DNA from: Apostichopus japonicus
Lineage: Eukaryota; Echinodermata; Holothuroidea; Aspidochirotida; Stichopodidae
NCBI RefSeq assembly: GCF_037975245.1
Contig: NC_092565.1
Coordinates: 9,024,999-9,088,998, forward strand
Direction: 5' to 3'
DNA length: 64,000 nt
The translations under genes were made by a program, and so were the position numbers. The notes beneath the pieces are model-generated. The model was given only the letters and a program-made list of their open reading frames with translations. It was not told the origin of the DNA and made no database searches. Shown here one piece after another: positions 1 through 64,000 of the stretch (its first letter is position 1; each line of letters begins with the position of its first letter).

Positions 1-32
1 GAGGAAATTATGAAATAAAAGAATGGAATATT

Positions 33-105
33 TGGAAGTGCAGGGCATCGATCCCCGTACCTCTCGCATGCTAAGCGAGCGATCTACCATTTGAGCTACA
101 CCCCC
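33..105 (-). tRNA. tRNA-Ala(AGC), copy 1
   Basis: T stem with G50:U64 wobble. D stem has U24 opposite C11. Confidence 0.75.
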
Positions 106-211
106 GTTTCTTGGTGACTTAACAAACATAATCACTGCTAAAGATATAACCTGCCTAGACAAATAAATATGATAATAATGAGGAAATTATGAAATAAAAA
201 AATGTAATATT

Positions 212-284
212 TGGAAGTGCGGGGCATCGATCCCCGTACCTCTCGCATGCGAAGCGAGCGCTCTACCATTTGAGCTACACCCCC
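212..284 (-). tRNA. tRNA-Ala(CGC), copy 2
   Basis: Fully paired stems, rare CGC anticodon. The 3' flank has a T run of seven. Confidence 0.85.
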
Positions 285-390
285 GTTTCTTGGTGATTTA
301 ACAAACATAATCACTGCTAAAGATATAACCTGCCTAGACAAATAAATATGATAATAATGAGGAAAATATGAAATAAAAGAATGGAAGATT

Positions 391-463
391 TGGAAGTGCA
401 GGGCATCGATCCCCGTACCTCTCGCATGCGAAGCGAGCGCTCTACCATTTGAGCTACACCCCC
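391..463 (-). tRNA. tRNA-Ala(CGC), copy 3
   Basis: CGC anticodon, wobble in the T stem. Confidence 0.85.
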
Positions 464-569
464 GTTTCTTAGTGATTTAACAAACATAATCACTGCTAAA
501 GATATAACTAGACTAGACAAATAAATATGATAATAATGAGGAAATTATCAATTAAAAGAATGTAAGATT

Positions 570-642
570 TGGAAGTGCGGGGCATCGATCCCCGTACCTC
601 TCGCATGCTAAGCGAGCGCTCTACCATTTGAGCTACACCCCC
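570..642 (-). tRNA. tRNA-Ala(AGC), copy 4
   Basis: Standard copy, T stem fully paired. Confidence 0.85.
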
Positions 643-748
643 GTTTCTTGGTGATTTAACAAACATAATCACTGCTAAAGATATAAACTGCCTAGACAAA
701 TAAATATGATAATAATGAGGAAATTATCAATTAAAAGAATGTAAGATT

Positions 749-821
749 TGGAAGTGCGGGGCATCGATCCCCGTACCTCTCGCATGCTAAGCGAGCGCTC
801 TACCATTTGAGCTACACCCCC
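749..821 (-). tRNA. tRNA-Ala(AGC), copy 5
   Basis: Standard copy, same sequence as copy 4. Confidence 0.85.
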
Positions 822-927
822 GTTTCTTAGTGATTTTACAAACATAATCACTGCTAAAGATATAACCTGCCTAGACAAATAAATATGATAATAATGAGGA
901 AATTATGAAATAAAAGAATGTAAGATT

Positions 928-1000
928 TGGAAGTGCAGGGCATCGATCCCCGTACCTCTCGCATGCAAAGCGAGCGCTCTACCATTTGAGCTACACCCCC
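928..1000 (-). tRNA. tRNA-Ala(TGC), copy 6
   Basis: First TGC copy; wobble T stem. Confidence 0.85.
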
Positions 1001-1106
1001 GTTTCTTAGTGATTTAACAAACATAACCACTGCTAAAGATATAACCAGATTAGACAAATAAATATGATAATAATGAGGAAATTATTAATTAAAAGAATGG
1101 AATATT

Positions 1107-1179
1107 TGGAAGTGCAGGGCATCGATCCCGGTACCTCTCGCATGCTAAGCGAGCGCTCTACCATTTGAGCTACACCCCC
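1107..1179 (-). tRNA. tRNA-Ala(AGC), copy 7
   Basis: T stem reads CCGGG, giving a C50:U64 mismatch. Confidence 0.7.
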
Positions 1180-1285
1180 GTTTCTTGGTGATTTAACAAA
1201 CATAATCACTGCTAAAGATATAACTTGCCTAGACAAATAAATATGATAATAATGAGGAAATTATGAAATAAAAGAATGTAATATT

Positions 1286-1357
1286 TGGAAGTGCGGGGCA
1301 TCTGTCCCCGTACCTCTCGCATGCAAAGCGAGCGCTCTACCATTTGAACTACACCCC
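1286..1357 (-). pseudogene. tRNA-Ala(TGC)-like, copy 8
   Basis: 72 bases. T loop reads ACAGAUG, losing the invariant C56 and the B box; first acceptor pair lost; D stem altered. Probably dead. Confidence 0.7.
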
Positions 1358-1463
1358 GTTTCTTGGTGATTTAACAAACATAATCACTGCTAAAGATATA
1401 ACCTGACTAGACAAATAAATATGATAATAATGAGGAAATTATCAATTAAAAGAATGTAATATT

Positions 1464-1536
1464 TGGAAGTGCGGGGCATCGATCCCCGTACCTCTCGCAT
1501 GCTAAGCGAGCGCTCTACCATTTGAGCTACACCCCC
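1464..1536 (-). tRNA. tRNA-Ala(AGC), copy 9
   Basis: Standard copy, T stem fully paired. Confidence 0.85.
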
Positions 1537-1642
1537 GTTTCTTGGTGATTTAACAAACATAATCACTGCTAAAGATATAAACTGCCTAGACAAATAAATA
1601 TGATAATAATGAGGAAATTATCAATTAAAAGAATGTAAGATT

Positions 1643-1715
1643 TGAAGGTGCGGGGCATCGATCCCCGTACCTCTCGCATGCTAAGCGAGCGCTCTACCAT
1701 TTGAGCTACACCCCC
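1643..1715 (-). tRNA. tRNA-Ala(AGC), copy 10
   Basis: Acceptor 3' strand is CACCUUC: pair 4:69 becomes G:C and 2:71 becomes G:U. G3:U70 is kept. Confidence 0.8.
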
Positions 1716-1821
1716 GTTTCTTAGTGATTTTACAAACATAATCACTGCTAAAGATATAACCTGACTAGACAAATAAATATGATAATAATGAGGAAATTAT
1801 GAAATAAAAGAATGGAATATT

Positions 1822-1894
1822 TGGAAGTGCAGGGCATCGATCCCCGTACCTCTCGCATGCAAAGCGAGCGCTCTACCATTTGAGCTACACCCCC
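1822..1894 (-). tRNA. tRNA-Ala(TGC), copy 11
   Basis: Intact; wobble T stem. Confidence 0.85.
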
Positions 1895-2000
1895 GTTTCT
1901 TAGTGATTTAACAAACATAATCACTGCTAAAGATATAACCTGCCTAGACAAATAAATATGATAATAATGAGGAAATTATGAAATAAAAGAATGGAATATT

Positions 2001-2073
2001 TGGAAGTGCAGGGCATCGATCCCCGTACCTCTCGCATGCTAAGCGAGCGCTCTACCATTTGAGCAACACCCCC
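2001..2073 (-). tRNA. tRNA-Ala(AGC), copy 12
   Basis: A9 replaced by U, altering the A box; otherwise intact. Confidence 0.75.
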
Positions 2074-2179
2074 GTTTCTTGGTGATTTAACAAACATAAT
2101 CACTGCTAAAGATATAACCTGCCTAGACAAATAAATATGATAATAATGAGGAAATTATCAATTAAAAGAATGTAATATT

Positions 2180-2252
2180 TGGAAGTGCGGGGCATCGATC
2201 CCCGTATCTCTCGCATGCTAAGCGAGCGCTCTATCATTTGAGCTACACCCCC
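2180..2252 (-). tRNA. tRNA-Ala(AGC), copy 13
   Basis: Founder-type of the 'GA' subfamily: D-loop G18G19 becomes GA and the variable loop reads AGAUA. Tertiary pairing of G19 would be lost. Confidence 0.7.
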
Positions 2253-2358
2253 GTTTCTTGGTGATTTAACAAACATAATCACTGCTAAAAATATAACCTG
2301 CCTAGACAAATAAATATGATAATAATGAGGAAATTATGAAATAAAAGAATGGAATATT

Positions 2359-2431
2359 TGGAAGTGCAGGGCATCGATCCCCGTACCTCTCGCATGCAAA
2401 GCGAGCGCTCTACCATTTGAGCTACACCCCC
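2359..2431 (-). tRNA. tRNA-Ala(TGC), copy 14
   Basis: Intact; wobble T stem. Confidence 0.85.
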
Positions 2432-2537
2432 GTTTCTTGGTGATTTAACAAACATAATCACTGCTAAAGATATAACCTGCCTAGACAAATAAATATGATA
2501 ATAATGAGGAAATTATGAAATAAAAGAATGGAATATT

Positions 2538-2610
2538 TGGAAGTGCAGGGCATCGATCCCCGTACCTCTCGCATGCTAAGCGAGCGCTCTACCATTTGAG
2601 CTACACCCCC
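2538..2610 (-). tRNA. tRNA-Ala(AGC), copy 15
   Basis: Intact; wobble T stem. The spacer to its right has TTAACCAAC, a marker shared with copy 50. Confidence 0.85.
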
Positions 2611-2716
2611 GTTTCTTGGTGATTTAACCAACATAATCACTGCTAAAGATATAACCAGATTAGACAAATGAATATGATAATAATGAGGAAATTATGAAAT
2701 AAAAGAATGTAAGATT

Positions 2717-2788
2717 TGGAAGTGCGGGGCATCGATCCCCGTACCTCTCGCATGCAAAGCGAGCGCTCTACCATTTGAGCTACACCCC
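2717..2788 (-). tRNA. tRNA-Ala(TGC), copy 16, short acceptor
   Basis: 72 bases: one G of the 5' G run is missing, so position 1 becomes C opposite C72. G3:U70 is retained. Confidence 0.65.
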
Positions 2789-2894
2789 GTTTCTTAGTGA
2801 TTTAACAAACATAACCACTGCTAAAGATATAACCAGATTAGACAAATGAATATGATAATAATGAGGAAATTATCAATTAAAAGAATGGAATATT

Positions 2895-2966
2895 TGGAAG
2901 TGCGGGGCATCGATCCCCGTACCTCTCGCATGCTAAGCGAGCGCTCTACCATTTGAGCTACACCCC
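2895..2966 (-). tRNA. tRNA-Ala(AGC), copy 17, short acceptor
   Basis: Same missing G as copy 16; rest intact. Confidence 0.65.
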
Positions 2967-3072
2967 GTTTCTTAGTGATTTAACAAACATAACCACTGCT
3001 AAAGATATAACCAGATTAGACAAATAAATATGATAATAATGAGGAAATTATCAATTAAAAGAATGGAATATT

Positions 3073-3145
3073 TGGAAGTGCAGGGCATCGATCCCGGTAC
3101 CTCTCGCATGCTAAGCGAGCGCTCTACCATTTGAGCTACACCCCC
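3073..3145 (-). tRNA. tRNA-Ala(AGC), copy 18
   Basis: CCGGG T stem as in copy 7. This unit is missing from the block copied to 9.4-10.6 kb. Confidence 0.7.
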
Positions 3146-3251
3146 GTTTCTTGGTGACTTAACAAACATAATCACTGCTAAAGATATAACCAGATTAGAC
3201 AAATAAATATGATAATAATGAGGAAAATATGAAATAAAAGAATGGAATATT

Positions 3252-3324
3252 TGGAAGTGCGGGGCATCGATCCCCGTACCTCTCGCATGCGAAGCGAGCG
3301 CTCTACCATTTGAGCTACACCCCC
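3252..3324 (-). tRNA. tRNA-Ala(CGC), copy 19
   Basis: Intact CGC copy; copied as copy 53. Confidence 0.85.
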
Positions 3325-3430
3325 GTTTCTTAGTGATTTAACAAACATAATCACTGCTAAAGATATAACCTGCCTAGACAAATAAATATGATAATAATGA
3401 GGAAATTATGAAATAAAAGAATGGAATATT

Positions 3431-3503
3431 TGGAAGTGCGGGGCATCGATCCCCGTACCTCTCGCATGCAAAGCGAGCGCTCTACCATTTGAGCTACACC
3501 CCC
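3431..3503 (-). tRNA. tRNA-Ala(TGC), copy 20
   Basis: Intact, T stem fully paired. Confidence 0.85.
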
Positions 3504-3609
3504 GTTTCTTGGTGATTTAACAAACATAATCACTGCTAAAGATATAACCAGACTAGACAAATAAATATGATAATAATGAGGAAATTATGAAATAAAAGAA
3601 TGGAATATT

Positions 3610-3682
3610 TGGAAGTGCAGGGCATCGATCCCCGTACCTCTCGCATGCTAAGCGAGCGCTCTACCATTTGAGCTACACCCCC
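3610..3682 (-). tRNA. tRNA-Ala(AGC), copy 21
   Basis: Intact; wobble T stem. Confidence 0.85.
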
Positions 3683-3788
3683 GTTTCTTGGTGATTTAAC
3701 AAACATAATCACTGCTAAAGATATAACCAGATTAGACAAATAAATATGATAATAATAAGGAAATTATGAAATAAAAGAATGGAATATT

Positions 3789-3860
3789 TGGAAGTGCAGG
3801 GCATCTGTCCCCGTACCTCTCGCATGCAAAGCGAGCGCTCTACCATTTGAGCTACACCCC
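3789..3860 (-). pseudogene. tRNA-Ala(TGC)-like, copy 22
   Basis: 72 bases with the ACAGAUG T loop, as in copy 8. Probably dead; parent of copy 56. Confidence 0.7.
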
Positions 3861-3966
3861 GTTTCTTAGTGATTTAACAAACATAATCACTGCTAAAGAT
3901 ATAACCTGCCTAGACAAATAAATATGATAATAATGAGGAAAATATGAAATAAAAGAATGGAATATT

Positions 3967-4039
3967 TGGAAGTGCGGGGCATCGATCCCCGTACCTCTCG
4001 CATGCTAAGCGAGCGCTCTACCATTTGAGCTACACCCCC
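3967..4039 (-). tRNA. tRNA-Ala(AGC), copy 23
   Basis: Standard copy. Confidence 0.85.
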
Positions 4040-4145
4040 GTTTCTGGGTGATTTAACAAACATAATCACTGCTAAAGATATAAATTGCCTAGACAAATGA
4101 ATATGATAATAATGAGGAAATTATCAATTAAAAGAATGTAAGATT

Positions 4146-4218
4146 TGGAAGTGCGGGGCATCGATCCCCGTACCTCTCGCATGCTAAGCGAGCGCTCTAC
4201 CATTTGAGCTACACCCCC
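4146..4218 (-). tRNA. tRNA-Ala(AGC), copy 24
   Basis: Standard copy. Confidence 0.85.
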
Positions 4219-4324
4219 GTTTCTTAGTGATTTTACAAACATAATCACTGCTAAAGATATAACCTGCCTAGACAAATAAATATGATAATAATGAGGAAAT
4301 TATGAAATAAAAGAATGGAATATT

Positions 4325-4397
4325 TGGAAGTGCAGGGCATCGATCCCCGTACCTCTCGCATGCAAAGCGAGCGCTCTACCATTTGAGCTACACCCCC
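4325..4397 (-). tRNA. tRNA-Ala(TGC), copy 25
   Basis: Intact; wobble T stem. Confidence 0.85.
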
Positions 4398-4503
4398 GTT
4401 TCTTAGTGATTTAACAAACATAATCACTGCTAAAGATATAACCAGACTAGACAAATAAATATGATAATAATGAGGAAATTATGAAATAAAAGAATGGAAT
4501 ATT

Positions 4504-4576
4504 TGGAAGTGCGGGGCATCGATCCCAGTACCTCTCGCATGCTAAGCGAGCGCTCTACCATTTGATCTACACCCCC
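4504..4576 (-). tRNA. tRNA-Ala(AGC), copy 26
   Basis: T stem CUGGG gives a U50:C64 mismatch, and C11 is A in the D stem. Weak copy. Confidence 0.65.
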
Positions 4577-4683
4577 GTTTCTTAGTGATTTAACAAACAT
4601 AATCACTGCTAAAGATATAACCAGACTAGACAAATAAATATGATAATAATGAGGAAATTATGAAATAAAAAGAATGGAATATT

Positions 4684-4755
4684 TGGAAGTGCAGGGCATC
4701 GATCCCCGTAACTCTCGCATGCTAAGCGAGCGCTCTACCATTTGAGCTACACCCC
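4684..4755 (-). tRNA. tRNA-Ala(AGC), copy 27, short acceptor
   Basis: Missing one 5' G; variable loop AGUUA. Confidence 0.6.
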
Positions 4756-4861
4756 GTTTCTTGGTGGTTTTACAAACATAATCACTGCTAAAGATATAAC
4801 CTGCCTATACAAATAAATATGATAATAATGAGGAAATTATGAAATAAAAGAATGGAATATT

Positions 4862-4934
4862 TGGAAGTGCGGGGCATCGATCCCCGTACCTCTCGCATGC
4901 AAAGCGAGCGCTCTACCATTTGAGCTACACCCCC
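4862..4934 (-). tRNA. tRNA-Ala(TGC), copy 28
   Basis: Intact, T stem fully paired. Confidence 0.85.
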
Positions 4935-5040
4935 GTTTCTTAGTGATTTAACAAACATAATCACTGCTAAAGATATAACCTGACTAGACAAATAAATATG
5001 ATAATAATGAGGAAATTATGAAATAAAAGAATGGAATATT

Positions 5041-5113
5041 TGGAAGTGCAGGGCATCGCTCCCCGTACCTCTCGCATGCTAAGCGAGCGCTCTACCATTT
5101 GAGCTACACCCCC
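5041..5113 (-). tRNA. tRNA-Ala(AGC), copy 29
   Basis: T loop AGCGAUG: the invariant U55 is G. Confidence 0.65.
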
Positions 5114-5219
5114 GTTTCTTAGTGATTTAACAAACATAATCACTGCTAAAGATATAACCAGACTAGACAAATAAATATGATAATAATGAGGAAATTATGA
5201 AATAAAAGAATGGAATATT

Positions 5220-5292
5220 TGGAAGTGCGGGGCATCGATCCCCGTACCTCTTGCATGCAAAGCGAGCGCTCTACCATTTGAGCTACACCCCC
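5220..5292 (-). tRNA. tRNA-Ala(TGC), copy 30
   Basis: Anticodon stem 3' strand GCAAG gives a C29:A41 mismatch. Confidence 0.7.
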
Positions 5293-5398
5293 GTTTCTTA
5301 GTGATTTAACAAACATAATCACTGCTAAAGATATAACCTGCCTAGACAAATAAATATGATAATAATGAGGAAATTATCAAATAAAAGAATGGAATATT

Positions 5399-5471
5399 TG
5401 GAAGTGCAGGGCATCGATCCCCGTACCTCTCGCATGCTAAGCGAGCGCTCTACCATTTGAGCTACACTCCC
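5399..5471 (-). tRNA. tRNA-Ala(AGC), copy 31
   Basis: 'A4' subfamily: G4 is A, turning the G4:U69 wobble into a Watson-Crick A:U pair. Confidence 0.85.
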
Positions 5472-5577
5472 GTTTCTTGGTGATTTAACAAACATAATCA
5501 CTGCTAAAGATATAACTTGCCTAGACAAATAAATATGATAATAATGAGGAAATTATGAAATAAAAGAATGGAATATT

Positions 5578-5650
5578 TAGAAGTGCAGGGCATCGATCCC
5601 CGTACCTCTCGCATGCAAAGCGAGCGCTCTACCATTTGAGCTACACCCCC
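5578..5650 (-). tRNA. tRNA-Ala(TGC), copy 32
   Basis: C72 is U, so the first acceptor pair is G:U; otherwise intact. Confidence 0.75.
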
Positions 5651-5756
5651 GTTTCTTAGTGATTTAGCAAACATAATCACTGCTAAAGATATAACCAGAC
5701 TAGACAAATAAATATGATAATAATGAGGAAATTATGAAATAAAAGAATGGAATATT

Positions 5757-5829
5757 TGGAAGTGCGGGGCATCGATCCCAGTACCTCTCGCATGCTAAGC
5801 GAGCGCTTTACCATTTGAGCTACACCCCC
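5757..5829 (-). tRNA. tRNA-Ala(AGC), copy 33
   Basis: U50:C64 mismatch and G22 to A in the D stem. Confidence 0.65.
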
Positions 5830-5936
5830 GTTTCTTAGTGATTTAACAAACATAATCACTGCTAAAGATATAACCAGACTAGACAAATAAATATGATAAT
5901 AATGAGGAAATTATGAAATAAAAAGAATGGAATATT

Positions 5937-6008
5937 TGGAAGTGCAGGGCATCGATCCCCGTAACTCTCGCATGCAAAGCGAGCGCTCTACCATTTGAGC
6001 TACACCCC
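5937..6008 (-). tRNA. tRNA-Ala(TGC), copy 34, short acceptor
   Basis: Missing one 5' G; variable loop AGUUA. Confidence 0.6.
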
Positions 6009-6114
6009 GTTTCTTAATGATTTTACAAACATAATCACTGCTAAAGATATAACCTGCCTAGACAAATAAATATGATAATAATGAGGAAATTATCAAATAA
6101 AAGAATGGAATATT

Positions 6115-6186
6115 TGGAAGTGCGGGACATCGATCCCCGTACCTCTCGCATGCTAAGCGAGCGCTCTACCATTTGAGCTACACCCC
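6115..6186 (-). tRNA. tRNA-Ala(AGC), copy 35, short acceptor
   Basis: Missing one 5' G; one further base change in the 3' strand of the T stem. First unit of the duplicated block (copy 57 matches). Confidence 0.6.
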
Positions 6187-6292
6187 GTTTCTTAATGATT
6201 TTACAAACATAATCACTGCTAAAGATATAACCTGCCTAGACAAATAAATATGATAATAATGAGGAAATTATGAAATAAAAGAATGGAATATT

Positions 6293-6365
6293 TGGAAGTG
6301 CGGGGCATCGATCCCCGTACCTCTCGCATGCTAAGCGAGCGCTCTACCATTTGAGCTACACCCCC
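6293..6365 (-). tRNA. tRNA-Ala(AGC), copy 36
   Basis: Standard copy. Confidence 0.85.
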
Positions 6366-6471
6366 GTTTCTTGGTGATTTAACAAACATAATCACTGCTA
6401 AAGATATAACCAGACTAGACAAATAAATATGATAATAATGAGGAAATTATGAAATAAAAGAATGTAAGATT

Positions 6472-6544
6472 TGGAAGTGCGGGGCATCGATCCCCGTACC
6501 TCTCGCATGCTAAGCGAGCGCTCTACCATTTGAGCTACACCCCC
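6472..6544 (-). tRNA. tRNA-Ala(AGC), copy 37, next to the insert
   Basis: Whole tRNA, but its 5' flank is replaced two bases upstream by the 664-bp insert, so any upstream Pol III context is foreign. Confidence 0.8.
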
Positions 6545-6546
6545 GT
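6535..6546. repeat. Left target-site duplication of the first insert
   Basis: CTACACCCCCGT, from the tRNA 5' end, repeated at 7211-7222. Confidence 0.75.
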
Positions 6547-7210
6547 CAGTTACTTTTGCCGTTGGCTCGTCAGTTTCTTCCGACATTGTTGCCTCTTGTT
6601 GCACGACAGCAGGACCCTTGACCCAGGCTCTGGCGGTAGGGCTGATTTTGTTCGCAAAGGAAATTGGGCAGCTACGAGAGGTGTGCCCCAACTTTTCGCA
6701 TACGGTGCACTTAACTTCAGTCACACATTGCTTTGCTGTATGTCCAATTTCGTGACAGTTGTAGCACTTTATCTGGTCACAGTGTTTTGCTTCATGTCCG
6801 TTTGCTCCACATTTCAGGCAAGTTCTGGGCTGGCCTCTATATCGCACCCAACAGTTTCTTCCACCAAGTCTTAAGGATGAAGGGATGTCTTTGGTGATTT
6901 CAACCTGATACTGCCGAATCCCATTAAACACCTGTGGGTAGTCGGAAAGTGTAAGGAAACGACCACTCACAACTTTACCGTAACGGCCTAGAATATACCT
7001 CACCACGTTGTCCCCCAATTCATACGGTACATGCAAAACCGTAACTAGCGTCGTGCAACCGGTATATGTTGTTGCAGTGCAGCAATCTGCACTCGATAGA
7101 GCAGGCCAAAACTTCTTCTTCAAATCTACTGTTTTGAAAGTCACGTCCCATAGTCTACCGGGGAGTTCCTGAACCGCCGTTAGATGTTCTCCGGGATCTA
7201 TGCACTTTTC
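6547..7210 (-). mobile_element. Zinc-knuckle retroelement protein fragment (first copy)
   Basis: Fossil piece of 664 bp, open through its length on the minus strand. It encodes an RRM-like segment (around LPGRLWDVTF to GGRNCWVRYRGQ) followed by three CCHC knuckles (CLKCGANGHEAKHC, CYNCHEIGHTAKQC, CTVCEKLGHTSRSC). This layout is typical of nucleic-acid-binding ORF1 proteins of LINEs and of ZCCHC3-like or Gag-like proteins. No reverse transcriptase or element end is present. It is flanked by a 12-bp direct repeat taken from the tRNA gene, so it arrived as an insertion. The source family is not resolved. Confidence 0.75.
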
Positions 7211-7222
7211 CTACACCCCCGT
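7211..7222. repeat. Right target-site duplication of the first insert
   Basis: Second CTACACCCCCGT. Only this stub of a tRNA lies to the right of the insert. Confidence 0.75.
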
Positions 7223-7326
7223 TTCTTAGTGATTTAACAAACATAATCACTGCTAAAGATATAACCAGACTAGACAAATAAATATGATAATAATGAGGAA
7301 ATTATGAAATAAAAGAATGGAATATT

Positions 7327-7399
7327 TGGAAGTGCGGGGCATCGATCCCCGTACCTCTCGCATGCAAAGCGAGCGCTCTACCATTTGAGCTACACCCCC
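7327..7399 (-). tRNA. tRNA-Ala(TGC), copy 38
   Basis: Intact; begins a repeated cassette TGC / A4 / GA / standard. Confidence 0.85.
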
Positions 7400-7505
7400 G
7401 TTTCTTAGTGATTTAACAAACATAATCACTGCTAAAGATATAACCTGCCTAGACAAATAAATATGATAATAATGAGGAAATTATCAAATAAAAGAATGGA
7501 ATATT

Positions 7506-7578
7506 TGGAAGTGCAGGGCATCGATCCCCGTACCTCTCGCATGCTAAGCGAGCGCTCTACCATTTGAGCTACACTCCC
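7506..7578 (-). tRNA. tRNA-Ala(AGC), copy 39
   Basis: A4 subfamily. Confidence 0.85.
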
Positions 7579-7684
7579 GTTTCTTGGTGATTTAACAAAC
7601 ATAATCACTGCTAAAGATATAACTTGCCTAGACAAATAAATATGATAATAATGAGGAAATTATCAATTAAAAGAATGTAATATT

Positions 7685-7757
7685 TGGAAGTGCGGGGCAT
7701 CGATCCCCGTATCTCTCGCATGCTAAGCGAGCGCTCTATCATTTGAGCTACACCCCC
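7685..7757 (-). tRNA. tRNA-Ala(AGC), copy 40
   Basis: GA subfamily (G19 lost). Confidence 0.7.
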
Positions 7758-7863
7758 GTTTCTTGGTGATTTAACAAACATAATCACTGCTAAAGATATA
7801 AACTGCCTAGACAAATAAATATGATAATAATGAGGAAATTATCAATTAAAAGAATGTAAGATT

Positions 7864-7936
7864 TGGAAGTGCGGGGCATCGATCCCCGTACCTCTCGCAT
7901 GCTAAGCGAGCGCTCTACCATTTGAGCTACACCCCC
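7864..7936 (-). tRNA. tRNA-Ala(AGC), copy 41
   Basis: Standard copy. Confidence 0.85.
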
Positions 7937-8042
7937 GTTTCTTGGTGATTTAACAAACATAATCACTGCTAAAGATATAACCTGCCTAGACAAATAAATA
8001 TGATAATAATGAGGAAATTATGAAATAAAAGAATGGAATATT

Positions 8043-8115
8043 TGGAAGTGCAGGGCATCGATCCCCGTACCTCTCGCATGCTAAGCGAGCGCTCTACCAT
8101 TTGAGCTACACCCCC
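8043..8115 (-). tRNA. tRNA-Ala(AGC), copy 42
   Basis: Intact; wobble T stem. Confidence 0.85.
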
Positions 8116-8221
8116 GTTTCTTAGTGATTTAACAAACATAATCACTGCTAAAGATATAACCAGACTAGACAAATAAATATGATAATAATGAGGAAATTAT
8201 GAAATAAAAGAATGGAATATT

Positions 8222-8294
8222 TGGAAGTGCGGGGCATCGATCCCCGTACCTCTCGCATGCAAAGCGAGCGCTCTACCATTTGAGCTACACCCCC
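8222..8294 (-). tRNA. tRNA-Ala(TGC), copy 43
   Basis: Intact; starts the second cassette. Confidence 0.85.
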
Positions 8295-8400
8295 GTTTCT
8301 TAGTGATTTAACAAACATAATCACTGCTAAAGATATAACCAGACTAGACAAATAAATATGATAATAATGAGGAAATTATCAAATAAAAGAATGTAATATT

Positions 8401-8473
8401 TGGAAGTGCAGGGCATCGATCCCCGTACCTCTCGCATGCTAAGCGAGCGCTCTACCATTTGAGCTACACTCCC
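8401..8473 (-). tRNA. tRNA-Ala(AGC), copy 44
   Basis: A4 subfamily. Confidence 0.85.
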
Positions 8474-8579
8474 GTTTCTTGGTGATTTAACAAACATAAT
8501 CACTGCTAAAGATATAACTTGCCTAGACAAATAAATATGATAATAATGAGGAAATTATCAATTAAAAGAATGTAATATT

Positions 8580-8652
8580 TGGAAGTGCGGGGCATCGATC
8601 CCCGTATCTCTCGCATGCTAAGCGAGCGCTCTATCATTTGAGCTACACCCCC
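8580..8652 (-). tRNA. tRNA-Ala(AGC), copy 45
   Basis: GA subfamily. Confidence 0.7.
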
Positions 8653-8758
8653 GTTTCTTGGTGATTTAACAAACATAATCACTGCTAAAGATATAAACTG
8701 CCTAGACAAATAAATATGATAATAATGAGGAAATTATGAAATAAAAGAATGGAATATT

Positions 8759-8831
8759 TGGAAGTGCAGGGCATCGATCCCCGTACCTCTCGCATGCTAA
8801 GCGAGCGCTCTACCATTTGAGCTACACCCCC
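8759..8831 (-). tRNA. tRNA-Ala(AGC), copy 46
   Basis: Intact; wobble T stem. Confidence 0.85.
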
Positions 8832-8937
8832 GTTTCTTAGTGATTTAACAAACATAATCACTGCTAAAGATATAACCAGACTAGACAAATAAATATGATA
8901 ATAATGAGGAAATTATGAAATAAAAAAATGGAATATT

Positions 8938-9010
8938 TGGAAGTGCGGGGCATCGATCCCCGTACCTCTCGCATGCAAAGCGAGCGCTCTACCATTTGAG
9001 CTACACCCCC
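8938..9010 (-). tRNA. tRNA-Ala(TGC), copy 47
   Basis: Intact; starts the third cassette, T run of seven downstream. Confidence 0.85.
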
Positions 9011-9116
9011 GTTTCTTAGTGATTTAACAAACATAATCACTGCTAAAGATATAACCTGCCTAGACAAATAAATATGATAATAATGAGGAAATTATCAAAT
9101 AAAAGAATGTAATATT

Positions 9117-9189
9117 TGGAAGTGCAGGGCATCGATCCCCGTACCTCTCGCATGCTAAGCGAGCGCTCTACCATTTGAGCTACACTCCC
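9117..9189 (-). tRNA. tRNA-Ala(AGC), copy 48
   Basis: A4 subfamily. Confidence 0.85.
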
Positions 9190-9295
9190 GTTTCTTGGTG
9201 ATTTAACAAACATAATCACTGCTAAAGATATAACTTGCCTAGACAAATAAATATGATAATAATGAGGAAATTATCAATTAAAAGAATGTAATATT

Positions 9296-9368
9296 TGGAA
9301 GTGCGGGGCATCGATCCCCGTATCTCTCGCATGCTAAGCGAGCGCTCTATCATTTGAGCTACACCCCC
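9296..9368 (-). tRNA. tRNA-Ala(AGC), copy 49
   Basis: GA subfamily. Confidence 0.7.
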
Positions 9369-9474
9369 GTTTCTTGGTGATTTAACAAACATAATCACTG
9401 CTAAAGATATAAACTGCCTAGACAAATAAATATGATAATAATGAGGAAATTATGAAATAAAAGAATGGAATATT

Positions 9475-9547
9475 TGGAAGTGCAGGGCATCGATCCCCGT
9501 ACCTCTCGCATGCTAAGCGAGCGCTCTACCATTTGAGCTACACCCCC
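9475..9547 (-). tRNA. tRNA-Ala(AGC), copy 50
   Basis: Intact; start of the block copied from copies 15-22. Confidence 0.85.
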
Positions 9548-9653
9548 GTTTCTTGGTGATTTAACCAACATAATCACTGCTAAAGATATAACCAGACTAG
9601 AAAAATAAATATGATAATAATGAGGAAATTATGAAATAAAAGAATGTAAGATT

Positions 9654-9725
9654 TGGAAGTGCGGGGCATCGATCCCCGTACCTCTCGCATGCAAAGCGAG
9701 CGCTCTACCATTTGAGCTACACCCC
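9654..9725 (-). tRNA. tRNA-Ala(TGC), copy 51, short acceptor
   Basis: Counterpart of copy 16. Confidence 0.65.
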
Positions 9726-9831
9726 GTTTCTTAGTGATTTAACAAACATAACCACTGCTAAAGATATAACCAGATTAGACAAATGAATATGATAATAATG
9801 AGGAAATTATCAATTAAAAGAATGGAATATT

Positions 9832-9903
9832 TGGAAGTGCGGGGCATCGATCCCCGTACCTCTCGCATGCTAAGCGAGCGCTCTACCATTTGAGCTACAC
9901 CCC
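9832..9903 (-). tRNA. tRNA-Ala(AGC), copy 52, short acceptor
   Basis: Counterpart of copy 17. Confidence 0.65.
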
Positions 9904-10009
9904 GTTTCTTAGTGATTTAACAAACATAACCACTGCTAAAGATATAACCAGATTAGACAAATAATAATGATAATAATGAGGAAAATATGAAATAAAAGAA
10001 TGGAATATT

Positions 10010-10082
10010 TGGAAGTGCGGGGCATCGATCCCCGTACCTCTCGCATGCGAAGCGAGCGCTCTACCATTTGAGCTACACCCCC
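10010..10082 (-). tRNA. tRNA-Ala(CGC), copy 53
   Basis: Counterpart of copy 19, intact. Confidence 0.85.
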
Positions 10083-10188
10083 GTTTCTTAGTGATTTAAC
10101 AAACATAATCACTGCTAAAGATATAACCTGCCTAGACAAATAAATATGATAATAATGAGGAAATTATGAAATAAAAGAATGGAATATT

Positions 10189-10261
10189 TGGAAGTGCGGG
10201 GCATCGATCCCCGTACCTCTCGCATGCAAAGCGAGCGCTCTACCATTTGAGCTACACCCCC
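10189..10261 (-). tRNA. tRNA-Ala(TGC), copy 54
   Basis: Counterpart of copy 20. Confidence 0.85.
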
Positions 10262-10367
10262 GTTTCTTGGTGATTTTACAAACATAATCACTGCTAAAGA
10301 TATAACCAGACTAGACAAATAAATATGATAATAATGAGGAAATTATGAAATAAAAGAATGGAATATT

Positions 10368-10440
10368 TGGAAGTGCAGGGCATCGATCCCCGTACCTCTC
10401 GCATGCTAAGCGAGCGCTCTACCATTTGAGCTACACCCCC
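10368..10440 (-). tRNA. tRNA-Ala(AGC), copy 55
   Basis: Counterpart of copy 21. Confidence 0.85.
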
Positions 10441-10546
10441 GTTTCTTGGTGATTTAACAAACATAATCACTGCTAAAGATATAACCAGATTAGACAAATA
10501 AATATGATAATAATAAGGAAATTATGAAATAAAAGAATGGAATATT

Positions 10547-10618
10547 TAGAAGTGCAGGGCATCTGTCCCCGTACCTCTCGCATGCAAAGCGAGCGCTCTA
10601 CCATTTGAGCTACACCCC
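10547..10618 (-). pseudogene. tRNA-Ala(TGC)-like, copy 56
   Basis: Counterpart of copy 22 with a further acceptor change (C72 to U). ACAGAUG T loop and short acceptor; probably dead. Confidence 0.7.
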
Positions 10619-10724
10619 GTTTCTTAGTGATTTAACAAACATAATCACTGCTAAAGATATAACCTGCCTAGACAAATAAATATGATAATAATGAGGAAAT
10701 TATCAAATAAAAGAATGGAATATT

Positions 10725-10796
10725 TGGAAGTGCGGGACATCGATCCCCGTACCTCTCGCATGCTAAGCGAGCGCTCTACCATTTGAGCTACACCCC
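10725..10796 (-). tRNA. tRNA-Ala(AGC), copy 57, short acceptor
   Basis: Counterpart of copy 35. Confidence 0.6.
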
Positions 10797-10902
10797 GTTT
10801 CTTAATGATTTTACAAACATAATCACTGCTAAAGATATAACCTGCCTAGACAAATAAATATGATAATAATGAGGAAATTATGAAATAAAAGAATGGAATA
10901 TT

Positions 10903-10975
10903 TGGAAGTGCGGGGCATCGATCCCCGTACCTCTCGCATGCTAAGCGAGCGCTCTACCATTTGAGCTACACCCCC
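10903..10975 (-). tRNA. tRNA-Ala(AGC), copy 58
   Basis: Counterpart of copy 36. Confidence 0.85.
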
Positions 10976-11081
10976 GTTTCTTGGTGATTTAACAAACATA
11001 ATCACTGCTAAAGATATAACCAGACTAGACAAATAAATATGATAATAATGAGGAAATTATGAAATAAAAGAATGTAAGATT

Positions 11082-11154
11082 TGGAAGTGCGGGGCATCGA
11101 TCCCCGTACCTCTCGCATGCTAAGCGAGCGCTCTACCATTTGAGCTACACCCCC
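11082..11154 (-). tRNA. tRNA-Ala(AGC), copy 59, next to the insert
   Basis: Counterpart of copy 37, with the second insert two bases upstream of its 5' end. Confidence 0.8.
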
Positions 11155-11156
11155 GT

Positions 11157-11820
11157 CAGTTACTTTTGCCGTTGGCTCGTCAGTTTCTTCCGACATTGTT
11201 GCCTCTTGTTGCACGACAGCAGGACCCTTGACCCAGGCTCTGGCGGTAGGGCTGATTTTGTTCGCAAAGGAAATTGGGCAGCTACGAGAGGTGTGCCCCA
11301 ACTTTTCGCATACGGTGCACTTAACTTCAGTCACACATTGCTTTGCTGTATGTCCAATTTCGTGACAGTTGTAGCACTTTATCTGGTCACAGTGTTTTGC
11401 TTCATGTCCGTTTGCTCCACATTTCAGGCAAGTTCTGGGCTGGCCTCTATATCGCACCCAACAGTTTCTTCCACCAAGTCTTAAGGATGAAGGGATGTCT
11501 TTGGTGATTTCAACCTGATACTGCCGAATCCCATTAAACACCTGTGGGTAGTCGGAAAGTGTAAGGAAACGACCACTCACAACTTTACCGTAACGGCCTA
11601 GAATATACCTCACCACGTTGTCCCCCAATTCATACGGTACATGCAAAACCGTAACTAGCGTCGTGCAACCGGTATATGTTGTTGCAGTGCAGCAATCTGC
11701 ACTCGATAGAGCAGGCCAAAACTTCTTCTTCAAATCTACTGTTTTGAAAGTCACGTCCCATAGTCTACCGGGGAGTTCCTGAACCGCCGTTAGATGTTCT
11801 CCGGGATCTATGCACTTTTC
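11157..11820 (-). mobile_element. Zinc-knuckle retroelement protein fragment (second copy)
   Basis: Same fossil as at 6547-7210, with no difference seen by eye and the same flanking 12-bp repeats (11145-11156 and 11821-11832). Offset is 4610 bp, the same as for the flanking tRNA units. It was therefore copied with the array and is not a second insertion event. Confidence 0.8.
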
Positions 11821-11936
11821 CTACACCCCCGTTTCTTAGTGATTTAACAAACATAATCACTGCTAAAGATATAACCAGACTAGACAAATAAATATGATAA
11901 TAATGAGGAAATTATGAAATAAAAGAATGGAATATT

Positions 11937-12009
11937 TGGAAGTGCGGGGCATCGATCCCCGTACCTCTCGCATGCAAAGCGAGCGCTCTACCATTTGAGC
12001 TACACCCCC
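11937..12009 (-). tRNA. tRNA-Ala(TGC), copy 60
   Basis: Counterpart of copy 38. Confidence 0.85.
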
Positions 12010-12115
12010 GTTTCTTAGTGATTTAACAAACATAATCACTGCTAAAGATATAACCTGCCTAGACAAATAAATATGATAATAATGAGGAAATTATCAAATA
12101 AAAGAATGGAATATT

Positions 12116-12188
12116 TGGAAGTGCAGGGCATCGATCCCCGTACCTCTCGCATGCTAAGCGAGCGCTCTACCATTTGAGCTACACTCCC
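12116..12188 (-). tRNA. tRNA-Ala(AGC), copy 61
   Basis: A4 subfamily, counterpart of copy 39. Confidence 0.85.
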
Positions 12189-12294
12189 GTTTCTTGGTGA
12201 TTTAACAAACATAATCACTGCTAAAGATATAACTTGCCTAGACAAATAAATATGATAATAATGAGGAAATTATCAATTAAAAGAATGTAATATT

Positions 12295-12367
12295 TGGAAG
12301 TGCGGGGCATCGATCCCCGTATCTCTCGCATGCTAAGCGAGCGCTCTATCATTTGAGCTACACCCCC
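12295..12367 (-). tRNA. tRNA-Ala(AGC), copy 62
   Basis: GA subfamily, counterpart of copy 40. Confidence 0.7.
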
Positions 12368-12473
12368 GTTTCTTGGTGATTTAACAAACATAATCACTGC
12401 TAAAGATATAAACTGCCTAGACAAATAAATATGATAATAATGAGGAAATTATCAATTAAAAGAATGTAAGATT

Positions 12474-12546
12474 TGGAAGTGCGGGGCATCGATCCCCGTA
12501 CCTCTCGCATGCTAAGCGAGCGCTCTACCATTTGAGCTACACCCCC
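12474..12546 (-). tRNA. tRNA-Ala(AGC), copy 63
   Basis: Counterpart of copy 41. Confidence 0.85.
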
Positions 12547-12652
12547 GTTTCTTGGTGATTTAACAAACATAATCACTGCTAAAGATATAACCTGCCTAGA
12601 CAAATAAATATGATAATAATGAGGAAATTATGAAATAAAAGAATGGAATATT

Positions 12653-12725
12653 TGGAAGTGCAGGGCATCGATCCCCGTACCTCTCGCATGCTAAGCGAGC
12701 GCTCTACCATTTGAGCTACACCCCC
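12653..12725 (-). tRNA. tRNA-Ala(AGC), copy 64
   Basis: Counterpart of copy 42. Confidence 0.85.
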
Positions 12726-12831
12726 GTTTCTTAGTGATTTAACAAACATAATCACTGCTAAAGATATAACCAGACTAGACAAATAAATATGATAATAATG
12801 AGGAAATTATGAAATAAAAGAATGGAATATT

Positions 12832-12904
12832 TGGAAGTGCGGGGCATCGATCCCCGTACCTCTCGCATGCAAAGCGAGCGCTCTACCATTTGAGCTACAC
12901 CCCC
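12832..12904 (-). tRNA. tRNA-Ala(TGC), copy 65
   Basis: Counterpart of copy 43, last unit of the long duplication. Confidence 0.85.
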
Positions 12905-13010
12905 GTTTCTTAGTGATTTAACAAACATAATCACTGCTAAAGATATAACCTGCCTAGACAAATAAATATGATAATAATGAGGAAATTATGAAATAAAAGA
13001 ATGGAATATT

Positions 13011-13083
13011 TGGAAGTGCAGGGCATCGATCCCCGTACCTCTCGCATGCTAAGCGAGCGCTCTACCATTTGAGCTACACCCCC
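13011..13083 (-). tRNA. tRNA-Ala(AGC), copy 66
   Basis: Intact; wobble T stem. Confidence 0.85.
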
Positions 13084-13189
13084 GTTTCTTAGTGATTTAA
13101 CAAACATAATCACTGCTAAAGATATAACCAGACTAGACAAATAAATATGATAATAATGAGGAAATTATGAAATAAAAGAATGGAATATT

Positions 13190-13262
13190 TGGAAGTGCGG
13201 GGCATCGATCCCCGTACCTCTCGCATGCAAAGCGAGCGCTCTACCATTTGAGCTACACCCCC
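13190..13262 (-). tRNA. tRNA-Ala(TGC), copy 67
   Basis: Intact; starts another cassette. Confidence 0.85.
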
Positions 13263-13368
13263 GTTTCTTAGTGATTTAACAAACATAATCACTGCTAAAG
13301 ATATAACCTGCCTAGACAAATAAATATGATAATAATGAGGAAATTATCAAATAAAAGAATGTAATATT

Positions 13369-13441
13369 TGGAAGTGCAGGGCATCGATCCCCGTACCTCT
13401 CGCATGCGAAGCGAGCGCTCTACCATTTGAGCTACACTCCC
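13369..13441 (-). tRNA. tRNA-Ala(CGC), copy 68
   Basis: A4 subfamily but with CGC, whereas its cassette relatives (39, 44, 48, 61) carry AGC. Confidence 0.85.
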
Positions 13442-13547
13442 GTTTCTTGGTGATTTAACAAACATAATCACTGCTAAAGATATAACTTGCCTAGACAAAT
13501 AAATATGATAATAATGAGGAAATTATCAATTAAAAGAATGTAATATT

Positions 13548-13620
13548 TGGAAGTGCGGGGCATCGATCCCCGTATCTCTCGCATGCTAAGCGAGCGCTCT
13601 ATCATTTGAGCTACACCCCC
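13548..13620 (-). tRNA. tRNA-Ala(AGC), copy 69
   Basis: GA subfamily. Confidence 0.7.
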
Positions 13621-13726
13621 GTTTCTTGGTGATTTAACAAACATAATCACTGCTAAAGATATAAACTGCCTAGACAAATAAATATGATAATAATGAGGAA
13701 ATTATTAATTAAAAGAATGTAAGATT

Positions 13727-13799
13727 TGGAAGTGCGGGGCATCGATCCCCGTACCTCTCGCATGCTAAGCGAGCGCTCTACCATTTGAGCTACACCCCC
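13727..13799 (-). tRNA. tRNA-Ala(AGC), copy 70
   Basis: Standard copy. Confidence 0.85.
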
Positions 13800-13905
13800 G
13801 TTTCTTGGTGATTTAACAAACATAATCACTGCTAAAGATATAACCTGCCTAGACAAATAAATATGATAATAATGAGGAAATTATGAAATAAAAGAATGGA
13901 ATATT

Positions 13906-13978
13906 TGGAAGTGCAGGGCATCGATCCCCGTACCTCTCGCATGCTAAGCGAGCGCTCTACCATTTGAGCTACACCCCC
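13906..13978 (-). tRNA. tRNA-Ala(AGC), copy 71
   Basis: Intact; wobble T stem. Confidence 0.85.
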
Positions 13979-14084
13979 GTTTCTTAGTGATTTAACAAAC
14001 ATAATCACTGCTAAAGATATAACCAGACTAGACAAATAAATATGATAATAATGAGGAAATTATGAAATAAAAGAATGGAATATT

Positions 14085-14157
14085 TGGAAGTGCAGGGCAT
14101 CGATCCCCGTACCTCTCGCATGCTAAGCGAGCGCTCTACCATTTGAGCTACACCCCC
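14085..14157 (-). tRNA. tRNA-Ala(AGC), copy 72
   Basis: Same tRNA as copy 71; the spacer to its right is unusually diverged. Confidence 0.85.
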
Positions 14158-14264
14158 GTTTCTTAGTGATTTATCAAACATCATCACTGCTAAAGATATA
14201 ACCTGACTAGATCAATAAATATGATAATAAAGTGGAAATTACCAAATAAAAAGAATGGAATATT

Positions 14265-14337
14265 TGGAAGTGCAGGGCATCGATCCCCGTACCTCTCGCA
14301 TGCTAAGCGAGCGCTCTACCATTTGAGCTACACCCCC
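14265..14337 (-). tRNA. tRNA-Ala(AGC), copy 73
   Basis: Intact tRNA within a spacer carrying several private changes. Confidence 0.85.
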
Positions 14338-14443
14338 GTTTCTTGGTGATTTAACAAACATAATCACTGCTAAAGATATAACCAGACTAGACAAATAAAT
14401 ATGATAATAATGAGGAAATTATGAAATAAAAGAATGTAAGATT

Positions 14444-14516
14444 TGGAAGTGCGGGGCATCGATCCCCGTACCTCTCGCATGCTAAGCGAGCGCTCTACCA
14501 TTTGAGCTACACCCCC
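14444..14516 (-). tRNA. tRNA-Ala(AGC), copy 74
   Basis: Standard copy. Confidence 0.85.
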
Positions 14517-14622
14517 GTTTCTTGGTGATTTAACAAACATAATCACTGCTAAAGATATAACCTGCCTAGACAAATAAATATGATAATAATGAGGAAATTA
14601 TGAAATAAAAGAATGGAATATT

Positions 14623-14695
14623 TGGAAGTGCAGGGCATCGATCCCCGTACCTCTCGCATGCTAAGCGAGCGCTCTACCATTTGAGCTACACCCCC
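14623..14695 (-). tRNA. tRNA-Ala(AGC), copy 75
   Basis: Intact; wobble T stem. Confidence 0.85.
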
Positions 14696-14801
14696 GTTTC
14701 TTGGTGATTTAACAAACATAATCACTGCTAAAGATATAACCACACTAGACAAATAAATATGATAATAATGAGGAAATTATGAAATAAAAGAATGGAATAT
14801 T

Positions 14802-14874
14802 TGGAAGTGCGGGGCATCGATCCCCGTACCTCTCGCATGCAAAGCGAGCGCTCTACCATTTGAGCTACACCCCC
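14802..14874 (-). tRNA. tRNA-Ala(TGC), copy 76
   Basis: Intact, T stem fully paired. Confidence 0.85.
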
Positions 14875-14980
14875 GTTTCTTAGTGATTTAACAAACATAA
14901 TCACTGCTAAAGATATAACCAGACTAGACAAATAAATATGATAATAATGAGGAAATTATGAAATAAAAGAATGGAATATT

Positions 14981-15053
14981 TGGAAGTGCGGGGCATCGAT
15001 CCCAGTACCTCTCGCATGCTAAGCGAGCGCTCTACCATTTGAGCTACACCCCC
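14981..15053 (-). tRNA. tRNA-Ala(AGC), copy 77
   Basis: CUGGG T stem (U50:C64 mismatch), like copies 26 and 33. Confidence 0.7.
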
Positions 15054-15160
15054 GTTTCTTAGTGATTTAACAAACATAATCACTGCTAAAGATATAACCA
15101 GACTAGACAAATAAATATGATAATAATGAGGAAATTATGAAATAAAAAGAATGGAATATT

Positions 15161-15233
15161 TGGAAGTGCAGGGCATCGATCCCCGTAACTCTCGCATGCT
15201 AAGCGAGCGCTCTACCATTTGAGCTACACCCCC
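15161..15233 (-). tRNA. tRNA-Ala(AGC), copy 78
   Basis: Variable loop AGUUA but full-length acceptor, unlike copies 27 and 34. Confidence 0.75.
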
Positions 15234-15339
15234 GTTTCTTAGTGATTTAACAAACATAATCACTGCTAAAGATATAACCAGACTAGACAAATAAATATGA
15301 TAATAATGAGGAAATTATGAAATAAAAGAATGGAATATT

Positions 15340-15412
15340 TGGAAGTGCGGGGCATCGATCCCAGTACCTCTCGCATGCTAAGCGAGCGCTCTACCATTTG
15401 AGCTACACCCCC
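15340..15412 (-). tRNA. tRNA-Ala(AGC), copy 79
   Basis: CUGGG T stem. Confidence 0.7.
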
Positions 15413-15518
15413 GTTTCTTGGTGATTTAACAAACATAATCACTGCTAAAGATATAACGTTCCTAGACAAATAAATATGATAATAATGAGGAAATTATGAA
15501 ATAAAAGAATGGAATATT

Positions 15519-15591
15519 TGGAAGTGCGGGGCATCGATCCCCGTACCTCTCGCATGCAAAGCGAGCGCTCTACCATTTGAGCTACACCCCC
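15519..15591 (-). tRNA. tRNA-Ala(TGC), copy 80
   Basis: Intact. Confidence 0.85.
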
Positions 15592-15697
15592 GTTTCTTGG
15601 TGATTTAACAAACATAATCACTGCTAAAGATATAACCAGACTAGACAAATAAATATGATAATAATGAGGAAATTATGAAATAATAGAATGGAATATT

Positions 15698-15770
15698 TGG
15701 AAGTGCGGGGCATCGATCCCCGTACCTCTCGCATGCAAAGCGAGCGCTCTACCATTTGAGCTACACCCCC
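15698..15770 (-). tRNA. tRNA-Ala(TGC), copy 81
   Basis: tRNA intact, but the usual TTTT stop 12 bases downstream reads TATT. Confidence 0.8.
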
Positions 15771-15876
15771 GTTTCTTGGTGATTTAACAAACATAATCAC
15801 TGCTAAAGATATAACGTTCCTAGACAAATAAATATGATAATAATGAGGAAATTATGAAATAAAAGAATGGAATATT

Positions 15877-15949
15877 TGGAAGTGCGGGGCATCGATCCCA
15901 GTACCTCTCGCATGCTAAGCGAGCGCTCTACCATTTGAGCTACACCCCC
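15877..15949 (-). tRNA. tRNA-Ala(AGC), copy 82
   Basis: CUGGG T stem. Confidence 0.7.
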
Positions 15950-16050
15950 GTTTCTTAGTGATTTAACAAACATAATCACTGCTAAAGATATAACCAGACT
16001 AGACAAATAAATATGATAATAATGAGGAAATTAAAAAAGAATGGAATATT

Positions 16051-16122
16051 TGGAAGTGCAGGGCATCGATCCCCGTAACTCTCGCATGCAAAGCGAGCGC
16101 TCTACCATTTTAGCTACACCCC
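16051..16122 (-). tRNA. tRNA-Ala(TGC), copy 83, weak
   Basis: Short acceptor, C13 to A in the D stem, variable loop AGUUA, and a spacer with a small deletion. Confidence 0.5.
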
Positions 16123-16228
16123 GTTTCTTAATGATTTTACAAACATAATCACTGCTAAAGATATAACCTGCCTAGACAAATAAATATGATAATAATGAGG
16201 AAATTATGAAATAAAAGACTGGAATGTT

Positions 16229-16301
16229 TGGAAGTGCGGGGCATCGATCCCCGTACCTCTCGCATACAAAGCGAACGCTCTACCATTTGAGCTACGACCC
16301 C
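16229..16301 (-). pseudogene. Decayed tRNA-Ala copy 84, anticodon now TGT
   Basis: Acceptor pairs 5 and 6 are lost, and the anticodon loop UUUGUAU would read as a threonine anticodon. G3:U70 persists. Array-edge pseudogene. Confidence 0.75.
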
Positions 16302-16407
16302 GTTTCTTGGTGATTTAACAAACATAATCACTGCTAAAGATATAACCAGACTAGACAAATAAATATGATAATAATGAGGAAATTATGAAATAAAAGAATG
16401 GAATATT

Positions 16408-16460
16408 TGGAAGTGCGGGACATCGATCCCGAGCGAGCGCTCTACCATTTGACCAATACC
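16408..16460 (-). pseudogene. Truncated tRNA-Ala copy 85
   Basis: T arm runs straight into the D-stem side: the anticodon arm is deleted and the acceptor is eroded. Confidence 0.75.
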
Positions 16461-16930
16461 CGTTACTCTGTGTGGATGTAACCACAATCATCGTTAAATA
16501 TTATAACCGGTAAGAGCAATAAATATGATAATAATGAGGCAATAATAAAAGAAAAAGAATGGAACATACCATTTGAGCTACACCAGTTTCTTTGTTAATT
16601 AAGAAACATAATCACTGCTAAAGATTATAACCAGCGAAGACAACTAAATAACATAATAATGAGCTAATACCGTTTCTTATTGTTTTAACAAGAAGACACT
16701 CCGCTGACATCACAACCTATTACTCATTGAGCTACCAATAGCTTTGTACTCCGAGCTTTTAGTTGTTTTAACTGGTATGTTTAGGTATTTCGGGGTAGGT
16801 AACCCTCCACGTACTTTTCGCCAAAGAAAGTTATACCCAAATTTATCGTCTAATCTGTGTTGCTCAGGCAAAGTGATGGGTAATTCGTAAGAAGTTCACT
16901 GAATCTTTTAGACCACGTTAGTTAATGCTC
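16461..16930. other. Degenerate edge of the tRNA array
   Basis: Scraps of the unit persist at 16558-16590 and 16720-16745 (ATTTGAGCTACACC-like and TTGAGCTACC). Past about 16750 nothing recognisable remains and no gene is seen. Confidence 0.7.
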
Positions 16931-16959
16931 AGGATTGTTAATGTCCCTGAAGTGGGAGA

Positions 16960-17230
16960 GAACTGGTACGGTTCATTCTGGCGTCGAAACCTTCCAGCAA
17001 GAGAATTGGAAACCATGCCTTCAGTCACACTGCTCCTGAACTGTGGAACAAACTCCCGTCAAACATTCGGAATGCATGTTCTGTTTCTACCTTTAAGTCT
17101 TTGTTGAAAACGCATTACTTCAAGGAAGTCTATGGCTAATTGTTGTATAGTTTATACTTGTTTGTTCAGCGCATTGAGCTTCGGGATATTGCGCTCTATA
17201 AGTACTGGTGTAATAATAATAATAATTCAT
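16960..17230 (+). mobile_element. LINE 3' end fragment (CR1/L2-like)
   Basis: The reading frame ending at the TAA at 17137-17139 gives NHAFSHTAPELWNKLPSNIR followed by a STFKSLLKTHYF motif, the C-terminal signature of CR1/L2-group LINE reverse-transcriptase proteins. About 90 bp of 3' UTR follow, ending in a (TAA)n tail at 17211-17228. Strongly 5'-truncated, with no RT core present. Confidence 0.8.
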
Positions 17231-19088
17231 TAGCGAAATACATATTGAAAAGATCCATACCTCTTTGTAGTGCAACAGGCAGATGTTGTGTAGAGAGATG
17301 ATCAGCCCATTTTCATTATTTGTCTAAGAATTATCCAGCTGCACTATACCTGAAGGGAGAGTGAATTTTCTGTAACTTCTCTACTTGATGCTGTTGGACG
17401 ATATATTTCACCATATTCTTCCAGTTCTTTCGATCTTGGCTCTTGTATACAAGCTTTTGTTACTTTGCGTCGCGAATGAAGTAGGCCTATTCCCCCTCCC
17501 TCACCCACCATCGTTGCCACCTTTGAAATCATGTTTACTTCGCTGAGATTGACTAGGATTGACTGTTATTGACTAGGATGCAGGGTTACCAAGGAGGAAA
17601 AGCCTTTGTGACTCTGCTTCCTAGTTAAAGAGGGTCGGATAATCCAGGTTTTATCGATAGATGCAGCTTACTACTGCTTAACCCGACAGTCCATGTCAAA
17701 GATAGTGTAGCTATACATATCGGATTATATTCGTATATTTTGGACATGTGAGTAGGAGGGAGACATCGCAAGCAAACATTATCTTTTTTATGAATAGCGC
17801 CATACTTCGTATTTAAAAATAATGGCGCTATTTATCGTTTAAGCCCTGAGCCGTATACTAGCTATAACTTATCTATGTATGGTTAAGTTAAAGCAACTAA
17901 ACCTGCTAAAAGAATTGTACGTCAAACTGACGAATGTTTCGTCATAATTATTTAGTATATGTGTGTAAGAAAATGAAAATGAAAAAGTTAATCGTTGAGT
18001 TGTTTTAAGATGGGGGCGGGCAACAGATATATTTTAGCCTATAAAAATGTCCTAGCCTACTTTTCCAACAAGCATCAGCAATAAACTATAAGGCCTACTC
18101 TTCCTTTAAAATCTGGTGGAGTTATTATTTTTATTATAAATTCAGTTCTATATTGTCCCGACACTGGTCGGGAAAGGACACCCCGACCTAATCGCCATAG
18201 CAAGACAATGTCAAGCGAGCGTGGAGGCGCTGCAGGCGGCAATTCCACCACCAATTAGCATTGGTCTAACATTCCCAGATGAAATGACAGTTTTTTAAAT
18301 AAAAATTTCTTGTTCAAAGTCACCCTATAAAGGCAGGGACCGGAAGGACTTGGTTGTGGGTCATCGGACTTAAGATCCAAGGTGGTCGTTTAAACGACCC
18401 AATTGGGATGGCCTTATAATCTGTTACAGAACTGTGTCCCGGAAAAGGGTTCTAAGGGGAGGACTCCAAGGGGAGTCTCCCTCCCCTCCCATCCCCTCCC
18501 CTCGATCCACTCTCCCCTCCCCCACCACACTCCATTTTTTATGGGAAGTGATTCAGTGTGCATACATGAAAACGGTGCTTTGTTTTGAAGTAATTTTATG
18601 TTAAAGTATTCTGCAGAGTTTATGAAAATATGATTGAAATTATTATATGCCGTTAGTCACCGCAAAAAATAAGTATTATAAGTAAGGTGCATTGTTTGAC
18701 AATACCGGCCTGCTGTACCCCTGACTCGCCTTAACTGGTGCTGTCATAGAAATTGAATGCGAGTGGCAATAACAACAACGCCAGTATCTTCTGTACACAG
18801 AATACTTAAACAAATACCGCCACACAGACAAGTCACCACAATAAATAAGTACGATTGTGAAGGTACGGTGCATTGTTTGAGAAGCACAATTTTGCAGAAG
18901 AGGTTATAGCGCTTACACAGGTTAAATCTCTGACCAAGGTGGCTAAATCCTGACGAGACCAAAATCACAACGTTGCACCACGGCGCACACACACAGAAAT
19001 ATTTTCAGGTTCTCTGTACGCATTGACTTTGCACAGGAATGAGATCTCAAAAGAAAATGAAGTTCGTGATATTGATTCAACACCATGT
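17231..19088. other. Intergenic, no gene seen
   Basis: Contains the perfect palindrome GGTCGTTTAAACGACC at 18384-18399, a pyrimidine-rich stretch at 18470-18535, and an imperfect direct repeat of about 47 bp at 18654-18700 and 18828-18880 (both contain GGTGCATTGTTTGA). No conserved protein segment recognised. Confidence 0.6.
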
Positions 19089-20177
19089 TCGTGAGGCGTT
19101 GCAAATGTTCAAGGCCCCCAGTCCCAAGCCCCCCATGGTATGGTACTCATACTTCATGGACGTCTAGTTGGTACATACGAAATTTGGGTCAGGACTTAGT
19201 TTGGGTCAAATCCTTCATTTCCATGGCGCACGGGGCCCGAAACACATGCCAAATATGCCAATTTTGTTTTGGACTTAGAAAAAAAATGAAACAGCTCCCA
19301 TTGACTTTGTGTTAGCTCCGTGAGGCGTTGCAAAAGTTCAAAGCCCCCAGTCCCAAGCCCCCCACGGTATGGTACTCAAACTTCATGGACGTCTAGTTGA
19401 TACATACGAAATTTGGGTCAGGACATAGTTTGGGTCAAATCCCTATTTTCCATGGCGCACGGGGCCCGAAACACATGCCAAATATGCCAATTTTGTTTTG
19501 GACTTAGAAAAAAAATGAAACAGCTCCCATTGACTTTGTGTTAGCTCCGTGAGGCGTTGCAAAAGTTCAAGGCCCCCAGTCCCAAGCCCCCCACGGTATG
19601 GTACTCATACTTCATGGACGTCTAGTTGGTACATACGAAATTTGGGTCAGGACTTAGTTTGGGTCAAATCCCTATTTTCCATGGCGCACGGGGCCCGAAA
19701 CACATGCCAAATATGCCAATTTTGTTTTGGACTTAGTAAAAAAATGAAACAGCTCCCATTGACTTTGTGTTAGCTCCGTGAGGCGTTGCAAAAGTTCAAA
19801 GCCCCCAGTCCCAAGCCCCCCACGGTAAGGTACTCAAACTTCATGGACGTCTAGCTGGTACATACGAAATTTGGGTCAGGACTTAGTTTGGGTCAAATCC
19901 TTCTTTTCCATGGCGCACGGGGCCCGAAACACATGCCAAATATGCCAATTCTGTTTTGGACTTAGAAAAAAAATGAAACAGCTCCCATTGACTTTGTGTT
20001 AGCTCCGTGAGGCGTTGCAAAAGTTCAAAGCCCCCAGTCCCAAGCCCCCCACGGTATGGTACTCATACTTCATGGACGTCTAGTTGGTACATACGAAATT
20101 TGGGTCAGGACTTAGTTTGGGTCAAATCCCTATTTTCCATGGCGCACATGCCAAATATGCCAATTTTGTTTTGGACT
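19089..20177 (+). repeat. Left arm satellite, 229-bp unit, about 4.8 copies
   Basis: Unit starts at 19089, 19318, 19547, 19776 and 20005, beginning CCGTGAGGCGTTGC. The fifth unit lacks the GGGGCCCGAAACA segment and stops at GGACT. Alternate units share variants (AAGTTC/ATGTTC, ATACTTC/AAACTTC), a two-unit higher-order pattern. Confidence 0.9.
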
Positions 20178-20253
20178 GAACAACTTCTGAATCTTACGCT
20201 AACTTTATTATTTTTGTATCGTACGGAAGCGTAGAAAGGACATTGCGTTGTTG
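20178..20253 (+). repeat. Left arm inner segment
   Basis: Single-copy sequence joined to the satellite (GAACAACTTCTGAATC onward), repeated inverted at 34028-34102 with about two differences. Confidence 0.85.
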
Positions 20254-21018
20254 ACTTGCCTACACACTTCGTATTCTGGAGTTGTCAAGATGTTATAATG
20301 CAATCGAAAGAAAGGATGTGACCCAAACGTTCATGAAAATGATAAAGCGGCCCGTTCCAATATCGCTATGGAAGTTCGTTAATATGTATTTCAAGATATA
20401 GATTCTAACCGAACCAAGCTTTACTTTCTGCAATATCGTTCTGTTTAAGTAGAACCAATTCCGGAAAGCGTTTGGGATTGGTACCTTGCGGCTCTGAATC
20501 TACATTGGGAATGTTTTTATTATTTTTATTGTTATAGAATAAACGTACAATCAAACGAAAAATGTCATACTCATAACTGTAATGCAAATAATCTATTCAT
20601 CTTTCCATGCAAAAAAAAAAATGATAAAGTGATATAAATAAACCAATTATGCAACTTCATCTCTTAACCTCAATTAATACATCTTTGTTGCTGCTGCATT
20701 ATATTTTATGTGAAATAGATCTTTACATGAATTAAAGATTTTTGACCAACATTGATATGAAAAATCTGTAAGTAAAATGACATTATACGTAATGACATTA
20801 ACACAATTTTAACACTGCTTAGCTGCAGGTCCCCCGTAAAGCACGTGATGATGTTTGCATCACATGATGAACGTATTATCCAAACACTGGAGGGTATCAT
20901 CGGAGCCACCCGACTCATTGTTGCCTGCTGGTGAAGCAAGTTGTAATGGCTAGCCATACTCTAAAGACAGAAATATGTATGTGAGTTCGATCATGGTAAA
21001 ATTTAAAATATTAATTGG
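20254..21018. other. Element interior, no gene seen
   Basis: AT-rich; short open frames only. The two arms stop resembling each other at 20253 and 34028. Confidence 0.5.
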
Positions 21019-21132
21019 AATATAAATTATTTAAGTAATACATCATACGGCTATGGAAATTAAGTTCATATCAAATTTACATGAAACCGTTACAAATTAC
21101 ACACCAAACCCATTGCTTGGTGATTAGTGGAT

Positions 21133-21217
<85 letters not shown>

Positions 21218-21299
21218 GTTCCTTGAACAAGGAAGGAGACATATTGTAAAGTTACAACAGAAGGAAATTCAAACTGAAACTATCACCTAAAGTGTCCTT
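21019..21299. repeat. 288-bp direct repeat, copy 1
   Basis: Matches 21307-21602 (start to start 288 bp). Each copy has a (TA)n core followed by the near-palindrome TTCCTTGAACAAGGAA. Confidence 0.9.
21135..21218. repeat. (TA)n microsatellite
   Basis: About 40 TA dinucleotides with one TG interruption. Confidence 0.95.
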
Positions 21300-21306
21300 A
21301 TCCGTG

Positions 21307-21428
21307 AATATAAATTATTTAAGTTATACATCATACGACTTCGGAAATTAAGTTATATCAAGTTTACATCAAACCGTTACAAATTACACCCACAACCCAT
21401 TGCTTGGTGATGATTGGATGGTTTGAGA

Positions 21429-21523
<95 letters not shown>

Positions 21524-21602
21524 CCTTGAACAAGGAATGAGACATACTGTAAAGTTACCGCAGAGGGAAATTCAAATTGAAACTATCACCTAAAGTGTCC
21601 TT
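21307..21602. repeat. 288-bp direct repeat, copy 2, overlapping the transposase stop
   Basis: Its right end includes the last codons and stop of the transposase gene (AAAGTGTCCTT), so copy 1 is a duplicated gene 3' end plus downstream sequence. Confidence 0.9.
21433..21520. repeat. (TA)n microsatellite
   Basis: Uninterrupted TA run in repeat copy 2. Confidence 0.95.
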
Positions 21603-24600
21603 TTGCCGTGGCATTAAGAATGTCAAAGTTCAACTTTACGTTAATTACCTCTTTCACTGGTGCTAAATGTGAATTTTTATTGAGCAGCTTTATCATCTGT
21701 CTACCAACTTTTCTGTAGTTCATATCATGAGTCTTACTATGTCGACCGTCTGTTGCTACTTTTGCATGAGCCATCTCGTGTACTAGTGTGTCAAAGAGCG
21801 AAATGGGAGATTTATGTGCCCGACCGTTAAGTAAAATCAAATCAAAGTCTTTAATGCCTGAAACTGCTTGTGTTAATCCCTTGATGTTCATAGATATATG
21901 TTCTGGCAATCTTTCTACTACTGCTAACTTTTCTGTTGCTTCGGGTAATGTGTTATTAAGGGCTATACGGTTAACAAAATTGTACAACTGTTCTGAAGGG
22001 GCCTGCCATTTGTGAATACCATAACGTAGCTTGAACTCTCTGAGGTCGTGGGATGAATGGATGCTATCCATTCTCTTTTTGCTTGCTTTCACTTTGTGCT
22101 TGCTTAGCCTTCTCTGACAGTAATGACAGTGATATTCTCTTTTAGGAATTCGTCCTATGCATGTTTCGTGGAACCAATCTTCACACACGACACATTGTGC
22201 CATTTTCCCCCCATCATCTGGCCTTCTGCAAGTGCAATATATCCTTTCCGTCACAACCCGTAAGCGTTTTTTCTTAACGGTACGTGTTGTAGATTTTATA
22301 CCAAAAGGTGTCATTTGCCTATTGGAAAGGTTTTCAAAAAGACCCTGCCAGATGATGTCCTCGTCATAATGAAGTTTAGTGGGATCTTGTCCTGAGCAAA
22401 GTGAAGCAGCGAAAGCAAGGGCAAAAACCCCACAAGAAGAACCGCTTTTCTGTTGTGTAACATTCATTACATGGAGAAATATATGGTCATCTTTTGTCTG
22501 CAAGAGACAGGCAGCAGCTTTCACGATATCCAGTGGGTACGATAGTCTCTTAGGCACCTTACTATCAAAAATACGTACATTTGGGCCTGTCATGCCGATG
22601 TTGCTGAGAACTATCCAATGGGAATTTGTCAAGTTTACTACCTGGACAAATTCAGCTGATTCTGCCACGAACCCAGAACATTGCATAAGTAATGTATCTT
22701 GCAAACCTCCAACCCCGGAAGCTTCCTTTAATATCTTCTGCCCAGCATTAATGACCAAATCGTTCAACCACTTCCTTTCCAGTAGTATCAGACGTTCAGC
22801 GTCACTTAGCCCAAGATGTGGTAACCACATTGTGGGCTTCGCTTTTTTTGTTTTCCTTGGTTTACATTTGTTTTCTGTATCGGGCTCAGCTCTTCTCTTT
22901 CTAGTGGATGTATTTGTGTCTGTTACATGTTGTGTTGGTGTTTGTGAGTCTGCATGACTACCAGTGTTCTCATTTCGATCCTGTTCTTTATCTGTACAAA
23001 AGTTCCCTTCCATATCTTTCAATGGTTTGGCAAAATCAATTTCTACTTTACCGATGGAACTGAAAGTCAAAGGATTGCCCATATATTTTCGCAAATTTTG
23101 TAACTGTAGCTTGTTAATTTGCCTGTTTCTGAGGTCCAAAATGTTCCGAAATAAAAAGATGTACTTGACTGGTGACATTTGATTCATAAAATAGTTACTT
23201 TTGTTGATTTCACTATGTAATTGCTCCTGTGCCTGAGTGTTCACTTTTCCGAACAGCTCTGGTACAAACTGTATTCTACGTAGAATTTCAAATTCGCCGC
23301 TAGTGTTTTTTTCGTGCAGCCTGTCGAAGAGGCAATAATGTTCGTTAGAACCAGTCACTGGATGGACATGGCCATTAGAATCAGGAACAGATTTATGTTC
23401 ATTAAGCCAGGGCATATTCTTTACAAAATTGCCAGACTCAACCAGCCTTTTTGTCGCTACTGACGGTGCGGCGAGCATCCCGTTATTCGGACTGAACATT
23501 CCAGGGAATCTCTTGTTACCATGCGCAACAACCATATGTGCCATATCAACAATGACGACATTGGGAACATATTTCATAGATTTAATCAAATCAATAACAT
23601 CGCGTGGACTTTCAGCACGCAATAAAAATTTTGCAGCATATACAACTCCATGCGGGCAAACCATTGACCCCCATCCACCAGTGGAACCCTGTAATTTTGC
23701 AAACACTTTGTTAAATTTTGAATTATCCTTGACCAATGTATCCCGAATTTTCCTAATAATGTCTAGTTTTGACATTTTGGATGTTCCTCTAATTCCAACA
23801 TCTCTGCCCACCTGCTTGATGTATGCAACGGTACTGCCATGTAAAATTTCGATTAGCCGCTCTTGAGTGAATTCACGGGCATCGTTTTCCAATAAACCGT
23901 TTCCTCTGTGAATTTTTCTGTGTTCAGTGTTCAGAATTGTTCTACCCTTCCTTGTGTTACTCCCTATGTATGGTGACCAATATGTGTACGATGGTGAAAT
24001 GTCGTATGGATTTGTTTGAGAATGGCCCAGCAATCCTAAAGCTAATACGTTTTTCTCTACATCCTCCCAAAATTGCTCACAATCTACGGTGTCGTTCTCC
24101 TCTGATTCACTTGGCAATTCTAAGTTTGACACATCGCAACGAAATGCACCTTTCTTGTCAATATCCAATATAACTATTTCTGGGTGATATCCACAAAGAA
24201 CACAGTGAAAGTGGTATGACCTCGTGCAAAGGGCCTGAAAATGTAAAAGGCTATTAATTACATTCTGTGGTCGAACGTTAATATCCAGCTGCTTATTAAT
24301 TAGTTCTGTATGACGTCCCAAAGCAACCGAACATTCAAGCCCTTTCTCCAAACGATCTAGCATTTCTAACGCAACCAAAAAGAAATCGTTAAAATTGTGA
24401 ACGCCCTCATTAAATTCTTGATACCTAAATGGTAAATTACATTCCGGACAAACCTTGCAGTATGTTACAATACCATTGTCCAGGCCATGCGAGGTCAAAA
24501 GAGTTGCCTTGTCCGTTATTTTGATGGGTTTTGATAGTTGGTGTCCACACGATGAACAGTGTGTTTCTGTGGGAATAAATTCAGACGGATAACTACCGCT

Positions 24601-26533
24601 CCTTTTTATATATGCATGAGGAAGTGGCCATGGAATACTTTTATTCTGTTTTAGATATGAGCACATTGATTTTAAAATGTCGTTTTCTACAGGAGGGTAC
24701 ACTAAATCACCAATTAGATTTTCGTCTTCCTCCAATTCTATTGTGGGGAGCAAATCACACTCTTTGAGGTACCATATACACATTCCTTTGTGGACACACG
24801 ATCTACTCTGCTTACAACAAGCACAGTTTAAAACGGTCCCATCTTTGTCAAAGGTAACGACGCATCTCCCAAGACGGGCATAGTAGTCGGTTGCGTTGTT
24901 AAACACAGAAAAGTGTTGGTATCGGCTTTCTAAGATATGCGGGAATGGAACAATCACTGGAACACCTTTTAAACTTGCATCTTTAATTAACAATTTCATA
25001 TTTTGTATAGTAGTTTGCGTGAGAATTTTATGAGTGCCATCATGTGACAACTCTTTCAATACAGCCTCGGAAAGAGTTCTTATCTCAGGGTGAATGTCAC
25101 ACGAATCTACCTTCCGTAAATGTTCACATTGGTATGACCTGAAGTTGCTATTTCGTGCCAATTTTATTTGAATCATACACTCTCTATGTTCACAAACGAT
25201 AACTGGATTTACGTCATGTAATTTCCTTTGTACATGTAGTGGGTAGTCAACACCCCTCATAGTTTTACGGACTAAGAATATAGAATTTAACTGATCCACA
25301 CATACACCACTAATCTGGATGTTAACACCATGTTTTGTTCTCATGTGTCTATTAAGATTTATTTTCAACATTTGTAAGCCACATTCAGAACAATTCGTTC
25401 GAACATGACTCCGTCGCTTTGTTCTATTTTTTGTAATGCCACTGCATTTGCTATTTTTATTGCCACTTCCAACGAATTCCTCTTCACGATTATCATGACT
25501 ATCACCACTCCTACCCTCGCTACTTACATTTTGGTAACCACCAGCATCACTTGTCTCACTACCAGCAACATCACTACAATGTTCACTGTCAACATCACCT
25601 CTATATTCTTCGTCACTATTATACCTAATGCGGTTGTCTCTTTCTTCCTCTTCAATGAGTTCCTCTTCCTGATTACCATCACTATCACCACTCCTACCCT
25701 CGCTACTTACATTTTGGTAACCACCAACATCACTTATCTCACTACCAGCAACATCACTACAATGTTCACTGTCAACATCACCTCTATATTCTTCGTCACT
25801 ATTGTACCCAATGCGGTTGTCTCTTTCTTCCTCTTCAATGAGTTCCTCTTCCTGATTACCATCACTATCACCACTCCTACCCTCGCTACTTACATTTTGG
25901 TAACCACCAACATCACTTATCTCACTACCAGCAACATCACTACAATGTTCACTGTCAACATCACCTCTATATTCTTCGTCACTATTGTACCTAATGCGGT
26001 TGTCTCTTTCTTCCTCTTCAATGAGTTCCTCTTCCTGATTACCAACACTATCACCACTCCTACCCTCGCTACATACATTTTCGTACTTACCAACACTCTG
26101 ACTATTACCGGCAGCCTTATCCCCATTGTCAATATCGCTACTATTATCACACTTAGTATCCCTTTTGCACCCAGGTAAGGAATCGTATCTGTTGGCATTA
26201 CCTTGGCAAATACTAGCATGGTGAGTGAAGTCAACTCTCCGTTTCAGAACACCCTTACACAGGTAACAATGGTAGTGACATTCTGGTATGTTTCCTTTCC
26301 CGCATGTCTTATTTTCAGTTATACAGTTTCTTTTACACGGTACCGTTAACACATTCCCTACTTTTATTCCTTTTTCAATATGATAGTTACTTAAATGACG
26401 TTTTAATTTCCATACAGCATTAAAATACTTGCCTGGGCAAAGGTCACATGGGCATCCCTCTCTTCGTTCTTTCTTCGTCCATGGTCCGTGATTGTCCATC
26501 CATTTCCCCTCAGATCCACTCAGAATATGGTAC
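21586..26533 (-). CDS. KDZ-type transposase with ULP1, PHD and SprT-like domains (main exon)
   Basis: Seen: one open frame, numbered here from the Met at 26499 (1637 residues). C2H2 finger (C18, C21, H35, H40); acidic 61-residue repeats, about residues 137-339; second C2H2 finger near 369-389; cysteine-rich segments; DDE-like core with D779 or D781, D985 in VVIVDMAHM and E1092 in QEQLHSEIN; ULP1/C48 cysteine peptidase with H1294, D1312, Q1349/1350 and C1356 in SSCGVFA; PHD finger C1422-C1461; SprT-like HEMAH (H1574, E1575, H1578) with H1591 as likely third zinc ligand. Known: this core resembles KDZ transposases, some of which carry ULP1 peptidases. Inferred: it mobilises the surrounding element by cut-and-paste, while the peptidases and PHD finger act on SUMO, chromatin or DNA-bound proteins. 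The exon probably starts at a splice acceptor (TTTACAG) just above 26533. No internal stop or frame break is seen, so it may be active or recently active. Confidence 0.85.
25485..26090 (-). repeat. In-frame 183-bp coding repeat
   Basis: About 3.3 tandem copies of a 61-codon acidic unit (GDSDGNQEEELIEEEERDNR and EEYRGDVDSEHCSDVAGSE), spaced exactly 183 bp, with few differences between copies. Confidence 0.95.
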
Positions 26534-27232
26534 CTGTAAATAACAATTACAATTTTACAAAAGCAATATCCAATTACACAATACATGGAACACATCTCAG
26601 ATGCTGGTTTATTTATGTGTTTATTCACCATGCACGATATGGCCAGAAATTTGCAGGTGTGTGTGTGGGGGGGGGGGGACGGAGCAGAACTCAAAAGGTG
26701 CACTAAGAGTATTATTACACTCAAATGACTGTGATGTAAAAAGCAGATTTTGGCCCAAAAATTCCTCTTGCGTTGCATACAATAAAATCATAATAAAAGT
26801 ATTGTATTACTTATCACACAAACTTTCAGAGAAAGATTGAGAAGGGTCGCTTAGCTTCCTCCAAGCTGAGGGTTTTAACGATAGTTTCTGTTTTTAGTTC
26901 AATTTTATTTTTCGGGGTACTCAAAGGGGTGGAGGAGGGGGTTGGGTTCCCTCCCATTGATCCCCCATAGATACGTCTCTGCAGAATGCTCACATAAAGT
27001 TCACAGGTTTTAAGTTATTTTTACATAAAGCATGTTACAAGTTTTGTGTGCTCAGCACCTTTGAATTTCTCCTAAATGATGCTCTCCTTTTAATTTTTTT
27101 GCTGAGGTGGGGGTGGGGGTCGATTTTTGCCTTTGCCCAACGACTTTCGCTCACTTAGGTGTTTGGTCCCTACAAGCTTATCATCTCTGAAAACGTCAGT
27201 TATCATTGTAAATCACAAAACCATAGTCTTAC
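26534..27232. other. Intron of the transposase gene
   Basis: Noncoding in this model. Contains a short G run near 26669. Open frame on the minus strand continues to 26778 but with low-complexity, non-conserved sequence. Confidence 0.55.
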
Positions 27233-27312
27233 CGTTCTGTATCCTGGATCTCAGCAGGTCTTGATTTTGATGTTTGCTCTGTTTTCTCAAGCTTCTGTCT
27301 TACCTCTGGTGT
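27233..27312 (-). CDS. Transposase gene, small internal exon
   Basis: 80 bases between an acceptor (ACTTACAG) and a donor (GTAAGA). It encodes TPEVRQKLEKTEQTSKSRPA then EIQDTE, entering in phase 0 and leaving in phase 2, exactly what the main exon at 26533 needs. Charged, no known domain. Confidence 0.6.
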
Positions 27313-28082
27313 CTGTAAGTATGAAAGCATGTACAATTCTGGTAATGAAACTTCTTGAACAAGAAAGCAATATCATCGTGCATGGTAACTGTAAGAGGCT
27401 TATGATAATAAGGTTTTCAAGCCAAATATATTGTTTGGTACAAATTTTCAGAGATGGGTTAAATTGCATCTAAGACCTGCTTTACTTCAGAAGAGCAATA
27501 ACTAATATTAACCAGCAACATAAGCCGATTGAAGGTGATGGGCGGGATGCCCTGCCCCCACAGAAATGTGGTGCCTGAGCTGCTACCAAAAAACTAGAGC
27601 ACCAAAGTTGCAGTATAGAGCTCATACCATACATGGCTTTTTTAAACATTTTTTTCACATAAGATACTAACATGAACTCAATTATCATTTAAATAATCAT
27701 TTTAAAGGTTTCTTGGTAATATTTGGGAGATATCTTAAATAAAAAAAAAAATAAAAAAAAGTGCAGTATTTTCATACAAAGACTCAGAAGAACCCGGATG
27801 ACCTGCGTTCCGAAATTATTGAAGGCCTTTATAGACTAGGCCTATTGGTCAATTTTTCTATGACCAATATTTATCATATCCAATTTGAAACTGCAGGACC
27901 CCCCCCCTACCCCCCCAAATTGACCAATGTAGAAATTTCTTCATCATTGTTTCTCTTTTATGCCACCCCTTCTCCTATGAAGTTTGCACCACAAAATGTT
28001 TTTAAAAAATGACCAGCATATCAAGCATACATACATGACAACACAACATATTACATATAGTTGTGTGTTTCTTTCAACTTAC
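27313..28082. other. Intron of the transposase gene
   Basis: A-run at 27738-27762 and C-run at 27899-27917; no coding segment seen. Confidence 0.5.
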
Positions 28083-28235
28083 GGATGCGCCCCTGAACTT
28101 TTCTTGAGCGGCGTGGACAAGCCTTTTAAAATCCTTTCTGTCTGCCTCTACTTTTGGTACGGTGCTAGAAAGGTTGTTGGTACCAACTACCAAATACACC
28201 ATCGTTGGTTTACATCCTGAGTAAACCTGTATCTC
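28083..28235 (-). CDS. Transposase gene, exon with SGNH-hydrolase-like segment
   Basis: 153 bases, 51 whole codons, between a pyrimidine-rich acceptor (TTTCATCGACAG) and a GTAAGT donor, phase 0 to 0. The peptide contains PTMVYLVVGTNNLSS, like the G-x-N block of SGNH/GDSL esterases, which occur in several animal mobile-element proteins. The GDS and C-terminal D-x-x-H blocks are not seen, so this is either a partial fold or needs further exons. It could belong to another gene on this strand. Confidence 0.6.
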
Positions 28236-31200
28236 CTGTCGATGAAAGGGAAAGAGGTGTTATTGTCTAAAGACACTGAAGAACATCAGCCATGGACATA
28301 ATTACATGCAAATATCCCTCTTGTCAGCAATTATGACTGTTTGAACCTTGTCTTTTTATTATTACTATAAAAGCATATTTTTTTTACTGTTTCTTTAAAT
28401 TATCTTTTTGATTTCCATAATTTGTCGAGAGTCAGCTTATATAGAATAGTATATAAAACACACATTAAGTTCGCTATTAGCATGTGTAACCCATAGCAAT
28501 ACCACAAAGCCATAATCAAGTATCGTTTTTGTTTCATTATATTGTGCTGCCGGCTCAAAGCAGCTTTACGCGTCCTTTTCATATGAGTTTCTCAACCTCA
28601 CTGACTCATCAAATTTGTCATAGTGACAAACATTACTAGCCTTTACTAACACTTTAAAATGTAGCATAATAGTGGAAAAAATTTCAAGGTTGTTTTTCTC
28701 GAATACATATTCCCCAATTAAACCCGCCCATATGATTTAACTCTGAACGTCATTGAACAATACGGATTAAAACATCATGATATATTTGTATACATTGTCT
28801 ATTTTTAGCAACGGTTCATAACCAAACATGCTAGCTATGTACTGATTGGATAAATTCAAATTAGTTGGTTGTAGGAACTGTAGGAATTTGTCCACAGACA
28901 CTTTTAATCATTATTAGAAAGAGTCCTTAATTACTTGCCAATTAACGCTATTGGCAGGGCACAAATTTAAACTTGTATTACAGTAAGAATATCAAAACAA
29001 GTGGCTGTTTTCAGTCACATTACCTATATACATGAATTTGTTAATATAGGCCTATATATAATTTCCTACATATAAAGGTAAGACAAGCATTTGTAACCAG
29101 CAATTATTTGGAGATGGATATTGTATTGTTCTCAACCTTTAATCACATCATGGCTTGGTCACATATCTTAGTATAGTAGCACAGGATGGAAACAAAAATG
29201 TGAAATATTTAATGTGGAATAAATTTGTTTAAATTGGCAGGTCAGATAAGATTTCATACCAGGGCTAACTATATTTTTTTTTCACTGCCAAATGTACCAC
29301 ACTTTACCAATGAAATCAAACGAGAACATTATTGCTTATAGTTATATCAATGAAAGTCTGTATTTATGATATCGAAAAGATTTAAAAAGCCATTGAAATC
29401 ACTAAACTACCATTGTTTGTTTTTAATCAGCATAAAATTCTACACTTGAAAACCAAAAATTGTATTAATCATTACGATTTCTATACTTTCCCTATTTACT
29501 TGCTAAGGAAATTTTCCCTCTACAGTCAACCGTATATAAGCCTTAAAATTTAACTTTCTCGCAAAATGTTGGAAGATTTAACATAATTTGATTATATGCA
29601 AAATTTGAGAACTTAGTTGAAAATCATACAACCTAGTTAGAAAACCTTTCACAATAACATTTTTTTTAACACATTCAATATATTCTTAAGAAAGAAGGAT
29701 TATGCTTGATACAACCTGGCAGACGATCAATCAACATGAAATTGCTCAAAGCAGGGGCCCATGTAGAAACTCCCATCACAAACTGTATGTCCAACCCTGT
29801 TTCTATCAAATGGTCTGCTTCTCCCCTATATATACTATACCCACCTGCCAGGTGAAAGGTCTCTCTCTGTCATGTGACCACAACATTTGGGTTGTAACCT
29901 AAAAGTACCATTAATGAACTCCAATTGTGTTCTTCAAAAAGTTTTAGAGATGTATCACAGAATTCAACAATTGGTTCTCACAATCAGAATAATTGATAAA
30001 TTCAAGCTCATAGTACTTGATCAACGTGTAAATTTATGTTATGAAATCACTTGAAATAACTTTTACTGTAGGGGGTGAATGTAGAATTAACAGATCCACC
30101 AGAAAGTTGATACACGGGAAATTTCACAAATTCGGAAAATTTCCACATATATTATTCGCGGAAACGACAAATACTGTATTGCAGTTCTGTAGTACAGTTC
30201 AACACACAACATCTCGTTAACAGATAATCTGTCATTACCATTGTCTTTACCTTTCTTTAATTTGCAGTAATGCCCCCCCCCCCCCCCGCTGTAAAACATT
30301 CTTTATTAACTTTCTCTGTGTGGTGAACATTGCATAATTTGTTTCACAACAACAACAATGAAAAGTATACGACAATTCTTAGATCCAGTGCAATCCAAAT
30401 TTTCCCTATACAGGTTAATGCTGAGCCTACTACATATTGTTTGGCGGAATATTAATGTGCTCAGGTCATTCCAATTTAATAACGAACAATTTGCATTTCC
30501 TACCTGCAACCATGGAAGTACTTGCATGCTTCAACACAGGTTGCCTAGAACGCAATAACATGAACCCACTTACGTCTAAGTTATTTGTCACACGATATTT
30601 CATGGTTTCCCAACGCGTCTAAATTTAGAGCGGCATAAAGTGTTACCAGAGACATGTGACAAAAAAAAAACCGCTAGATTTGCCACAATAAAACAACATA
30701 AAACGCTAGATATAACATTTCTCAAACTTATTTATAGTTTTCCATTATTATTTGCAATGATTCATATGATAGGCAGTCTAGTGATCATGATTAATGACGA
30801 GTTAAGACGGTTTATCATTATCAGGAAATGAACCAGTAGACTAACATTTGATTAAACAAACATACTTATTCAGGCCTAAAAAGAACACAAGTGTAAAGTC
30901 CCTCGTAACAGTTTACGCAATATTATAGTCTAAGGCAATAGCCGCAAAATCTATAAACAATTTTATTGGAATGCTTATGGTTTGGTCTCGAAAAATTTAG
31001 AATACAAGTAATTATTTTTTGGAAATAACAACTTTGGACGAAAACGCTAGATTCCGCGAAATTTGAAGGGAAAAAGGTACGCTATAGAACCCTAAGAAAG
31101 TATGAGATGCTACACACAGAGTACAAGTAATGGATGAAGAAAAAAATCTAAATGTAACCGGCAGTATGAAACATACGGTTGCGATTCGGAATATGACGGG

Positions 31201-31482
31201 CTATCAAATATAAGTCGAAAAAGTTAAGTCGAATTATAGTTTTTAATGTTAAAGATAAAGTTATCGAAAGTCATAAACATGACAAAAAAAGCGCAGTAAA
31301 GTGTGATAATAATTTTGTTATTAAGCGATACGTGGATCGAAACACTGCCTATACTGTAAAGTTTTCTTTTCTAGATATGCAGGCTGCAATTTATTTTTTA
31401 ACTGAGTGAGATTTTTTGTGTGACATTAGGTAAGTCAAAAATGATCACTTAAAAAATAGAAGATATGTATTGAAATGTTTAC
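28236..31482. other. Intron or intergenic interior of the element
   Basis: AT-rich with a C run at 30271-30288. A 41-base exon-like stretch on the minus strand near 30510-30550 (acceptor GTTCTAG, donor GTAGGA) does not fit the phase of its neighbours. No conserved protein recognised. Confidence 0.4.
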
Positions 31483-31671
31483 CTGGTCTCCTCTTCCCCG
31501 TAGCACAATCGAGCGATTTTGTTTTCCGTTTATCCCGAAAGGATACCTACGGGTCTTTCCTCTCTTTCCCGTTCCATGCCGGCCGAAATCGGGCAACGCC
31601 CTGTTAGAGCACCTCCCGGTTGTTGCTCCTATGTTAAACACATGTCGAAACATTTTAAAGTCAAGAAACAA
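31483..31671 (-). CDS. Possible first coding exon of the transposase gene
   Basis: ATG at 31671, 63 open codons, then CAG followed by a GTAAAC donor in phase 0, compatible with the exon at 28235. Much more GC-rich than its surroundings, and basic (RHGTGKRGKTRRYPFG). A TATA box lies 91 bp upstream. No homologue recognised; intermediate exons may exist. Confidence 0.4.
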
Positions 31672-31743
31672 ATGCGAAACTGTTGAAAAAGCTTAGCACA
31701 TGCGAGGCAGTACGAGATGAAGATTCAAGAAATCTGAGAAAGA

Positions 31744-31855
31744 TGACGTGTTTTACCTTCCTATATATACAGAGTGAGTTAGTCGTAGCCCACGCTGCTG
31801 AAAAATAAGTCGTATAGTTTATGTTTTAGCACGATGGAACAATCAGCCAATCAGA
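31744..31855 (-). promoter_or_regulatory. Putative TATA/CCAAT promoter
   Basis: TATATATA at 31762-31769, CCAAT (plus strand) at 31847-31851 about 80 bp further upstream, and a TGACGT half-CRE at 31744-31749. Position relative to the ATG at 31671 fits a Pol II core promoter reading leftward. Confidence 0.4.
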
Positions 31856-32349
31856 GTGAATGACATCACACGCGGTAGTAACCAGAAATGCGTCTTGCCA
31901 ACAAATTTAGCACGCTAACAAAAATCATGTCCCTTTTATTTTACACACTGACCACATATTGATCAATAACTGAACAACACTTCTTTCATCACCAACGTTT
32001 ATCTCTACTTTTGGATTAAGAACAAATTCTTACAACAGGAAGTGAAAGCGTCTACACTTGGGCGTGCACACTACCTGTTTACACCCACATAACAAAAGAA
32101 TGATGTGTCTTAATTTGTAGGCAAACATCATTTTACCACCGCTGTTACGTAATCACAAGAGTTTCCATAGTTTTCACTTAAATATGAAATCGCCACAGTT
32201 GGAATCTATATATTACTATCCAGAGTCAAATTATGGGCTATGATTTCAAAGAATCGTAACTCTTACACCAAGTGAAGCACTGGGATAACACAGAGTCACC
32301 TCTTGGCGGTCTCTGGTTTGCTTCATGTAGAATATGTATAACTAAAATT

Positions 32350-32810
32350 AAAAAAGGCAGATAAGATCTCTTGAAGAGTTTCGGCATCCAGTATGTTGGT
32401 GAAACAAAAAACATCCCCAAAAAGCGATTCTATGGTCACAGATCCACAGTGGCTTATGCTCCCCTCCCCCTTCCCTTCTCCCCCTGGTTACCGTCATTCT
32501 CTTGACTCTCTTCCACCTTTTTTCTCCACACCTCCCCGTCTTTGTCCTTCTGCTTCTGGTTTATTCCATACCCGCTTCCCTTAATCCTCCCTTTGTCCAT
32601 TCACAATTTATCTCCGTACCTCTCCTCTGGCCGTGTAAATGTATTCGTTATAATCCTTCCTTTGTTCACAAATCCTCTTTCACCTTACTCTTTTGTGTTC
32701 TCCCTACTCATTAACCTGTCTGTACTCTGTGCTTGTATTTGTCCCTTATTTTTTCCTTCAGCCTTTGAAGAATATCCTGTTAGGATCGAAACGTCAGCCC
32801 CTTAACTTTT
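32350..32810 (+). mobile_element. Penelope-like element 3' fragment with hammerhead-like motif
   Basis: 32380-32460 encodes FGIQYVGETKNIPKKRFYGH, the GIY-YIG endonuclease motif (IQYVGET, R, H) at the C-terminus of Penelope-like reverse transcriptases. About 300 bp downstream, 32765-32795 has TTGAAGA, a five-pair hairpin ATCCT-GTT-AGGAT, then CGAAACGTC, resembling the hammerhead ribozyme core that Penelope-like elements carry. Truncated relic. Confidence 0.7.
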
Positions 32811-33619
32811 ACATATTGTTATTACCAATATCACTTTATTAACACTGTTCTGCTGTTCGTTATTACGAAAAAGTTTGAAAGACGTATACAATCAATCACC
32901 ATCCGATTTCTTTCCATGACTGTAACATCAATACTTTCTGTGAACAAACTAGGTGGATACATGTCTTATGTAACCTCACATTGGAAATTACGTTTCTGTG
33001 CAGCATAACATTTAACTTTTATTTACACCACAACTAAGTGATTAACAAAGCCGTTAAACATGTTGCAGAATCACAAATACGCAAAATTCTTAAAAATAAT
33101 AATTTAAATAATAATTTGTAAAAAACAAAACGAAGGCAAAGGCAACTTGGCTATCTTCGTGCAATTGCAATTTTCCCCCTCATCTAAGCTATATAATTCC
33201 TTCCCATCGTAATACATGACCAAACCCCTAACCTCCCCGGATTCGAGCTAGTCACAATTTGATTTCAAATCCCGCAAGTCAAAATTTGCCAAGACGGGAT
33301 TTCACGCAATAATTTCAGCGTGCAAGTTCAATGAAACAGATATTTGGGATGTGTAGCGATTAATGACTTAACGATTGTATTTGGAATTAACGTATAGGAA
33401 AAAGCCACTTGCATTTATTCTTATTTAGTTATCCTGTCTATTATCCATCTTATCATTACGTAAATTTCCTAGTCAGTATTTTCTTTTATGAAATAAAGGA
33501 ATGAAAAAAAGAATACTTGTGCGAATTCTTTCAATGTTTTCGTTCATTCCTTCTGTAGCCACCACAATGTGGAATCCAATTTCACCACCGCCTTTTGCTC
33601 CATCTTTCCTACCATGTTA
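32811..33619. other. Spacer between the two Penelope-like fragments
   Basis: AT-rich, no gene or clear repeat seen. Confidence 0.4.
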
Positions 33620-33965
33620 GCACCCATGTTACTCCCCTACCCCCCCCCCCCCCCCAATATATGTTCCCCAAACCCTCTCTTGACTATCTTCCACCTTTTT
33701 TCTCCACACCTCCCTGTCTTTTCCTTCTTCAGTTTATTCCATACCCTCTTCTTTTAATCCTCCCTTTGTCCCTCCACAGTTTATCTGCTGTACCTCTCCT
33801 CTCCCCCTGTAAATTTCTTCGTACTCTCACTTCCTTTGTCTACTAATCCTCTTTCATCTTACTCTTTTGTGTTCTCCCTACTCATTTACCTGTGTGTACT
33901 CTGTGCTTGTATTTTTCCCTTGTAAATTTTGTCATCCAGCCTCTGAGTTTTGACAAGTTGCCGAA
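33620..33965 (+). mobile_element. Second Penelope-like 3' fragment
   Basis: Aligns with 32480-32770 (shared TTCCACCTTTTTTCTCCACA and TCCCTACTCATT blocks) but ends before the hammerhead-like motif. Contains a C run at 33638-33654. Confidence 0.65.
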
Positions 33966-34027
33966 CGAAGTGTGCAATACGCAGTTTTCAGAACGTATTG
34001 ACATATTTTATTAAGTGTGTGCAGAAC

Positions 34028-34102
34028 AACAATGCAATGTCCTTTCTACGCTTCCGTACGATACAAAAATAATAAAGTTAGCGTAAGATTCAGAAGTTGT
34101 TC
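34028..34102 (-). repeat. Right arm inner segment
   Basis: Inverted copy of 20178-20253, joined to the satellite at the same base. Confidence 0.85.
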
Positions 34103-37100
34103 AGTCCAAAACAAAATTGGCATATTTGGCATGTGCGCCATGGAAAATAGGGATTTGACCCAAACTAAGTCCTGACCCAAATTTCGTATGTACCAACTAG
34201 ACGTCCATGAAGTATGAGTACCATACCGTGGGGGGCTTGGGACTGGGGGCCTTGAACTTTTGCAACGCCTCACGGAGCTAACACAAAGTCAATGGGAGCT
34301 GTTTCATTTTTTTTCTAAGTCCAAAACAAAATTGGCATATTTGGCATGTGTTTCGGGCCCCGTGCGCCATGGAAAATAGGGATTTGACCCAAACTAAGTC
34401 CTGACCCAAATTTCGTATGTACCAGCTAGACGTCCATGAAGTTTGAGTACCTTACCGTGGGGGGCTTGGGACTGGGGGCCTTGAACATTTGCAACGCCTC
34501 ACGGAGCTAACACAAAGTCAATGGGAGCTGTTTCATTTTTTTACTAAGTCCAAAACAAAATTGGCATATTTGACATGTGTTTCGGGCCCCGTGCGCCATG
34601 GAAAAGAAGGATTTGACCCAAACTAAGTCCTGACCCAAATTTCGTATGTACCAACTAGACGTTCACGAAGTATGAGTACCATACCGTGGGGGGCTTGGGA
34701 CTGGGGGCCTTGAACTTTTGCAACGCCTCACGGAGCTAACACAAAGTCAATGGGAGCTGTTTCATTTTTTTTCTAAGTCCAAAACAAAATTGGCATATTT
34801 GGCATGTGTTTCGGGCCCCGTGCGCCATGGAAAATAGGGATTTGACCCAAACTAAGTCCTGACCCAAATTTCGTATGTACCAGCTAGACGTCCATGAAGT
34901 TTGAGTACCATACCGTGGGGGGCTTGGGACTGGGGGCTTTGAACATTTGCAACGCCTCACGGAGCTAACACAAAGTCAATGGGAGCTGTTTCATTTTTTT
35001 ACTAAGTCCAAAACAAAATTGGCATATTTGGCATGTGTTTCGGGCCCCGTGCGCCATGGAAAAGAAGGATTTGACCCAAACTAAGTCCTGACCCAAATTT
35101 CGTATGTACCAACTAGACGTTCACGAAGTATGAGTACCATACCGTGGGGGGCTTGGGACTGGGGGCTTTGAACTTTTGCAACGCCTCACGGAGCTAACAC
35201 AAAGTCAATGGGAGCTGTTTCATTTTTTTTCTAAGTCCAAAACAAAATTGGCATATTTGGCATGTGTTTCGGGCCCCGTGCGCCATGGAAAATAGGGATT
35301 TGACCCAAACTAAGTCCTGACCCAAATTTCGTAGGTACCAGCTAGACGTTCATGAAGTTTGAGTACCATACCGTGGGGGGCTTGGGACTGGGGGCTTTGA
35401 ACTTTTGCAACGCCTCACGGAGCTAACACAAAGTCAATGGGAGCTGTTTCATTTTTTTTCTAAGTCCAAAACAAAATTGGCATATTTGGCATGTGTTTCG
35501 GGCCCCGTGCGCCATGGAAAAGAAGGATTTGACCCAAACTAAGTCCTGACCCAAATTTCGTATGTACCAGCTAGACGTCCATGAAGTTTGAGTACCTTAC
35601 CGTGGGGGGCTTGGGACTGGGGGCCATGAACATTTGCAACGCCTCACGGAGCTAACACAAAGTCAATGGGAGCTCTTCATTTTTTTACTAAGTCCAAAAC
35701 AAAATTGGCATATTTGACATGTGTTTCGGGCCCCGTGCGCCATGGAAAAGAAGGATTTGACCCAAACTAAGTCCTGACCCAAATTTCGTATGTACCAGCT
35801 AGACGTCCATGAAGTTTGAGTACCTTACCGTGGGGGGCTTGGGACTGGGGGCCATGAACATTTGCAACGCCTCACGGAGCTAACACAAAGTCAATGGGAG
35901 CTGTTTCATTTTTTTACTAAGTCCAAAACAAAATTGGCATATTTGACATGTGTTTCGGGCCCCGTGCGCCATGGAAAAGAAGGATTTGACCCAAACTAAG
36001 TCCTGACCCAAATTTCGTATGTACCAACTAGACGTTCACGAAGTATGAGTACCATACCGTGGGGGGCTTGGGACTGGGGGCCTTGAACTTTTGCAACGCC
36101 TCACGGAGCTAACACAAAGTCAATGGGAGCTGTTTCATTTTTTTTCTAAGTCCAAAACAAAATTGGCATATTTGACATGTGTTTCGGGCCCCGTGCGCCA
36201 TGGAAAAGAAGGATTTGACCCAAACTAAGTCCTGACCCAAATTTCGTATGTACCAACTAGACGTTCACGAAGTATGAGTACCATACCGTGGGGGGCTTGG
36301 GACTGGGGGCCTTGAACTTTTGCAACGCCTCACGGAGCTAACACAAAGTCAATGGGAGCTGTTTCATTTTTTTTCTAAGTCCAAAACAAAATTGGCATAT
36401 TTGGCATGTGTTTCGGGCCCCGTGCGCCATGGAAAAGAAGGATTTGACCCAAACTAAGTCCTGACCCAAATTTCGTATGTACCAGCTAGACGTCCATGAA
36501 GTTTGAGTACCATACCGTGGGGGGCTTGGGACTGGGGGCTTTGAACATTTGCAACGCCTCACGGAGCTAACACAAAGTCAATGGGAGCTGTTTCATTTTT
36601 TTACTAAGTCCAAAACAAAATTGGCATATTTGGCATGTGTTTCGGGCCCCGTGCGCCATGGAAAAGAAGGATTTGACCCAAACTAAGTCCTGACCCAAAT
36701 TTCGTATGTACCAACTAGACGTTCACGAAGTATGAGTACCATACCGTGGGGGGCTTGGGACTGGGGGCCTTGAACTTTTGCAACGCCTCACGGAGCTAAC
36801 ACAAAGTCAATGGGAGCTGTTTCATTTTTTTACTAAGTCCAAAACAAAATTGGCATATTTGACATGTGTTTCGGGCCCCGTGCGCCATGGAAAAGAAGGA
36901 TTTGACCCAAACTAAGTCCTGACCCAAATTTCGTATGTACCAGCTAGACGTCCATGAAGTTTGAGTACCTTACCGTGGGGGGCTTGGGACTGGGGGCCAT
37001 GAACATTTGCAACGCCTCACGGAGCTAACACAAAGTCAATGGGAGCTGTTTCATTTTTTTACTAAGTCCAAAACAAAATTGGCATATTTGACATGTGTTT

Positions 37101-37273
37101 CGGGCCCCGTGCGCCATGGAAAAGAAGGATTTGACCCAAACTAAGTCCTGACCCAAATTTCGTATGTACCAACTAGACGTTCACGAAGTATGAGTACCAT
37201 ACCGTGGGGGGCTTGGGACTGGGGGCCTTGAACTTTTGCAACGCCTCACGGAGCTAACACAAAGTCAATGGGA
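34103..37273 (-). repeat. Right arm satellite, 229-bp unit, about 13.8 copies
   Basis: Inverted relative to the left array. The innermost unit has the same internal deletion as the innermost left unit. Unit boundaries recur every 229 bp from 34271 to 37247, with one 228-bp unit. Ends 526 bp before the REEP start codon. Confidence 0.9.
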
Positions 37274-37798
37274 ATTTTTTAATGATACTATAACGCACTG
37301 CACAGATCTCGGACTTAGTTTATTTTGCAGAGATTTAACCCTCGTGAGCGCTATAACCCCCTCTCCAATTTTGACGATCAATTTTTACTCAAAACTTCTA
37401 CACAGACAGTTAGTGATAAGCGTAAGCCTATAGGCTGCACATACCGACGACATACATAGAGAATGTCTGCAATATTGTGATCGACTCTGTATCCAGAAAA
37501 AGACGAGTACTTTTTATGCGCACAAACTCGTGTAGAAAGGTTTGCCTCCCGTATTTTCGAAAATGGCTTGGCATTTGAATTTTAATCAGTGACGAAGTAT
37601 TGCGTTGGCCTAACGTTACACATAACAGTGTTTGTAAAATTACAGTATAAGCCTGTTGGCTAACCCTACACTACTGAAGTACAGTACTGTAGGAATAGCC
37701 TTTTGGCTCAACGTCGATACCAAGAATTGGTGTGATTCTGTAATATAAATGTAACAACTTATCGACGACAGTGGACAACCTAGGCTAGTCCGTCCAAG
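37274..37798. promoter_or_regulatory. Upstream region of the REEP gene
   Basis: 525 bp between the foldback arm and the REEP start codon must hold the 5' UTR and core promoter unless further noncoding exons exist. No clear TATA box seen. Confidence 0.4.
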
Positions 37799-40700
37799 AT
37801 GGTAGCTTCGTTAATATCCCGCCTTGTTGTGTAAGTATCTGGTCTCTCATTACTACGTAGGCCCAGCAGTAGTAGATTAAATTGAGGCAACAATTATTAG
37901 TTCGTACTAGTACTAGTAGCCTATACCTAGGCCCCAAGTGGAATGGGAGATGTTAGTGTTGTTCAAGAGTTAATTTCCGCTATTTGGCCTAACTTTAGAA
38001 TCCATACCATATGAATGGGAAAGCTTATCAATAGAATAACAGTCAGTAGGGAATAAGGGTTAGGAAGTAGGGAATAGAGTTAGGAATTAGGGCCAGGGGC
38101 AGGGAATAGCGTTATGGGAATATGGGTTAGGAAGTTGGGCTAGGGGCAAGGAATAGGGTTGAATGGTACGGATTCTAAATTAGTACCAAATTGTCTGTCT
38201 GTATTGTGTAAATTTTGGCAGTTTACTATTTAAACTGTTTGTAAAAAATCTTCAATTGTATGGTTTGCAATGCAGGTACAGTATGTTGTGCTGCTTCATG
38301 TATTTTATATCTATTGCGGGATTAACAGTTTTCCAAATTTAGAAAACATACATTCAATTCAATACCATTCATGTGCAGCACATTATTTAAAGAAAGCAAT
38401 GTGATCTTTTCTTTCTTAATATTTTCTTTCAGTCTGCAGTTTTATTTAAAAAACACCCATACAATATATTCCATATAGATCTAACAAAAACAACCATAAT
38501 TTCAGGTAATTTGAGGCTGAAATTGAAGTATCATATGTTAAAACAAAACCCAAATACTTACGCAGAACTTATCAAAAGTTAGCAAAAGAAGGCAAAGCCC
38601 ATATCCCAACCACTCCCCCTTTCTCTACTCGACATAGTGTGCAGTGATGATATCTAATCTATGCTTTAATTTATTTGGTCAGTATCCTGAATGGGGTCTT
38701 AACACTAAGCTTCAAAAAGATAACCACATGGAAATTGTGATTGGGTGTCCTTGAATACATGGGAGCACTACAATAAACATGCATGATAATCATACATTAA
38801 AAAACATCCCAAATACTTTCCAGAACTTGACCTCTGCAAAAGTAGGTAAAGCCCTTATCCCAGCCCTCCGCCCACCCTATCTCTACTTGACATAGTGTGC
38901 AATGATGATCAGTATCATGAATGGGTCTTAACACTTAACTTAAATCAGATGGTTGGATTTGTGATGTAGTGTCCTGCATCTCATAAAGTAATACACAATA
39001 CATGTGAGGCCTACAGTAAGCATGCATGTAACAATGCCCTTTCACCCTTCTCCCTCTCCCCTGTAAAAGAACATTTTCAGAAGTTTGTCAGCCATCACAT
39101 CAAACTTCTTACATCTGCATCCTTGGTTATACATAAAGAAAGGAAATCAGTCAATCCAGACCTGTATTGTGTAAGATATGGTTCATGCTTTTTTTTATCA
39201 ATGTCCTGGGCTGATATGAGTCATAATGCCATCATCAGTCAGTCAGTGGACTATACACAGTATGGCCTGGGATGCAGCCAGGATAAGTCTAGAGATGGCT
39301 GCTGGTTTTCATTGGCTAAGTTGGTTCATTATTTAAGTTTAAAGTGTCTAGAATTTTGCCCTTCTAATGGATCCAACTGTAACTGAAAGTTATGACGGTC
39401 AATGATTGCTGGTTAGGAAAGGTATCAATTTTTGATACAGTATTGTTATGTTTTTTTCTAGTGTCCATCATATGTAATATTATGTAATTCTTTGTTATAA
39501 ACATACTTACGTACATACTAACGTACTTTCAGTAGTATGTTGTTTCGCAGTCTGCTTCCTTGTCATTAAGAGCGTGGTGGCAAATTGGCTACCTAGGCGT
39601 CGGACTTGTGATCCAGGGATTGCTGGTTCGATTCATGCCTAGTTCATTACGTTGTGTCCTTGGGCAAGATGCTTTATCTCACTTGCCTCTCTCCACCCAG
39701 GGGTTAAATAGGTACCTGTGAGGTAACTTGTCATTGGGCGCAGTATATAACTGAAGCCGCCTGGAGGGATTGTCTCTGGAACAGGTTATCATTGACCAGG
39801 GGTAATATAACATCTGTAAAGCGCTTTGAGACCTATCGCTGGTGTAAAGCGCTATATAAAAATCAAATATTGTATTATTATTATTGTATGAATATAGCAG
39901 ACTGTAAGGCACACCTCTGCTGCCCCACTTTATCACTGTCATTGGAGAACCCTATAAAATCCAGCACCCTGTACGAGAACAGTAAACAGTCATGCTACAT
40001 ATATTTCATCAAGCTATTACTGCGTTCTAATTGTAGTCGGTCGTTTATCCGGCCGGTGTGTTACGGATTGTTGAGATCGAGTCACTTTGGTCACTATGCC
40101 TTGCCTTGGGTCTCTTATTCCAATGAACTATAAATTAATTATGTTTTGCTTGGCACCTCTTCTGGGCCTACAAAGTGAATCTTTCCATTGCTCATGCATA
40201 TTCATTAGACAATATCTCTATAATGCATTAGTAACTTGTACGTAAACTGGTGAAATGCTAATATAAAGCAGGGCTGGTGGGTATTTGATGACTCCCTAGA
40301 GACACTTCGCTGACCACCCGGTGACTGCCCGTGCTGGATGCGGTCTGCATCTTTCTGTATAGGCATCGCCTGTCAGAGGTTACTGTACAACTTCTATCAG
40401 CATTCCAACTGTAATTGGCAAGAATTTTAGAACCTCATTTTGAAATGGGTTCAGTCATTATTTTATGCATCCACAGTATGGTAGAAGTTTCTGCTATTGT
40501 ACAGGCAATGTTATCCTCAAATTGAATTTCAAAGTTTCAAAGAACCAGATTTAATAAATTGCTACATGCCTACTGGTTTATTCCGTCTGTCTATCTTACT
40601 GTTAAAGTGACATTCAGAAGTCTAAAAGAATGAATCTAATAGTGGACGAAATCTGCATGTACAGTACTGTAGCTTTGAGTGTAAACTAAATGTCATACTT

Positions 40701-43700
40701 ATAAAATTCAGACTTAATTGGACATAGGTCTAACAGAAATTAGAAGCTTTTATAAAATTTTTCTGCTTCATGGTGTGATTTGGGTGGATCAAATTAACCC
40801 TTGCAGTTCCATTATCTTGCCTTTACTCTATGTAAAACAGACTGACAGAGTCATGAATCATGCCAAATGTAGCTCGGACAACACTGAATAGTTTTGTACC
40901 GTATTCGAATTGTCCAAGTGTAAAATAAATTGCAGTGTACACTAGACGGTAGACGTACCATTTAGTTCAATTACCGGAATGAAGGTAAGGAATTCCTTGT
41001 TAGTTTATGCGGTTTCATTGCAGACCGTCTGTATATCTTCCTAAGGCTACTCCTCAGAAAGAAGAGCAAAGAAATTGATTATACAAGGATAAGATGTCTG
41101 ATATATATGTACACACTGTAGGAGGGTTATTGAAACTACACGAGTACAAGATATAGGTCAACATCTAAAGGTTATTTACCATTGCCATTCCCCAGAGGTG
41201 AAAGTAAAATTCTTGGTCAGTTCTTTCCTGAAGGGTCTCTCACATAGAACCTGTGTATAGCCTTGTCCATCCATACCTGCATTGTAATGCAAATTAGAAT
41301 GCAGTGAAAGCACAGCTTGCTCAGTAATCAGGGAATAACTCATTGAAGTTCCTTGCAATGAAAAGCTTAATTTCTTTTTGTTAAATGGGGGTCATGAGCA
41401 CCATCATGCAAGCACAGTAGTATTTATTTTAATGAGTAGCAAGAAGTGTTGGAATAGTGATTCTGATCAGATTTCTGCCTATTTGTTCAATGTGTATATT
41501 TGTTGGAGTAAGTGCTTACATCACTAAGCTTCACCGGGATGCCAAAATAGTTGCCAATTTAGGCTGTAATTTTTCTCCCTACTTTTGCCTCATTATTTTT
41601 ATCTCAATTTGAGTATTGCACTTGAAGGCTTATATATCTTTATAATTTTGCTTGAAATACCCAAAGAGAACTTGAATGATTGCTAACATTTTGTAAGTTT
41701 CCAGTGGAGATGAAGAAAGACTATCATCTGGGCCGCAGGGCTTAAATGGAAAAAGGACATAATGACTCATGTGTGATGACCAATATTGTCATACTAACAG
41801 TATATATGATATCTCCTCTCATAATTCAAACTGTGGAAACGAGGAAAGAAATTTTTGGCCAGAATGTGATTCAGACCAGTCACCACTTGGGGGGGGGGGG
41901 GGAACTCAGTTCACTGGTTGAAAAAGTCTGTTCATTGGTTTGACTTCAACAGCAGCCAAAAACTTCTTTGCTCCTTTTTACTGTTCATAATATCCCAGTC
42001 AATTTTCGGTTGTTGATTTTATGTACATAGTTCAAACTGATAGCAATTACAGATTTCAAGTTATGGCATTATCAGCTTTCTGTATAGGTGCCAATCCCTA
42101 GAAGCAATCACATACTGTACTTGGTTCATGCAATTATGGGGTTATTGTAATGAAAAAGTGATAGCATGTGCTAATGTTAAGGTTTTGTGTATGTAAAACA
42201 AGATATGATAGACTACTTCTACACAGTAATTTAAGTAACGTCATTGACAATGACTTTTAAGCTACACAGAGCTTTGGTCATCAAGTACAGACAAAGCTCT
42301 GTGTTTGAACTTTGAAGATTGCTGGGAGCGGGCTGTAGGTCACTCAAATCATCCGAAAAGATCTGTTTGCTCTTTGGCAATATTGTTATGAAACCGCAAA
42401 TAACTTCTGCATACCTTTAATTCAAAATGTTAAAGGAAATCACCAAGAAAGATTTGGTCAAGTCTGTGAAAAGTGACTCATTATACTAAATCATTTAAAT
42501 CTATATACAACATATATTATGAAGGGGCTTTGATGTTTTCATTCCACTTTTTGAAGGGTATTTACCAAATTTCCAAATATAGGCACAGCAACGAATACCC
42601 TGCTTTTAGTACCGTGGCACATACATGTGGTCACTTGTCCCAGAGATAATGTAAACCTACATTAATACAGTAGTACAAAAGTCTAATAGGACACTATACG
42701 TCTGGAACTGAGTGAATGCTTTCCTTGGATGTCTGCCAAAGTGAAGCAGAACTTAGGTATTGCTGGTACTCTACAACTGTATGGTATGGAAATGATAAAA
42801 GAAAGTTAAAAAGATTTGATAAAGTTAACATGGTTGCTCTCTTTCAAGAGCATCATCTTTATATTGGACATTTTCTTGATGCCTTTTATGGGTTTCACTT
42901 ACACATCAACTCTGTACATTAATAGTAAGTACAGAATATAATTAACTTCATTTTGCCTTCACTGTTAACTTTGTAATAGGCTAGTACTGATAAATCCAGT
43001 CTGTTCAGTCAAGAAGTGCCTAATAAAAGTATCGTAATTCTCAGTGCCTCTCAGTTCATGATTTCTATTCTTAAAATCATAGCTTCATAGTATTTGAATC
43101 CTCCTCTTGTGCACCTTATCTGGAACCCTACAGTACCGTATACTGTACGGGCCTATGTACCCTTACAGTACTGTACGTACAGAATGTTCTATGATCACTA
43201 TATCTGTGCTGTTGATTCCTGATTATTTGCAATGCTGAAATTGTAGTCTTCCATTTAGGTTTGTAGACTTATGTAAATCAGTTTATTCCAGTATTAAAGT
43301 ATGTGTGTATACATGACTTCATCTCACATAGTAAAATTACTAAGGTTATGGATGTCAAATCTCTTCAAATGTTTCAGATATTTTTGAAACTTGCTGAGCA
43401 AAAGTTTTGCAATCTTCTGTGGGTCTTCGTATTAAAATATCTCATTACATACATTTAAGTGCACTTAAATTAACGTTGCACTTCATTGGTTCTGACACAT
43501 CTCATCATTTTAGCAAACTCAATCATATTTAATAACTGAGAGTAGTTCAACCTCTCTAATTAGACAGGCTCTGTGGAGTCACAGCATGCATGCTGACATT
43601 AGTGATCATCTTCAGTTTATTTCACTGCTTCTGAGAAGAGAGTCAATAAAAAATGAAACTAACTCATCCAAAAAAATAATAATAATAAACCTCACACATG

Positions 43701-46700
43701 TCAAGCAAGGTTTTTTATTTAGTGCATAATTTTAATAAGTTGACTAATAGTAGTTAAGTAGGCATGTACTTATACTCTGCTTACAAGAAGGTCTGTTCCT
43801 TGATTTAATCCAAGTATGAATGTTTGTATATATTGAAAATTTGACCGTTTAAAATAATACTGCTCTTTGCGATCAAATCAAATACAGGGCAGTCTGTGGA
43901 AGTGGCTAGCCTCTCATTAATAGACATAAATCTGTTGGGAATGGTTATGGGTGCACTGTTCACTCAAATGTCAGGGCTACTGGTGATATTCTGATAAGTA
44001 TGGTCCATATGACATATGTAATTATATTTACTGTACTGCAAAGCGTAACACTGCAGTGGTAGGCATTTGTGAGTATTACATAGCATCACACCAATGCTAT
44101 ATAACTTTACACTGCAATGAGACATGCATATATATGGACAACATAACTTCATACATGGGAATGTCTGCGGCTTGTAAGTAATGCGGGTCAACTCAAGTGA
44201 TGGATTGAACAGGCTTGTACTAAGTATAAGCCAAGCTGTGCCAGAAAGTACTTGCTATAAATATTCCTTACACTGGCCCTCTATTGTTCCTTCATGTACT
44301 GTACATTAACATTTAATTGGGATGCAGTGAGTTTAAAGTTGTTTATAGGCTATTACAGTTGCTAATTGTCAACATTTGGGATATTCTGACAACATTCTAT
44401 GTTAAAATTTTGAGGATTGCAACCTTGACGAATACTCTCAGTTTGAACTGAAATGTGTTTGCACATTTATTTTTTGTCAATAGAGTGATTATGTGCTTCA
44501 TTTGTACAGAAAATTAAGGAGCAGCAAATAACAATAAAGTCTAGAACCCAAACAGTCTCAAGTCATAATGATAAAAGAAGAGAAATACTGTATTTTGATG
44601 TGTTTTTTTCCTGCATTATACTACAATTTAGCGTTGAAGCTGTATACATGCAATCAGATGTGTGGAGTCACAGAGTACAGTATGCCCGCAGATCGTTACG
44701 ATTCGCATCTTAATCATGAATCAATGCATACTAAATACCGTTCCTAAAGGCGGTAAGGGTTTAATCCATCTCTTTGACAGTCGCTTCACCTGGATGATGT
44801 AAATTGACTGTCAGAGTTTCAACTGTTCTTTGACGAGCTGGTTGTCTTTCCGTCCAGTAATGTCTAGCTGGATCTTCTTTTGTGCCTGGTTAATTAACAC
44901 TTCACGCACACACACACACACACACACGAGACATTAATGCAGGGAGGAGGAATCCTAGGACCCCTAGATTCACTTTCTTCTGCTCTTGACATTCCAAACA
45001 CAGAGATTAAATAGGCCAGAAAGGATTGTGAAAAAAGTCTCCTTTGTGGTGACAGATCGGGTATCATAGACGGCTCATAACCATTGGCAAGTTGAAGTTG
45101 GTAATGTTATATTACCAGAGCTGTACACATTGGTACAATACATAACCAAAGTATATATGGTATATACATGACTGTATGATTTGATGAATCTTGGCTGATA
45201 GCTTTGACATAGAAGAGACAGTTTGGATCATCAATTAATTGAGGTTATTCCTGTCATGCTATATGACTACAGGGACCACATTATCATATCAAGGAACAGA
45301 ATCATTTTGCAAAAGGCTGATCCAGTTTTTAACACGACAGCTGTGGATGGTATAGGATGTTGATAGTTCCTTGTCTTGTCACTCTTGTGGTCATTAATTA
45401 TGCAGCCTTGGTCACACCTTGGTAGTTGCAGTGGTCTTTGTTCTTTGGATGTGGATGGGGACGGGGGGAGGGAGGGGAAGGGGAGGGACTCCATTTATTC
45501 CCATCAGAATGGAAAAACAGCAAATACTGCTGCAAATAATAATGTCACTTGGTTGGTCTGTTACTGATTCCTAAGACATAAATGTACCCGATTGAAAAGA
45601 ACAGGTATTCACTATCAATGCAGCTCTTCAGTGTAGCTAATGCAACCATATCTTTTATGTAGTTTTAATGCAGCTTCTATGTAGTTTCTATGTAGTTTCA
45701 ATGTAGTGTACAGTAGCTTCAATGTAGCTTCAATACAGATTCAATGCAACTTCAATGTAGCTCCATGGCAGCTTCAATATTGCTTCAATATGAAGGGAAT
45801 AATTATAGTTCAAGGCAATTCTAGGGCTGCATGAAGTTTGTTTTAGCACTATAAACACTGTGTTTCTACAGTATGTGTTAGAACTTCTATACATCTTTGT
45901 CTTTGTGTAAAAGTTTGTGCGTTGTTTATAGCAGCATTTTAATGCTATGCGATCCACCACAACACCACAGATAAGCCAATACCAGATTTATTAGCCAATA
46001 CTCTGATGTTCAATAAGACAAAGGAGTCAACAGTCCGTAATATACAGTCCAAAAGAAACAAAGAAGGTACAGTAACAAAGGTATCAGGCATAACAAAGTT
46101 CTTGTCCTGGAATCTCTGCTGTTTGACCTTTCGTTTGCCTTCCTCCGTTTAAAGTACCACCGATTTCCCTTTGTGACCAATCAGTTCCACTTTCCTTTAT
46201 ACCTGTATAGAACACATTTCAACCAAGTTAATTGAGGCAATGTCATAAAGGTTTTAGATGCATCAGTGTCTAATTAGCATGTTATCGTCATCTTGATCGG
46301 TATAACTAGGATTAGGGTGCTGCTAGGGATGTCCTCTGATGCCTGTGAGCTATTATAGTGTCTCGGTATGGTATTTATCTGATGATCGTGATGCTTGCTG
46401 TGGGCATGTCTTTGTTGAGGCTCACAGTTTCATTGCTCATCTCAAGTAAAGCTAAACATTTAATATTTACACACTGTAGCATGGGTGCGTATTGTGTGTT
46501 GCAAAATGCAGAGCTATTGTGTAGTCTCATCAGTGCTTGATTCATTATAAAATCCTTTGATCATGCTATCAAGGACACTTTTTCATTACAAAACTTGATG
46601 AAAGTTGGTCATTTTGTTGAATCAAAATGGTGGCAAACAATTTTTTTTAAACATGTCATTGCAAATAAAATATTTTGATAACTTTATTCTGACTTAAGTT

Positions 46701-49700
46701 GCCAAACTGTACGTATGTCATTATAGTGAGGTAGCAGTACAGTAATGGGGACATTACTATCGAACAGTACTCATGCCATTATTTAGTGTGCTTCCTTGCA
46801 TACCTGCCTCCTCACAACAAACACACTCTGGCTATACAATGTTCAGAGTTTTCACACATTGCATGCTCCTTTTAGCATTGTCCTCCTCTGACTGTACACT
46901 ACAGTCTATGCCCCCACTGCATCGAGGTATGTTACAGAGATCCAGGTTATTTGAGGAGTGGTGTTAAACTTTAGTAAAGGACCATTGAGAATAATGTTGC
47001 AAAATTTTGGAGTTTAGTTACCAACAGCTATTCAGCATTTACTTAAGTGTGTTACCATGGTAATGTTCACTACTATACTGGCAGTACACTTCTCCAAGCG
47101 AAAAATTGAAAGCAAACTTGACACCACTCCAAGACGGAATACTATTTGGTTTTGTGACAAGCAGAGCTGCTTGACTGTACATAAAGTACAAGTTTACTTA
47201 TGCACTTATTCCCACACATTGGAGTTCACAAGGCTTGATTCTCTATTTATATTTGATCACCATGAAGGGGAAAATAACCCGATGAAGGCCCCAGAAATTC
47301 AATTTCGACTGTGGGCGTTGGTCCTGGCCAAATGTCATTGAGTTTATATTTGCATATTTATTCAGTCAACAAGACTGCTGGGATTATCCTGTTCCTTGTG
47401 TTTACAAGTCAAACAGACAAACCAACTAACAAACAGACCCTTCAACATCATTTATCATTAACGGAACAGATTAGACAACACACAACTGGACATGTTAACC
47501 ATAAGTATTGTCATACTATCGGCTAAATAATCTAGGAGTTGTTGTTAATCTAATAAATATATGATATTACCAACCGAATATTACTTGAAATTATGATTAT
47601 CATTAATCAAACAGAAGCACACTCCAAGTGAAAATTTGATCTTAGCCGATTGTTTAAGATTTAAAAAGATTTAAAATTTCATATCAGTACTCATCGCATA
47701 TGAGAAGCAAGTTTAATTTAAACTGTAAATTTGTGAAGGAAAAGTGTTACTTTCCTTCCATCATTTGTGATGACATTAACTTTAGTGTTTAGTGAAGCTA
47801 ATGAATTATGAACAACATTATTAATTTATTATGGAATGTTTGAGTATCACAAAGCATCATAACACTAATACAGCAGTCAAACTAAAGTAAATATGGTTTC
47901 TCATTTCTGTGTAATATTGTGTGGTCTTTGTATTAGCAGTCTACCACAATATGTGCTTTTTAAACTAATTGATTAGTTAGTATTGAAGCAGCTCATATTT
48001 AATTAATAAGTATTAAAGCATCTTGAAGCACTAACTGTTAAATCAATCATTGTGTGGTTAAGTATGGTTGATTATTGATCAAACTAAGATGTGGTTGGAA
48101 TTTTTATTTCCTTCAAAGATCGTTACTTGACAATGGGTTGTTGATTTTCATTCATTTTAAATTCTTTGGTTGCCCAGATATCTAAATTGTTTACAAAACT
48201 GCTAATCAGATGCATTTCCAAACAAACGCAACATTGTAAACAGATTTTCTTGATGATTTAATTAGGAATGTAAACAATTAAGGTACTTTAATTATAGCTA
48301 CATTGTAAACAAATTGAACAGGACATGGTAAAATATTCAGATTCAATTAGAAACGTTTTTAAGCTTGTTTGAAAACTGGAAATGTCAACAAAGGGTGTTT
48401 AAATACTGGGAAATTATCACTTTCCTGTTTTGTTCAAGTTAGTCATTTACTTAAACAAAGAGTACAGTTGACCTTTCGTAATGATTAGGGTCAGAGAGAA
48501 TTTAAAAACAAGGTCAGAGTATTTTGAATCCTGGATATAAATGTAGGTCTGTCCTTAGTTTCCATTGTTTGATTTCATGAGCCAATCAAAATGAAGATGA
48601 AACAAATTGTTATAATTTTACAGTGTAAAGGGGATGGATGAATCTTTAAGTAGACCTTAGTGTGTATAGTCTGGACGACTCTGTAGGCTTTATTAATTAA
48701 CAGATCTGCACCATCAAGCCAAATTTTTTTTGACCATGTGACAGATGTTGTTTTTCTTTGTGGGTTGTTTTAGGTGTATTTAGTATTTTCAGAAAGTATG
48801 AAATAAATCTTGATTTATTTGAGGACCCACGTGAAGCATCATAATAGCACCCTGACAAAACCAAATTGTACTAAGAGGACCCAGAGAAAGGATCTTAACT
48901 TACGAGGACTGAAACAAAACAAGCATTAAGGGGACCCAGACAAAACATCCTAACTTAAGAGGACACAGACAAAAAGCAAACTTAAATGAAGAGGATCGAT
49001 ATAAAGAAACAGTACAATTAATGTACAGTAGGCTATCCATACGAAACAAAGTCCGAGGACCCAAACAAAAGCATCTTCATTTATTAGAGGACCCGTCGTC
49101 GTCAGAGGCAACATCAAATCGTAGTAGTCAGGCAAATCAACCCTAAAACAAAGGACCTACTGTAGACAAATCAATTTAAATCTTAAAATAAAGGACACTT
49201 AAAGCACTTTATTCGAGAGGACCAAACATTCACTGTAAGCGTGTTTTGTGTAGATGTTATGGAATAACACCAATTTTCACACTTTTCATGACCCAATACA
49301 AATCAACAATGGTACACGGTGTAATGCTTGTGTTGAATAAACTTCCTTTCATTTTCACTTGTAAGCATTCAAATTTCAATGATTGGCAAATTAGTACATA
49401 TTGAGTTATCATTTTAAGGAAGTAATTATTCTACTGTTCATCATACATACTTCATAGCATTATAACATTTCTTGTGGAATACTCATTTAGGCAGGAATAG
49501 CTGCACATTTCCATTTCATATTTGTTTACTTTATTACTAATACAAATGGATGAGTCTCATTTATACAGTGACTTTGAATGTCATCTTGTAATGCATCAGT
49601 AGGAGATCATTCTACTGAGCTTAGGGTGAATGGTCCTGTCTAATACTGCCTTAGCAGTACTCTTACTTAGATTTCATGTGCACATTTATATTGCAGATAG

Positions 49701-52700
49701 AAGTATAATTATGTCTACAGTGCTGTAATGCTGATTTATGCATCTTAGAGAGCTCTTGTAGCTGATTAATTATAAAGTACATCGGCAATGAATGTCATCA
49801 TGGATGAATTTATTGAGGCAAATGATGAACAAACATGTTTGTATATTAATATGTATTAATAGTAAAAATTCATATTTTTAGGCTGATTAAGAAACTTGTC
49901 AACAACCTGTAGGTTGCAAAGTCATGGTGGCTTATCATTTGGACCTTAAGAAAAGAATTGACATGTACTTTCTGTTGCTGAGAGACCGAACGATCAGTTT
50001 TGTTTTTGATAAATTTTAGGTTTGTCATTATTCCTGTGGAAGTGATGCAGCGTTTGCAGTTTTTATTTGGACAAAGGAAGGTACCATCATACAGCAGTAT
50101 TAATTTAGCTTTGAAGATATGGATTTTTGTTTAATTGTACTGCTTGTGTAGTATTGACCACCAGCTGCACACAAAGGTTGTCACAAAGTTTTTCAGCTGT
50201 TGACCTCTTATTGTTTTGTTTTGTTTTTTGTTGTTGTTTAAATAAAGCATCGGTTAGAGGTGATACGGAATGGGTCTATTCAGTGATGATTACTGCACTG
50301 TGACCATAGACAATGTATATTGTCTTTCCTTATGAAATATGTATGTGATTAAGGAAGAGACTATTCCCATACTGGTCAGTAAGAGATATTCTGTGACCAG
50401 TATTTAGTGCAGAGATAATCCAGTTTCTTCCAGCTAGCTTTTATACAATAAACTTCTGTGTGAGATTTCCAAGCTGCTGTGCATACTGTACAGCTAGATA
50501 ACTTTTAACTTCAAAGCGAAGTTACAGTGAAACTTAGTTTTGAAAGTTTCCTCGCAGAGAACATGAAAGTAATGATTATGTAGGTACTTGATGATAACCC
50601 TAAGGTAGCAAGTTAACATTATTAAAAACCCACAGTACTTAGCATAGCACGTATACATTCTTAAAGTCATAACAATCTGTTGCTCACTAATTTATCATCT
50701 CGTTAAGGGCGATAATTGCCCTCATCAAAGCATATAGCAGTTTGTAATGATGGAGACTGATATCTTTGAAATGCTGCATCACAAAGTGCTGTAATCTTCT
50801 TAAACATCTTCCTCTTTTATGACTTGATAATTTACTATTCCATCAGATGATAGGACTCAACAGTGATAAGACAATTCAGCTGTGACTAGTACTTTGAAAC
50901 AAATAGCACATTCACTGCTGTACACCAGGAAGCCATAACCAAGAGCAATTTAAAAGCCAGGAGAGGTTGTAAACAGTACAGTTGGCAATACTGTACATCA
51001 GTGGTTCTGATTAGCATCGTTTAGTGGCTAGTCGTTCAGTACGGTGGGACAGATAAATGCAGATAGTGTAATCTATCATTTGTGCATGTATGTATGTAAA
51101 TATGTGTGTACATATGCATACAAGTTTGTATACATACATGAGTTTATAGTATGATGCATTTCACTTGTGATGTATTCTACTCTAAACTGCTCACATTAAA
51201 TGTTTTGGAGATTACAAACTTGAATGTTTTGGAGATTATAAACCTGGGATGTTACAACTGTACTGGACAATAACTTGTGAAGATCATGAATGGTGTTCCA
51301 TTAATCATTCTTGAATCTCTTTTACAGTTGCTTGTTTAGGAATTCAATTCAAAGTTTTCCACTGTTTTAATTATTTCAAACCAATAATTACAATCTTTTC
51401 CAACAGATATCTGGTAGTTTGTAATGTTTTGAAGACCTAAATTGATAGGACGACACAGCCAGTATTTTTCTTACTATTTATAAAGTAATGCTAGTTTGTT
51501 TTGGGTTGTTGTTGTTAACCCTCCCCCCCCCCCTCACCACTGCCCACTGCAAATCATCCTGTTACCCTTTTCACCTGATCTATATATTGTCATATAACAG
51601 AACTTTCTAAGAAGCATTGCATTCAAGTTGATTTCCATTTTACACAGAGTGGTTCTTCAGTAAGATGTACCTTAGTACAGTATATAACATAATTTTCAGT
51701 GTTTCTACTGTATACTTCTATGTAATAACATAGCATGGCTTCAGTGTCTACAGTGAAAACTAAAAAGGTAACTTGTAAGTGTTGGATTGAATTGGCACAG
51801 GACACTTACACAGCATTCTCTCACATTCAAGTCAAATCACCTACATAATACTTGTAACCATGGTGATGAGCCTACAGACAACAATAAAATAACTTTCAAC
51901 AATGGAATGGTGGTTTGTATTACCCTAAAACCTTATTGTGTCTTGTCTTGTATTGTCTGTGGTAGCTTGTGACAGTAGTTTAAATCACAAAAGAGATGTC
52001 CTTATATAAACAACTCAAAATACCAGAGCAGTACACAGATATGGGACAGGCTTGTTGTCACCTTCAGTAGTCTACTGTACCAGATCGGTGCCTCCATTTG
52101 AATCAGGTTTTGACCTGGTATTATATATAGGTTTGTTGGACCTGTTGCTTCAAAGAAAGACATTTTCTGATTTGTGAAGTATTAATTAGTTGTTACAGAG
52201 AACTGATGGCAGCCATTAAAGGATAAATCAACTAATTGTTAAAAGGATTGTCTGGTGGCCCAAAGAAGTTACCTTAAAAAATAGTAAATAATTTTCCAAA
52301 CATGTTGTCAAAGTATGAGAACGCTAATGTTGCGTTTGACAGTGAAACGATTTTTTAATCGTTATGGATAGACATTTCAAATATGATTTGAACAGTACAA
52401 TACGTGACGTCAGCTCTGCCATAGCAGATTGCGTCATAACCCACCCTCCGCACAGTACCTATACGGTAATCACAACAAAAACAGCGTGTGTATACAGATA
52501 AATTTCTTCCTTAATTTCCGGTGAAATTTCTTAAAAATTAGATATGTTTTCAAAAACTCCTTAAGCCACCATGTACTTGAGCGGTGGTTCCGTGGTCTTT
52601 GTGTAACACAAGGTAAATTTTAACAGCAGACTCTGAGTTGTTCAGGCTATACATCGCGCTATCCAGCTCCAACGCGAAAAATGTTCGCATGTAGGCTGTA

Positions 52701-55700
52701 CTCAAACGTTGACAATCGGACAGTTCTGCGAAGCCTAAGCTTTTCAGCGCTATATTCTGCTCTGACAACGATTCGATCAATTTCTTCAATAATTTCCGGT
52801 GAAATTTCTTATAAATTAGATATGATTTAAAAAACTCCTTAAGCCGCAATATATTTAGTAGATCGGTGGTTTCGTGGTCTTTGTGTAACACAAGATAAGT
52901 TTTAACAGCAGGCTCTTCGTTGTTTATACATCGCGGTATCCAGCACCAGCGCGAAGAATGTTCGCGTGTATAGGCTACTATAACGTTTACAATCGGACAG
53001 TTCTGCGATGACATCGATCCCGCCAAGTTTCATCTTTCGGTTTAACGAATACTTTATAAGTTTCCTTTTACTGTTAATTTGATCCGTGAATTTTATTTCA
53101 GCGAGTTCGAAGAACAGTTAATGAACTGTGGTTTGAGTGTGAGTGTACTATGTGTAACGCTATACAAGTACACCAACTGAGCATCGTAGTATATACGTTC
53201 GCGAGTATGTACGTTATATATATATGAGGCAATTCAATGTGCTTACACGTGAGTTAATTTGCTGCGGAATTGGGAGTGCTAACTTCAAGTCGCCTGTTTT
53301 GCCTATCTGCAAGCACTACGTCAAACACCATATTGAAGCGTTCGAACAAACGGTACTTTTGGTGAGAAACTGGTGAATTTGAAAACCAGATTTCTACAAG
53401 AAGAAAATGTCGAATGGGGACAATTTTTACATGGTTAGAAAGAGAAAAATAATAACTACAAGGACAATGTATCAAAATCTTCCACCAGACAATTCCTTTA
53501 ACAGAGCCTGTGTACAGTCAATTATTGTGACAAAAGTCAGCAAAAAGTTATCTGTAAAATAAGGAAAGAAATAACAAATACAGTGCAAAGGATATGAGCT
53601 ATCATCATTCTTGATTCACTGTGGGTGTTTACATCAATATATCCATAAGAAACTCTAATTAAGTGAATCCAGCTTGGAAGTTTAATTTTTTATCAGAAAA
53701 GAAATTTACCTACTTTATGTTACAAAGTTAAATAGATGTGTTTCCATAGGATGTAACTGAAGGGTTAACCCCAGCATTATAATGCTGGGTTTAACCCTTC
53801 AGATGGGGTGAGGGGGGGGGGGGGAGCGGGGGTTGGTGTTGAGGACATATTGAGATCTCTTCTGGTTATCTCTTTGTTTAATTTATTAATATTTCTTATT
53901 CCTCTCCAGATTGACCTTAGGCACTCTTTATCCAGCATACCAATCATATAAAGCTGTGAAGAAGAGAGACCCCAAAGAATATGTAAGTCACTGTGGGACA
54001 AACATGTATATCCCATAATGTTATATGTAAGCTGCTAGTGGGACAAGCATGTATCCCTTAATGTTATATGTACAGTAAGTCAGAAGTGGGAACAGCATAT
54101 ATCCATTAATGTTATATGTAAGTCTTTAGTGGCATAACCATACAGTATCTCTTAATATTATATGTAAGTCATTAGTCGAATAACCATATCCCTAAATTGT
54201 ATGTAAGTCACTAGTGGGATAACCACATCCCTTAATATTATATGTTAGTCACTAGTGGGATAACCATATCCGTTAAAATCATATGTAAGTCATTAGTGGG
54301 ATAACCATTTCCCTTAACAAATGTTAAGAGGTTGCTGCAGAAAGTGCTGTGATGGGTTAGAAATTTAAAGCAATGTTCAGGAAGTATTTCATCTCTCATC
54401 ACACAAAATACATTCTTGGACAAAGTGCATTGTTGCATCTGTGCTTTGATGTACATTTATTTGATTAATCAGGTACAGCAGTCTGTAACTATTAAAAATT
54501 CAGAATATTACCACATCATCTTGACTTCCAACAGATTCATAGCAGATGAGTGAGGTCTTCTCCCTGTTTGCATATATATATATCACAGATAGTGCACACT
54601 GTGCAAAAATTATTAGTTTGACTTGATACATCAATTGGTGAATAAGAGATATAAGCCAGTGGTTCTGTAAACCAACCAACTGCTTCGAGTCATCAAAACT
54701 AAACAGTAAACAGCATTGACCGTATTCTCTCAATGGAAACCCTGTCTATTGTAACAGCAAAGTGTTGGTATTGAAGAAGGTGGAGTGCAATTTGGCTAGG
54801 CTATAAACTGTATGGATAACCACCTACCAGTCAGTTTTAGTCAAGAAAACTTCCAGGTCTAAGAGACATTCCAGGTCAACCATAACAAATGCTGACATTT
54901 AAGCCCTCAAATCTGTCTTTAATGCTTTCTGCACACTCACAATTCTTTGTACAATTCTGTCCTTAATATTCCTCAGATCCTAGGAGTACACTATCGGTAT
55001 AGACTTGTGTATTTGAGGGTTGGCTGAGTAGTCTGGGTTTCACTCACAATTATGTTCAACTTATAAATACTGTCCATAAACTTGTACCAGTACTGTTATT
55101 TCTGAACTGAACAGAATGGTGCTTAAACTTTGGCTGGGGTCACAGGAGTTGTTCAACATATTTCTTGGCATATAAGGAATCAATTTTGTTGTAAATTTCA
55201 GTTTCTTTGTAGTAGAAATTAGTGTGAATGGTTTATTGATAATACCATTAGCACATGCATCAACTGCTTTTGAGAAAAAAGTAAGACAATCTGGTAAGTT
55301 GCTCTATATTGCATAAATGGTTAAATTACATCTGTCAGATTTCTGCTTTACCACACTGACCTTTGACCTCCATCAAAAAGAATAGGAATTATTTGCTCAG
55401 TATGCAACATACTGTACACAGTTAAACTGAGTATCATTCCCATAAGTAACGTTACTCTTCTTGAAGTATTGTGTTTACACAGTTATCACATTTTGACCTC
55501 AGTTGACCTCAAATGAGTTTGATATGAGCAAACGTGCAAGCAATATTGCATTCAATGTGGAACATCCACATACAAAGTGTTGAGATGTCATGTTATTGCA
55601 TGCTGTTCCATCAAACCGGACACATTTGCTCGTTAATTACAAGTGCATATCTTCCTGTTTGTTTCCTGTAGTTGCAAGCTGCTAAGGTAGATGAACCAAA

Positions 55701-58700
55701 TGTCATTCAAAAGATATTTCAATTCCTCTTCAATATGATCAAGTAGTTCTTTATTTACTTGCATTTTTTTTGAAAAATAGTGGGTATTAATTTCACCTGG
55801 GTGATACCACATGTGAAATTAATCTGGGCTTTGGCTCCATCTGTGACAATGTGACACTATGTAATGGATTTCGTCTGTGATTGTGAATTACACGTATACA
55901 CATGAACGGGAGTACCGTACATGTATACAGTACATGAGTATTTCAAATAACGCCATGCCACCTCACACCTTATTAGTTCTTGCGAACACCGCCTGCGAGC
56001 CATCGGGAAATCAATTCTCTGAAATTGTCAGCATCGACAACAGAAATGTTTTCCTGCTTCAGTGTCATATTTCACAAATTCACTTCAAATAAGATCTACT
56101 TCAGATGGTGACACAGTACCGTATGGCAGCTGCTAGTTTACAGTCATCCATACTTACTTGCATTCGTAAGCGGACTTGTCATGGGTTTGTCAGTTCCATG
56201 CAAGTAGTCGATTGTCACATTCAGCATCCTGTATGACATCTGTATGTATCTTCTCACCTTTAGTTACTTTTAGCTAGTATCAGTAAATTATCAACATGAG
56301 CATACATCAGCATATATCCAGGTATGTGTAACTACTGTACAGTAGGTAGTACTCCAATGGCCTTGATCACACAAATCAATTGCATTTAATTATTTAGCGC
56401 ACATACTGTATGCTGGAAACTCTTTCAACAGGAGGCCAAAATTAGTCAGACAACTAATAAGCATACGAGGAACATACAGTACAAGAATACTTACATGCTG
56501 CATGTAAACATATAGTTCTCCCTCCAACATGTACAGTAGTAAATGACTTGTAGTGTACAGACACATGATTGTACACACTAATAAATGCAAGTACTTTAGC
56601 TCATTAAAGATAGATTAAATGACTGGAATGATCTGTCTTTTAATCAATGGACGTTGCAAACACTGTTTAATAACATTTGATGAAGTCACTAGATCACACT
56701 TTATTAGAATATGACAAAAACATCCTGTCACACAGTTGGCTTATTATCTAAGGTTATCATTTCAGTTGTAAAGCAAAATAAAGGCTAACTTTTAGGTAGT
56801 AAAGCAATGATCTTAGCAAAGTAAATGAACAAATCTACCTTTAAATCTTGGTAACATAACCAGCTCTCAAGCTGGGGGTTGGACCAATGTGTACCTTACT
56901 TTCGCAAGCTCTACAGCGCCTTAGGATGGGAACGGGTGGGAGGGGGGGGGGCAGGGATGTTATGCATTATTAACATCTTAGACTTTATCATACCTGTGAG
57001 AATAAGGTTGGTAATATTCCACTTTTTATTTTTGTTTTTCAGGTCAAATGGATGATGTATTGGATTGTCTTTGCTCTTTTTAGTTGTTTTGAAACATTTG
57101 CTGATATTTTTGCTTCCATGTAAGTATCCAAAAGTTCAAGATTTCTGTTGAAGATTTGTAAAAGGCTTTACAGATGTTGCAATTTACCGTAATCATTTTA
57201 GTTTGAAAGTGAAGAGATTAGAAAGAGCTGTGACAAGTTAGTGACTAAATTGAAGCTAGCTAACAAGATGACATGATACTATGTAGCTGGATGAAGGTGT
57301 TAGTGCGGCCTTACAGCATATGATTGTATTCTCAATACTAATTGATATTGGAAATTACTTTCATAATCCTCTCATTAAAGACAGGATTTACTTTTAGCTC
57401 TTCTCTTGCCCATTTCTCTGCAATAAATATACATTTTACCCATCTGAAGCTCCAGACTTAGCATTTTAGCACTACCCCCTCCCCCAGACCCTGTGACCCA
57501 CTGCTGGGTTGCCAAACACTTCCTCTTCCATTAAAGTCCATCTTCAGAAGTGAGAGATAAGGTGTTCTGTGTTAGATAGGGTGTTCTGTGTTAGATAAGG
57601 TGTTCTGTGTTAGATAAGGTGTTCTGTGTTAGATAAGGTGTTCTGTGTTAGATAAGGTGATCTGATTAGATAAGGTGTTCTGTGTTAGATAAGCTGTTCT
57701 GTGTTAGATAAGGTGTTCTGTGTTAATTATGTTACCAAACTTTCTAGTTAGGGTAGATGGGGAGAGTGCTATTGCTTGGAGACAGGAAAGTACCACCACT
57801 TGTACATAACCAGAACCATTCAGTTTCGAGATTTAAATAATCTGAGAAACTAAAAACTAAAATGAAAACTAGCTCATAACCCCATCAACCAGTCGTAACC
57901 TGAAATCTGAGTTCTCCTTATAGCATAATTAATGCATACAAGTGTCATCAAAACGAACCAAAGACAAAGAAGAAATATTCCTCTTTCAGTTTGTATTTTA
58001 TACTCTTTCGAAATGGGTTGTTTATTACATTGCTACAATATCCTCTACCTTAATGTAATGTATAGAAACTGTGTGTTGCTCAACCTATCAATTTGATTAT
58101 CCGGTTATTTGATATTACAGTATCACAAGTTGTTACATGATCCTATCATGGATAAAGTATATACTCTCTATTGTATATGATCTATAATATTCCTATGTGT
58201 AGGCTGCCTTTGTACAGAACTGAAACCATGGTCCATTGTTTGTTTTACACTGTTATGAACCATGTACATAGGCAATTCATTGCCAGTGATGTGTGTAGTG
58301 TGCTCATTCGGTCCTAGATATACAACAAGAAACTCAGGCAGACTGAGCATATTTATATTTTCATTCAATTATGTACATGTTCAAAGCTAGAATCGATATC
58401 TACATTGACATCATCATCTATAGTTAAATTTGAGACAATTATTATGATTATTTTTACACCGGTGCTTATATATCCCAGAATCCCAGGGTTCAATGCAGTT
58501 AACAAAACATACAAAATACAATAATACAATTGAATATACTTAACCATATAGGTTTGTTTGAAATAAAACGTCATTAACACTGATTTGTAATTACTGATAG
58601 AGGTAAGGCTTCGTACTTCTGATGGTAACTTGTTCCACAACAATGGTGCGACATGGCTAAATGTAACATTCAGTAGTATTATTAGCCAATTGTAGTAAAG

Positions 58701-61700
58701 AGAAATTGGTTTAATACATGCTGCTGAGTTAGGGGAATGGAAGTTGGTTTATATGTAGTAGTGGACTGATTGTGGTATTTATGGAATGTGAAAAAGTTGA
58801 TTGGATGTAGAATTTAATTTAACTGCACACAGTTTTGCTTACTTCAGACATGGTAATTGCTCCCTCTAGAATCAAATCAATTAAAGTTAGCCTTTTAGCA
58901 ATAATAGCTACCAGTTTGACATTTCTTTTTTATTTTAAACAATTTTTTGTTAAATGAAAGTGATGTTGACATTCTAAAATAAGTGAAAATATGGTGTTAT
59001 TGTGGCCTCTTGTGTATCCAAGGTATATATCTACCATCTTTAGTAAAGTATCAAACATTCTTTACAGTGTTTATCAGTCTCACTGACCTTTTAATGGGAT
59101 GTCACTGATCAAAAATAATTTTGTTGGAGATAACTTAATTGCTTCCTGCATAAATTAACCCTGTATTGACTCATAATTATCTCTTTGTCTCTATCACAGA
59201 TTACCATTGTACTATGAAATCAAAATCGTATTCATCTTGTGGCTGATCTCACCTTGGACGAAGGGTTCCACTTACCTCTATCGCAAATTTGTCCATCCAA
59301 CCTTGAGCAAGAGAGAAACTGTAAGAATCACTTCCTGAATTGCATTCCTTTTGCAAACAGTAGTTAGTAAACACTAGTATGAGCCTGTGAGGAATGGTTA
59401 CTAATGTGATGTTGATGTGTATTCAGTTCCCAAGAAACACCTCCCTCCCCCCCCCTCTCACCCCTTTGTGTCTCCACCAATCAAGGAAATGAAAACAAAT
59501 TGACAAACATCGTGTCATATTTAGTGAAAGAATGGGTACAAATTCTTGATTTCATGTATTCATTCCCCAAGTAACAATCTCCCGCCCCCTCCCCATTCCC
59601 CAATCAAATTAATCAGAAATAATTGACAAACATCTTTTGAGTCTTAAATGTAGGGATACTAAAGGACACAATCTGTATTCATATCACAAGTAAACCCATT
59701 TTATCCACTTGTGTCTCTCCCAATCAAATTTATCAGAAAGAATTGACAAACATGATTTATTATTTAGTGTAAGTGAGGATAGGAACGTTTACATAATTCT
59801 GTATTTAAATTCCCGGGTGGATCTTCCCCCATGCACGTGTGTCTCCTCAAATCAAATTTATAAGAATGAATTAAAGCTGGTAGTTAACGTCTTTCTTCAT
59901 AACGATGAAAATTAAGTTTGTTCTTGTGGCTAGCTTAAAGACATTTCATGGAAATGTTTGTTAACTTTAAGGTGAATAACATTTTTACAAGGCCCTGTTG
60001 ATTTGCCCCCCTCCCCCACAGATATAGTTGCTCAGTATTGGTTTACTGTACTATTTCTATATTTTGTTTAACCATGCTTATTTAAATGATTTGATTTTTT
60101 TTTTTTTGCTCTTTGCCATTCCAGGAAATTGATGAATACTTAAACCATGCTAGTACAAAGGGCTACGAAGTGCTCAAGAAAGTTGGAACGGATGGACTGA
60201 CCATAGCTGCTAATGTAATGGTCAACTCTGCCATGAAGGTACGTGACTACAGGAGACAGCAAATTTGCCAAGTTTCCAAACAGGTTCATGAATTGAGTGG
60301 TTAACAAAACTATTTCTATGACTACTTTTTGGGTTGTAGTTGCTTTCACCCAAAGATAATTTTAGTCATGATATAAATTTGTTTGCTGTCATCAATCGCA
60401 GCAGATACTAGAATGTTTAATGGTTGTTACAGAGTCTTGCTAGGTTTGCTAGCATCCATGGGGGAACCCCATTGCTGTATTACCTCAACCAGCAGTCTTA
60501 TGGTTTAATTGTAAGCTCTCCGGTAAGATCTATATCTAACATTCTTTATGGTAAAATAATATTTATTCATTCTGCTAGCTTCAATATACCCACTTAGTCA
60601 GTTTAAGCCTCTCTCAGCCATTCTCTGTAACTCTTGTTAAGATGTAGGAAAAGTAATATCTTTGACCAAATTTGTCTATAAATATGCCACTTTGAATATT
60701 TTATAGCATTTGTGTACCTACAATTGAAACATTGAGAATGATTATAGAAATAATATGATAATATGTCAATATATTTTTGGTGAGATTCTACTGTAATGTG
60801 TGAGTGTGCTACAGAATGGCTGGAATGTGCCTGATAATACTGCTAAATTATGGAATATAGCAAATTTTTACAAACATTTTTTCAGAGCATTTTGTGTGAG
60901 GGTGGGGTGAGGTCATATGTTGATGGTAGTCACCCTGCTACAGCAGAGACTTAATATCATTATTTATTATTATTGATTATTATTATTATTAATTAACTAT
61001 TATGGTTTTCTATGATTGTTTATGATTATTGTTTATTACAATTGTTTGTTATTATTACTCATGATTTATTGTTTAGGGGCAGACCACATTACTTGATCAC
61101 CTTAAGAATTACTCGGCTATCCAGAAGAGCGGAGCGCCAGCTCTAACGGAACCAAGAGAAGAAGAGGAAACGGACGCAGGAGAGAATGTTCAGTTCCGGG
61201 ATGCCTACCAGAGGCTGGACAGTCAATATTCTGATGCCTACCAACAGTTGGACAATCAAGATATCATCCATTCATCTGAAGGTGAATGCCCTCATCTTCT
61301 ATTCTCTAATATCTATGGGGTTTTTAAGTGTCAGAATTTGCCTTAAGAAAGAATGAACCTCTCGAATCCATACATTTTATTTTCTTACTCAGTAATATAA
61401 TTTTGTTAGGTAAAGTAAGAATTAAGATGAGTCATGCTTTCTTTCAGAAGCGGCATAAAAAGGTATAACTTAAGTATTGTGAGTACGAGTACCATTACCC
61501 TTGGTGTGAGTATGAGTAACGTTACCCTTGGTATTAGTATGAGTAACGTCACCCTTGGTGTGAGTACAAGTACCAGTACCCTTGGTGTGAGTATGAGTAC
61601 CATTACCCTTGGTATGAGTAAGAGTAGTAATACCCTTAGTTTGAGTACAAGTACCAGTACCCTTGGTGTGAGTATGAGTACCATTACCCTTGGTATGAGT

Positions 61701-63859
61701 AAGAGTAGTAATACCCTTGGTTTGAGTACAAGTACCAGTACCCTTGGTGTGAGTATGAGTACCATTACCCTTGGTATGAGTAAGAGTAGTAATACCCTTG
61801 GTTTGAGTACAAGTACCAGTACCCTTGGTGTGAGTATGAGTACCAGTACCCTTGGTGTGAGTATGAGTACCATTACCCTTGGTATGAGTAAGAGTAGTAA
61901 TACCCTTGTTTTGAGTACAAGTACCAGTACCCTTGGTGTGAGTATGAGTACCAGTACCCTTGGTGTGAGTATGAGTACCATTACCCTTGGTATGGGTAAG
62001 AGTAGTAATACCCTGGTTTGAGTACAAGTACCAGTAACCTTGGTATGAGTAACGTTACCCTTGGTGTGAGTATGAGTACCATTACCCTTGGAATTAGTAC
62101 AAGTACCATTGCCCTTGGTATGAGTACCATTACCCTTTATGTGAGTATGAGTACCAGTACCCTTGGTGTGAGTACGAGTACCATTACCCTTGGTTTGAGT
62201 ACAAGTACCAGTAACCTTGGTATGAGTAAAGTAATCCTTGGTGCGAGTTTGAGCACCATTACTCTTGGAATTAGTACAAGTACCATTGCCCTTGGTATGA
62301 GTACCATTACCCTTGGCATGAGTAGGAACAATTACCTTTGGTATGAGTATGAGTACCATTCCCCTTGGTGTGAGTACAATATCCTACATCTGCATAGGAG
62401 AACTTGGTTTGCACTAGTTTCCTGAGTAGATTTTCAGAATGCACAAGTAACAAGTATGAATACAACTACATGAGGCTGAATACAATAACAGGTAATTATG
62501 CAAGAATATGAGCAAAGACTTCATACAAGGCTGCCAGTATTGCTAGTAGTTGATGTGTTATTCTTGATCACTTCCTAACAGTGGTTAAAGTGTATTAAAA
62601 TCAACAATGGTCATAGCTTGAAAATCATGTGCGCAGCAGCATTTGGCTTATGAAAGGAGGCAAGGAATCACTGAGACCATTGGCTTTCTGGTATTACCAT
62701 GTAATGTTTTGGTTTTTCAGAGGACACCGATGATTACCAACAACCCTCAGCTGACCTGGGAGTTCAGGCCATGGCTCCAGAGGTCAGAGGTCGAATGGTT
62801 CAAAGCATGTACGAGATGGACAACAGATATCTGGATTATCAGAACTACGAACCCCCTCCACAGCCGATGGTAGAGTCTTACCAGGATCCACTACCTTCTG
62901 CTCGGGCTCGACGACGTAGGCTGATCAGCGCAGAGCACCGCCAACTGTTGGACAGCGAGGGCAGCGAGGAAAACTACGAGGAACTGCAACGCCATAGCCT
63001 AAGGCGTACCACTTCCATGAGGTCACAGGTCGGGTTAGGTCAACAACATCCATCGACAGAAGAGCTGGCTTACTCAAGAACAAAGTTTGCCTCGACAGAA
63101 CATATTCCAACACGACGAAGTGTAAGAAGGCAAGAGGTGAGTCCACACGAAGCCACCTTAAATGTCACTGAGTATTTATCAGTGTCATCAAAGATTTCAA
63201 GTGAAATGTCTCTGGACTGTGTTTAGATTAAAAGAAGTTTGAAAAGATCAAAGGTTTTATTGAGATTAGTATGAGACCATACAAGAGGGGATACTGTGCG
63301 CCAATCCTGTTTTAGTGGTAGCCTGCCCCAATCAAGTTAGATCTATGGAATATGGCAAGCCTAAAGTTTTACTTTATGATGGTACATTGGAGGGTTTAGT
63401 AGGGGTCGAATATTGTGTGGGTCCAGCTCACTTTCAGTTTCAAATAAAATTGTGTGTACGGAAAGTAGAAAAGGGAAGTTTTTAACAACAATGTTGAATA
63501 TGTGAACTAATTACTTGTTGCATAAATCATGGAAAATTCAGCAAACTTTATTCCTTGCCAAAAGTTTGCAACCTTTACCTGGTTGAGTCTGTATCAGCTG
63601 AGATTTCTGCAATTTTTACAATTCAAATTTATAATGATATACTCGACATTGAAGCAGTTGTGCACTGGACACATTTCCCTGCAACTTGTGAGCTTAACAG
63701 TCAGTATTAACCCGACCTAATCCAGGTTCTGTGTTGTTGCATCTTCCCAAGTAAAACTAGAACTGTTTTTCAAAATTGTATTCACAGATGGAGCAACGAG
63801 CTGCCAGGCATCGTGACAAAGGTCCCAGACCACCCAGCTCTGAAAATCCAATAGTCTGA
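37799..63859 (+). CDS. REEP1-4-type receptor expression-enhancing protein, eight coding exons
   Basis: Exons: 37799-37830, 53910-53982, 57043-57119, 59200-59320, 60125-60238, 61077-61281, 62721-63136, 63788-63859. All introns are GT-AG, phases agree, and the sum is 1110 bases (369 residues plus TGA). Residues 1-101 are the TB2/DP1/HVA22 domain: [68 protein letters not shown]. These match REEP1-4 closely, including the first-exon boundary. Known role: hairpin membrane segments shape tubular ER, and REEP1-4 also bind microtubules. The C-terminal part is acidic (exon 6) then arginine-rich (RARRRRL in exon 7). It is longer than human REEP1-4, which have about 200-260 residues. Which of the four vertebrate genes is closest is not resolved. 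Confidence 0.95.
38040..38165. repeat. G-rich degenerate minisatellite in REEP intron 1
   Basis: Repeated TAGGGAATAGGGTTAGGAAG-like words; TTAGG content recalls telomere repeats but the spacing is irregular. Confidence 0.6.
38538..39035. repeat. Old tandem duplication, about 265-bp period
   Basis: Two diverged copies start near 38538 and 38803. Shared blocks include CAAATACTT, AAAGCCC-TATCCCA and GACATAGTGTGCA-TGATGAT. Confidence 0.7.
39569..39893 (+). mobile_element. tRNA-derived SINE
   Basis: Head resembles a tRNA with an A-box-like TGGCTACCTAGGCGTCGG and B box GGTTCGATTC about 35 bases later. The body ends in the widespread animal SINE tail GTAAAGCGCTTTGAG and AAAGCGCTATATAAA, followed by a (TTA)n run. 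Lies in REEP intron 1. Confidence 0.85.
39894..44900. other. REEP intron 1, no gene seen
   Basis: AT-rich intron sequence. A G run at 41889-41902 and GTAC-rich near-palindromes at 43130-43190 are the only structures noted; short open frames have no recognisable content. Confidence 0.6.
44907..44927. repeat. (CA)n microsatellite
   Basis: About ten CA dinucleotides. Confidence 0.9.
45655..45795. repeat. Short minisatellite, about 10-13 bp unit
   Basis: Imperfect tandem AGCTTCAATGT / AGTTTCTATGT words. Confidence 0.75.
45796..48816. other. REEP intron 1, no gene seen
   Basis: AT-rich; no exon, tRNA or transposon end recognised. Confidence 0.5.
48817..49240. repeat. Degenerate minisatellite with GAGGACCCAGACAAAA unit
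   Basis: About ten decayed copies of a roughly 30-45 bp unit containing GAGGACCCA-ACAAA-GCAT-TTAACTTA. Confidence 0.65.
49241..52242. other. REEP intron 1, no gene seen
   Basis: Contains a TATG/CATA-rich stretch at 51085-51145 and a C run at 51523-51533. No coding signal recognised. Confidence 0.5.
52243..53497. mobile_element. TTAA-flanked DNA transposon, nonautonomous, 1255 bp
   Basis: Ends are inverted: AAGGATTGTCTGGTGG on the left and AGGAATTGTCTGGTGG read from the right, 14 of 16 matching. Both are flanked by TTAA (52239-52242 and 53498-53501). TTAA target duplication is used by the piggyBac and Kolobok superfamilies. No transposase is recognisable. The interior carries a tandem duplication, and a TGACGTCA CRE-like site lies at about 52405. 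Confidence 0.75.
52505..53020. repeat. Two-copy tandem duplication inside the TTAA element
   Basis: Copies near 52510-52770 and 52790-53020 share TTTCCGGTGAAATTTCTTA, GTGGTCTTTGTGTAACACAA and CAATCGGACAGTTCTGCGA, with roughly 20 percent divergence by eye. Confidence 0.8.
53983..54320 (+). repeat. Minisatellite made of the REEP exon 2 splice donor
   Basis: Seven tandem copies, 39-48 bp apart, of the sequence starting at the exon 2 donor (TATGTAAGTCACTAGTGGGA). GT positions: 53983 (real), 54027, 54070/54075, 54118, 54164, 54203, 54244, 54285. Confidence 0.85.
54321..57042. other. REEP intron 2 remainder
   Basis: AT-rich, a G run at 56940-56951; no gene seen. Confidence 0.5.
57559..57727. repeat. 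19-bp minisatellite in REEP intron 3
   Basis: About eight tandem copies of GTGTTCTGTGTTAGATAAG, one shortened. Confidence 0.9.
58365..58690 (-). mobile_element. LINE 3' end fragment (CR1/L2-like) in REEP intron 3
   Basis: Minus strand reads [20 protein letters not shown], the same LWNKLP signature as at 17 kb. Downstream, 58440-58475 has ATATAAGCACCGGTGTAAAA, nearly the tail of the 17-kb fragment (ATAAGTACTGGTGTAA). Truncated. Confidence 0.75.
59420..59890. repeat. Diverged tandem repeat, about 125-bp period, in REEP intron 4
   Basis: Four blocks repeat TGTCTCC-AATCAAATT-ATCAGAAA-AATTGACAAACAT with pyrimidine-rich leads. Confidence 0.7.
61485..62375. repeat. 27-bp minisatellite with 81-bp higher-order unit, REEP intron 6
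   Basis: About 33 tandem copies of GTACCAGTACCCTTGGTGTG-type units. Marker variants recur every 81 bp between 61591 and 61930. Because 27 and 81 are multiples of three, long open frames appear on both strands by chance. Confidence 0.9.
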
Positions 63860-64000
63860 TACACCTAATCGGTAAAAGTCATTCGCAATTAACGAGGAGA
63901 TGTAGAGGGACCATCTCGTCGATTGTGGCGGGGCGAGGACGACGATGATTATTACGTGATGACGACGATGATTATTACGTGCTGGTATTTATGGTAAATA

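What the first reader, a model, noticed from the sequence alone, without database searches (positions are those of the whole stretch)
21586..26533. Giant transposase fused to two proteases of unlike mechanism plus a PHD finger
One uninterrupted frame joins a KDZ-type DDE core, a ULP1-like cysteine peptidase with its His-Asp-Gln-Cys set, a PHD finger and a C-terminal HExxH SprT-type metallopeptidase. ULP1 domains are known in KDZ elements; I cannot confirm the SprT plus PHD combination as described. It suggests an element that edits SUMO marks, reads histone tails and clears DNA-bound protein.
Basis: partly seen in the sequence, partly recalled or inferred. Interest (0 to 1): 0.9.

Follow-up and report, generated by a model that had tools for sequence, protein, structure and literature searches.

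The report
Transposase carrying a SprT-type protease
An echinoderm genome holds a large jumping gene whose single enzyme is fused to a SUMO-type protease, a histone-reading finger and a metalloprotease of the kind cells use to clear protein stuck on DNA, a combination we did not find described.

Summary
The frame is real: 1,730 codons, minus strand, 21586-26778, inside a complete 18,471-bp DNA transposon, 18895-37365, with an imperfect 38-bp inverted repeat, an 8-bp target duplication and inverted arrays of 229-bp repeats. The host is an echinoderm by its mitochondrial code. ULP1 (best solved match SENP1), PHD (Spp1 type) and SprT-like are supported by family profiles; the window protein alone is below Pfam's cut-offs for all three. 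Pfam's KDZ model does not see the core; the KDZ link is the CxC4 cluster, the 8-bp duplication and a borderline motif match. The ULP1-PHD-SprT order is kept in relatives 34-66% identical. One lineage (L2/L3) has a decayed SprT, so it is dispensable or supplied in trans. ULP1 with PHD is known from Ginger1; SprT on a transposase was not found in the searches made, which do not cover Repbase. Best reading: a KDZ-like element that gained a protease for DNA-bound protein. Function is inferred, not shown.

The parts
18895..37365 (.). complete element, 18,471 bp
   Evidence: TIR and TSD located
18887..18894 (.). left target-site duplication, 8 bp
   Evidence: identical to 37366-37373
37366..37373 (.). 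right target-site duplication, 8 bp
18895..18932 (+). left terminal inverted repeat, about 38 bp, imperfect
37328..37365 (-). right terminal inverted repeat
19090..20147 (+). left array of 229-bp repeats (4.6 copies)
34133..37273 (-). right array of the same 229-bp repeats, inverted (13.7 copies)
21586..26778 (-). 1,730-aa open frame, transposase fused to ULP1, PHD and SprT-like domains
26206..26448 (-). two N-terminal C2H2-like fingers (26380-26448 and 26206-26280)
   Evidence: motif by eye on the translation, coordinates
25470..26085 (-). acidic 61-aa (183-bp) repeats, 3.4 copies
25330..25392 (-). third C2H2-like finger
   Evidence: motif by eye, coordinates
24772..24864 (-). SWIM-like CxC..CxH finger
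   Evidence: motif by eye, coordinates; name recalled
24343..24591 (-). CxC4 cysteine cluster (residues 730-812)
   Evidence: Pfam PF18717 34.8 bits, cut-off 26.9
24142..24171 (-). first catalytic Asp candidate (D872 or D874)
   Evidence: invariant in 3 of 3 copies; inferred
23734..23856 (-). SAP/Rho_N-like segment inside the core
   Evidence: weak Rho_N match in 2 of 3 copies, below cut-off
23518..23559 (-). second catalytic Asp candidate (D1078)
   Evidence: invariant; KDZ D2 block aligns here as rank 1; inferred
23209..23241 (-). catalytic Glu candidate (E1185)
   Evidence: invariant; KDZ E block aligns here as rank 1; inferred
22339..22830 (-). ULP1-like cysteine peptidase, residues 1317-1480, H1387 D1405 Q1442 C1449
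22114..22245 (-). PHD finger, residues 1512-1555
21634..22023 (-). SprT-like metallopeptidase, residues 1586-1715; HEMAH at 21766-21780, third His H1684

Best explanation
It is the single large gene of an 18.5-kb cut-and-paste DNA transposon of an echinoderm, best placed as a divergent, CxC4-bearing relative of KDZ elements. Shown by sequence: a bounded element with TIR, 8-bp duplication and inverted subterminal arrays; relatives at other loci with the same domain order. Inferred: zinc fingers bind the subterminal repeats; the core cuts and joins with an 8-bp stagger; the PHD finger, of the Spp1/PHF2 kind, ties the complex to histone H3 tails of active chromatin; ULP1 strips SUMO from the transposase or from proteins at the site; the SprT domain digests protein held on DNA, most likely the transposase complex itself after strand transfer, so that host repair can finish. 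The SUMO and SprT activities would then act in one pathway, as in cellular repair of DNA-protein crosslinks.
For: Element borders and 8-bp duplications in 4 of 4 copies whose two ends I located (window, L4, L5, L2; that of L2 read by eye from the printed flanks). L4 and L5 are 99.1% identical over 17.4 kb on different contigs with different flanks, i.e. recent movement. Same ULP1-PHD-SprT order in window, L4, L5 and L6. Purifying selection, window against L6: pN 0.158, 0.183, 0.215 against pS 0.738, 0.811, 0.756 for ULP1, PHD, SprT. Profiles: ULP1 to SENP1 E 5e-5, PHD to Spp1 E 6e-10, SprT in 4 of 4 pieces, SPRTN the best solved match of the four-row profile though weak, E 0.05. SUMO and SPRTN/Wss1 cooperate in clearing DNA-bound protein (PMC8674535 and PMC8441304, starts of abstracts in the listing; PMC4559962 passages).
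Against: No activity, expression or structure was tested; structure prediction could not be run. Pfam KDZ does not match the core. In L2 and L3 the SprT has lost its Glu (HKIVH), its third His and its frame in both copies, so elements can persist without it. With the three-row profile an unrelated peptide scored better than SPRTN (E 0.3 against 0.54), and weak matches to other metallopeptidase families (M76, M91, M64; E 0.012 to 0.018) appear beside PF10263. The PHD cage residues and SPRTN-like role are recalled knowledge, not tests.
Confidence: 0.4

Rival explanations
1. A KDZ-like transposase in which the SprT part is an active protease but is aimed at host chromatin proteins (for example silencing factors marked by SUMO), opening the locus, rather than at the transposase complex.
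For: Same domains; PHD and ULP1 both point to chromatin.
Against: Nothing here distinguishes the substrates; promiscuous SPRTN-type proteases do not need a host target.
Confidence: 0.2
2. The SprT-like segment is no longer, or never was, a protease in the element: a structural or DNA-binding add-on, or decaying.
For: Decayed in L2/L3; L6 has a stop inside it; weakest constraint of the three C-terminal domains (pN/pS 0.28 against L6, 0.60 against L4).
Against: HExxH and the third His kept between window and L4 at 30% identity; an L2-like relic on C12 still has HEMVH and the third His.
Confidence: 0.2
3. The core belongs to a transposase superfamily separate from KDZ that merely shares the CxC4 cluster.
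For: Pfam KDZ fails on 3 of 3 copies; 69 KDZ matches in the same genome at E<=1, none of them overlapping this family's protein matches by my reading of the two lists; three pieces of a KDZ copy from L024 gave hhalign probabilities below 1%.
Against: CxC4 over cut-off at 6 of 6 matches, five of them in this family; 8-bp duplication as stated for Zisupton (PMC12730594 passage); KDZ D2 and E blocks align best exactly at D1078 and E1185, chain p 0.048.
Confidence: 0.3
4. A domesticated host gene that happens to lie between repeats.
For: Long intact frame.
Against: The frame sits inside a TIR/TSD-bounded element; related intact and broken copies on several contigs; loci with the same paired arrays and shorter inner parts.
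Confidence: 0.03

Closest known systems
KDZ (Kyakuja-Dileera-Zisupton) DNA transposons
   Same: CxC4 cluster that Pfam describes as associated with KDZ; 8-bp TSD as stated for Zisupton (PMC12730594 passage); ULP1 in some KDZ elements is recalled, not checked
   Different: Pfam KDZ core model does not match; PHD and SprT added; 229-bp inverted arrays
Ginger1 DNA transposons (e.g. Ginger1-9_HM)
   Same: C-terminal Ulp1 plus PHD on a transposase (PMC2836005 passages)
   Different: Ginger1 core is a Gypsy-integrase type; the passages seen name no SprT
SPRTN/Spartan, GCNA and Wss1 proteases
   Same: SprT-like HExxH and third-His segment; link to SUMO for Wss1 (PMC4559962 passages)
   Different: Those are host repair proteins without a transposase; the match to SPRTN is weak (E 0.05)
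Foldback elements (e.g. Tetris)
   Same: Long inverted ends with tandem repeats (PMC4079207 passages)
   Different: Tetris lacks conserved open frames and was referred to Mutator by its authors; here an intact gene lies inside

Membership tests
KDZ transposons | core matches Pfam KDZ (PF18758) | tested here: not met
   no match in 3 of 3 copies; 69 KDZ matches elsewhere in the genome at E<=1
KDZ transposons | KDZ-associated cysteine cluster | tested here: met
   CxC4 PF18717 over cut-off
KDZ transposons | 8-bp target-site duplication | tested here: met
   4 of 4 copies with both ends located; ends of L3, L6, L7 not located
KDZ transposons | collinear D, D, E motifs of KDZ | tested here: inconclusive
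   chain p 0.048; D2 and E rank 1 at the conserved acids, D1 not; single blocks p 0.11 to 0.43; one KDZ copy used
ULP1 (Peptidase_C48) | profile match and His-Asp-Gln-Cys | tested here: met
   L4 27.0 bits, cut-off 20.7; window 15.5 (whole) and 18.3 (C-terminal part), below; SENP1 alignment
PHD finger | C4HC3 zinc pattern and profile match | tested here: met
   Spp1 E 6e-10; pattern invariant in 4 of 4; below Pfam cut-off 24 in window and L4
SprT-like (PF10263) | HExxH with third His and profile match | tested here: met
   3 of 5 transposon loci over cut-off (L4, L5, C12 relic), L6 and window below; L4 whole protein 24.8, just below 25.6; 4 of 4 pieces match; third His seen in window, L4, L5 and C12, and after the stop in L6
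SprT-like (PF10263) | metalloprotease activity | not testable with these tools
   needs enzyme assay
Ginger1 | Gypsy-integrase-type core with GPY/F motif | not tested
   no integrase family is among the Pfam matches, but GPY/F was not searched for

The most novel reading that the evidence does not exclude
A DNA transposon that carries its own DNA-protein-complex protease: after strand transfer the fused SprT domain dismantles the SUMO-regulated transposase complex, making post-transposition disassembly a property of the element and not of the host. Chromatin reading, SUMO removal and proteolysis would form one built-in module.
Probability: 0.3. Interest if true: 0.85.

Novelty: new variant of a known kind. 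Interest (0 to 1): 0.62.

Why it matters
How cells take apart very stable transposase-DNA complexes after integration is, to my knowledge, an open question. If an element carries a SprT-type protease for that step, the step can be tested directly by point mutation of one motif. It would also add a metalloprotease to the SUMO and ubiquitin proteases already known on transposases, and link them to repair of DNA-protein crosslinks.

Tried and rejected
Other genes in the element: 392 frames of at least 25 aa outside the main frame were compared with the L4 and L2 elements; only repeat-array frames and matches of 13 and 18 residues came up, so no second gene is claimed. The L4-against-L2 list of the same call was cut at 4,000 characters and is not used. 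Relatives outside this genome: viral contigs gave none with two profiles; no eukaryote collection is on hand, so whether the architecture is catalogued in Repbase or found in other animals could not be tested. The core found no solved relative at E<=10. NCBIfam gave only two weak matches far below cut-off. The HExxH motif alone as evidence was rejected after the shuffle test (97 of 500). Single-diagonal tests of the KDZ blocks on separate copies gave p from 0.02 to 0.79 over 9 tests, the best place being the expected one in 3 of 9; the profile chain test was made after those and after seeing the motifs, so its p 0.048 is soft. hhalign of three KDZ pieces against the core: no match. The two founding KDZ and Zisupton papers (identifiers recalled) were not held. 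An attempt to place HMGXB3 (recalled CxC4 bearer) gave nothing relevant. dS is saturated in most comparisons, so p-distances are used.
Full report
The frame. The window's minus strand holds one open frame, 21586-26778, 1,730 aa from its first ATG. The first 90 or so residues look non-coding and are barely conserved (pN 0.66 against L4); a later start or an upstream exon is likely. The window lies in a 671.6-Mb genome. COX1 on contig C35 reads sensibly with code 9, AAA giving Asn at places I know as conserved Asn, so the host is an echinoderm; this is my reading of the translation, no database named it.

The element. The 229-bp arrays at 19090-20147 and 34133-37273 are inverted copies of each other, about 96-98% identical in the long alignments. 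Outside them lie imperfect inverted ends of about 38 bp, flanked by the same 8 bp on both sides, giving an element of 18,471 bp at 18895-37365. The L4 and L5 copies, 20.2 and 22.5 kb, have different perfect 8-bp duplications and are 99.1% identical over 17.4 kb while their flanks differ. L2 also has an 8-bp duplication, read by eye from its flanks. So 4 of 4 copies whose two ends I located show one; the ends of L3, L6 and L7 were not located, and L3 lacks its termini. L4, L5, L2 and L3 carry long tandem arrays too, but no long inverted repeat was found within each. The 229-bp unit gives 177 matches in the genome, a lower bound; paired opposite arrays are visible there on C5:8.25 Mb, C17:7.02 Mb, C10:10.21 Mb and C15:3.35 Mb. 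The C10 locus matches the window's inner flank at 93% and spans about 5 kb, so it looks like a deletion derivative. The 2.5 kb read from C5:8.25 Mb matches the window element in stretches but not the protein. No second gene was found.

The domains. Pfam on the window protein gives CxC4 over cut-off, and SprT, PHD and C48 below it; YopJ acetyltransferase (E 0.0017, also below cut-off) scores above C48 (E 0.016) over the same stretch, which I take as the shared fold of these cysteine-peptidase relatives (recalled). The L4 protein, 1,596 codons open, gives C48 27.0 bits (cut-off 20.7), SprT 24.8 (cut-off 25.6) and PHD 18.8 (cut-off 24). In the genome scan for SprT there were 7 matches at 6 loci: C14 (two exons, which I take for the host GCNA gene from recall), C12, C4 (L5), C15 (L4), C15 (L6) and the window. 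From its translation I count C12 as a relic of an L2-like element. C14 and C12 score best (37.4 and 32.7 bits); L4 and L5 pass the cut-off at 27.7; L6 and the window do not (24.2, 23.7). Aligned pieces match PF10263 in 4 of 4, with weaker matches to other metallopeptidase families beside it. SPRTN is the best solved match of the four-row profile, but only at E 0.05; with three rows it had E 0.54 and an unrelated peptide scored better. ULP1 aligns to SENP1 through His, Asp, Gln and Cys. The PHD aligns to Spp1 and PHF2; that these read H3K4me3 is recalled. L4 and L2 carry VIDLT/IIDLT strings upstream of ULP1 that look like SUMO-interacting motifs (recalled); the window protein does not.

Conservation. 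Identity of the C-terminal region to the window is 34% (L4), 66% (L6) and 39% (L2, whose frame ends after PHD). Between window and L6, non-synonymous differences per site are 0.16 to 0.22 against 0.74 to 0.81 synonymous over ULP1, PHD and SprT; against L4 the ratios are 0.53, 0.35 and 0.60, with synonymous sites saturated. HExxH is present in window, L4, L5, L6 and the C12 relic, and lost (HKIVH, with stops and no third His) in L2 and L3. L2 and L3 are 99% alike over 9.6 kb and share the loss, so it most likely came before their split. This counts against SprT being essential, unless other copies supply it.

The core. Invariant acids D872/D874, D1078 and E1185 are candidates for the catalytic triad. 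Pfam names no transposase core there in 3 of 3 copies. The genome has 69 matches to Pfam KDZ at E<=1, none overlapping this family's protein matches by my reading of the two lists. One such KDZ copy lies in L024; its D2 and E blocks align best, out of all positions, exactly at D1078 and E1185, while the best place of D1 is elsewhere; the ordered chain has p 0.048, single blocks 0.11 to 0.43. I had chosen D1078 and E1185 from the alignment before the KDZ copy was read, but did not write this in a note, and the blocks were cut by eye. I therefore call the core KDZ-like, not KDZ.

Comparison with print. Transposases with Ulp1 plus PHD are described for Ginger1-9_HM, and the Ginger authors already proposed that such proteases help repair around transposition (PMC2836005, passages). 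For SprT on a transposase I searched: 'KDZ transpos' with SprT (0 papers); SPRTN with transposase (6 papers, none on this by title and abstract start); SprT-like, transposase, metalloprotease and transposable element, three of four (109 papers, 15 listed, 15 of 15 with no SprT-like); SprT, transposase and Ulp1, two of three (90 papers, 25 listed; 2 of 25 hold both SprT and transposase, PMC5393060 and PMC3091717, which by title are on other matters and were not opened). A search for transposase, Ulp1, SAP domain, PHD finger and Zisupton, four of five, gave 0 papers. The library lacks most subscription papers, including the founding KDZ and Zisupton papers, and Repbase was not searched, so absence is weak.

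Verdict. A real, recently mobile DNA transposon family with a multi-domain transposase; the SprT part is the unusual addition. The mechanism is inference from domain identity.

Noticed in passing
window 1-16430: Tandem array, period 179 bp, with 79 tRNA-Ala genes (three anticodons) and one tRNA-Thr at its right end by ARAGORN.
   Followed up: no
window 6401-7210 and 11011-11820, minus: Two open frames of 270 codons, with the same printed translation and CCHC knuckles, 4,610 bp apart inside the tRNA array; suggests an insertion followed by duplication of part of the array.
   Followed up: no
window 61478-62376: 27-bp minisatellite, 34 copies, with a 325-codon open frame on the minus strand.
   Followed up: no
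window 21135-21217 and 21433-21520: Two long TA-dinucleotide runs just downstream of the frame, each followed by a similar stretch.
   Followed up: no
L024 (C8:30191396-30192523): A decayed copy matching Pfam KDZ, about 6 kb outside the L3 element.
   Followed up: partly
G000:C29:14745-31219: Five COX1 matches besides the C35 copy, in pieces over about 16 kb.
   Followed up: no
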